Shown: in pieces, positions 1 through 28,482 of the stretch
Layout: every line of letters begins with the position of its first letter
Position numbering within the stretch: the stretch's first letter is position 1
Source of the DNA: a virus
Virus record (IMG/VR): IMGVR_UViG_3300025141_000557
Coordinates: 1 to 28,482 of that record
Reading direction: 5' to 3' (one strand)
Length of the DNA stretch: 28,482 nt
The notes under the pieces: model-generated
What the model was told of the DNA's origin: nothing
The model's input: only the letters and a program-made list of their open reading frames with translations
The model's database searches: none
Translations under genes and position numbers: made by a program

Positions 1-190
1 AGTAATATTTGCTTGCCCGGGCATCCTCGGAATCCACATTGCGGCCTCGACGCCAGTCCTTGAGGTAGTCGGCCAGGACCTTGGCCAGAAACATGATCGT
101 CCCCAGGATTCCGCCGCCGCCTACGAGGTATTCGGGAGGGATGGAGGTGGGGCCTGTAGCGGCTGCGACAAGCTGCAATAGGGGGCTCAT
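1..190 (-). CDS. Small membrane protein, holin candidate (partial, runs off the left end)
   Basis: This is an open frame that begins at an ATG at 190 and is still open at base 1, so only the first 63 residues are seen. A GGAGAGG ribosome-binding site lies a few bases upstream. The visible part has a short N-terminus, then a Gly/Ile/Leu-rich stretch at about residues 24-40 (GGGGILGTIMFLAKVLADYL) that could cross the membrane once. A charged segment (KDWRRGRN) follows. One membrane segment followed by a charged tail fits small phage holins or spanin-like proteins, and its position after the tail fibre fits a lysis module. The C-terminus and any neighbouring endolysin are outside the window. The lysis role is inferred; a small structural membrane protein is also possible. 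Confidence 0.6.
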   Translation of the reverse strand, partial: MSPLLQLVAAATGPTSIPPEYLVGGGGILGTIMFLAKVLADYLKDWRRGRNVDSEDARASKYY

Positions 191-238
191 GGTCGATCCT
201 CTCCCGGTCTGCCCCGGGCCTGGGTGCGCGGTGCTACG

Positions 239-517
239 CTACTCAAGAACAGAGATCCGCTCCTCCAGCTCCGCCAGATTCCCCTCGACGTCAAGCCGCA
301 GGGTGCTCTCGTATGTCTCGGGTGTAATCTCGATTTCCCCCAGACCGTCATCCCGCTTGAAGACGTAAGCCCCCGCGCTGGCCATCTTCTCGGGCCGCGA
401 GTGGGCCGATGGCCCCGTGTCTAGCAATGGCCCACGATCCTTCTTTCGCCTAACCTTGCCTCGGATAACGGGATGGGCTCCTCGAAGTACATGCGGCCCG
501 GTTTTGATTTTAGCCAT
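239..517 (-). CDS. Hypothetical protein, 92 residues
   Basis: The gene starts at an ATG at 517 with GGAGG about seven bases upstream (GGAGGTTTCCTG then ATG). The frame stays open far upstream inside the tail-fibre gene, but that part is only a shadow. The N-terminal half is basic (PVIRGKVRRKKDRG). The C-terminal half is acidic and ends in a probable short amphipathic helix (LAELEERISVLE). I recognise no family. It sits 11 bases downstream of the tail-fibre gene and before the membrane-protein gene, so it is co-transcribed with both. It may be a tail-associated or lysis-associated accessory protein, but nothing in the sequence decides this. Confidence 0.7.
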   Translation of the reverse strand: MAKIKTGPHVLRGAHPVIRGKVRRKKDRGPLLDTGPSAHSRPEKMASAGAYVFKRDDGLGEIEITPETYESTLRLDVEGNLAELEERISVLE

Positions 518-528
518 CAGGAAACCTC

Positions 529-1611
529 CTATGCGGCCTCGGCGTTGAAGTCGATCAGGTCTATTATCGCTGCGTTGCGGGGGGTAGCCCACGAGCCGAG
601 ATACGAACCCACTTGGGCATTCTTGGGGAAGTCGACGGCGGTTGAGGCTGCCGCATTGGCAACCAACACCCATTGTCCCGCGTTGGGCCGTCCGGGGTTC
701 GTGCCAACGGCGTTGGCGGATCGATATACCGTCCCCTCCCAGAGGCCGGTGGCGGGGCTCGGTCGGAAGAATGCACCAATCCACAGCCCGCTCGAAAAAT
801 CAAATGCAACCTGAGACGCGCCACCGCCTGCGCCGACTCCCACAAACTTCGACCCACCGGCATTTTGATAGACATACGCCGAAGCCTCTTTTGCGGTCGG
901 GGAGCCGGCGTCATCATCACCAAACAGACCGATATACTGGGCCACGTTGTTGTTTAGGGTCTGCGGCAGGACATAGGCCCAGATGTATATTCCGGTCTCG
1001 TCCCACCCCCTGGCGTCCTGGGTTATCTTTGGGTGTGCCCCCGTTGCTGATGCGTCCTCGGTGAACCTGAAACTCGTTGATGCGTTCGGCGCAACGTAGG
1101 TGCCGTTGGCGTTGTCCTCGATGACGGTCCAAGCGGCATCAAAGGACGCACCTGTGGTGGTATCTCGGATCCGATGCGAGGGAAGCGCAGACATTTCCCA
1201 CTGGGTGCCGTTGTATACAAAGGTGGCCTCCTCGCCCGCACGGAAGAAGTACATGAAGCCGACGTTATTTATGCTTTTCCCGTTGCCGTCGATGGTCAGG
1301 ACTGTGCCCGTGTCGGTCTTTGATGCAGCTACCGTCTGTCCGGAAGTGGGAGCGGCGGGGAGCTTGAGTGTCCATGCCCCGGTCGCGGAGATCCACTCTC
1401 CTGCCAGCGCGGTGTAGTTGGCGCTCTTGACCTGTGCAGACCAACTGGCGGATACCCCGGTTATATTCGCCCCGTCCAACGTCGGACTCGATCCGCTGGT
1501 TACGTCCTGGTCAACATTAGGGATGGTGGGGTTAGGGTATGTGCCGGCAAGCGCTCCGCCTGCTGCGCCAGTGGGCGCTCCGTCTGTGGTACTTCCTGCA
1601 TCGGTGGCCAT
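529..1611 (-). CDS. Tail fibre / receptor-binding protein candidate, 360 residues
   Basis: The gene starts at an ATG at 1611 with GGAGG nine bases upstream. Near the N-terminus (about residues 18-29) it carries GGALAGTYPNPTI. This is a form of the (G)xLxGTYPNPT motif found in many phage tail fibre and collar-fibre proteins, often at the junction between attachment and shaft domains. The rest is rich in Gly, Ala, Ser, Thr and aromatic residues, with alternating patterns that suggest beta-structure. The C-terminal half (about 150-360) looks like a lectin-like or jelly-roll domain, but I cannot assign a family. No enzymatic (depolymerase) motif was recognised. It lies at the end of the structural block, immediately after the sugar-modifying genes, which fits a host-recognition role. 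The motif is seen; receptor binding is inferred. Confidence 0.7.
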   Translation of the reverse strand: MATDAGSTTDGAPTGAAGGALAGTYPNPTIPNVDQDVTSGSSPTLDGANITGVSASWSAQVKSANYTALAGEWISATGAWTLKLPAAPTSGQTVAASKTDTGTVLTIDGNGKSINNVGFMYFFRAGEEATFVYNGTQWEMSALPSHRIRDTTTGASFDAAWTVIEDNANGTYVAPNASTSFRFTEDASATGAHPKITQDARGWDETGIYIWAYVLPQTLNNNVAQYIGLFGDDDAGSPTAKEASAYVYQNAGGSKFVGVGAGGGASQVAFDFSSGLWIGAFFRPSPATGLWEGTVYRSANAVGTNPGRPNAGQWVLVANAAASTAVDFPKNAQVGSYLGSWATPRNAAIIDLIDFNAEAA

Positions 1612-1620
1612 GGCTGCCTC

Positions 1621-1983
1621 CTAGACCGTGGATACGTTGACAAAGAGGTGCGTGGCCGCTCCCAGGGTAATGGTCGCACCCGATACAAGGGTGGTCCAGG
1701 AGAGGTCTGTCCCCGTGTTGCTGCCCTTGATCGTCACCTCGGGCGCGGAGTGGTTGTATTCTGCTCGCATGAACTTGGGGAAGTTGTTGGCGACGGATAG
1801 CATCTCCGTGTAGGCCACCACTCCGCCATCGGCATCTGCGGCGTAAATATGGAAGGTCGCCTTGCTGCGCCCCCGGGCTGCAAAGGATACCCAAAGGCTG
1901 TTAGCGCTGGACCCTACCGCCTGTCCGCTGGAAAACAACTCCCCGGTGACAACTGCGGTTCTGCTTCCGTCAACTACGGCCAT
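1621..1983 (-). CDS. Hypothetical structural protein, 120 residues
   Basis: I place the start at the ATG at 1983, preceded by GAGGAGAGGCC. A longer open frame reaches 2019, but that start lacks a ribosome-binding site. The protein is Ser/Thr/Val/Ala-rich and probably all-beta (for example ATFHIYAADADGGVVAY and LGAATHLFVNVSTV). Small beta-rich proteins next to tail-fibre genes are often fibre-associated or baseplate-like components. The stop codon is nine bases before the tail-fibre start, so the two are probably translated from the same transcript. I recognise no family, and the virion role is inferred from position and composition. Confidence 0.65.
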   Translation of the reverse strand: MAVVDGSRTAVVTGELFSSGQAVGSSANSLWVSFAARGRSKATFHIYAADADGGVVAYTEMLSVANNFPKFMRAEYNHSAPEVTIKGSNTGTDLSWTTLVSGATITLGAATHLFVNVSTV

Positions 1984-2012
1984 TGGCCTCTCCTCTGCCG
2001 CCCGATATAATC

Positions 2013-2036
2013 GCGCCACCCTGGCAAGCCAGGCGC
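2013..2036 (-). other. GC-rich hairpin between the glycan module and the tail genes
   Basis: The bases form a tight inverted repeat: CCTGGC and GCCAGG separated by only two bases (2020-2033). An outer GCGCC/GGCGC pair (2013-2017 and 2032-2036) can form an alternative stem. No T-run follows on the minus strand, so it is not a standard intrinsic terminator. It lies in the 98-base gap between the fusion methyltransferase gene and the next start. It could be an RNA processing or stability element, or a weak attenuator. Confidence 0.4.
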
Positions 2037-2081
2037 CTACGCGCTACCCAGGGTCAGAGGGCTGCCGACCCGTGAGTGACC

Positions 2082-3101
2082 TCACCGCTCCCAGAGGATG
2101 AGAGTCCTTTGCAGTGTAGCACTCACAGGCGCAAGAATTCTACCCCTGCCCTCTACGTGCTGGCCTATCCACTCGATTACCAGAGCAGGGTCAGTCCAGG
2201 GGTGGAAACCACCTACCGGGTCGGCATCTATCGGGCAGTCCAGGATGAGCATGGGGGCGGAGGACAGGCATGCTTTGAGGATATCAGCGCCCGTGGTGTT
2301 CTCGTGACCCTTGTGCCACTGGTGGTTGATAGCGGATAGGCACACTACGGCATCAGCCGGCCCCATGTCTGGGACGCTCTTTCGCTGGCGGGCGAACAGC
2401 GCCCGGCCTTCCCCGCCGATGTGGGTCATGCCTGCCATCATGGACGCCGCCTCGATGGCCCTGGCCTTCAGGTCGAATCCGGTGACGTAGAAGCCCTGGC
2501 GAGCCAGCGCACAGGATAGCGTGCCGGTATGACAGCCAAGGTCAATCACGTCTGCACAGTCGCCGTGTGCCTCCCTGATGGCCTCACCGATAATCCGCGC
2601 CCGCTCGTCAGTGTCCTTGCGCCAACACGGCCACATGGTATCAGGGTGGTCTACCGGCTGGTAAAGCTTGACACCGCTGTTTAGCTCCTTCAGGGCGTGC
2701 AGGAAGCGCCACCAGTCCTCATCCCTTGCAACCACCGTAACCGGGATGGAAGCCAGCCCAGTGGCCGCTGCTGCTGCCGTGCGGTGCATGCCGTCAGTGA
2801 GCACCAACTCTCCACGCCGGTTAATCCAGGCGCGCACCCGCTTGCCTGCCCAGCCGTTGCCGATGCTCTTGATAAGCGCCGCAAACTCTGCTGGCTTGCC
2901 CTGGGTGTGCCCCTTGCTGTCCTTCATGTTGGCAGCGGCGTAGCATGTCTCCGATGGGTCAGTGCCTGCCAGCATCTCCACGGCGCCCCTGTAGTGGACG
3001 CTCTCTTGAATAGGCGTCGGCCCTTGGTTGGCTTGCTGCCAGAATATCTTGGCGGGGTCAGCGTCTCTCCATGTGCCATAGAACAGGTCATCAGCCGGCA
3101 T
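2082..3101 (-). CDS. ParB-like domain fused to a class I SAM methyltransferase, 339 residues
   Basis: The gene starts at an ATG at 3101 with GGAGGAGG upstream. Two parts are visible. The N-terminal part (about 1-140) ends in GELVLTDGMHRTAAAAATG at about residues 97-115. This resembles the DGxHR motif of ParB/sulfiredoxin-like domains, where it binds or acts on a nucleotide. The C-terminal part (about 180-339) has a methyltransferase motif I, VIDLGCHTGTL at 185-195, and an acidic residue ending the next strand (VTGFD, D210), as expected for S-adenosylmethionine binding. The first 11 bases overlap the end of the 58-residue gene. It is the last gene of a sugar-modification cluster, so a glycan or other small-molecule substrate is likelier than DNA. 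The substrate is unknown and the domain fusion is unusual. Confidence 0.75.
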   Translation of the reverse strand: MPADDLFYGTWRDADPAKIFWQQANQGPTPIQESVHYRGAVEMLAGTDPSETCYAAANMKDSKGHTQGKPAEFAALIKSIGNGWAGKRVRAWINRRGELVLTDGMHRTAAAAATGLASIPVTVVARDEDWWRFLHALKELNSGVKLYQPVDHPDTMWPCWRKDTDERARIIGEAIREAHGDCADVIDLGCHTGTLSCALARQGFYVTGFDLKARAIEAASMMAGMTHIGGEGRALFARQRKSVPDMGPADAVVCLSAINHQWHKGHENTTGADILKACLSSAPMLILDCPIDADPVGGFHPWTDPALVIEWIGQHVEGRGRILAPVSATLQRTLILWER

Positions 3102-3267
3102 GTAGCACCTCCTCCACCTCTGCTGTTATTGCTCTGATTGAGTCCACCGTGGTCTGATCGTAGCCGTGCCGCTTCTCCTTGGTGATGACAGGGTGTAGGT
3201 GACGGTTGCCGCATACGAAGTGCTGCCCGCTGTGCCCAGCGCACACGATGCCTATCACCCGCGTCAT
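3091..3267 (-). CDS. Small Cys/His protein, probable zinc binder, 58 residues
   Basis: The gene starts at an ATG at 3267 that overlaps the stop of the upstream methyltransferase (ATGA). It ends 11 bases inside the next gene. The product begins MTRVIGIVCAGHSGQHFVCG. It holds a CxxH pair (C9, H12) and a CxxxH pair (C19, H23), the spacing of a small zinc knuckle or ribbon. The second half is helical and acidic (ITAEVEEVLHAG). I recognise no family. Coupling on both sides and the absence of a better reading frame support it as a real gene. It may be an adaptor for one of the neighbouring glycan-modifying enzymes, but that is inference. Confidence 0.7.
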   Translation of the reverse strand: MTRVIGIVCAGHSGQHFVCGNRHLHPVITKEKRHGYDQTTVDSIRAITAEVEEVLHAG

Positions 3268-3944
3268 GGCTTCACCTCAAACACGCCCAACTGTTCCCGG
3301 TAGTACCAGCCGGGTATCACCTGCTTCTGCCCACCCGTAGGCAGGGGGCCGAACCTGGACAGGGCAAACATCATGTCCTGGAGCGCACGGGTGGCCTTCT
3401 TGTTTAGGCGCATGCCGTTCTTCTTGAACAGGCGCACCCAGTACTCGAAGGGCTGCTCGTTCAGGTGGAGCACCTTCTCCCCTGCCTTGACCCTGGTGAC
3501 GGTCCTCCTGGTTGGCGGGCATGCCGTGATGATTACCCGGGGGGCAAAACTTGAGAGGTTGGCCACTGCTTGCGGAGCGTCTTCAGGTGGCAAGTGTTCC
3601 AGCACCTCCACGCATATAGCAAGGTCCCTGCTGATCTCGCTTGCAGGTCTCGCGAGATCCAGTTGAACGAATTCAATCCCGGGGTCTCTGCTGGCAACAA
3701 AGGCTCCCGCCGCCAAGGAATAATCGGTAGCCCGCACGGAACACCCACAGGCGCGTATTGCTGCCGAAGTGGCACCAGCACCGCACCCGAACTCAATCAC
3801 GCTCCTGGGCTGGTAGATAGACCACAGCAGCCGGCCAAATATCTCCCCGCTCCAGCCGTGGTCCTCCTCGGTGTACTTAAAGAACGCTGGCCCGTACTCG
3901 TCTCGCCCGTCCGGCTCTATGGCGGCGTACTCTTCCTCCGTCAT
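3264..3944 (-). CDS. Class I SAM-dependent methyltransferase, 226 residues
   Basis: I choose the ATG at 3944, which overlaps the stop of the upstream gene (ATGA). A GTG ten codons earlier is possible. Motif I is SVIEFGCGAGATSAAI in the first third. The next acidic residue lies in CSVRATDYS. The post-motif CVEVLEHLPPEDA is the typical VxEVLEHxP signature of small-molecule methyltransferases (Methyltransf_11/23 type). The length is normal for such enzymes. It lies between two glycosyltransferase-like genes and the fusion methyltransferase, all with overlapping ends. It therefore probably O- or N-methylates a sugar or lipid-linked glycan, either on the host surface or on the virion. The enzyme class is well supported; the acceptor is not known. 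Confidence 0.85.
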   Translation of the reverse strand: MTEEEYAAIEPDGRDEYGPAFFKYTEEDHGWSGEIFGRLLWSIYQPRSVIEFGCGAGATSAAIRACGCSVRATDYSLAAGAFVASRDPGIEFVQLDLARPASEISRDLAICVEVLEHLPPEDAPQAVANLSSFAPRVIITACPPTRRTVTRVKAGEKVLHLNEQPFEYWVRLFKKNGMRLNKKATRALQDMMFALSRFGPLPTGGQKQVIPGWYYREQLGVFEVKP

Positions 3945-4822
3945 GACAGGGCCTTGAGCAGGCGGGAGGCGCACAGGTCCCAGGAGAAGTAATCCTGTAT
4001 CATGGATTGTCGCTGCTTGGCCATGTCGCGGGAGAATCCTCCGATGATGGCAGTCAGTAGCAGCTCCAGGTCATCTCCGTACAGCGGCAGATCGTGCCGG
4101 TCCATGTAGCCAAGGCCCTCCATGCTATCAGCAGGATGAACCGGATCCACGAGCACAGATCCGCAAGCAGCGGCCTCCACCCTGCCCAGTTCGATAACCT
4201 TCGGCGTGGCATCCAGGAAGATCCAGGCTTTACGCACCGCCTCCATGTACTCCACCCATGGCACGTAGCCGGCCTTCTCCTCCTTGGGCTTGCCGATAAC
4301 CCTGTCAGCAAAAGGCAGAGGGCAATTCAGCGTCCACACCTCGGCCTCTCCGCTTGCTGCCAATGACTCCAGCGCCAGCACACAAGCCTGGTGCCGAGGG
4401 TTGTCCGTCTCTCCCTGGTCCATGTCCCTGTTGTAGGCGTTGAACAACACCACGGGCTTGCCAGGGTCCTGCTCCGGGTAGCACACCGCAGGGTCTGCCC
4501 CCATGCCGATGTAGGCGCCTGGGATTTTGTGCCCATCCAGGGTGGCCAGCCCCCGCGTGGGGCCGTCCGTCACCAGGTAGCGGCTGCCGGGGTCCATATC
4601 TTCCGCGTTGGCCTTGAACCAGTGATGCGCCATGGCGCTGATGGCAATCGCCGCCGTGCTCTCTTCAAGGTTGGGCAGGTCCCGGTCCTTGGATAACACC
4701 GCCTCTGTCCCTGCTCGCCTCAGAGCGTCCCGCAGGTGCCAGGCATAGACCTGGTTATAGCCGACCAGTTGATCGCACCGGGCGGATTCCTCGCTCTTGT
4801 TGCACACCAGTGCAATCTTCAT
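3941..4822 (-). CDS. Glycosyltransferase-like protein (GT-B type), 293 residues
   Basis: The start is the ATG at 4822, preceded by GGAGGTGACGAG and overlapping the upstream stop (ATGA). The protein opens with MKIALVCNKSEE, a Rossmann-like first strand usual in GT-B glycosyltransferases. In the C-terminal third, KVIELGRVEAAACGSVLVDP matches the conserved nucleotide-sugar binding region, where a Glu and a small-residue turn precede the last strand. No secretion signal or membrane segment is seen, so it should act in the cytoplasm on an activated sugar. It follows a clear GT4 glycosyltransferase and precedes a methyltransferase. The fold is fairly well supported. Donor and acceptor are unknown, and it is more divergent than its neighbour. 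Confidence 0.65.
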   Translation of the reverse strand: MKIALVCNKSEESARCDQLVGYNQVYAWHLRDALRRAGTEAVLSKDRDLPNLEESTAAIAISAMAHHWFKANAEDMDPGSRYLVTDGPTRGLATLDGHKIPGAYIGMGADPAVCYPEQDPGKPVVLFNAYNRDMDQGETDNPRHQACVLALESLAASGEAEVWTLNCPLPFADRVIGKPKEEKAGYVPWVEYMEAVRKAWIFLDATPKVIELGRVEAAACGSVLVDPVHPADSMEGLGYMDRHDLPLYGDDLELLLTAIIGGFSRDMAKQRQSMIQDYFSWDLCASRLLKALS

Positions 4823-5997
4823 CTCGTCACCTCCGTGTTGTGTGCGTGCCAAGCCAACGCCGCGAAACCATCGAGCATTGAAGCCTGGCTGTATTTATCT
4901 GCTACATGCTGCCGAGCGTTGCGACTACAGACCAGCCCCGCCGAGGGGTGGGACTCCAGCGCATCTATCGCTATCGCTATCGCCTCCGGACTCTGCCCGC
5001 AGTGTACCGCCATGTCAGGCGGCAACGCCTCGCTGAGCGTCCCGGCTCCCGTGTGGATCACAGGTATCCCGGCACCCGCCGCCTCTAGCACCGCCATGGG
5101 TAGGCCCTCGGTGTCTGAACAATTCAGCAGGCAGTCTACGTCCCTGAACAGGTCAGCCGGCACGCAGGTGCCGCGAAGCTCCACCCGCCCGTTCAAGCCG
5201 TGCCGCTCCGCCTGCGCCTCTACCGCTGAGCGTCCGTCACTCCAGCCATGCACCGGGCCAGCAGATACCAGCCTGAAGCGCTCGGGCAACCTCGCCATGG
5301 CGTCTATGGCCAGGTCTATGCGCTTTTCCGGAGAGTACCGCCCCAGCATGCCCACGGTGAAAGGGTCGCCAGGCATCCGGGGGGTGTATACATTTTGCAA
5401 CACCTCTACCCCGTTGGGTATCCCTCCCGGTCCAACAAACACTACATGCTCTGCCCAGGGTGCCCATGGCCCGGTTCCGTTGTGCCTGATGCAGATGCAG
5501 GGAGCCCTGGGAAACCTCGCAGGCGTACCCCAGAAGAGCACCACATCCGCTTCAGGGTAACCCTTGACCACCGGTATGCCCGCGTCAGTTATCCGACTCA
5601 GCAAGCCGTGGTCCGCCTCCGCCATGGTTTCCATGCACCCAAGGCCTTTAACTTCAAAGCCACGGGCCTGGAGCCCACAGGCAAGGTCAACGGTGTGCTT
5701 CTCAGCGCCACCGAGTTGGAGCGTGTGAGTCCAGAGCGCAACAGACGGCATCTGCCCGGGGTCCTCTGGCATGGCCGGAAAGGGGCCGTAGCCCACACCC
5801 TTGCCGCTGCCTGAGTAATGCGGAACTCGCACTACATCATGCACGTACTCTCCGTTTACGGTGCGCCGGCCCAAGGCTTCACCCTTGGTGTAGACCGGCT
5901 CGCAGATGGGCATATTTTCAACGGAATATACGGGGTCGCCTTTACGCCAAGACCAGGTGCGCCCCACCGCTGCGTTGTCATCGTCGCGGTGTTCCAC
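4819..5997 (-). CDS. GT4-family glycosyltransferase, 392 residues
   Basis: I place the start at a GTG at 5997 with GGAGG six bases upstream (GGAGGTTTCAC). An apparent extension to 6132 would run through a strong terminator and has no ribosome-binding site. The GT-B features are clear: QLGGAEKHTVDLA at about 94-106 (N-terminal loop), VGMLGRYSPEKRIDLAIDA at about 215-233 (start of the C-terminal domain), and DTEGLPMAVLEAAGAGIPVI at about 295-314 (the E-x7-E nucleotide-sugar site). About 80 residues precede the first GT motif and have no recognised function. It is the first gene of the module after the terminator at 6047-6079. It probably builds or modifies a surface polysaccharide or decorates a virion protein; the substrate is unknown. 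Confidence 0.88.
   Translation of the reverse strand: MEHRDDDNAAVGRTWSWRKGDPVYSVENMPICEPVYTKGEALGRRTVNGEYVHDVVRVPHYSGSGKGVGYGPFPAMPEDPGQMPSVALWTHTLQLGGAEKHTVDLACGLQARGFEVKGLGCMETMAEADHGLLSRITDAGIPVVKGYPEADVVLFWGTPARFPRAPCICIRHNGTGPWAPWAEHVVFVGPGGIPNGVEVLQNVYTPRMPGDPFTVGMLGRYSPEKRIDLAIDAMARLPERFRLVSAGPVHGWSDGRSAVEAQAERHGLNGRVELRGTCVPADLFRDVDCLLNCSDTEGLPMAVLEAAGAGIPVIHTGAGTLSEALPPDMAVHCGQSPEAIAIAIDALESHPSAGLVCSRNARQHVADKYSQASMLDGFAALAWHAHNTEVTR
5383..5404 (-). repeat. 22-bp conserved dyad, copy inside the glycosyltransferase gene
   Basis: On the minus strand this reads GGTGTTGCA, four bases, then GTATACACC. It keeps the spacing and outer arms of the copies at 16013-16034 and 19327-19348. This copy lies within coding sequence (around the VLQNVYTP part of the glycosyltransferase), so its bases are also constrained by the protein. 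It could be an internal operator or promoter for the downstream glycan genes, or a chance match. Confidence 0.5.
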
Positions 5998-6046
5998 GTG
6001 AAACCTCCAGCGGCATTGTGACAGATAGGCGTTAGGAGGTGAACAC

Positions 6047-6079
6047 AAAAGTGGGGGGCCGGTGACGAACCGACCCCCC
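6047..6079 (-). terminator. Strong intrinsic terminator after the internal virion genes
   Basis: On the minus strand GGGGGGTCGGT (11 bases) pairs with ACCGGCCCCCC around a five-base loop (TCGTC), with one wobble pair. It is followed by AC and a TTTT run. It lies 78 bases downstream of the stop of the 596-residue internal virion gene and just before the glycosyltransferase gene. It should end or reduce the structural transcript. Confidence 0.85.
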
Positions 6080-6093
6080 GGAGGTGACGAACC
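6061..6093. repeat. 11-bp direct repeat flanking the terminator stem
   Basis: GGTGACGAACC occurs at 6061-6071 and again at 6083-6093. The copies start 22 bases apart, about two helical turns. The first copy forms the loop and part of one arm of the terminator; the second lies just upstream of it in the transcript. It may reflect local duplication or an operator. The second copy with its left flank also resembles the recurrent Shine-Dalgarno sequence GGAGGTGACG, but on the non-coding strand. Confidence 0.5.
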
Positions 6094-6156
6094 CTCTGCA
6101 TGTGGAGCATGGAGGGGGGACCGTCGCAACAATGGTGTAGGAGCGACCCTAAAAGG

Positions 6157-7947
6157 TCAAGCGCCGGGGCCTTCCAAGAGTTTCTGCATCTTCGTCATGC
6201 GCTGAACGTCCAGCCCAGACGGTGCTTCGGGCTTAAGGTCGCTGCCCCGCTGCTGCGCCTGCGCTATCTGCAAGCCAAGCGCACCGGCTGAAGCGGGGGT
6301 GGTGGACCAGGTAGCGGACGGCATGCCCAGCGCCAGGGCTATCTGCTGCTCCTGCTGCCAGGTGTACTCCATGCCCCTGGCCACTTGGACTGAAATCTCC
6401 TCCTGCACGAGCCTCCGCCAGATCTCCAGCTCTTCAGGCGCCACCGCCTCCGCCGCCTCTATCCCCTGCTGGGTAAGGTCGCCGGCTGCGAAGTCTTCAA
6501 TCACCGTCTCAGGCGCCATGGCCGCACGGGCAGAGCGGGTCACGTCTATCCGCGCCTCCGTGCCAGGGTCCACCGGTCCCACCGCGCCCTTGACCGGCAC
6601 CACGTCCAGGGGCCGCTGGGGCATGACGGACTGGACCTTGTCTGCCATGAATGTAATGCGCCTTACTTCTCGCTGCACCGCCTCCTGTCTCTGAAGGGGT
6701 GGAATCTCGCTCATCTGCATGTTGAGTTGTGACTCGATACGCCCAGGGGTAGCACCTGACAACTCCGCCGCCATGTTTGAAAACTCTTCAGCGGTGATTG
6801 TCTTGATCGTCTGCCGCTTGGCCACCCTTCCGCTAAGCTTCGCAGCTTCGCCCAAAATTCCGCCAGCGACCTCGATGGATGGCGATTTGGCGATACCCTT
6901 AGCCGCAGCAGCCGCACCCTTGAGGACGGGTGCCAGCGCCTTCTTGGTCAGCGAGATAGCAGCAGGGGCCAGCAGCCCACCTACCAGCACGCCGGGTAGC
7001 CCACCGGACACCGCGCCAAAGACAGCGCCAGCAGCCCGGGAGCCTACCCGCTCTTGTGCAGCCTGTAGCAAGGTGCCAGCCAGGCTGGTGGGTGCCGTAG
7101 CCATCTCCTCTGCCAGGTCCGCAAGGCGTATCTCTAGCTTTGACAGCCGTGCCGCGTCTATCTGTCCTGCCGGGTCCAGGCTGGAGGGCTTTAGGTCGGT
7201 ACGCACGCCCTTTGCCGTCAGGGCCTCCGCCTCGGCCTCTAGCCCCGCCCGCTCTGCCTGCTGGGCGCTACGCTTGGTCGCTTTGTCCAGACCTGCCTTG
7301 ACCTTGCCCCGGGTGAACCGGGCCAGAGAGGACACGCCCAGCCCTACCACGGAGAACGCCCCGCCGATGGCCGCTCCCTCTGCGGTGGAGGTCAGCAGGT
7401 GGCCGGCTGCTTCTCCCGCGTCGATAGGTCCAGCGGTCTGCGCCACGTCTGACACGCCCTGCCCGCCGCCGATGGCCGCTCCCTCTGCCAGCCCGGGGAC
7501 AACCGCCTGAACGATGCGGGAGGCTGGAGCTATTCCTCTAGCGGCACCTTGGGCCACCTTGCCGATAGCACCCAGGGGGCCAAACACCGCACTGGCCACC
7601 GTGCCGCCCACCTGGCCGATGGTGGAGGCTATGGGGTTGGACTCCTCGAGGGTTTTCAGAGCCCCCCCCGCTTCTTCCCCGCCGATAACTCGAGCTAGCA
7701 CGTCGGTGCCGCCCAGGGTGAAGTCACTAGCAGCGCCCAGGGTGGCGGCTAGAACTGGAGCGTCTGTGGCCTCCGCTGGGTCCAGGGTGCGTATCTTGAA
7801 GCGCTTGCGGGTGTCCTCCGTGGTGTCAGCGGTGGCTGTGCCGTCCTGGATCGCCTTGACGGCATCGGCCTCTGGCAGGCGCAGGGGCTTGCCCTCGGTG
7901 TCCAGCAGCGGAACCGAGCCGTCAGATAGCCTGAAGAAGTTGGGCAT
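6157..7947 (-). CDS. Internal virion / DNA ejection protein candidate, 596 residues
   Basis: The gene starts at an ATG at 7947 with GAGGTAGACC upstream; the stop of the previous gene falls inside that site. The N-terminal 55 residues look like a small folded segment. Long Gly/Ala-rich, weakly hydrophobic stretches follow at about 75-210 and 300-365 (for example GAVFGAVSGGLPGVLVGGLL). These glycine-zipper patterns are common in phage internal core proteins that form a channel through the host membrane during DNA ejection. The region between and after them is helical and charged. It is the third of three consecutive Ala/Gln/Gly-rich genes placed after the tail nozzle candidate, where T7-like phages carry their internal core proteins. 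No transglycosylase motif was recognised. The role is inferred from composition and position. Confidence 0.65.
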   Translation of the reverse strand: MPNFFRLSDGSVPLLDTEGKPLRLPEADAVKAIQDGTATADTTEDTRKRFKIRTLDPAEATDAPVLAATLGAASDFTLGGTDVLARVIGGEEAGGALKTLEESNPIASTIGQVGGTVASAVFGPLGAIGKVAQGAARGIAPASRIVQAVVPGLAEGAAIGGGQGVSDVAQTAGPIDAGEAAGHLLTSTAEGAAIGGAFSVVGLGVSSLARFTRGKVKAGLDKATKRSAQQAERAGLEAEAEALTAKGVRTDLKPSSLDPAGQIDAARLSKLEIRLADLAEEMATAPTSLAGTLLQAAQERVGSRAAGAVFGAVSGGLPGVLVGGLLAPAAISLTKKALAPVLKGAAAAAKGIAKSPSIEVAGGILGEAAKLSGRVAKRQTIKTITAEEFSNMAAELSGATPGRIESQLNMQMSEIPPLQRQEAVQREVRRITFMADKVQSVMPQRPLDVVPVKGAVGPVDPGTEARIDVTRSARAAMAPETVIEDFAAGDLTQQGIEAAEAVAPEELEIWRRLVQEEISVQVARGMEYTWQQEQQIALALGMPSATWSTTPASAGALGLQIAQAQQRGSDLKPEAPSGLDVQRMTKMQKLLEGPGA

Positions 7948-7950
7948 GGT

Positions 7951-9393
7951 CTACCTCGCCCTGGCTAGCTTTTCCTGGGCCTTTATCTTGGTGGTGAGGT
8001 TTTTGATAGTTGAGACGATCAAGGGGGTCTGCTTTGAACCGGGGTCCGTTTGCAGAATGGCCATCAACTCCTGGCGCCGCTCATTCAGCCGCCCTGCAAG
8101 TTTGGACGCTATTTGCTGCTCGCTATCAAAGAAGGACGGGTAGTTGGGGTCAATCCTGGCAATCTCATCGGGGCGAGCGGTCACGCCGGACAGAGCCTTG
8201 ACGTGAAGGCTGATAATCTCCCCGCGCTGGCCTAGCAGCCTGGCGGCGTCGGTGCCGGGGAACCTGGCTGCGATTGACTCCAAGGCGCCCCTGCTTAGTT
8301 CCCCTGCCGCGCCCCCCGCCTTGGCCACCGCCGAAAAGAACTTTCTGCCAGCAGTGGTCCCTCGCATTTTGCGCAGGTCATTGATGAAGCGCTCCTCTCT
8401 GGCTGTAGAGGTGACAGCGGCTCGTATCTTGTTCTTGCTGTCCTTGTCCAGCTTGCCGCCACGGGTGGACTGTACGCCCCGCTTTGTGGTTACGGTGGAC
8501 TTGTCAGCCATCAGGGCCGCTGCTTGGTTGCCTGCCTGCATGGCCCGCTGCTCCAGTTGCGCCGCTGTCACCTCTGCGCCTGCCTTAAGTACTGGGTCTT
8601 GGCTGGACGCTGCAATGCCCTTAAGCATATCCGCCTGGTTTGCCGCTAGGCGCTTGTATGCTAGCGCCTCGGCTGCATCTTCTCTGCCAAGCCTTGCGGT
8701 GAGGGTGGCGAGGAAGGAGCGCTTCTCAGCGCGTATCCTGGCCTTGCCAGCCGCCCGCCCCTTCTGCTGCTGGATCTGCTGGTTGATCAGCCGGTCAGCG
8801 ATAACCAGCGCAGGGTTAGCGCCGCCCTGCATCATAAAGCCCATGGCCCGCCCGGCAGCCTCTGCCGCCCTCTCCAGGTCTGCCTGTTGTCCCAGCGATA
8901 GGCGCGGGGGTGGTGTCTCCCGCTCTGCCTCTGCGGTCATCCTGGCAAGGTCCGCCTGCACCCGTGATATCTGAGACTCCACATCTGCCCGTGCCGCGTC
9001 TGCGTCTGCGGCTATGGCGTCCCGCTCTGCCGGCGCCTGAAGCGCTACAGCGGCCTCTTGCTGCGCCTGCGCCGCCTTGGCCTTGGCTTGCGCTAAAAGC
9101 GCCGCACGGGCTTGCTCGCTGGACGAGAGGAACTCCTGAGACCCAAAGGGCAGATCCACGCCCTGCTGAGTGGTGGTGCTAGTGGCAGAGGTTGGGATAA
9201 ACGCCGGGGGTAGTGGCGCGGGTCCTGGCGCGGGCAGCGGCAAAGGAGCGGCAGAGGGGCTGTCTACGTTGACCCCGGTGATACCGCCGCTGTCATCCCC
9301 TCCGAAGAACGGAGAGGGCTTAGCGAGCGGACCAAAGCCGAACGCACCGCCAGTCTTGCCGAATGCTTCAGGGGGAGGGGGAAACGGGGGCAT
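7951..9393 (-). CDS. Internal virion protein candidate, coiled-coil, 480 residues
   Basis: The gene starts at an ATG at 9393 with AGGAGGACAGA upstream. The first 75 residues are Pro/Gly-rich and probably disordered (MPPFPPPPEAFGKTGGAFGF). From about 85 to 320 it is Ala/Gln/Glu/Arg-rich with long heptad-like helical stretches, suggesting a coiled coil. The C-terminal part (about 320-480) is mixed and helical, with many Lys and Arg. No enzyme motif was found. It lies between a Gln-rich protein and the glycine-zipper protein, and the set resembles the internal core proteins (T7 gp14-gp15-gp16 order) of short-tailed phages. The match is by position and composition only; a scaffold-like or tail-associated role cannot be excluded. 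Confidence 0.65.
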   Translation of the reverse strand: MPPFPPPPEAFGKTGGAFGFGPLAKPSPFFGGDDSGGITGVNVDSPSAAPLPLPAPGPAPLPPAFIPTSATSTTTQQGVDLPFGSQEFLSSSEQARAALLAQAKAKAAQAQQEAAVALQAPAERDAIAADADAARADVESQISRVQADLARMTAEAERETPPPRLSLGQQADLERAAEAAGRAMGFMMQGGANPALVIADRLINQQIQQQKGRAAGKARIRAEKRSFLATLTARLGREDAAEALAYKRLAANQADMLKGIAASSQDPVLKAGAEVTAAQLEQRAMQAGNQAAALMADKSTVTTKRGVQSTRGGKLDKDSKNKIRAAVTSTAREERFINDLRKMRGTTAGRKFFSAVAKAGGAAGELSRGALESIAARFPGTDAARLLGQRGEIISLHVKALSGVTARPDEIARIDPNYPSFFDSEQQIASKLAGRLNERRQELMAILQTDPGSKQTPLIVSTIKNLTTKIKAQEKLARAR

Positions 9394-9402
9394 TCTGTCC
9401 TC

Positions 9403-10035
9403 CTAGCTAGACTTCTGCTGCGTACCCTGGCTACCTGACAGCGCTGCCTGTGCGCGGCCTGCCTGCGCCATGAGTTGCGCCGCCATCATGCGCCGCTGCA
9501 TGTCAAATTGTTGCTGTTGAGTCAATAGCCGCTGCTGCTGAAGCCTGTTGAGTTGGCCCTGCTCTGCGCCTGCGGAGAGTTGCCGGTTCAAGCCGGCAAA
9601 GCCGAGCTGCTGTCCGAACTGCTGCCCGGCAAGCTGGCCCTGCCCCAACAGCGCCTGAATGATAGCCTGCTGCGCCGTGGCTTGCTCCTGTGCGGCGGCC
9701 ACCGCCGCCTGACCTGCAATGTTAGCCCCTGCCTGTGATGTGGCGTTAAGGGCAGCACGAGCCTGCGCCGGGTCGAACCCTGAGCCCAGGGAGCCAGCAA
9801 GGGTCTGCTGAAGCCGCTGCTGCTGAAGACCTGCCTGCTGGGCTGAGATAAGGTTCTGCCCACCAGCACGCTGCTGCAACTGCCCCAGGGCGGTGTCAAA
9901 GGCGGATGTGTTGAAATCCGGAATACCGGGAGCCGTAGGGGGTGTCCGGCTGGAGGGGTCCTTAAAAGTCTGCGTCCCGCTGGTCTTCTGCTTGGAGCCG
10001 AAGTGGCCCCCGAAGTTGCCGAACTTAAAAGCCAT
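9403..10035 (-). CDS. Gln/Ala-rich internal virion protein candidate, 210 residues
   Basis: The gene starts at an ATG at 10035 with GTAGGAGGATACC upstream. A short Gly/Phe-rich N-terminus (MAFKFGNFGGHFG) is followed by a helical region very rich in Gln and Ala from about 50 to 195 (for example QQQRLLTQQQQFDMQRRMM). Low-complexity Gln/Ala proteins of about 200 residues right after the tail nozzle gene are typical of the smallest internal core or ejection protein in podoviruses (T7 gp14 position). No catalytic motif is visible. It starts just after the stop of the 999-residue tail gene. Confidence 0.65.
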   Translation of the reverse strand: MAFKFGNFGGHFGSKQKTSGTQTFKDPSSRTPPTAPGIPDFNTSAFDTALGQLQQRAGGQNLISAQQAGLQQQRLQQTLAGSLGSGFDPAQARAALNATSQAGANIAGQAAVAAAQEQATAQQAIIQALLGQGQLAGQQFGQQLGFAGLNRQLSAGAEQGQLNRLQQQRLLTQQQQFDMQRRMMAAQLMAQAGRAQAALSGSQGTQQKSS

Positions 10036-10044
10036 GGTATCCTC

Positions 10045-13044
10045 CTACGTTTTTTCCAGGGTCCGCTTGCCACCGGGGCGATACAGGGGACCCTCTTGCA
10101 TGAACCCAAAGACCGCTGCTGTCAGTGACATGTTCGTGTTGGCCCTTGAGTACGATATCTTAGCACGAATACTCGTTACACCTTTCCCTGATGGCATTGA
10201 GTCAAGCAAACACCCCTCGTCTCGCACGGTCCCAGGCATAGTATAGTGATCCGTGAACGGGTTAGCCTCAACGCCCACCCATGCCAAGTCCTCCGCGTCC
10301 ACCCATATGGTGTCATAATTAAAGGCGTACTGGAGGGTAAGGGTCGCGTTCGGGATGTTCTTCTGTCCGAGCCAGAGCGTTCGAGTGGGAACGAACCTTG
10401 ACAGGGGTCCGCCCAGTCCATGCCAGCCGGTGTCAGCTGCCACCAGCACAGGGGACCCGTCCTCATCCGTTGAGGCATTTTCAGAGGCCCTGACGACCTT
10501 GCTACCATTGTGGAAGTACAGTTGCTCGTTGGGGTGTTCTTTCGTGCTGCCGTAGACAATGTCCACCCCTGGCAATGTCCACAGAACCCAGGAGTCATGC
10601 TCCCAAAAATAGAGCAGCATGGCGTGGCTGGTCACGAATACTGCGGCACCCACGGTCTCCCAGATGGCGGCAGCCTTCACCGTTCCACTGTTGGCGGTGT
10701 AATACATCATGCGCTCGCCAATGACCCTATTCACCTTAAAACTGGGCGTAATCAGGTAGATAATATCATTGGTGCCCTTGAAGAAAACGCCCACGTCGGT
10801 GGCTACCACCGTCTTCTCGTTGTCGGTGCCTATGGCGCCAGACAAAAGCTCAGCCGGCCTGTATCCGTAGCCCTGCCCCGTGTTGTCTCGTTCCACGCCG
10901 CTGGCGACATAGATCCGCCGCTCCTTGAAGATAATCAGCCGGCCTCGGTGGCTTTGCAGCGCAGTTATCCTCCCCCCTTCTCCGTCGATGGGGATCTCCA
11001 GGAACGCTGAATGATTCAATGGGTCATTAAATCCGCTCTGCTTTCCGTATCTAACGACGGTGGACTCTCGGCTCCTTGGAGCGTAGCAGTAGCGGCCATG
11101 GTGCAGCGCCGCCACTCGGTGGCCTTCCGGGGGGTCGTTATCCAAGACGCCGCCCGTGGTGTAGATCGCGGAGGCGAGAGAGGCATCTGCCAAGAGATCG
11201 GTATAGGTGGCCGCTAGGTTATACAGCCTGGTTTGAGCCGTTCCGCCGGTCAGGAACAGCCACACGCCCCCGTCTGCCTCCGTGCGGTACAGCTCCCATT
11301 CCACGTAATCCCGGTTGCTCACCGCGCAGGCGTTTACCTCGATATCCACCTTCCTTGTTCCCGGGTTAACAAACTTCGTGGCCTGACTCATAGCGCTGCG
11401 GAACACGCGGCCATCGGCATCTGTGGCCTTCCAGAGTATGCGGTAGTAGTAGGTTCCCGCTGCAATGGAGCCTCCGGAGCCCGCATCGGTTGCCTTTGGC
11501 TTTGGCGGAATAATCGGCCAAGCATCCTCTACGATGTCCTGCCCATCCGTGTAGTAGGGCAGGGCGCTGGGGATGCGGATGCCCTTTTCACTCAGCACGG
11601 GCTTAAACGAGGTCTGTTGGGTCACGGTAACAAGCTTCGCGCCCGCCGTGGTGTTGTTTGCGTTTTTGAGGTAGAGGCAGGCGAATATGTGGTTCTCCCC
11701 CTCGGTGGTTACCCTGCTTATTTCCCTGGGGTGTCCAATGGCGGCATCCCCGAGCCAGGCGCTGCCCGCCAGGAACTTCCCCCGGGAGGGCTGCGCCTTT
11801 ATGGACGACAGGTTATTAGTGCCGTCCCAGAGGATGTTAGCCAGTGGTCCAAGGTCCAAGGTGGACCACGCATTCACCGTAATCGGATAAATCCACCGCC
11901 CTGAAGGTCCCGCGAAAAATGGGGGAGTTATCGGGGAGCATCCGTTAACGGAGTTTCGGAACGTGCCCATGGACGTGGCAAATGGAGAGCCGACCCAAGA
12001 CGTTATGTAGTCCCTCTCCACGGTTTCAGTAGAGGATAGGCCGCCGAGCTGCTGCGCTCCCGTGTCTCGGTAGCTGAAGAAAATAGACATAATCGTGTCA
12101 GAGGTCTGAAGCCCAACGGCAGAGACGGCCTCCTCAGTCCCCGGGGGAGTCCATAGCGTTTGAAAGGTCATCGAGTTTCCATCGGTTACATTGTACCCAA
12201 TGGCCGTTACCGCCTTGCTACCAGTGTCTCTTACAACAACTACGGCATGGCCCCCGCCGGCAGGGTTCGTCATCGGAGTAAGCCCAATGGGCTGGGTGTT
12301 TCCACCTACTGCAATTGGATAGGTCCCAAGGAGACCGCCGTTAGCGGAGTTGAAGGCCAGCATCTCCGTTGTGGTGGCGCTGTCCGCCGCCGCTGTCATC
12401 AAGTGGCCACCGCCCAGGTCTACAACGAATAGCAAGGGGGAGGAAAATGCAGTAGATGAGGCCAGCGCCGCTGATACGGTGAATGATTTAGTGGCTTCGT
12501 TAAAGAACCCCCACCTAAGTGCGGATGAACCCGCCCTATACACGTAGGTTAACTGGTCCTGAACGCAAATGACCCTAACTACATTGTTATTAGCGCCACC
12601 GGTATACGTATCTGAGTCTACAAGGCTCCCGTCTGACCGGTCATAAGCTTTAAGGGTCAAGGTGTTGTTAAAGGTGAACGCTATCACCCTGTAGTTGTCA
12701 TTCTGGCACATCTCAATTCCAGTGATGGCCTGGTTATCTACATTCAGTTCCTCGACGTCAATGTCGAACAGGTTTAGGTCTCCAATGGAGACGCCCTCGT
12801 TGTCCCCGTCGCTGACCTTCAGTACATCCCCGCCCATGTAAAGCTTGTCCTCATGGATGAAGATATTTGCCTGGTCTTCCTCGTCGTCGCTCACCTCGAC
12901 GGTGCCCACCCGGGGGAACATCTCATTCCGATGCACTGGGTACATGTTCTGGATGAGGATAGGGCGCTCAGAGGTCTTTGGGTCTGACCCTGCGTCCATG
13001 CCCTTGGCGAAGCTTACAGCCTTGACTAGTTCTTTAGGCGGCAT
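10045..13044 (-). CDS. Large tail protein, probable tail nozzle (tail tubular protein B-like), 999 residues
   Basis: The gene starts at an ATG at 13044, directly after the upstream TAG stop, so translational coupling is likely (no strong ribosome-binding site). It is the largest gene in the window. The N-terminus (KELVKAVSFAKGMDAGSDP) and repeated short beta-patterns fit a beta-propeller-like tail protein. Around residues 660-760 it has RITALQSHRGRLIIFKERRIYVASG and then TDVGVFFKGTNDIIYLI. This is a pattern I associate with podovirus nozzle or stabilisation proteins, where propeller strands carry 'rGRLixFkerriYxS'. It follows the adaptor gene and precedes the internal virion genes, as T7 gene 12 does. 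It should form the lower tail tube. The sequence looks somewhat richer in A/T than its neighbours around 11900-12900. A P22-like needle or stabilisation role is the main alternative. Confidence 0.65.
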   Translation of the reverse strand: MPPKELVKAVSFAKGMDAGSDPKTSERPILIQNMYPVHRNEMFPRVGTVEVSDDEEDQANIFIHEDKLYMGGDVLKVSDGDNEGVSIGDLNLFDIDVEELNVDNQAITGIEMCQNDNYRVIAFTFNNTLTLKAYDRSDGSLVDSDTYTGGANNNVVRVICVQDQLTYVYRAGSSALRWGFFNEATKSFTVSAALASSTAFSSPLLFVVDLGGGHLMTAAADSATTTEMLAFNSANGGLLGTYPIAVGGNTQPIGLTPMTNPAGGGHAVVVVRDTGSKAVTAIGYNVTDGNSMTFQTLWTPPGTEEAVSAVGLQTSDTIMSIFFSYRDTGAQQLGGLSSTETVERDYITSWVGSPFATSMGTFRNSVNGCSPITPPFFAGPSGRWIYPITVNAWSTLDLGPLANILWDGTNNLSSIKAQPSRGKFLAGSAWLGDAAIGHPREISRVTTEGENHIFACLYLKNANNTTAGAKLVTVTQQTSFKPVLSEKGIRIPSALPYYTDGQDIVEDAWPIIPPKPKATDAGSGGSIAAGTYYYRILWKATDADGRVFRSAMSQATKFVNPGTRKVDIEVNACAVSNRDYVEWELYRTEADGGVWLFLTGGTAQTRLYNLAATYTDLLADASLASAIYTTGGVLDNDPPEGHRVAALHHGRYCYAPRSRESTVVRYGKQSGFNDPLNHSAFLEIPIDGEGGRITALQSHRGRLIIFKERRIYVASGVERDNTGQGYGYRPAELLSGAIGTDNEKTVVATDVGVFFKGTNDIIYLITPSFKVNRVIGERMMYYTANSGTVKAAAIWETVGAAVFVTSHAMLLYFWEHDSWVLWTLPGVDIVYGSTKEHPNEQLYFHNGSKVVRASENASTDEDGSPVLVAADTGWHGLGGPLSRFVPTRTLWLGQKNIPNATLTLQYAFNYDTIWVDAEDLAWVGVEANPFTDHYTMPGTVRDEGCLLDSMPSGKGVTSIRAKISYSRANTNMSLTAAVFGFMQEGPLYRPGGKRTLEKT

Positions 13045-13437
13045 CTAAAGCACCCACAGGGCCACTGTGCAGGCCCCTGAAGTTGTAACCTGGATTACTT
13101 TATCATCAGTGACGGCCACATCTGCCGGCGTCTGGTACACGTACACGGCTGCGGATGGGATACCCGCCAAGATGCCAGCAGGGCGGCGCTCTAGCGGGTT
13201 ACCTACCTTGGAGGTGCCTGATGGTAGGTCAACGTCTATCCGCCTGGCACCCATGAACGGCTGAGCCCTGGTCTGCTCGATATCCCCCCGGGCGCTGTCC
13301 AGGTCGTCCCTGTCTACCGCTGGCGCCTCAAGGGGCTCCGGGGCCTTCTCTACCAGACCGACAGCAGCATCCTGCGCCGCTAGTGAGGCACGGGCTACGA
13401 AGTCATCAATGGCTGGGTTCTGGTCACCTGCTGGCAT
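13045..13437 (-). CDS. Hypothetical structural protein, 130 residues
   Basis: The gene starts at an ATG at 13437 with AGGATGAGAC upstream, and its stop touches the start of the 999-residue gene. The N-terminal half is acidic and helical (DDFVARASLAAQDAAVGLVEKA). The C-terminal half is a small beta-rich segment ending VIQVTTSGACTVALWVL. Short proteins of this kind often sit between the adaptor and nozzle genes of podoviruses, but I recognise no family. Its role as a minor neck or tail component is inferred from position only. Confidence 0.65.
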   Translation of the reverse strand: MPAGDQNPAIDDFVARASLAAQDAAVGLVEKAPEPLEAPAVDRDDLDSARGDIEQTRAQPFMGARRIDVDLPSGTSKVGNPLERRPAGILAGIPSAAVYVYQTPADVAVTDDKVIQVTTSGACTVALWVL

Positions 13438-13445
13438 GTCTCATC

Positions 13446-14156
13446 CTATGGCAGCCCAAGGTTTCGCCGGCCATACCTGTTGTACCCTCGCCGGCCTCCC
13501 TGGAACCTACCGCCGCCAGCGTCCCAGATCTTACGGGCGGTCCCCAGGTTGCGCAGCTCTGCCCGCTTGCGGATAGACGCCTCCAACTTCCCCAGGAAGG
13601 CAAAGGACACCGTTACGTCCTTGGCCTCCGTGTCCAACTGCCAGGAGCACACCTTACGCACCACGTACTCGTCCCACCCGTGTATGCCGTCGTAGGTGTC
13701 TGCATCGTTTCCCATGTCGGCAATGACCGGGATGTGCCAGAGCCGCAAGCCAGCAGCCTGAGTCCAGCCGGGTAGCCTGTCGAACATGATAGAGGGGCCC
13801 ACCAGCCTCCACCGAATATCCTCTCGATGCTGCCAGTTTTGCCGCAGGTCGTCCTGGTCCCTCAGATCGAATGTATCAAGGGGCTGACTCCACCCGCCAT
13901 CCTTCCGCAGCACCTGCAAGAACAACTGCTTGTAGCTTGCCGTAGGCAGGGCCACTGTCTGAGCGTTGATCGTAACTTTCAGGTCTACGCTCTCCACCCG
14001 CCAATAGGGGTCACCAGAGATAATGATATCGTCCACCTCCTGGACAGCGAGGTTGATATCTTCGTTCAACTCTGCGTCTGTTACGCGGATAGACCGGGCG
14101 TCACATCTACGGCGGATGCGATCCCGCAGGGACAGGAGTGTGGTGGTACGGGACAT
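13446..14156 (-). CDS. Head-tail adaptor / tail tubular protein A-like, 236 residues
   Basis: The gene starts at an ATG at 14156 with GGGAGCGCACC upstream. The N-terminus TTLLSLRDRIRRRCDARSIR followed by VTDAELNEDINLAVQEVDDII has the helix-loop-helix pattern of phage adaptor proteins (T7 gp11 / P22 gp4-like), in which an early 'D.El...iN.a..el...i' stretch packs against the portal. A beta-rich middle follows (VDLKVTINAQTVALPTASYKQ). The C-terminal helix is basic (EASIRKRAELRNLGTARKIW). The length and position, after the capsid and before the nozzle candidate, agree. It would connect portal and tail. Confidence 0.75.
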   Translation of the reverse strand: MSRTTTLLSLRDRIRRRCDARSIRVTDAELNEDINLAVQEVDDIIISGDPYWRVESVDLKVTINAQTVALPTASYKQLFLQVLRKDGGWSQPLDTFDLRDQDDLRQNWQHREDIRWRLVGPSIMFDRLPGWTQAAGLRLWHIPVIADMGNDADTYDGIHGWDEYVVRKVCSWQLDTEAKDVTVSFAFLGKLEASIRKRAELRNLGTARKIWDAGGGRFQGGRRGYNRYGRRNLGLP

Positions 14157-14186
14157 GGTGCGCTCCCTTGGGGCAGCGCCCCGGGC

Positions 14187-14582
14187 CTAAACCTTCTTAT
14201 TGCTCAAGTGTACCCTAACATACAGCCGGTTACTGATGATGTTGACCAGCGCCCCGGAGTCGCTCTCCACACCAAGATAGATCTTCTTGGTGGTGCCACC
14301 CGGCACAGGATACAGGCGCATGAACGGGTTAATGCTCTTGGTGCTTCCGCTATCCGCCACGGTGAGACCGATGAACTCCAGGTCTCCCCATGGCTCGGAC
14401 AGGTTCAGGTCGTACAGTCCCACGCCCCCGTGTGTTACGGGGGTAGTACCGTCCAGGACCCTCTTAAGTCCGCTAGACATGGACTCATAATCCCCTGAAG
14501 CGTCCATGAGGATATAGCCCGAGAAGGTGTTTTCCTGGGGGCTGTCTGTATTCGAGCCGTGCCGCGCTAGCTTGGTAGCCAT
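14187..14582 (-). CDS. Hypothetical virion protein downstream of the capsid, 131 residues
   Basis: The gene starts at an ATG at 14582 with AGGAGGCTGAT upstream. The product is beta-rich and mildly acidic (LEFIGLTVADSGSTKSINPF, VSNRLYVRVHL-like C-terminus). It has no membrane segment and no known motif. Small beta-proteins encoded right after the major capsid gene are often decoration or head-completion proteins, so that role is possible. It could equally be a neck component. I do not recognise a family. Confidence 0.65.
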   Translation of the reverse strand: MATKLARHGSNTDSPQENTFSGYILMDASGDYESMSSGLKRVLDGTTPVTHGGVGLYDLNLSEPWGDLEFIGLTVADSGSTKSINPFMRLYPVPGGTTKKIYLGVESDSGALVNIISNRLYVRVHLSNKKV

Positions 14583-14600
14583 ATCAGCCTCCTATCCGGC

Positions 14601-15893
14601 TCACACCGAGATGTTGAAAGCCACGCCGCAGTTGGCCGGGTCCTTCAGGATGAAATCGTAGTAGCCGCCCGTGCGGCTCTCGTAGGAGTCCAGGGAGGCC
14701 TTCCGCAAGATCTCGTTACCGTCCTCGTCCAGCATGTCAGGCATCGGCCCAACGCTGTACATGGTCAGAGACTCGTTGCAGCAGTACATGAAGCCCTCGG
14801 GACAGTACAGGTCCTCAAACACGGTGACGCGTCCGGCCCTGGACTGGATAGCGAAGCCCTCAACGCTCAGGTCGGCAATGTCTCCGCTGCTTCCGCGTGC
14901 AGGCCGCTTAACGAGGGGAATGTCAACGATTCCCTTGTCGTAGAGGATCTTACGAATAGCCGCGCCGATGGTGGGCGTGGTGTACAGTTCAAGGTCGTCG
15001 CCGAGCAAGGTGCAGAGGTCCACCAGGTCAAAGGCGATCTCCACCGGGTCAGTATAGGCGGTGGCGTTCAGGCGGTAGCCGGCCAACTCATTGGGGGCTA
15101 CGGAGCGGTCAACGCCAAAGTGGCTGTCACCCGAGGTGGGGGCAGTCGTCGGGATGCAGGAGCCTAGCCCGTTGGGGGCATTGGAATAGTCGCCGTCCCA
15201 ATACAGGTAGTCGCTTGCCGCGCCAGAGAAGGAGGAAATGGCGGTATCCACCTCCAGGGTGCCGACCTTGCCGCTGGCCGTGGTTGTGATCTGACTGGAG
15301 ACCACGCGGGTGGTGGTGCCGTAGGTGCCAGCGCCGCGCTTGCCGCTGCCGTCCGCGCTGGAGAGGGTGATATTCATCCGGCGCCGGAAGAGCTTGGCCA
15401 TGTTGGGCTCTGCCAGGGTTAGGGTCGTGCTGGTGCCGCTGGTGCTGGCGAGCTGGGCAATGCTGCCGGTGGTGGAACGGTACGCCTTGGCTGCCAGCCG
15501 GTGGGCAATCAACTTCATGCTGGACTTAACGCGCCGGTCTGCGACCACGAAGAAGGCGTCCCGGTCGTTGCCTGACTTGGCAATCCTGTAAGCCTTGCCG
15601 GTGACGCTCCAGATGGCGTACTCATTGATCGCGTTGGTGCTGTCCAAGATCCAGTGGTCAGCGGACATGACCTCTCCGCTCTCGTTCTGTGCCTGGGAGA
15701 AGTCAGCAGACGCGCCCTGCGCCTCTCCGAACTCCAGGTAGATCTCGTTCTGCTTGGAGAACCAGTCCTCCTTCTTCTTCATGCGCCGGAACAGCGGGGA
15801 CCTGGACGCCTCCAGCAGGGACAGCTCGTACTCTTTTTCCTCGTACCGAATCTTCAGAAATTCGGCCAAGTCAGATTTGACAGTGTCAGCCAC
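14601..15893 (-). CDS. Major capsid protein, 430 residues
   Basis: I choose the GTG at 15893 because GGAGG lies eight bases upstream of it. An ATG at 15908 would have no ribosome-binding site and would add only five residues. The N-terminus is helical and charged (VKSDLAEFLKIRYEEKEYEL). EASRSPLFRRMKKKEDWFSK then resembles the start of HK97-fold capsid proteins of podovirus type, with a spine helix later (DRRVKSSMKLIAHRLAAKAY). The length is normal for the family. The gene is preceded by a scaffold-like gene, its own promoter and a leader hairpin, which fits a very highly expressed virion protein. No known motif proves the assignment; it rests on size, fold-like pattern and gene order. Confidence 0.8.
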   Translation of the reverse strand: MADTVKSDLAEFLKIRYEEKEYELSLLEASRSPLFRRMKKKEDWFSKQNEIYLEFGEAQGASADFSQAQNESGEVMSADHWILDSTNAINEYAIWSVTGKAYRIAKSGNDRDAFFVVADRRVKSSMKLIAHRLAAKAYRSTTGSIAQLASTSGTSTTLTLAEPNMAKLFRRRMNITLSSADGSGKRGAGTYGTTTRVVSSQITTTASGKVGTLEVDTAISSFSGAASDYLYWDGDYSNAPNGLGSCIPTTAPTSGDSHFGVDRSVAPNELAGYRLNATAYTDPVEIAFDLVDLCTLLGDDLELYTTPTIGAAIRKILYDKGIVDIPLVKRPARGSSGDIADLSVEGFAIQSRAGRVTVFEDLYCPEGFMYCCNESLTMYSVGPMPDMLDEDGNEILRKASLDSYESRTGGYYDFILKDPANCGVAFNISV

Positions 15894-15987
15894 GGCTAAC
15901 GCCTCCATTCAAAGGTGTTTGCGTGGCCGGTGTGCCCAAGGTGGTTGGCGAGTCGGGCGGAGTTGGCGATTAGCGCCGGCCTGTTGT

Positions 15988-16003
15988 GCGGGACAGTTCC
16001 CGC
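15988..16003 (-). other. Leader hairpin upstream of the capsid gene
   Basis: On the minus strand GCGGGA and TCCCGC pair perfectly around the loop ACTG. There is no T-run, so it is not a terminator. It sits about 10-25 bases downstream of the predicted transcription start and roughly 95 bases before the capsid start. 5' hairpins of this kind often protect highly expressed phage messages from decay or mark RNase processing. Confidence 0.55.
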
Positions 16004-16010
16004 TGTTCAA

Positions 16011-16047
16011 TAGGTGTATCTTATTTGCAACAGTCCGGAGCGGTCAA
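16011..16047 (-). promoter_or_regulatory. Promoter candidate for the capsid operon
   Basis: On the minus strand TTGACC (16042-16047) is followed after 18 bases by TAAGAT (16018-16023). This is a fair match to a housekeeping-sigma promoter. It lies 10 bases after the scaffold stop and about 120 bases before the capsid start. The -10 hexamer falls inside the conserved 22-bp dyad, so a protein bound there could control initiation. Confidence 0.55.
16013..16034 (-). repeat. 22-bp conserved dyad, copy upstream of the capsid gene
   Basis: The minus strand reads ACTGTTGCA, four bases, then AGATACACC. It matches the portal copy (19327-19348) in 16 of 22 positions by eye, with identical spacing; the left arm is less symmetrical. 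It overlaps the -10 element of the capsid promoter. It may be an operator, or the core of a phage-type promoter used for late genes. Confidence 0.6.
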
Positions 16048-16057
16048 GCGGTATTTG

Positions 16058-16939
16058 CTACTTGTGTCTAGACTGCACCTTGGCCCGCGCCCGGTGAAGG
16101 TCGTACTTAACCCTCTCCTCGGCGGAGAGTTTGGAGCGGTCCACCTTGGGGGCCGACCCCCCGGTGTTGCCGTTGGAAGGCACAGGAGGCGCACCGGGGG
16201 CGGCAGGGGCTGGCGTCAGGAAGTCAGGCACATCCGCGCCACCCTTCTTGACGGTGTAGCCCTCCGCCTCCAGCGCCTTGATTACCTCTGCCTGTGTAGC
16301 CTTGGAGGTGGCCAGCGCTGGCGCAAGGGCGCCGTGGTAGTCAGCGAACTGCTGCTCCGCCGCCTTCATCACATTCAGCATGTTAGGTGCCTCTCCGGTG
16401 GCCTTCTGCGTCTCTGCAAACTGAGAGTAGACGTAATCCACCGCACCCTGCCCGCCCACGGTGAGGTGGGGGAACTTGTCGGGGGTGGCCTGCACCACCT
16501 GCTGCACCTCTGCGGATACGGTGCGCTTGCCGCGCCGCTCTGCTGATGCCTTGGCCTGACCGGTGAGGTCTTCAATCTGCTTGGCCTGCTTATCCACCAT
16601 CTCCTGCATGGCCTTCATGTGCTTGCGGACCTCTGCTGCCTCTAGCGGGTCGCTCTGCCGGTCCTGCTCTCCGAGCAAGGAGGTGATCATAGCGTTGGGG
16701 TCGTGCCCGAACTTGGCCAGCAGCCTGTAGGGGTCCTTGGCATCGTCATCTGAGACGCCAGCCTCCTTGAGCTGCCGCTTGAGGGATAGCTTGTCATCCT
16801 CGCCCCGGGCCAAGCGTGACTCCATGTCCTGGAGTTGCGCTGTCAGTTCATCCCGTGTGGGGCCTTCAGGCTTGGCCGGTGGTGGATCTGCCGGTGGAGC
16901 GGCTGCGGGGGTCGCGGCGCCTGTGTCTTCGCTGGCCAT
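16058..16939 (-). CDS. Scaffolding protein candidate, 293 residues
   Basis: The gene starts at an ATG at 16939 with GAGGGATAATCC upstream. The first 28 residues are Ala/Pro-rich and disordered. A charged helical region follows (RDELTAQLQDMESRLARGEDD and further to about residue 150) with coiled-coil character. There is a Pro/Gly-rich linker at about 240-270. The C-terminus is basic and helical (LSAEERVKYDLHRARAKVQ), the usual capsid-binding end of scaffolding proteins. It sits between portal and capsid, where scaffold genes are expected, and has no enzymatic motif. The assignment is by composition and position. Confidence 0.75.
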   Translation of the reverse strand: MASEDTGAATPAAAPPADPPPAKPEGPTRDELTAQLQDMESRLARGEDDKLSLKRQLKEAGVSDDDAKDPYRLLAKFGHDPNAMITSLLGEQDRQSDPLEAAEVRKHMKAMQEMVDKQAKQIEDLTGQAKASAERRGKRTVSAEVQQVVQATPDKFPHLTVGGQGAVDYVYSQFAETQKATGEAPNMLNVMKAAEQQFADYHGALAPALATSKATQAEVIKALEAEGYTVKKGGADVPDFLTPAPAAPGAPPVPSNGNTGGSAPKVDRSKLSAEERVKYDLHRARAKVQSRHK

Positions 16940-16942
16940 GGA

Positions 16943-17221
16943 TTATCCCTCCCCGCCCATGTCTTCTGAGTGGCACCAGGTGCCGGGGCGCTGGTGCGGG
17001 TCATACGGCACCGCCGTCAGGCTCTCTTGCGACTCGTAGCCGTGGGGGCCGTGGTCCTTGGAGCGCCAGAACACAAACAGCTCTAGCACCGTGTCCCTCT
17101 CCGGGGACCGGGCCTGGACCATGGCCACCCGCTGCCCGTTAATCTCCTTGGGCGTGTAACGTACCGTTGTTCCAACTCCTGCCAGGCGTACCTGTGCCTT
17201 GCCGTCTCCCTGCTTTACCAT
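16943..17221 (-). CDS. Hypothetical protein between portal and scaffold, 92 residues
   Basis: The gene starts at an ATG at 17221 with AGGAGATACGCGC upstream and ends three bases before the scaffold start. It is a small, probably beta-rich protein (VGTTVRYTPKEINGQRVAMV; VLELFVFWRS) with a His-containing C-terminus. I recognise no family. It may be a head-maturation or portal-associated accessory protein, but there is no direct evidence. Confidence 0.65.
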   Translation of the reverse strand: MVKQGDGKAQVRLAGVGTTVRYTPKEINGQRVAMVQARSPERDTVLELFVFWRSKDHGPHGYESQESLTAVPYDPHQRPGTWCHSEDMGGEG

Positions 17222-17251
17222 GCGCGTATCTCCTATTCCTAGCGTGGTCTA

Positions 17252-19294
17252 CTACACAACCCCAGGCGGTACACCGGCTCCTCCGGTGCCCAATGGGGCG
17301 GGTTCACTCTCTGGCACTGGTGGCGCTCCGCCGCCTCCGTCTAGCCCACCGGGAGCACCCGGCAGCCCGCCACCCCCATCTCCCCCTGCGCCTGGCAGTG
17401 TAGCGGCTATCTGCGCCTGCAACTCAGCCTGACGTGTAGCAAGGGCCACCGTCTGATGATCTAACAGCGCCTCTGCGTCCTTCTTCCAGCCGGCCAACTT
17501 GTCAAGCGTCTCTGCCTCTGCACCGTGCATCTTGGCATACAAGAAGGTGGACGCAACCCACTGGATAGACAGGTTCAGGTCTTCAATCGGGTCCGGGGCA
17601 TGCACCCGCCCGTGATACATCATCTCGTCAGCCACCCATTGGGCGTACCTGATAGGTGCGAGCTTGATATTCTGAGCGCTCTCAAGGTCGGGCATGTCCA
17701 GCATTTGCCATCCCAGCGCCGGATCCAGCGCCCCCATGCCGATCAACTGCTGAATGAAGTTAAGGCGCCCCGGGGGGTCCTTGGGCAGTTTGGAGACCGG
17801 GAACACCTCCAGCGTGAACGACTCTTCAGGCAGGTTAATGCCCTTGAGGGACGTGCGCTCAATGGTGTTGCTGCCGGTGCGTGCCCCTACCTCTAGCGTG
17901 ATGCCTGCGGCCTCCGCTTCCTTGACGAGTTTTAGCAAGCGCTGAGACACCGCAAGGATAAAGCGTTCATATCCGCGCTGCTTCAAAGCGTACCGCCGGG
18001 AGGCAATATCGCCCAGGGTGTCAAGCGCCTTTCCGGACAGGTTGCCGCTGGGCTTCTCGCTAAATGCCTCCATCTTGGAGGTGCCTACGATGTTGAAATA
18101 CTGGCTTGCGTACTCAAAGGGCAAGCCGAGCTGCTGAGCTGACATTACGTCAGGCTTGGCAATGGTCACACCTTTAGGCCACAGGTGGCCGTCTTCGTTG
18201 GTGATGAAGTCATCAGGCAATTGAGACTCGTCAACGGAGTTATCCATAATCACCTGTAACTTGCTCCCCAGGTGCATGGCCCGCTGGTTGCTGGCCAGGA
18301 TGGCGCTGATTTCGTCCTGAAGGGGCAGCCCCTCCTCTACCATGCCCTGGCCCCAGTAGCCGGCTACAGGCTCGTTCCAGTCCAGTTTGACGAACCGGAA
18401 CTCCTCCTTATCGTGCTCGATATCCACCAGGTCTACAGACCGAGCCGACACCACCAGCCTGCCGTTCTTCTTGCCGTTGGTCGCCTTGCGGAAGGCTACC
18501 GATATCTCTACGAGGTTTTGCTCCACCCGGTTGGAGCGGGGCACCTGCCTTGCGTCTCCCCCTGCCGCCTCTCTCAGCCGGGTAGACGTGGCAAGGGCGC
18601 GGGACCGGCTATCTTTACTCTTGGCCTGCGTGGCGCTCAAAGAGGAGTCCAGCTTGGTCTTCAGTTCCGCGTTGAGGTGTGCGTCCTCGTCCTTCTTGGA
18701 GGCGTACATGCGGTACAACTCGTCAACGGTAAGCCACATCTGGCGGTAGATTTCACGGGGCGGGGAGAAGAGGTACGCCTGCTCGTCTACGAAGTATTGC
18801 CACTTCGGCGTCCACTCCACCAACAGGTCTTTGGACTTCTCGTCAATGTCCATGTCCAGTAGGCCGCTGCCCATAATCTCCGCGTCACGCATTACCCTCT
18901 CGCCCAACTCGTAGATTTTAAACCGCTGGAACAGTCCATCTATATACCGCTGGAGAATGCGAGCGTTCAGGTGGTCGTCCCAGTTACCCATAGACGGCAC
19001 CACCTGAATACGTGGCCGGTCCAGGCAGATGTTAGCGAGGGAGGTATCTACGGCGGAGCGGGAGACGTTCAGGTCAAGGCGTACCCTGGAGGCGGAGGTC
19101 AGATGGTCGGTGTACGACTCCTGGAACTCACCGGGGTGGAAGCCCCACAGGTCCCGCCCCATGTACTGAGACACCATCTTCAGGTCCCGGTGGTAGGTGC
19201 TGGCCTGGCTGGACTCCGTTAACCGGTCCACTAGCTCGAATAGCTTGGAGTGTACCTGGTCGCTGGATTGCTCGTACCACTGGTCCTGGGGCAT
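17252..19294 (-). CDS. Portal protein (head-tail connector), 680 residues
   Basis: The gene starts at an ATG at 19294 with GCGGAG seven bases upstream. The N-terminal third has typical portal features: LTSASRVRLDLNVSRSAVDT and DRPRIQVVPS (about 67-105), then a long helical region (RDAEIMGSGLLDMDIDEKS) and KWQYFVDEQAYLF. The middle carries LQDEISAILASNQRAMHLGS, the stem-like helix region, and SEKPSGNLSGKALDTLGDIA. The C-terminus (about 600-680) is helical, then Gly/Pro-rich and probably disordered. The length suits a podovirus portal with a long barrel. It follows the large terminase and precedes scaffold and capsid. It would form the dodecameric ring through which DNA is packaged and ejected. 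Confidence 0.88.
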   Translation of the reverse strand: MPQDQWYEQSSDQVHSKLFELVDRLTESSQASTYHRDLKMVSQYMGRDLWGFHPGEFQESYTDHLTSASRVRLDLNVSRSAVDTSLANICLDRPRIQVVPSMGNWDDHLNARILQRYIDGLFQRFKIYELGERVMRDAEIMGSGLLDMDIDEKSKDLLVEWTPKWQYFVDEQAYLFSPPREIYRQMWLTVDELYRMYASKKDEDAHLNAELKTKLDSSLSATQAKSKDSRSRALATSTRLREAAGGDARQVPRSNRVEQNLVEISVAFRKATNGKKNGRLVVSARSVDLVDIEHDKEEFRFVKLDWNEPVAGYWGQGMVEEGLPLQDEISAILASNQRAMHLGSKLQVIMDNSVDESQLPDDFITNEDGHLWPKGVTIAKPDVMSAQQLGLPFEYASQYFNIVGTSKMEAFSEKPSGNLSGKALDTLGDIASRRYALKQRGYERFILAVSQRLLKLVKEAEAAGITLEVGARTGSNTIERTSLKGINLPEESFTLEVFPVSKLPKDPPGRLNFIQQLIGMGALDPALGWQMLDMPDLESAQNIKLAPIRYAQWVADEMMYHGRVHAPDPIEDLNLSIQWVASTFLYAKMHGAEAETLDKLAGWKKDAEALLDHQTVALATRQAELQAQIAATLPGAGGDGGGGLPGAPGGLDGGGGAPPVPESEPAPLGTGGAGVPPGVV

Positions 19295-19318
19295 ACACGG
19301 CTCCGCTTGTCCTGCATT

Positions 19319-19600
19319 TTAGCGAAGGTGTATCAATTCTGCAACACCGGGGGTTAGTCGCCAACGATGTGCGCTGCTTGGTATTCGCCGGACCTTGTGT
19401 GTTTTGCCGCTGTGCTGCGAATTGCCCACCCTATTAGCCCTCCCCTTGTTCTGTGGCGCTGCACCTGTAGGTGAGCGGCCTGAGTCGGTCTTCTGGGGCT
19501 GCGCCTCGGGGCGGTGGAGTCGGGAGGACTTCCGAGATCCGCCATCGGAGCGTAGAGGTTTGCCCCAATAGGAGTATGAGGATGTGTGATTCAGGGGCAT
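19319..19600 (-). CDS. Doubtful ORF, Ser/Arg/Lys-rich, 93 residues
   Basis: An open frame starts at an ATG at 19600 (MPLNHTSSYSYWGKPL) and ends at 19319. It is basic and low in hydrophobic residues (for example SDGGSRKSSRLHRPEAQPQK), and looks disordered. There is no convincing Shine-Dalgarno sequence, the third codon positions are not as GC-rich as in neighbouring genes, and the end runs through the conserved dyad. If real, it might be a small DNA-binding or virion protein; it is more likely a chance frame. Confidence 0.2.
   Translation of the reverse strand: MPLNHTSSYSYWGKPLRSDGGSRKSSRLHRPEAQPQKTDSGRSPTGAAPQNKGRANRVGNSQHSGKTHKVRRIPSSAHRWRLTPGVAELIHLR
19327..19348 (-). promoter_or_regulatory. 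22-bp conserved dyad, copy upstream of the portal gene
   Basis: The minus strand reads GGTGTTGCA, GAAT, TGATACACC. The two nine-base arms are related by dyad symmetry (GGTGTWKCA in each direction). It ends 33 bases before the portal start codon. No good sigma-70 -35/-10 pair is aligned with it, so the dyad itself may be the functional element, as an operator or a phage-specific promoter core. Related copies lie at 16013-16034 and 5383-5404. Confidence 0.6.
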
Positions 19601-19654
19601 GTCAAGCAGTATTTCCGCTACCCCCGCAGGGCCACGGCTAGAGGCGCAAACGGG

Positions 19655-19699
19655 CAAAGTGTAACCTGGCTTACCTGTGACACCTGGGGTCACACTTTG
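19655..19699 (-). repeat. 12-bp inverted repeat overlapping the end of a gene
   Basis: On the minus strand CAAAGTGTGACC (19688-19699) can pair with GGTTACACTTTG (19655-19666) over 12 bases with one wobble, enclosing 21 bases. The stop codon of the 64-residue gene (19690-19692) is inside the first arm. No T-run follows directly. It may act as a rho-assisted terminator, an RNA processing site or a protein-binding site at the end of the packaging operon. Confidence 0.6.
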
Positions 19700-19884
19700 C
19701 GCTTGACCTTGCACCCGTACTCCTTCTCCAGCGCCGCTATCTCCTCCTCCGTCATGTCCTCCAGCGCCTTTACCTTGCCGGATACAGTGGAATCATCAAG
19801 TGCCTCTGCAATTCTCTGCGCGGCCTCCAGCGGGTCGGCTTGGTAGCCTATCTCCCCTCTTGCTCTCCTGCGCCGCCTCTTCAT
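19690..19884 (-). CDS. Small charged protein downstream of the large terminase, 64 residues
   Basis: The ATG at 19884 has AGGAGG eight bases upstream and starts two bases after the terminase stop. Longer readings in this frame are terminase shadow. The N-terminus is very basic (MKRRRRRARGE). The rest is helical and acidic (RIAEALDDSTVSGKVKALED; MTEEEIAALEKEYG). I recognise no family. A basic tail with an acidic helix could bind DNA or a partner in packaging, but this is a guess from composition. Confidence 0.65.
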   Translation of the reverse strand: MKRRRRRARGEIGYQADPLEAAQRIAEALDDSTVSGKVKALEDMTEEEIAALEKEYGCKVKRKV

Positions 19885-19886
19885 CG

Positions 19887-21356
19887 TCATCTCCTCCTTT
19901 GCCGCACCCGGGTCTCTTTGCCCTTGCGCCGCTGGCTTGCCATCATTTTCTCCCGCCGCTCCGCCACCCACTCAGGCGTTCCCTCCTTGGGTATATCCGG
20001 CCTCGGCTTAAACAGGTACGGATAGCAGCACCTGAACGCATACAACAGCGCGTCACAACAGTGCCACGTACCAGACCGGCTATCCTCCTCCCACGTATTG
20101 CCCTTGTACCGCCGCTTCACACTGGATAGCTCCCGCGTCAGAGACTCGTTAGGCGCTATAACCTCGCCATCGTCAGCCTCCGGAGCAACTATCATCAGGC
20201 GCGACTTTTCCAACTCCGTGTTAACAGAACGGATCCACCCCTTCTTGTCCACCTTCTCCGCATCGTCCAGCGGTATACGATACCGGTTGCGCAGGTCATT
20301 GTTCAGCTGGGCGTTGTTGGGGTCAATCACCAGGTGCATGCCGTGGCCTGCGTATTTATCCCGGTAGCCGTTAATGCGAGCTGCTATCTCATCGTTATCA
20401 GTCTTGGCCTCCCAGAACGACTCCAGCACGTACAAGGTCCGCTCCAGGTGCTGGTTGTAGGCCGTCACAACGTAGGCCATACCATCAGACCACCCGGTGT
20501 CCATGCCGAGCACCAGCCGCGTGCTAGAGTCCTCCAGCAGCCCAGCAGGCACCTCTGGCACCGTGTTGCGCATGCTGTCAAACTTATAGACGCTGTTCTC
20601 CAGGTCAGGCACCCACAGCCCACGGTACTGGCGCAAGAACCAAGCGGCCTCCTGATAGCCAGGACCGTAGGACTCAAGGAACTCCGCGCACTTCTGTGCG
20701 TACTGAGCCTTCATGTGAGGATTATCCTCTGCGGTCCAGTGGAACACCTCCCACCCGGGCTCCCGTAGACTCACCTGGGGCTGAGTGATTTGATAGAAGT
20801 AGCCGGCCATCACGTCATTGGGCGCCCCGGCTATGATCAAGGTCCCGCCTCTGTCCATGAGGATAGGCTCCAGCGCGTCCTTGATGAAGCGCTCCAGATT
20901 GGTACGCCACAGAGCAGCCTCGTCAATGTAGACGTTGCCGACAAACTCACCCGCACCCTGCACCGTGTCCTGGAGGTCCTCCCGGTCACTGCCGAACAAG
21001 GCTATGCGGCTGGAGTTGGGCAGTATCGCCTCTAGCGTGGCGTTCTTCATGTCCAAGCGGAGGTCGTACTGCTTGCCGATACGCTGGAGCACTGCCCAGG
21101 CTATCCACCGGGCCGTCTTCTGGCTTTTGGCTATGTAGGGGTAGACAAGGCCAGGGTTGCGCTGCGCCTCGTCTAAGGCGTTGTGGAACATCAGCACGGA
21201 CTTCCCGCCACGCCTGCCGGGGTGTATCGCCTTCTTCTTGGCCGGGTGGGTTAGGACTGCCTGCTGCTTGTCGAACAGGTCAGAGAATAGGACGTTGCGC
21301 CGCTCCATCTCCTCCAGGATGGCGAGCTCCTCCATCTCTGCGGCAGAGAGGACCAC
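19887..21356 (-). CDS. Terminase large subunit, 489 residues
   Basis: This ATP-driven packaging motor and nuclease cuts and pumps phage DNA into the prohead. The Walker A site is GRRGGKS at 47-53, Walker B is VYIDEAA at 142-148, and a coupling motif IIAGAPN follows at 174-180. The RNase H-like nuclease half has GMDTGWSDG with D286, LVIDPNNAQ with D345, and a C-terminal WHCCDALLYA with D435, which are the expected metal-binding acidic residues. The C-terminus is basic. I use the GTG at 21356, with GGAGG upstream; the ATG at 21335 (seven codons in) is possible. It begins right after the GroES-like gene. The assignment is firm. Confidence 0.93.
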   Translation of the reverse strand: MVLSAAEMEELAILEEMERRNVLFSDLFDKQQAVLTHPAKKKAIHPGRRGGKSVLMFHNALDEAQRNPGLVYPYIAKSQKTARWIAWAVLQRIGKQYDLRLDMKNATLEAILPNSSRIALFGSDREDLQDTVQGAGEFVGNVYIDEAALWRTNLERFIKDALEPILMDRGGTLIIAGAPNDVMAGYFYQITQPQVSLREPGWEVFHWTAEDNPHMKAQYAQKCAEFLESYGPGYQEAAWFLRQYRGLWVPDLENSVYKFDSMRNTVPEVPAGLLEDSSTRLVLGMDTGWSDGMAYVVTAYNQHLERTLYVLESFWEAKTDNDEIAARINGYRDKYAGHGMHLVIDPNNAQLNNDLRNRYRIPLDDAEKVDKKGWIRSVNTELEKSRLMIVAPEADDGEVIAPNESLTRELSSVKRRYKGNTWEEDSRSGTWHCCDALLYAFRCCYPYLFKPRPDIPKEGTPEWVAERREKMMASQRRKGKETRVRQRRR

Positions 21357-21358
21357 TA

Positions 21359-21802
21359 CTACTTCTTGCGCCTCCGCCGTGGCTTAGCCTTGGGCACTGC
21401 AAATTGCCGCACCTGGCCACCGGTCGCCAGCGTCAGATTGGACGGCTCCTTGCCGCTATCGCCCCGCGCTTTGCCCTCCTCCTCTGTCATGCCCACGGAG
21501 TAGTGGGACAGGTCCCCGGTGGCGATAAATGCCACATCCTCCTCCTTGAAGGACAGATAGTTCTCCCCCTCGTGAAACACGTCTATGGCAGAGCGGACAC
21601 ACACCACATCTCCCACGGCCACCTCCAGCGGGCGCAGCGTCCCGTCGTCCTTCAGATAGCCCTGGCCTGTGGCTACAATCTTGGCCTTGGGCAGCGGGTC
21701 CTTGTGGTTCTCTGGCAGTTCAATGCCGCCTGCCGTCCTCTCCATTCTCATGGGGCGGGCAAGAATGCGGTCATACATTGGCTTCAGGGTAACTTCGTTC
21801 AT
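21359..21802 (-). CDS. GroES-like co-chaperonin with a C-terminal extension, 147 residues
   Basis: The ATG at 21802 has GGAGGTGTAGAA upstream, formed by the end of the GNAT-like gene. The first 95 residues follow the GroES fold: LKPMYDRILARPM at the start, a mobile loop with ERTAGGIELPE (GGIEL at 25-29, the part that contacts GroEL), then KAKIVATGQGYL, VAVGDVVCV and a C-terminal strand LSFKEEDVAFIAT. About 50 further residues end in a very basic tail (KPRRRRKK). Bacterial GroES is about 97 residues, so this form is extended. Phage co-chaperonins such as T4 gp31 help the host GroEL fold the capsid protein, so it likely serves capsid assembly. The family call is confident; the capsid substrate is inferred. 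Confidence 0.85.
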   Translation of the reverse strand: MNEVTLKPMYDRILARPMRMERTAGGIELPENHKDPLPKAKIVATGQGYLKDDGTLRPLEVAVGDVVCVRSAIDVFHEGENYLSFKEEDVAFIATGDLSHYSVGMTEEEGKARGDSGKEPSNLTLATGGQVRQFAVPKAKPRRRRKK

Positions 21803-21804
21803 TT

Positions 21805-22230
21805 CTACACCTCCACTTCAAACGGGTTGTATTCAGCCCGCCACTTGCGAGCCAGGTGAACCATGGCCCCGGTGTGCTGACTGTACTGGAAGCCATCACC
21901 AAGGCCGGCAGCGCACAGCAGCAGCCCGGCTATGCCCTTCTTGCGCCAGTTGCCCTTGACGTACACCATGTGGACCGTGGGGCCAGCGTACACGATGAAT
22001 CCCGCGATAGCCTGCCGACACTCCACCGGCTGCGCTACGAGGGCAGAGGAGCGGCCCAGAGCCCTCCTGATGCGCCTCTCCATGCCCTGCATGAACCCAC
22101 CCCTTGCTATGCGCGGCGCATCCTTGTGGCGGCACAGCCAGCGCTGTTGGTCCCACGCCACGCCCTTCCACGTCTTGAAGATAAAATCACCTTCCGACTT
22201 GAGGGCAGGGCGTATGGTCGGCTGATCCAT
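21805..22230 (-). CDS. GNAT-family acetyltransferase-like protein, 141 residues
   Basis: I place the start at an ATG at 22230; the longer open frame to 22296 is mostly shadow of the preceding small gene. A central strand with VHMVYVKGNWRKKGIAGLLL (about 87-105) holds the RxxGxA-type acetyl-CoA loop (RKKGIAG, 96-102) of GNAT enzymes, followed by a helix. The N-terminus (IRPALKSEGDFIFKTW) fits the first GNAT strand and helix. Proteins of this type often lie near terminase genes in phages; their targets are unknown. The substrate and even the activity are not shown here. Confidence 0.65.
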   Translation of the reverse strand: MDQPTIRPALKSEGDFIFKTWKGVAWDQQRWLCRHKDAPRIARGGFMQGMERRIRRALGRSSALVAQPVECRQAIAGFIVYAGPTVHMVYVKGNWRKKGIAGLLLCAAGLGDGFQYSQHTGAMVHLARKWRAEYNPFEVEV

Positions 22231-22232
22231 TG

Positions 22233-22364
22233 CTAACCCCAGCACAGCGGGCGGGCGTCTAATCCCCTCAAGCCGGAGCACCCGGCCAAGGGGCACTGGG
22301 GCGGCGCACCTGCGAGGTGTTCAAGAACCAAAAGCCGCTCTATCTCGGCCTGTGCGCCTAGCAT
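22233..22364 (-). CDS. Small Cys-containing protein, 43 residues
   Basis: An ATG at 22364 opens a short frame (MLGAQAEIERLLVLEHLAGA) that ends three bases before the GNAT-like start. It has three cysteines, two in a CPLAGC arrangement and one near the end. The ribosome-binding site is weak (AGAG). It fills the gap between two genes on the same strand and is not a shadow of either. I recognise no family; it could be a real mini-protein or filler. Confidence 0.45.
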   Translation of the reverse strand: MLGAQAEIERLLVLEHLAGAPPQCPLAGCSGLRGLDARPLCWG

Positions 22365-22384
22365 CTCTGGTGCCCGCCCGCTGC

Positions 22385-22627
22385 TTACAGCCCGAAGAAG
22401 GAGCGGACCTTTACCCGCCACTGCTTGCGGTGGGAGGGGCGGTACGCCCCGCACCGGCACACACCCTCGGGCATGCTCGGGTGCTGCTCGAAGTCATGCC
22501 GCTTAGGACTTGCCAGCCGGTGGGCGCTGTCTTGCAGGTTGGACAGCTTGCCATAGGCGTACATGTGGTCCTGTGGCATGCCGTGGTCTAGCAGGTAGAT
22601 AGCCCGCTTCTCGTGTCGGTCAAACAT
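22385..22627 (-). CDS. Hypothetical protein, 80 residues
   Basis: The ATG at 22627 has GGAGGTGACG directly upstream, within the last codons of the small-terminase gene. The product is basic and His/Arg-rich (MFDRHEKRAIYLLDHGMPQD) with a CRCG turn at about residue 58, and it ends in a basic helix (KQWRVKVRSFFGL). No known motif is recognised. Its place between the terminase subunits suggests a packaging or regulatory accessory role, but this is inference. Confidence 0.7.
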   Translation of the reverse strand: MFDRHEKRAIYLLDHGMPQDHMYAYGKLSNLQDSAHRLASPKRHDFEQHPSMPEGVCRCGAYRPSHRKQWRVKVRSFFGL

Positions 22628-23153
22628 CGTCACCTCCGTGCTTTGCTCTCAGTTCGTTCAACCTCTCGCTCAGGTCTCCGTCACTTGCCGCCCTGGCGCC
22701 TTCCGCCGTGGCTATCGCTCCAGCCTGCGCAGAGGCGTTAACCACCGTTGTGGGCTGTGCGGCGAAGTCAGCGCGGTGCCGCCTCTCCAGCACCCACCGG
22801 CTTAAGTCCGCGTTGGGCTTAATGGCTGGCTCCACCTCTTCTCCTGTCTCCTCGTCCACCTTGGCAGCCACGCCTAGCGCATGTTTCTCCACGTTTACGG
22901 CATGTTTGGCCTGGTGCTGTGCGAGTCCTAGCCTAACTGCTGCAAAAAACTCATCGTAAGGTGGCTCACCATTTCTACCCTTCACCATCCAGTTGTCGTA
23001 AGTTTGCCGTGTAATTTCAAGCATTGCGCAGGTGGCAATGATAGTCAGCCCGCTGGCCAATGTTTTTTTGGCCCTTGCTGGCATCTCTGGTCTAAAGAGG
23101 GTGGGCCTACCTTGTGGCCGCTTGACTGCTTCCGCATCAGCCACGGGGCGCAC
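22620..23153 (-). CDS. Terminase small subunit-like protein, 177 residues
   Basis: The frame opens just before a GTG at 23153; a second GTG at 23144 is equally possible. No strong ribosome-binding site is seen. The N-terminal region GRPTLFRPEMP followed by SGLTIIATCAMLEITRQTYD (about 35-54) and NWMVKGR has the helix-turn-helix pattern of small terminases, which bind the packaging site. The middle is helical with many charged residues. The C-terminus (LSERLNELRAKHGGDDV) could contact the large subunit. It lies upstream of TerL with four small genes between them, which is not the closest arrangement. A transposase-like HTH regulator is the main alternative. Confidence 0.7.
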   Translation of the reverse strand: MRPVADAEAVKRPQGRPTLFRPEMPARAKKTLASGLTIIATCAMLEITRQTYDNWMVKGRNGEPPYDEFFAAVRLGLAQHQAKHAVNVEKHALGVAAKVDEETGEEVEPAIKPNADLSRWVLERRHRADFAAQPTTVVNASAQAGAIATAEGARAASDGDLSERLNELRAKHGGDDV

Positions 23154-23234
23154 CTGTAGGGGCGTGGTGCTTCATGATCCGGCATCTCCCTTCCTTTGCG
23201 TAATCAGGCCGGTTTACGGTTCTAGTATCCACGG

Positions 23235-23552
23235 CTAGGCCTGCCCGGTCAAGTAGACCATGGCCAGGGTAGCGCGTAGCAGGACGGCTGGGGGCGCTGG
23301 TGCTGCCTCCTCTGCGAACGTATCCCAGTCCTTCGGGTCTATGTGAAAGGCGAGCTGTGCGCGGTCTGCTGCTGGCACATGGCCCCACCTTGTGAGTTGC
23401 TTAGGGGTGAGCGCCAGGCGGTAGTCTATTGCGCCGCTTGACATGGCATCTCGTATCAACTCCGCCTTGAACTTCTGCATGTGGTCTGCTGCCTTGGTGA
23501 TGGCATCGTGCAGGGCCTTGCTGCACTTAACGCGCATTCTAATCATCGGCAT
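23235..23552 (-). CDS. Hypothetical protein, 105 residues
   Basis: The ATG at 23552 overlaps the end of the ParB-like gene, with GAGGAGGACC upstream. The N-terminal half (MIRMRVKCSKALHDAITKAA; HMQKFKAELIRDAM) is a strand followed by a helix, loosely like a ribbon-helix-helix DNA-binding protein. The C-terminal half is Ala/Pro-rich. I recognise no family. It is the last gene before an 81-base gap and the small-terminase gene. Confidence 0.65.
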   Translation of the reverse strand: MPMIRMRVKCSKALHDAITKAADHMQKFKAELIRDAMSSGAIDYRLALTPKQLTRWGHVPAADRAQLAFHIDPKDWDTFAEEAAPAPPAVLLRATLAMVYLTGQA

Positions 23553-24330
23553 CGGGGTCCTCCTCTTCCTCTACCAGCCCCTCCCCCTTGAGCATGCGCA
23601 GGAGATAGGCGCCGTCCATGTACCTGGTGTTAGGCGGGTAGCCGAGCACTCGCAGCAGCAGCTCCATCTGTTCATCTGACTTGCAGACCACGAGCCGAGA
23701 ATACTGGTGTTCCTCCTGGTCCTCTCTTGCCCTGCGCCTGATGTTAGAGCCTAGCGAGTCAGCGAAGCCGCCAGCCTGCGCGGCCTCCTCAAGCTCTGTT
23801 GCCGCCTTGCGTACACCGTCCAGCTCTAGCGCCGGGTCCATGATAGACGGGCGCCCCAGGATGGCCTCTACGGTTTCATCATCAAACGCCGCCTCTATCT
23901 CCAGCGGGTCAAAGCCGGTGGCCTCCAGGTCTACCTCGTCATCTGCTAGCAGATCTGCCAGAGCCTCCAGCACAAAATCGCCTTGGAGCGCTGGATTGTT
24001 GGCTGCTATGTTTGCTGCCTTCTCATCTGCCTCTGACCAGGTGACGACACGGACAGGCCAGCGCTTGCCTTTGGCTGCTATCTCTCCCCAGGTCTCCCCG
24101 TCCTCTCCCGGTGCTTCACCGTTGGGGTAGGTGATATCAGCGCCGCCTGGTATCTGGCTTGTCCGCTGGTGGCCACCTATCAGGGTGCCGGTGGTCAGGT
24201 TGTAGATAATGCCTGACAGGTCGCCAAACCTGCGCATTGACTCTGCTAGCCGCTGAGCGCTGGAGCGAGTGATGGCCCTCGGGTTGTAGTCGGCTGGGGC
24301 CAGGTCGCCGGCCTTGCGGGGCAGCGTCAC
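23539..24330 (-). CDS. ParB-like (IbrB-like) protein, 263 residues
   Basis: The start is a GTG at 24330 with GGAGGG six bases upstream, overlapping the stop of the winged-helix gene as GTGA. The longer frame to 24414 is shadow. The N-terminal domain has VTLPRKAGDLAPADYNPRAI, then TGTLIGGHQRTSQ (GGHQR at 52-56). This is the ParB box motif (G-G/E-x-R) that binds CTP or acts on a nucleotide. A helical middle and an acidic C-terminus (KGEGLVEEEEDPDADD) follow. Such ParB-like proteins occur in many phages next to PAPS-reductase-like genes, as here; the pair resembles the IbrA/IbrB regulators. The function in this phage is unknown. Plasmid partitioning is unlikely. Confidence 0.8.
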   Translation of the reverse strand: MTLPRKAGDLAPADYNPRAITRSSAQRLAESMRRFGDLSGIIYNLTTGTLIGGHQRTSQIPGGADITYPNGEAPGEDGETWGEIAAKGKRWPVRVVTWSEADEKAANIAANNPALQGDFVLEALADLLADDEVDLEATGFDPLEIEAAFDDETVEAILGRPSIMDPALELDGVRKAATELEEAAQAGGFADSLGSNIRRRAREDQEEHQYSRLVVCKSDEQMELLLRVLGYPPNTRYMDGAYLLRMLKGEGLVEEEEDPDADD

Positions 24331-24578
24331 GGTGATCCCTCCACTAGCGCGTACCTGTTGCGCATGGTCATCTTCTTCCCGTAGGGCGTCTTTACCATCC
24401 CGTACTGTTGCCACCTCTTCAACGTCCCCGCCTTGAACATTCTATTGAGCGCCGCGCTAATAGTGCCACCATCTGCCTTGAGCGCTGCGCGTATCTCCTC
24501 TGGCCTCTGAGGTGCGTTGCAGGTCAAGTGCCGCGTGATTGCGGCCTCCATCGATACCGCTGCACTATGCCTTGCCAT
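24327..24578 (-). CDS. Winged-helix-like DNA-binding protein, 83 residues
   Basis: The ATG at 24578 has GGAGGTGACG upstream and overlaps the end of the PP-loop gene. The longer frame to 24692 is shadow. The product (MARHSAAVSMEAAITRHLTC) has a helix, then PEEIRAALKADGGTISAALN, which reads as a turn and recognition helix. It continues FKAGTLKRWQQYG, which fits a wing. It may regulate the operon or act with the flanking PP-loop and ParB-like proteins. The fold is inferred from the pattern. Confidence 0.65.
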   Translation of the reverse strand: MARHSAAVSMEAAITRHLTCNAPQRPEEIRAALKADGGTISAALNRMFKAGTLKRWQQYGMVKTPYGKKMTMRNRYALVEGSP

Positions 24579-25587
24579 CGTCACCTCCTTCTTGAACTTC
24601 CAGCGCCGGGAACCATTCCAGCACCCTCTGATAGTCCTCTGGATAGTTATCCCGACACCACCGTATGCACTCCTTGTGCAGGGTGAATCCACGGGAGCGC
24701 CTGCGCGGCCCTCTGCCGTAGGTCAGGCTGTGCGGCAGCGGTATGCCCTTGGCCCGCACGTAGTCCTCCACCTCGTGCGCCCTCCAGTCGTACAGGGGAG
24801 CAAGGCGCATGCACCGCCAGTCAATCACACCCCGGTGGCGCAGGTAGAAGCGCCGGCCCAAGCTGTCATCCATCCTGTGGCCCCACGCGGTCCAGGTGTA
24901 GCCGGTCCTGTGACGCACCAAGTTCTCTATCTGCTTCTGGCCCACCTGCCGCACGTCCAGCGCCCTAAAGCGCCAGTGACCACCGCCCAGGTAGTAAGAC
25001 AGCATCCAGTGGGGTACGCGGTGGACCCTCACCCCGGTGCGCTTCTCCGCCTGCCGCAGCTCCCTTTCCTCAAACGACAGGTCAGGCACTACGTACATGA
25101 ACACCGCCTCGACCTTGTCAAACACCTGTAGGCAGAGGTCCAGCACGGACAGCGAGTCCTTGCCGCCTGAAAAGAAGACCAGAGCTGTGGAGTTGTGCTT
25201 GGCCGCGACTTGCAGCCGGTGGAGCGCCTTTCTTACCCTGCGCCGATCTTTGCCAGTCGAGACGCCACGATTCTGCGCCGGCTTGCGTTGGACCGACCCA
25301 GAGCCCTGGCCCCGCGTGCGTTGGCCGCGAATACCTTCATGCCGGTGAACTGCCCCCGCGCCGCCTTCAGCGCCAACGCCCTGGCCTCCCTCTTGGTGGG
25401 GCGCCGGCCCTTGAACTCCACCACCACATCGTTGGCGAACTTGAGTTTCCTCGCTCGCTTGGCGCTGATTCCCCTGCCCGCCTGTTCCAGGGCTGCGCTT
25501 CCCTTCACTACGCTTCGAAACGGGTCTTTCTTCGGGGGCATGGGTATCTCCAGGCTTCATTGTGTCAGCAGGTGGGGCCATGGTCAA
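24565..25587 (-). CDS. PAPS reductase-like PP-loop (adenine nucleotide alpha hydrolase) protein, IbrA-like; start unresolved
   Basis: The supported domain begins near 25250. VFFSGGKDSLSVLDL (SGGKDS about 25 residues into the domain) is the PP-loop that binds ATP or a similar nucleotide. YVVPDLSFEERELRQ and WTAWGHRMDDSLGRR follow, as in PAPS reductase-like proteins, and the C-terminal part has cysteines and histidines (HKECIRWC). Open frame reaches a TTG at 25587 and ATGs at 25581 and 25560, but that upstream part has poor third-position GC and is overlapped by a better 102-residue frame. There is no ATG, GTG or TTG between about 25550 and the PP-loop. The true start could be a CTG at 25215, or the protein may be joined to the 102-residue frame by a -1 shift. 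It pairs with the ParB-like gene. The reaction is unknown. Confidence 0.75.
   Translation of the reverse strand: MTMAPPADTMKPGDTHAPEERPVSKRSEGKRSPGTGGQGNQRQASEETQVRQRCGGGVQGPAPHQEGGQGVGAEGGAGAVHRHEGIRGQRTRGQGSGSVQRKPAQNRGVSTGKDRRRVRKALHRLQVAAKHNSTALVFFSGGKDSLSVLDLCLQVFDKVEAVFMYVVPDLSFEERELRQAEKRTGVRVHRVPHWMLSYYLGGGHWRFRALDVRQVGQKQIENLVRHRTGYTWTAWGHRMDDSLGRRFYLRHRGVIDWRCMRLAPLYDWRAHEVEDYVRAKGIPLPHSLTYGRGPRRRSRGFTLHKECIRWCRDNYPEDYQRVLEWFPALEVQEGGDDGKA
25233..25541 (-). CDS. Basic hypothetical protein, 102 residues
   Basis: The ATG at 25541 has GGAGATACCC upstream. The frame keeps G or C at most third codon positions, unlike the competing frame that would extend the PP-loop protein, so I treat this one as coding. 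The product is Lys/Arg/Ala-rich and probably helical (KRARKLKFANDVVVEFKGRR; TKREARALALKAARGQF), suggesting nucleic-acid binding. I recognise no family. It ends just where the PP-loop domain begins, in the +1-offset frame, so it may be an N-terminal part of that protein split by frameshift, or a separate gene coupled to it. Confidence 0.6.
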   Translation of the reverse strand: MPPKKDPFRSVVKGSAALEQAGRGISAKRARKLKFANDVVVEFKGRRPTKREARALALKAARGQFTGMKVFAANARGARALGRSNASRRRIVASRLAKIGAG

Positions 25588-25591
25588 CGCC

Positions 25592-26062
25592 CTACATCCT
25601 CACCGGGGGGCCGAACTGCCTCTCCAGCCTCTCCAGGTACGCTAGAAAGTCCGACTTCCGCTGCTTCTTGCCGGGGTGTGCCACCTTGACCACTGCGCCC
25701 TTGTAATCGAGATACGAGTAAGCAGCCGGCACCTCGATATGCCTGAGACCCTGGAACCCGGTAGTGGGCCATGCACCTGGCCGCACCACGGCAACGGACC
25801 CTAGTTGCCACACCAGGTCAGCAGGTGTTACAGGGCAGCACGCCGCCTCAGAGTCCTCTGGTGTAGCCTGACGAACGCCTATCAGCGCCGCCACGGCCAC
25901 CACCTCCCCGCACCTGCGGTCCTTGTCTGCCTTGGTCCGCGCCTTGCCAGAGATGATGGCGAGCGGGCCACGGTAGCCGGTGCCCCAGCCGCGTACCTCT
26001 AACGTCTTCTCACCTGATGCGACCTTCTCGGCCCATTGGGGGTGTAGCGTTAGCGCCTTCAT
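25592..26062 (-). CDS. ASCH-domain protein, 156 residues
   Basis: The ATG at 26062 overlaps the stop of the upstream gene (ATGA). The start KALTLHPQWAEKVASGEKTL followed by EVRGW (about 21-26) is the typical ASCH signature, in which a conserved Lys-Thr-Glu/Arg patch lines the RNA- or nucleoside-binding groove. YRGPLAIISGKAR follows, as usual for the beta-barrel. The C-terminus is basic. ASCH domains are related to PUA-type RNA binders, and some act on modified nucleosides. Phage copies often lie in early operons, as here, but their role is not known. Confidence 0.8.
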   Translation of the reverse strand: MKALTLHPQWAEKVASGEKTLEVRGWGTGYRGPLAIISGKARTKADKDRRCGEVVAVAALIGVRQATPEDSEAACCPVTPADLVWQLGSVAVVRPGAWPTTGFQGLRHIEVPAAYSYLDYKGAVVKVAHPGKKQRKSDFLAYLERLERQFGPPVRM

Positions 26063-26544
26063 TTTAGCGCCAAGCTGAAGCGCGTGCCCATGGCGGCGCC
26101 GGCAACTTCTTGCCCTGCTTTCAGCGCCTTGGTGATGGCCTTCTTATCAGGGCGGGCGTCCGGGGGTGGTGGCTGGACCATGTATGACTCAGGCACCTCT
26201 CCCGTGATCTCCACATAGGTGGACTTGCGCCGGCTGATGGTAGTAGATCCGGCCTCGTACTTTCCATAACATTCCACGCATTCCAGCAGAATGCCCTTGA
26301 GATAGCCCACCCGCTTGCCAAATGCAGCCGCACGGGCATTTAGTCGGGCGCCCTCCTCTTTAATGCCCTTGATCGTGGCCTCGTAGTCGCGGATCACATG
26401 GACGTATCGGGCTGATTTCTCCCGAAGATCTGCCTCTGCAACCTCGGTCAGAGCCTGGATCTCAGGTGTTACCTCGCCCTCTGTCTCCTCAAGCCACGTC
26501 CACAATGCGTCAAAATCACGATGAATATCATACATAGTAGGCAC
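26059..26544 (-). CDS. Siphovirus Gp157-like protein, 161 residues
   Basis: The start is a GTG at 26544 with GGAGGTGACGAA upstream. The product is a coiled-coil-like protein (LTEVAEADLREKSARYVHVI) with a central YEATIKGIKEEGARLNARAA and a C-terminal region ITGEVPESYMVQPPPPDA then DKKAITKALKAGQEV. This order, with the 'P..y...ppp.pdkkaik..lk.G' ending, is the pattern of the phage Gp157 family. It lies directly before the Rad52-type gene, a common pairing with phage recombinases. Its biochemical role is not established. Confidence 0.75.
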   Translation of the reverse strand: MPTMYDIHRDFDALWTWLEETEGEVTPEIQALTEVAEADLREKSARYVHVIRDYEATIKGIKEEGARLNARAAAFGKRVGYLKGILLECVECYGKYEAGSTTISRRKSTYVEITGEVPESYMVQPPPPDARPDKKAITKALKAGQEVAGAAMGTRFSLALK

Positions 26545-26558
26545 TTCGTCACCTCCGG

Positions 26559-27293
26559 TTAATCCTGGTTAGCGTCCTCTTCCAAATTCAAGAGCTTCTT
26601 TTTCATGGCCGCGCATTGCTTAGCGGTGGAGCCCTTGCGCAACAGAGCGTCTGCCTTGGTGGTGTCCTTGGCTGACAGCAGGTCCAAGCGCAGCAGCATG
26701 CGCACCTCTTCCGCCTGTTCCGCCGTGGCCATCTCCGGACCCGCTGGCTTTGGCTTGGCTGCCGGCTTGGTGGCCGCTGGCTTGCTAGTGGAGCCAGACG
26801 GCAGAGCCCAGGACGGGAGGGCTGGCGGGTCCCATTTGAACCATTCACCCTGCCGGTCGTCCTTGGACTTCTTGATGGACACCTTATTCGCGCCGTTGGG
26901 GCTGAAGTTGGCCCAGCCTGCCTCTAACTTGTACAGGTAGCGCCCTATGCCCCACTTAACGCCGGCACGCTTCAGCGCTGCGCTGTAGCCGCCCTTTACC
27001 GCCTCCACCTGAGTGTTGTCTGCGCCGTCGTACTTCCACACCCACTCATCATCTCCTACCCTGATGCCGATGCCGCACATCACGCCGCCCTGCGGCCCCT
27101 CCAGGTAGGTGTCCGTCCAGTTCTCCGGACCACACACCTCGTCAAGCCTATCCATGATAGCCCTGCTGGTCACGTAGGCCAGGACCATGGCCCACGGTTT
27201 GGCGCCCCGCATGCCTGAGCGCTGGACACGCCACTCAATATCATCACCGGGGAAGGGGTCCGCAAGGAGGCTGAAGTCTATCTTATGAGCCAT
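26559..27293 (-). CDS. Rad52/Rad22-type single-strand annealing protein, 244 residues
   Basis: This protein is likely to anneal complementary single strands during phage recombination and repair. The N-terminal 125 residues match the Rad52 core of phage type: DIEWRVQRSG (18-27), VTSRAIMDRLDEVCGPENWT (41-60), IGIRVGDDEWVWKYDGADNT (75-94) and AVKGGYSAALKRAGVKWGIG (98-117). A Pro/Ala/Lys-rich linker and a helical C-terminus follow. The ATG at 27293 has GGAGGTGCGG upstream and lies inside the end of the 54-residue gene. It sits with Gp157 and close to a VRR-NUC nuclease, which fits a recombination cassette. The family call is confident. Confidence 0.88.
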   Translation of the reverse strand: MAHKIDFSLLADPFPGDDIEWRVQRSGMRGAKPWAMVLAYVTSRAIMDRLDEVCGPENWTDTYLEGPQGGVMCGIGIRVGDDEWVWKYDGADNTQVEAVKGGYSAALKRAGVKWGIGRYLYKLEAGWANFSPNGANKVSIKKSKDDRQGEWFKWDPPALPSWALPSGSTSKPAATKPAAKPKPAGPEMATAEQAEEVRMLLRLDLLSAKDTTKADALLRKGSTAKQCAAMKKKLLNLEEDANQD

Positions 27294-27447
27294 CCCGCAC
27301 CTCCATGTCCGCTATTTTGGCAAAGGTCAGCAGGTGGCCGGACAGCGCCTTGATCATAAAGTCCTTGCCGCCGTCCGGCAGCAGGCGGGCCTCTGACGCC
27401 AAGCGCTTCAGGTCTGCCTTGGCCTTCTCCTCCCATTTGCCGGTCAT
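27283..27447 (-). CDS. Small hypothetical protein, 54 residues
   Basis: The ATG at 27447 overlaps the stop of the upstream gene (ATGA), and its end overlaps the Rad52-type start by 11 bases. The product (MTGKWEEKAKADLKRLASEA and on) is helical and charged, with a second helix FMIKALSGHLLTFAKIADM. It ends MEVRDGS. I recognise no family. Tight coupling on both sides supports it as a real gene, perhaps a partner of the annealing protein. Confidence 0.65.
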   Translation of the reverse strand: MTGKWEEKAKADLKRLASEARLLPDGGKDFMIKALSGHLLTFAKIADMEVRDGS

Positions 27448-27719
27448 CGTCTCATGGCCTCCGCTGCTACCTGGCGCACCACCTCGTCAGCGGCAATCTT
27501 TACGGCTGCCGTCATGGCACCAGCCAGCGCCGAGTGATAATCCATGCCCGGGTGTTCCTGGGACAGATCAAGCGCCGTCCTCTCTGCGCTGGCCACCGCC
27601 CTGGCCACGATGCCACTAACATCAAACTGGCTCATCCAGTCGCGGCAGGGAGGTTCCCCGCGCCCGACCTGTTCCGCCTGGTTCGTGTATCCCATCTGGC
27701 CCGCTTCGCTGCCGTTCAT
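27444..27719 (-). CDS. Hypothetical protein, first gene of the recombination operon, 91 residues
   Basis: I use the ATG at 27719, with GGAGGTGACGAG upstream; the longer frame to 27767 runs back through the promoter. The N-terminus is Gly/Asn/Gln-rich. The C-terminal half is helical and Ala-rich (FDVSGIVARAVASAERTALD; SALAGAMTAAVKIAADEVVR). No family is recognised. It begins only about a dozen bases after the predicted transcription start. Confidence 0.65.
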   Translation of the reverse strand: MNGSEAGQMGYTNQAEQVGRGEPPCRDWMSQFDVSGIVARAVASAERTALDLSQEHPGMDYHSALAGAMTAAVKIAADEVVRQVAAEAMRR

Positions 27720-27738
27720 CTCGTCACCTCCAGTCAAT

Positions 27739-27767
27739 ACATTAGGGGCTAAGGGGTAGTGTGTCAA
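27739..27767 (-). promoter_or_regulatory. Promoter candidate for the recombination operon
   Basis: On the minus strand TTGACA (27762-27767) is followed after 17 bases by TAATGT (27739-27744). The -35 is perfect; the -10 is modest. Transcription would start near 27732, leaving a very short leader before the ATG at 27719. A second, weaker pair, TTGGCC (27794-27799) and TATAGG (27771-27776) with a 17-base spacer, lies just upstream and overlaps the terminator T-run. Confidence 0.6.
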
Positions 27768-27781
27768 TACCCTATAGACAC
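27761..27781. repeat. Operator-like dyad GTGTC-N11-GACAC
   Basis: GTGTC (27761-27765) and GACAC (27777-27781) form an inverted repeat overlapping the -35 of the nearer promoter and the -10 of the farther one. A short direct repeat GTCAATAC also occurs at 27733-27740 and 27763-27770. A repressor or activator could bind here; the protein is unknown. Confidence 0.4.
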
Positions 27782-27797
27782 TTATTGGACATTGGCC

Positions 27798-27827
27798 AAA
27801 ACTCCCAGCCCCGGGAGGAGCCGGGAG
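27798..27827 (-). terminator. Strong intrinsic terminator after the nuclease operon
   Basis: On the minus strand CTCCCGGCTCC pairs with GGGGCTGGGAG over 11 bases with two wobbles around the loop TCCC, followed by TTTT. It lies 10 bases after the stop of the 64-residue gene and just before the promoter region of the next operon. Confidence 0.85.
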
Positions 27828-27836
27828 CCGGACTGG

Positions 27837-28031
27837 TTAGCCCTGCTTTGGTGGGTAAAACTTGTCCATGGTCTCCATGAGCTGCATCTCGAATAACCTG
27901 CGGGCTGTTTTCCGCGCCTCTGCCTTGGTGGCGCAGGGGTAGCCGTCCACGTTGACCACGCGGGGGTTGGGGGTGGCCTCCATTGGGATGTGAATCTTGA
28001 TCGCTTCCTCTTCTGGCTTCTCTTCTTTCAT
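27837..28031 (-). CDS. Hypothetical protein, 64 residues
   Basis: The ATG at 28031 has AGGAGGCGACG upstream. The acidic N-terminus (MKEEKPEEEAIKIHIPMEA) leads to a small beta segment (PRVVNVDGYPCATKAEARKT) and a helical end. I recognise no family. It is the last gene before the terminator. Confidence 0.65.
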   Translation of the reverse strand: MKEEKPEEEAIKIHIPMEATPNPRVVNVDGYPCATKAEARKTARRLFEMQLMETMDKFYPPKQG

Positions 28032-28049
28032 CGTCGCCTCCTGTGGGTG

Positions 28050-28340
28050 CTACGGTTTGAGCCCTACGGCTAGCAGGGCTTCCTCTACGCTCTTAACGGT
28101 GGCCAGGGGTCCTCCGGTCCATGCAGCTGCCCAGGACGCCTCCAGCGGTGTCAGCTTGCGTGCGCTGGGTGGCTTGGCCCCGTCCTTTATCTCAAGCAGG
28201 TAGGTCACTCCAGCGCGGCCCACCATAATGTCTGGTACCCCCTTGCCTACTGCTGCCAGGCTTTGGACCGTGCAGCCAGCCTTGCGCAGAGCGGCTACCA
28301 CCTCCGGTTGATTGGCGTCTACCTTGGAGCGGCGCCTCAT
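28050..28340 (-). CDS. VRR-NUC domain nuclease, 96 residues
   Basis: The ATG at 28340 overlaps the methyltransferase stop (ATGA) and has GAGGTGCAGCC upstream. The motifs are those of a stand-alone phage VRR-NUC nuclease: an early Q-x-E (11-13), GVPDIMVGRAG with D37, and LLEIKDGAKPP with E50 and K52. These give the PD-(D/E)xK metal site. The later KLTPLEASWAAAW fits too. Stand-alone forms may resolve branched or Holliday-type DNA. Its neighbours include a DNA methyltransferase and, past a terminator, a Rad52-type protein, so DNA recombination or processing is likely. Confidence 0.85.
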   Translation of the reverse strand: MRRRSKVDANQPEVVAALRKAGCTVQSLAAVGKGVPDIMVGRAGVTYLLEIKDGAKPPSARKLTPLEASWAAAWTGGPLATVKSVEEALLAVGLKP

Positions 28341-28482
28341 GGCTGCACCTCAATCCATTCGCTAACGTCCGTGGCCCACATCGGAGCCCAGTGGCGGATC
28401 CTATCGCGAGCCAGCGCCAGATATTCCGGCTCCTGCTCAATGCCGATAAAGCTGAACTCTTCCATCAGGGCGGCGCACCCGG
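28337..28482 (-). CDS. DNA methyltransferase, C-terminal part (partial, enters from the right end)
   Basis: The frame is open from the right edge to a TGA at 28337-28339, giving about 47 residues. The visible segment (CAALMEEFSFIGIEQEPEY, then LALARDRIRHW) is the classic end of phage N6-adenine or N4-cytosine DNA methyltransferases, where 'xfiGiExepeYvelar.Ri' forms the last part of the AdoMet-binding fold. The catalytic motif (DPPY or similar) would be to the right of the window. The target sequence is unknown. It could protect phage DNA from host restriction. Confidence 0.75.
   Translation of the reverse strand, partial: GCAALMEEFSFIGIEQEPEYLALARDRIRHWAPMWATDVSEWIEVQP

Follow-up and report, generated by a model that had tools for sequence, protein, structure and literature searches.

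Results

Gene layout of the record and position of the sites

The window, that is, the whole stretch of DNA that was analyzed, is the entire IMG/VR record IMGVR_UViG_3300025141_000557 (28,482 bases, G+C 61%), which is a fragment of the genome of an uncultured tailed phage. Its recognisable genes are all on the minus strand, where the terminase large subunit is followed by portal-like, scaffold-like and capsid genes (the usual order), then by tail genes and a methyltransferase/glycosyltransferase module. The features that matter here are as follows.

19887..21356, minus strand, terminase large subunit (PHROG 2, E 2e-32; relatives)
19295..19886, minus strand, terminase-to-portal gap, 592 bases, contains site A
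19327..19348, minus strand, site A, GGTGTTGCAGAATTGATACACC, 33 bases 5' of the portal start codon
17252..19294, minus strand, portal/head-tail connector gene, 680 aa (weak PHROG 332 match; homologues on ~130 viral contigs)
16058..16939, minus strand, scaffold-like gene between portal and capsid (from position and composition only)
16013..16034, minus strand, site B, ACTGTTGCAAATAAGATACACC, between the scaffold-like stop (16058) and the capsid start (15908)
15909..16057, minus strand, scaffold-to-capsid gap, 149 bases, contains site B
14601..15908, minus strand, major capsid protein gene, 435 aa (homology and position)
5383..5404, minus strand, site C, GGTGTTGCAAAATGTATACACC, within the glycosyltransferase gene, in frame
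4819..6132, minus strand, glycosyltransferase, Glycos_transf_1 (Pfam PF00534; PHROG 2170)

The portal and capsid match almost nothing in PHROGs or Pfam and nothing in phage records, and the scaffold-like gene is without a family match. The portal homologues on viral contigs often adjoin terminase and capsid genes, and the capsid homologues, ~22-31% identical, occupy a syntenic position in relatives. The DNA of the two gaps has no similarity of note to phage records. A 131-aa predicted ORF with a GTG start (19319-19714), whose end runs through site A, has no homologue among the gap ORFs of relatives, so the non-coding status of the portal gap is uncertain.

Sequence and setting of the three sites

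The three 22-base copies that the earlier note had reported are exact in coordinates, strand and orientation. All are on the gene strand and have in common a core, TGTTGCA-N6-ATACACC, plus one inner A, with 15 of the 22 columns invariant. Sites A and B lie, as the note had also said, in gaps directly 5' of the portal and capsid genes; gaps make up ~7% of the window. The whole record has no fourth copy at two or fewer mismatches, and its matches at three mismatches are all outside the gaps. A candidate for an extended fourth copy, at 27327 of the window, was rejected because it falls within a short ORF and scores no better than shuffled sequence. The term "quasi-palindrome" is too generous for the sites: TGT-N12-ACA, the only part that is symmetric in all three, is kept, but just seven (site A), six (site C) and five (site B) of the 11 positions pair, hence the dyad symmetry expected of a palindromic operator is not kept in every copy, and ~4% of the window's 22-mers have six or more pairing positions.

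Site B overlaps a weak sigma-70-like hexamer pair, TTGACC-18-TAAGAT; the earlier note had described the capsid copy as overlapping a sigma-like -10. Site A lies upstream of TAAAAT, itself preceded 17 bases earlier by TTGCAG (by eye), and the offset from site to candidate -10 differs, on our reading, between the portal and capsid gaps. Because sites A and B overlap or touch weak sigma-70-like hexamers, they would be easier to reconcile with an operator than with the site of an activator bound upstream, and the differing offsets would likewise favor an operator over a promoter core of fixed position. Site C reads E V L Q N V Y T P in the frame of the Glycos_transf_1 gene with codons of ordinary rarity, and the proposal that it switches on the glycan module from within is unsupported.

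Comparison with shuffled sequence

How far the match exceeds chance depends on what is held fixed. The motif taken as a pattern after the fact is expected zero times, which overstates the case since the pattern had been derived from those very matches. When any word of the form 7-Nk-7 (k 0-14) in three places was counted, 2 of 40 shuffles contained one (p ~0.05), and the window itself holds two, the second apparently coding. A narrower test, in which only gaps were shuffled and the terminase-portal and scaffold-capsid gaps were fixed beforehand, asked for a site common to both gaps and present once more outside them, with at least 15 columns identical, and found this in 5 of 4000 shuffles (p ~0.001); with any two gaps allowed under the same column criterion this rose to 48 of 2000 (p 0.024). 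The pair of sites A and B alone scarcely exceeds shuffled gaps, if at all, matching at 17 of 24 columns against a null maximum of 18, and at 17 of 22 being equalled in 3 of 100 shuffles. The sequence, strand, placement and better-than-shuffled similarity of the sites are established directly. The three-site match probably exceeds chance, and we put the odds of some function for the gap copies slightly above even.

The motif in relatives

Relatives were collected by portal alignment (16 contigs) and by a portal peptide pattern (more than 100 further contigs, each confirmed by tblastn); single-sequence scans found none. These ~130 relatives have the portal gene in common, many also terminase and capsid, and they are distant, with portals 20-32% identical. 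They form a large uncultured phage family (L206-L221 and L241-L358) with the portal peptide KPxGxxSGKAL and the order terminase, portal, scaffold, capsid, and the portals that were queried matched nothing in the collection of phage records. Their terminase-portal gaps carry small ORFs of ~65-85 aa, mutually similar across up to ~39 contigs, of which no counterpart was detected in the window.

The scan of relatives that the earlier note had suggested, with a matrix built from the three sites, went against it: 130 of 131 relatives scored no better than shuffled controls, and in 0 of ~130 is the motif kept at the portal and capsid gaps. The single exception, L212, has two tandem near-identical motif copies 37 bases apart (GTGTTGCAAAAAAGATACACC and GGTGTTGTAAAAAAGATACACT), one of which matches the core of site B at 19 of 20 positions. 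Both are on the strand opposite to the genes, just before a small-terminase-like gene. These copies are suggestive, but they came from a search for the motif. Outside the window, motif matches occur about once per contig, and the refined core, TGTTGCARAWWWGATACACC, has only 4 viral contigs and 5 genomes to its name, near a rough chance estimate, for which reason we rejected the motif as a widespread element. Two contigs found through the motif, L013 and L036 (the latter part of L212, its full contig), encode related portal and capsid proteins, which, the family being common in IMG/VR, is no clear enrichment among ~118 motif contigs; the remaining ones have unrelated contexts. The L013 copy, within the portal coding sequence at a contig end, was read as chance.

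Dispersed repeats of other lineages

A few relatives carry dispersed repeats of their own, among them these three.

L208, 7337, 9629, 12836 and 19978, plus strand, 22-36 base repeat AAAAGCGGGACAWWTGGCCCTTTAGTAG in gaps beside structural genes
L212, 587-681 (with the tandem motif copies), 6647-6682 and 8965-9000, 36-base repeat AAAATATARTGNNGGCACATATAYGGACA
L207, 863-920, 3225-3282 and 5492-5521, 30-58 base repeat AAAAACTATATAATATTCACGTATATAGGG in the gaps between terminase and portal, between portal and scaffold, and following the capsid gene

The four copies in L208 (AAAAGCGGGACAWWTGGCCCTT, gene strand) stand before a small GNAT-like gene, right after the terminase and before the portal, after the scaffold and before the capsid, and after a large tail gene. 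Being near-identical and four in number, they would make a better case for a promoter or operator than the window motif does. In L212, the repeat abuts the tandem reversed motif copies and is found again downstream of the portal gene and once more downstream of the capsid gene; it is promoter-like, and the L207 repeat likewise looks promoter-like. A dispersed gap repeat exceeded a relative's own shuffles in 12 of 121 relatives (by two or more in 5), and most of the 121 show none; repeats of this kind are thus either sporadic or diverged beyond recognition.

Discussion

The main result of this study is that the observation of three co-oriented sites is confirmed, its interpretation is partly supported and the proposed function is putative. 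The account we favor, to which we give a little under an even chance, is that the two gap copies are a lineage-specific site where a DNA-binding protein of phage or host origin acts on the portal and capsid promoters. Such a protein would contact TGT-N12-ACA and asymmetric inner bases and, once bound, would help or block host RNA polymerase, thereby setting late-gene expression; binding, promoter activity and the direction of the effect (help or block) are what we infer here. Portal and capsid would be separate transcription units, each promoter with its gap copy, and site C would probably be fortuitous or a minor extra site. Since neither a single-subunit RNA polymerase nor an Ogr activator was found in records that may be incomplete, host polymerase may read the late genes. 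Speaking for an operator are the 15 invariant columns in three co-oriented sites, the 5 in 4000 gap shuffles with a third copy and the fall of two of three sites into ~7% of the sequence, the L208, L207 and L212 repeats in structural-gene gaps together with the L212 tandem copies, and the weak promoter hexamers overlapping site B. On the other side, the motif is not kept in ~130 relatives (distant, portals 20-32% identical), the A and B pair alone is not above shuffled gaps, the any-word p is ~0.05, and many other features could have been picked in the earlier note; moreover, most relatives are without a gap repeat, the -10 offset differs between gaps, and the L212 copies are reversed and precede a small terminase gene. 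The idea of a late-gene operator thus keeps the support of placement, strand and L208-type repeats, but not that of conservation or of the pair taken by itself, and it is plausible to read the sites as a late operator or promoter element peculiar to this lineage. That the family as a whole drives portal and capsid from lineage-specific dispersed elements, swapped or rewritten between lineages and each with its own regulator, the window motif being one, would be a much bolder generalization, and we consider it unlikely.

Set against this is the possibility that three similar A+T-rich 22-mers in 28 kb were picked by eye because two of them precede named structural genes, which has a substantial probability, somewhat below half. 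It is favored by the 2 of 40 shuffles with a comparable word and the second, apparently coding word in the window, by the any-two-gaps p of 0.024 and the want of conservation in relatives, by the ordinary codons of the one coding copy, and by motif matches elsewhere at about one per contig with only 4 viral and 5 genome matches to the refined core; the fixed-gap p of ~0.001, the common strand of the three sites and the location of sites A and B in gaps where L208 has its own repeat argue against it. A promoter core for a phage-encoded T7-type RNA polymerase reading the late genes, one version of the phage-specific promoter core in the earlier note, is improbable. Co-oriented dispersed sites before structural genes, relatives with repeats at similar places and the end of the L207 repeat, CACGTATATAGGG, which by eye resembles such promoters, would suit it, but a PF00940 polymerase is absent from the window and from the records of 12 relatives (three of 33-39 kb; they may be incomplete) in a search that found the T7 control, a T7 RNA polymerase query gave nothing with tblastn or phmmer, and no common start sequence lies downstream of the sites.

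Two further readings are less probable still. A repressor acting on one-way asymmetric dispersed sites, some in genes, so as to block elongation in the lysogen would explain the asymmetric core, the single orientation and the copy within a gene, and one-way asymmetric sites are described for cluster A mycobacteriophages (PMC6550527), but there are only three sites in 28 kb and neither repressor nor integrase was identified within the window; we regard this as very unlikely. Least probable, and already disfavored, is an RNA element, whether a terminator, a leader structure or a hairpin for processing: two copies have GGTGT and ACACC segments capable of pairing, but the arms are broken in site B, folding z-scores of -0.6 to -0.7 at all three sites leave RNA structure unsupported, and Rfam and tRNA searches returned nothing.

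The late promoters of P2 carry an Ogr/Delta activator site, TGT-N12-ACA (PMC3931495). All three window sites have this spacing exactly, and two precede late structural genes, but the fit is weak evidence because the window has nine matches against 4.2 expected. The zinc-finger activator (PF04606) is absent from the window and from the records of seven relatives (which may be incomplete), the control search being positive. In P2 the site is centred ~55 bases before the transcription start; here, only 43 bases separate the centre of site A from the portal start codon, which may be too short for that placement. The stoperators of cluster A mycobacteriophages are short, asymmetric and dispersed, with one orientation to transcription (PMC6550527), and the window sites resemble them in each of these respects. 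There are three copies here, far fewer than in a stoperator array, which has ~20 or more, and no repressor was seen. In cluster O mycobacteriophages, a 17-bp repeat of unknown function, TGTTCGG-N3-CCGAACA, is a perfect dyad with more than 30 copies (PMC4351075); like the window sites it is short and dispersed, in part intergenic and in part within genes, whereas the window has three imperfect copies. Among dispersed phage sites, stoperators and cluster O repeats come closest, and the window sites belong to neither kind. Promoters of the T7 type resemble the window sites in preceding structural genes and lying on the gene strand, and differ in that no polymerase was found and the window sites have no start sequence in common.

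If the sites are operators, they would open a first way into the late-gene control of what seems to be a common phage family, one with portal proteins that match nothing among sequenced phage records. Should they be due to chance, the case is a useful warning: a post-hoc motif gave zero expected matches, and tests that took the choice into account gave p values of 0.001 to 0.05.

Other genes of the record

A GroES-like co-chaperonin gene (21359-21802) lies directly upstream of the terminase large subunit, and a PAPS reductase-domain gene (24565-25587) has a ParB-like gene (23539-24414) and a Rad52-like gene (26559-27293) in its vicinity.

What the first reader, a model, noticed from the sequence alone, without database searches (positions are those of the whole stretch)
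23539..25587. PAPS-reductase-like, winged-helix-like and ParB-like genes in one coupled set (IbrA/IbrB-like)
Seen: SGGKDS PP-loop protein, an 83-residue winged-helix-like protein and a GGHQR ParB-like protein with overlapping ends. Known: IbrA (PAPS-reductase-like) and IbrB (ParB-like) are encoded together and regulate other genes in E. coli, and similar pairs occur in many phages without a known reaction. Inference: the inserted DNA-binding protein suggests a three-part regulatory or DNA/RNA-modifying system.
Basis: partly seen in the sequence, partly recalled or inferred. Interest (0 to 1): 0.55.

Follow-up and report, generated by a model that had tools for sequence, protein, structure and literature searches.

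The report
Phage ATP-splitting enzyme with fixed partner
A phage gene usually read as a sulfate-reducing enzyme looks instead like a general ATP-splitting enzyme that travels with one small, undescribed protein domain next to the DNA-packaging genes; in this phage the domain is fused to a DNA-binding ParB-like protein, which hints at a DNA-modifying machine whose chemistry is unknown.

Summary
The three genes are real and translationally coupled (PAPS-reductase-like ~25236-24565, winged-helix-like 24578-24327, ParB-like 24330-23539, minus strand), just upstream of the terminase genes of a tailed-phage contig. They are not IbrA/IbrB: no DUF3440, a different ParB family, and E. coli YbdM lacks the part that matters. 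The winged-helix gene is particular to this phage (no relative among the loci searched).

The conserved unit is different. The last ~45 residues of the ParB protein are a small domain ("tail") that I find in no curated family. In phages without the ParB protein, the tail is a separate gene directly behind the PAPS-like gene. It was found behind 63 of 63 intact PAPS-like loci, and PAPS-like genes lay before 80 of 80 (viral) and 12 of 12 (genome) tail loci. The PAPS-like proteins keep an ATP-type PP-loop (71 of 71), lack the CysH catalytic motif (0 of 71) and share no conserved cysteine, so sulfate reduction or cysteine-based sulfur transfer is unlikely. TerL, where detected, usually lies ~1.2 kb downstream. 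The same slot holds ParB-methyltransferase fusions in other phages. Best reading: a two-part adenylating enzyme that modifies nucleic acid, aimed at DNA by ParB here; substrate untested.

The parts
24565..25236 (-). PAPS-reductase-like PP-loop ATP-pyrophosphatase-type protein (SGGKDS), ~223 aa; start codon uncertain (GTA 25236 or CTG 25215)
   Evidence: PF01507 2e-8; AF2 pLDDT 90.7; PP-loop-ATPase fold in PDB; start check
24327..24578 (-). 83-aa winged-helix-like (MarR-like) protein inserted between PAPS-like and ParB-like genes; no relative in other loci
   Evidence: (SD and overlap), phrog_1687 3.5e-5, phmmer
23539..24330 (-). ParB/Srx-like protein, 263 aa (GGHQR motif), carrying the C-terminal tail domain
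   Evidence: phrog_9353/620; alignment A6; profile matches solved ParB 4umk E 9e-5
23578..23715 (-). tail domain at the C-terminus of the ParB-like protein: the constant partner of the PAPS-like protein
   Evidence: leave-window-out profiles: E 5.7e-6 (ParB-fused tails) and 1.6e-4 (all tails); but E 1.7 with a profile of standalone tails only
25592..26062 (-). ASCH-domain (PUA-like) protein, recurrent neighbour of ParB-type modules
   Evidence: PF04266 7.9e-5; neighbours
25233..25541 (-). 102-aa basic ORF whose stop overlaps the probable PAPS-like start; no family match
22620..23153 (-). terminase small subunit (context)
   Evidence: phrog_4102 1.8e-10
19887..21356 (-). terminase large subunit (context)
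   Evidence: phrog_2 2.4e-32

Best explanation
The PAPS-reductase-like protein is an adenylating PP-loop ATP pyrophosphatase, not a sulfate reductase. It works together with the tail domain, supplied as a separate small protein in most phages and as the C-terminus of a ParB-like NTP-binding protein here. Shown by comparison: obligate pairing of the PAPS-like gene and the tail, PP-loop fold and motif, absence of conserved cysteine, position before the terminase genes. Inferred: the tail binds the PP-loop protein; the ParB domain brings the pair to phage DNA; the enzyme adenylates a nucleic-acid (most likely DNA base) group so that a non-sulfur nucleophile can replace it, and so marks phage DNA before packaging, as ParB-methyltransferase fusions in the same slot presumably do; the ASCH protein would read or process the mark. 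The winged-helix protein is probably a local regulator.
For: Tail behind 63 of 63 intact PAPS-like viral loci (67 found; 2 cut off, 2 distant PAPS proteins without it), 8 of 8 phage records and the window; PAPS-like gene before 80 of 80 tail-seeded viral loci (58 contigs new) and 12 of 12 genome loci. Cross-validated homology of fused and standalone tails: 19 of 24 and 39 of 50 at E<0.01, no unrelated ORF; hhalign probability 98.8. PP-loop S-x-GKD in 71 of 71, ECGxH in 0 of 71, 8 of 71 without any cysteine outside the PP-loop; no Cys column at half or more of the rows. Fold of FAD synthase, APS reductase, LarE, TilS, GMP synthetase. TerL downstream in 57 of 70, 51 of 70 and 4 of 10 loci. ParB-methyltransferase loci: 10 of 11 ParB-only controls carry a DPPY-like motif, 8 of 11 have TerL downstream, 0 of 11 have tail or PAPS. 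ASCH gene in 10 of 26 ParB-type loci.
Against: No substrate, product or contact was tested. ParB-type and standalone forms split once in the PAPS tree, so the ParB link rests on one origin. The slot argument is by analogy; late-operon starts collect unrelated genes. The window's tail is weakly matched (E 1.7) by standalone tails alone, and the AF2 model of the ParB-tail protein is poor (pLDDT 56.5). ASCH is rare with the standalone form (5 of about 136 loci). A ParB-methyltransferase and a PAPS-tail pair stand in one locus in three cases, so they are not mutually exclusive.
Confidence: 0.42

Rival explanations
1. Transcription regulator in the manner of IbrA/IbrB: the pair binds DNA and switches late (terminase and head) genes; the PP-loop protein modulates the ParB-like protein, helped by the winged-helix protein.
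For: Same gene order in E. coli YbdN-YbdM with overlapping genes; location at the start of the terminase-head operon; DndB is described as an ATP-dependent repressor (PMC12704722 passages).
Against: The standalone form has no ParB-like partner, yet keeps PAPS and tail; the window family lacks DUF3440 and YbdM lacks the tail.
Confidence: 0.2
2. Packaging factor: the PAPS-tail pair helps the terminase (for example at cos/pac or by ATP/AMP chemistry on a packaging protein).
For: Tight synteny with TerS-TerL-portal in most loci; divergent but adjacent to the terminase also in Cutibacterium phage CA1NRNZ.
Against: No motif points to a packaging protein; 28 of 140 viral loci had no detectable TerL in reach and 4 more had it elsewhere (sensitivity limited).
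Confidence: 0.14
3. Sulfur chemistry: a true PAPS/APS reductase (cysH auxiliary metabolic gene) or a phosphorothioation/thiolation enzyme of DndC type.
For: Pfam PAPS_reduct match; AMG reading in print (PMC10434257, PMC8879888, PMC10914622, passages); fold shared with APS reductase and sulfur transferases.
Against: ECGxH in 0 of 71, ATP-type PP-loop in 71 of 71 while E. coli CysH lacks it, no conserved cysteine; DndC uses Fe-S cysteines and a cysteine dyad (PMC10853773 passage).
Confidence: 0.1
4. tRNA or other host RNA modification (TilS/TtuA-like) or a nucleotide-depleting counter-defence activity.
For: Best Foldseek hits are tRNA enzymes TilS and TtuA; ASCH/PUA-like neighbour.
Against: A 223-aa protein of one PP-loop domain leaves no room for the extra tRNA-binding domains of TilS (recalled); the ParB fusion points to DNA.
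Confidence: 0.14

Closest known systems
IbrA/IbrB of E. coli ECOR-9 and YbdN/YbdM of E. coli K-12 (homology of the two pairs is recalled)
   Same: PP-loop PAPS-reductase-like gene directly before, and overlapping, a ParB-like gene
   Different: YbdN is 406 aa with DUF3440, YbdM is phrog_2159 without the tail domain; window proteins are 223 aa without DUF3440 and phrog_9353 with the tail
phrog_9353 (unknown function) beside PAPS-reductase-like genes: Lactobacillus phage LR1, Riemerella RAP44, Bacteroides BS-TP2
   Same: same gene order PAPS -> ParB-tail -> TerS or small ORF -> TerL
   Different: window has the winged-helix insert and only about 30% identity; no function is known for them either
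ParB-DNA-methyltransferase fusions (phrog_498), e.g. Streptococcus phage EJ-1, Faecalibacterium phage Epona
   Same: related ParB domain, same slot upstream of the terminase genes
   Different: catalytic part is a DPPY methyltransferase instead of tail plus PAPS-like protein
DndB-DndC of DNA phosphorothioation
   Same: ParB-superfamily protein with a PP-loop ATP pyrophosphatase
   Different: no Fe-S or dyad cysteines conserved; DndC/DndB features from PMC10853773 passages
CysH (PAPS reductase)
   Same: fold and Pfam family
   Different: catalytic ECGxH motif absent, ATP-type PP-loop present

Membership tests
IbrA/IbrB (YbdN/YbdM) | PAPS-reductase-like gene followed by ParB-like gene on the same strand | tested here: met
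   order as in YbdN-YbdM, but with an 83-aa gene between in the window
IbrA/IbrB (YbdN/YbdM) | DUF3440 region behind the PP-loop domain (~400 aa protein) | tested here: not met
   no DUF3440 in Pfam scan at E<=0.1, protein ~223 aa
IbrA/IbrB (YbdN/YbdM) | ParB of the YbdM kind (phrog_2159) | tested here: not met
   window ParB hits phrog_9353, 498, 620 and others, not 2159; YbdM hits phrog_2159 4e-69 and has no tail
IbrA/IbrB (YbdN/YbdM) | activation of eib or other genes | not testable with these tools
   needs expression experiments
PAPS/APS reductase (CysH) | catalytic cysteine motif ECGxH | tested here: not met
   0 of 71 family members; present in E. coli CysH
PAPS/APS reductase (CysH) | Pfam PF01507 domain | tested here: met
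   E 2e-8, above cut-off
PP-loop ATP pyrophosphatase superfamily | SGGKDS-type PP-loop and fold | tested here: met
   71 of 71; Foldseek E to 4e-8, VIA Z to 15.2
PP-loop ATP pyrophosphatase superfamily | ATP to AMP + PPi activity | not testable with these tools
   needs enzyme assay
DndC-type phosphorothioation enzyme | conserved Fe-S and dyad cysteines | tested here: not met
   no column with Cys in half or more of rows; 8 of 71 without Cys outside the PP-loop
DndC-type phosphorothioation enzyme | cysteine desulfurase or other dnd genes nearby | tested here: inconclusive
   none among 18 window proteins scanned with Pfam or among the Pfam families of 80 upstream neighbours; host desulfurases could serve
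ParB/Srx superfamily | ParB N-terminal fold | tested here: met
   PHROG ParB families; profile to 4umk ParB E 9e-5; by sequence only, and no PF02195 hit for the window protein alone
ParABS partition ParB | ParB HTH domain and ParA partner | tested here: not met
   no HTH_ParB match in the ParB protein; no ParA among the 18 window proteins scanned; other window ORFs not scanned with Pfam

The most novel reading that the evidence does not exclude
A widespread, undescribed phage nucleic-acid-modification system: a PP-loop ATP pyrophosphatase without conserved cysteine plus an obligate ~45-residue partner domain installs a non-sulfur mark on phage DNA before packaging; in one deep branch the partner domain is fused to a ParB-type NTP switch that loads the enzyme on DNA, with an ASCH protein as reader or eraser. 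Many phage 'cysH' sulfur-cycle genes would then be misread members of it.
Probability: 0.3. Interest if true: 0.85.

Novelty: new variant of a known kind. Interest (0 to 1): 0.6.

Why it matters
Phage PAPS-reductase genes are widely counted as sulfur-cycling genes (for example 167 cysH genes in PMC10914622, passage) or left as unknown morons. Here one large phage family of them is tied, without exception in the intact loci of the family examined, to a small undescribed domain and, where detectable, mostly to the terminase genes, and lacks the catalytic motif for sulfate reduction. That names a concrete two-protein enzyme to purify and a concrete prediction (altered nucleosides in virion DNA or host RNA) to test, and warns against the cysH reading for this family. 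Whether the published cysH genes belong to this family was not tested.

Tried and rejected
IbrA/IbrB membership: rejected on DUF3440, ParB family and lack of tail. Three-part system with the winged-helix protein: rejected, no relative elsewhere; of 24 ParB-type loci measured, 9 have no gap between PAPS and ParB, 14 have gaps of 358-1015 nt and the window 232 nt; in two Lactobacillus phages the gap holds unrelated basic proteins. Sulfur chemistry: disfavoured. Solved structures by sequence for the tail: nothing below E 0.7. Curated families for the tail: none in Pfam for 42 standalone proteins except one chance-level match; none in NCBIfam or PADLOC for those tried; in PHROGs only as the end of phrog_9353.

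Led nowhere: single-protein scans of viral contigs with the window PAPS-like and portal-like proteins found no relative, with ParB one; so the window's phage has no close kin held. AF2 of the ParB-tail protein was too poor to search with. Literature: searches listed no paper whose title or abstract start describes the PAPS-tail or PAPS-ParB-terminase unit; I opened seven papers (PMC12704722, PMC10434257, PMC10853773, PMC12839542, PMC11437467, PMC8879888, PMC10914622), all by passages only (outline too for the first); PMC12704722 holds no mention of PAPS. The library lacks most subscription journals, so this is not proof of novelty. The 2002 IbrAB paper was seen only as a reference-list entry. 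An iterated ASCH profile dropped one of its own seeds, so I repeated it single-pass and checked ten hits in Pfam: nine confirmed, the Bacteroides BS-TP2 one (author-annotated ASCH) not. Dropped rows: L078 and L079 (distant PAPS proteins without tail), L054 and L069 (cut off); alignment A7 used 55 of 63 PAPS references, A9 80 of 84 upstream ORFs, A10 42 of 46 standalone tail proteins.
Full report
What is in the window. The window is a 28,482-base virus record, G+C 61%, of a tailed phage: TerS 23153-22620 (phrog_4102), a GroES-like gene 21802-21359 and TerL 21356-19887 (phrog_2), a weak connector/portal-like protein 19294-17252 (phrog_332 E 5e-4), and upstream Rad52-like and Gp157-like recombination genes. 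The finding lies on the minus strand directly before TerS. The three proteins exist as described: PAPS-reductase-like, 83-aa winged-helix-like with its start 14 nt inside the PAPS gene, ParB-like with a GTGA overlap. The PAPS-like start is odd: no ATG, GTG or TTG after the upstream stop; GTA 25236 sits where relatives start.

The constant partner. Aligning phage relatives showed that the end of the window's ParB protein (about residues 206-251 of 263) resembles small proteins coded directly behind PAPS-like genes in phages with no ParB there: Pasteurella Pm86, Cutibacterium CA1NRNZ, Gordonia Morgana (two copies), Bifidobacterium BigBern1 (two copies). A profile from ten such segments, searched against 7,834 ORFs of the 79 loci then held plus the window, gave ORFs beside PAPS-like genes as its top hits. 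With the refined profile, of 67 viral loci found by PAPS queries, 63 are intact and in the family, and 63 of 63 have the tail downstream; two are cut off at the contig end (L054, L069), two hold distant PAPS proteins without it (L078, L079). All 8 phage records taken from the PAPS search and the window have it. The ParB protein of E. coli YbdM and 11 ParB loci without PAPS do not have it.

Controls. The refined profile was trained on these hits, so I split it: a profile of standalone tails alone found 19 of 24 ParB-fused ones at E<0.01, a profile of fused ones found 39 of 50 standalone ones, with no unrelated ORF in either; hhalign probability 98.8. The window's own tail is found with the window left out at E 5.7e-6 (fused profile) and 1.6e-4 (all), but only at E 1.7 by standalone tails alone. 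Reverse test: a tail-only scan of viral contigs returned 80 loci (best of 101), 58 on contigs not seen before by contig name; all 80 have a PAPS-like gene whose stop lies 308-766 nt before the tail stop (the first script's six apparent misses were long open frames with the PAPS-like gene present). In genome contigs 12 of 12. This reverse scan reached one subfamily of standalone tails only.

What the PAPS-like protein is. AF2 gives pLDDT 90.7 from 56 sequences. Foldseek and VIA place it with PP-loop enzymes: FAD synthase Z 15.2 (2.5 A over 160), APS reductase 14.1 (3.4 A over 170), ATP sulfurylase 13.9 (2.9 A over 155), GMP synthetase, LarE, TilS; these Z values are close, so they fix the superfamily, not the reaction. 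All 71 distinct sequences keep S-x-GKD[S/A/G] (a one-residue insertion in some); E. coli CysH does not. None has CysH's ECGxH. Cysteine reaches 34 of 71 at the variable PP-loop position and at most 23 of 71 elsewhere; 8 of 71 have none outside the PP-loop. So a conserved cysteine-based reaction is unlikely; a conserved adenylation is likely but not shown.

Setting. TerL was detected on the same strand within 4.5 kb downstream in 57 of 70 PAPS-seeded loci, 51 of 70 tail-seeded ones and 4 of 10 genome loci with 3 kb or more of room (medians about 1.3, 1.2, 1.5 kb); it was elsewhere in 2, 2 and 0, and undetected in 11, 17 and 6 (detection by profiles bootstrapped from ten TerL proteins, contigs of the two viral sets partly the same). 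In a tree of 70 PAPS-like proteins the 24 ParB-type rows are one side of one branch (100/100), with the window among them on a long branch: one split between the two architectures. Related ParB domains are fused to DNA methyltransferases in other phages (623 records match the L001 protein in some part); of 11 ParB control loci 10 show a DPPY-like motif and 8 have TerL downstream. In three loci such a ParB-methyltransferase gene stands upstream of a PAPS-tail pair (motif checked in one). An ASCH gene lies within 2.3 kb of the PAPS-like gene in 10 of 26 ParB-type loci, in 5 of about 136 other PAPS loci (22 contigs held twice), and in 0 of 11 ParB controls; nine of ten checked are above Pfam's cut-off. 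The six Lactobacillus-type ASCH cases are one lineage. PMC12704722 (passages) reports ParB-fold fusions to ASCH in archaea and to methyltransferases in phages, and ATP, CTP or GTP binding by such proteins; it does not mention PAPS.

Reading. I take the pair PAPS-like plus tail as one enzyme, and the ParB fusion as an addressing device. The substrate is most likely nucleic acid, on the slot, the methyltransferase parallel and the ASCH neighbour; each is circumstantial. The winged-helix protein has no counterpart elsewhere and is most simply a local regulator. Rivals are an IbrAB-like regulator, a packaging factor, tRNA modification and sulfur chemistry, with the evidence listed in their sections.

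Known or new. PAPS-like and ParB-like genes near phage terminases are annotated in phage records, and phage PAPS genes are reported as AMGs (PMC10434257, PMC8879888, PMC10914622; passages). PMC11437467 (passage) already notes that phage PAPS-like proteins may act beyond sulfur metabolism. I found no paper describing the tail domain or the obligate pair in eight searches. I therefore call it a new variant of a known kind (PP-loop ATPase with nucleic-acid-associated partner), with an undescribed domain.

Noticed in passing
window 25233-25236 (minus strand): The PAPS-like gene has no ATG/GTG/TTG start behind the upstream stop; GTA overlaps that stop as GTAA. Odd start or contig error.
   Followed up: partly
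window 2082-6132 (minus strand): Cluster of two SAM methyltransferase genes (2082-3101, 3264-3974), a gene without a family match (3941-4852) and a group-1 glycosyltransferase (4819-6132) near the left end; the N-terminal part of 2082-3101 carries a DGMHR stretch that reads ParB-like by eye only.
   Followed up: partly
window 21359-21802 (minus strand): Phage-encoded GroES-like co-chaperonin directly before TerL (PF00166 3e-14, phrog_3188).
   Followed up: partly
L018 1481-5688: Two PAPS-like genes in tandem, each followed by tail-domain genes, and a third tail gene behind.
   Followed up: no
L148, L150, L152 1578-2930: ParB-like (methyltransferase-fused in L148) gene upstream of a PAPS-tail pair in the same locus.
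   Followed up: partly
L003 6456-7154: In Lactobacillus phage JNU_P7 the ParB-tail protein is split in two ORFs, ParB part and tail part.
   Followed up: no
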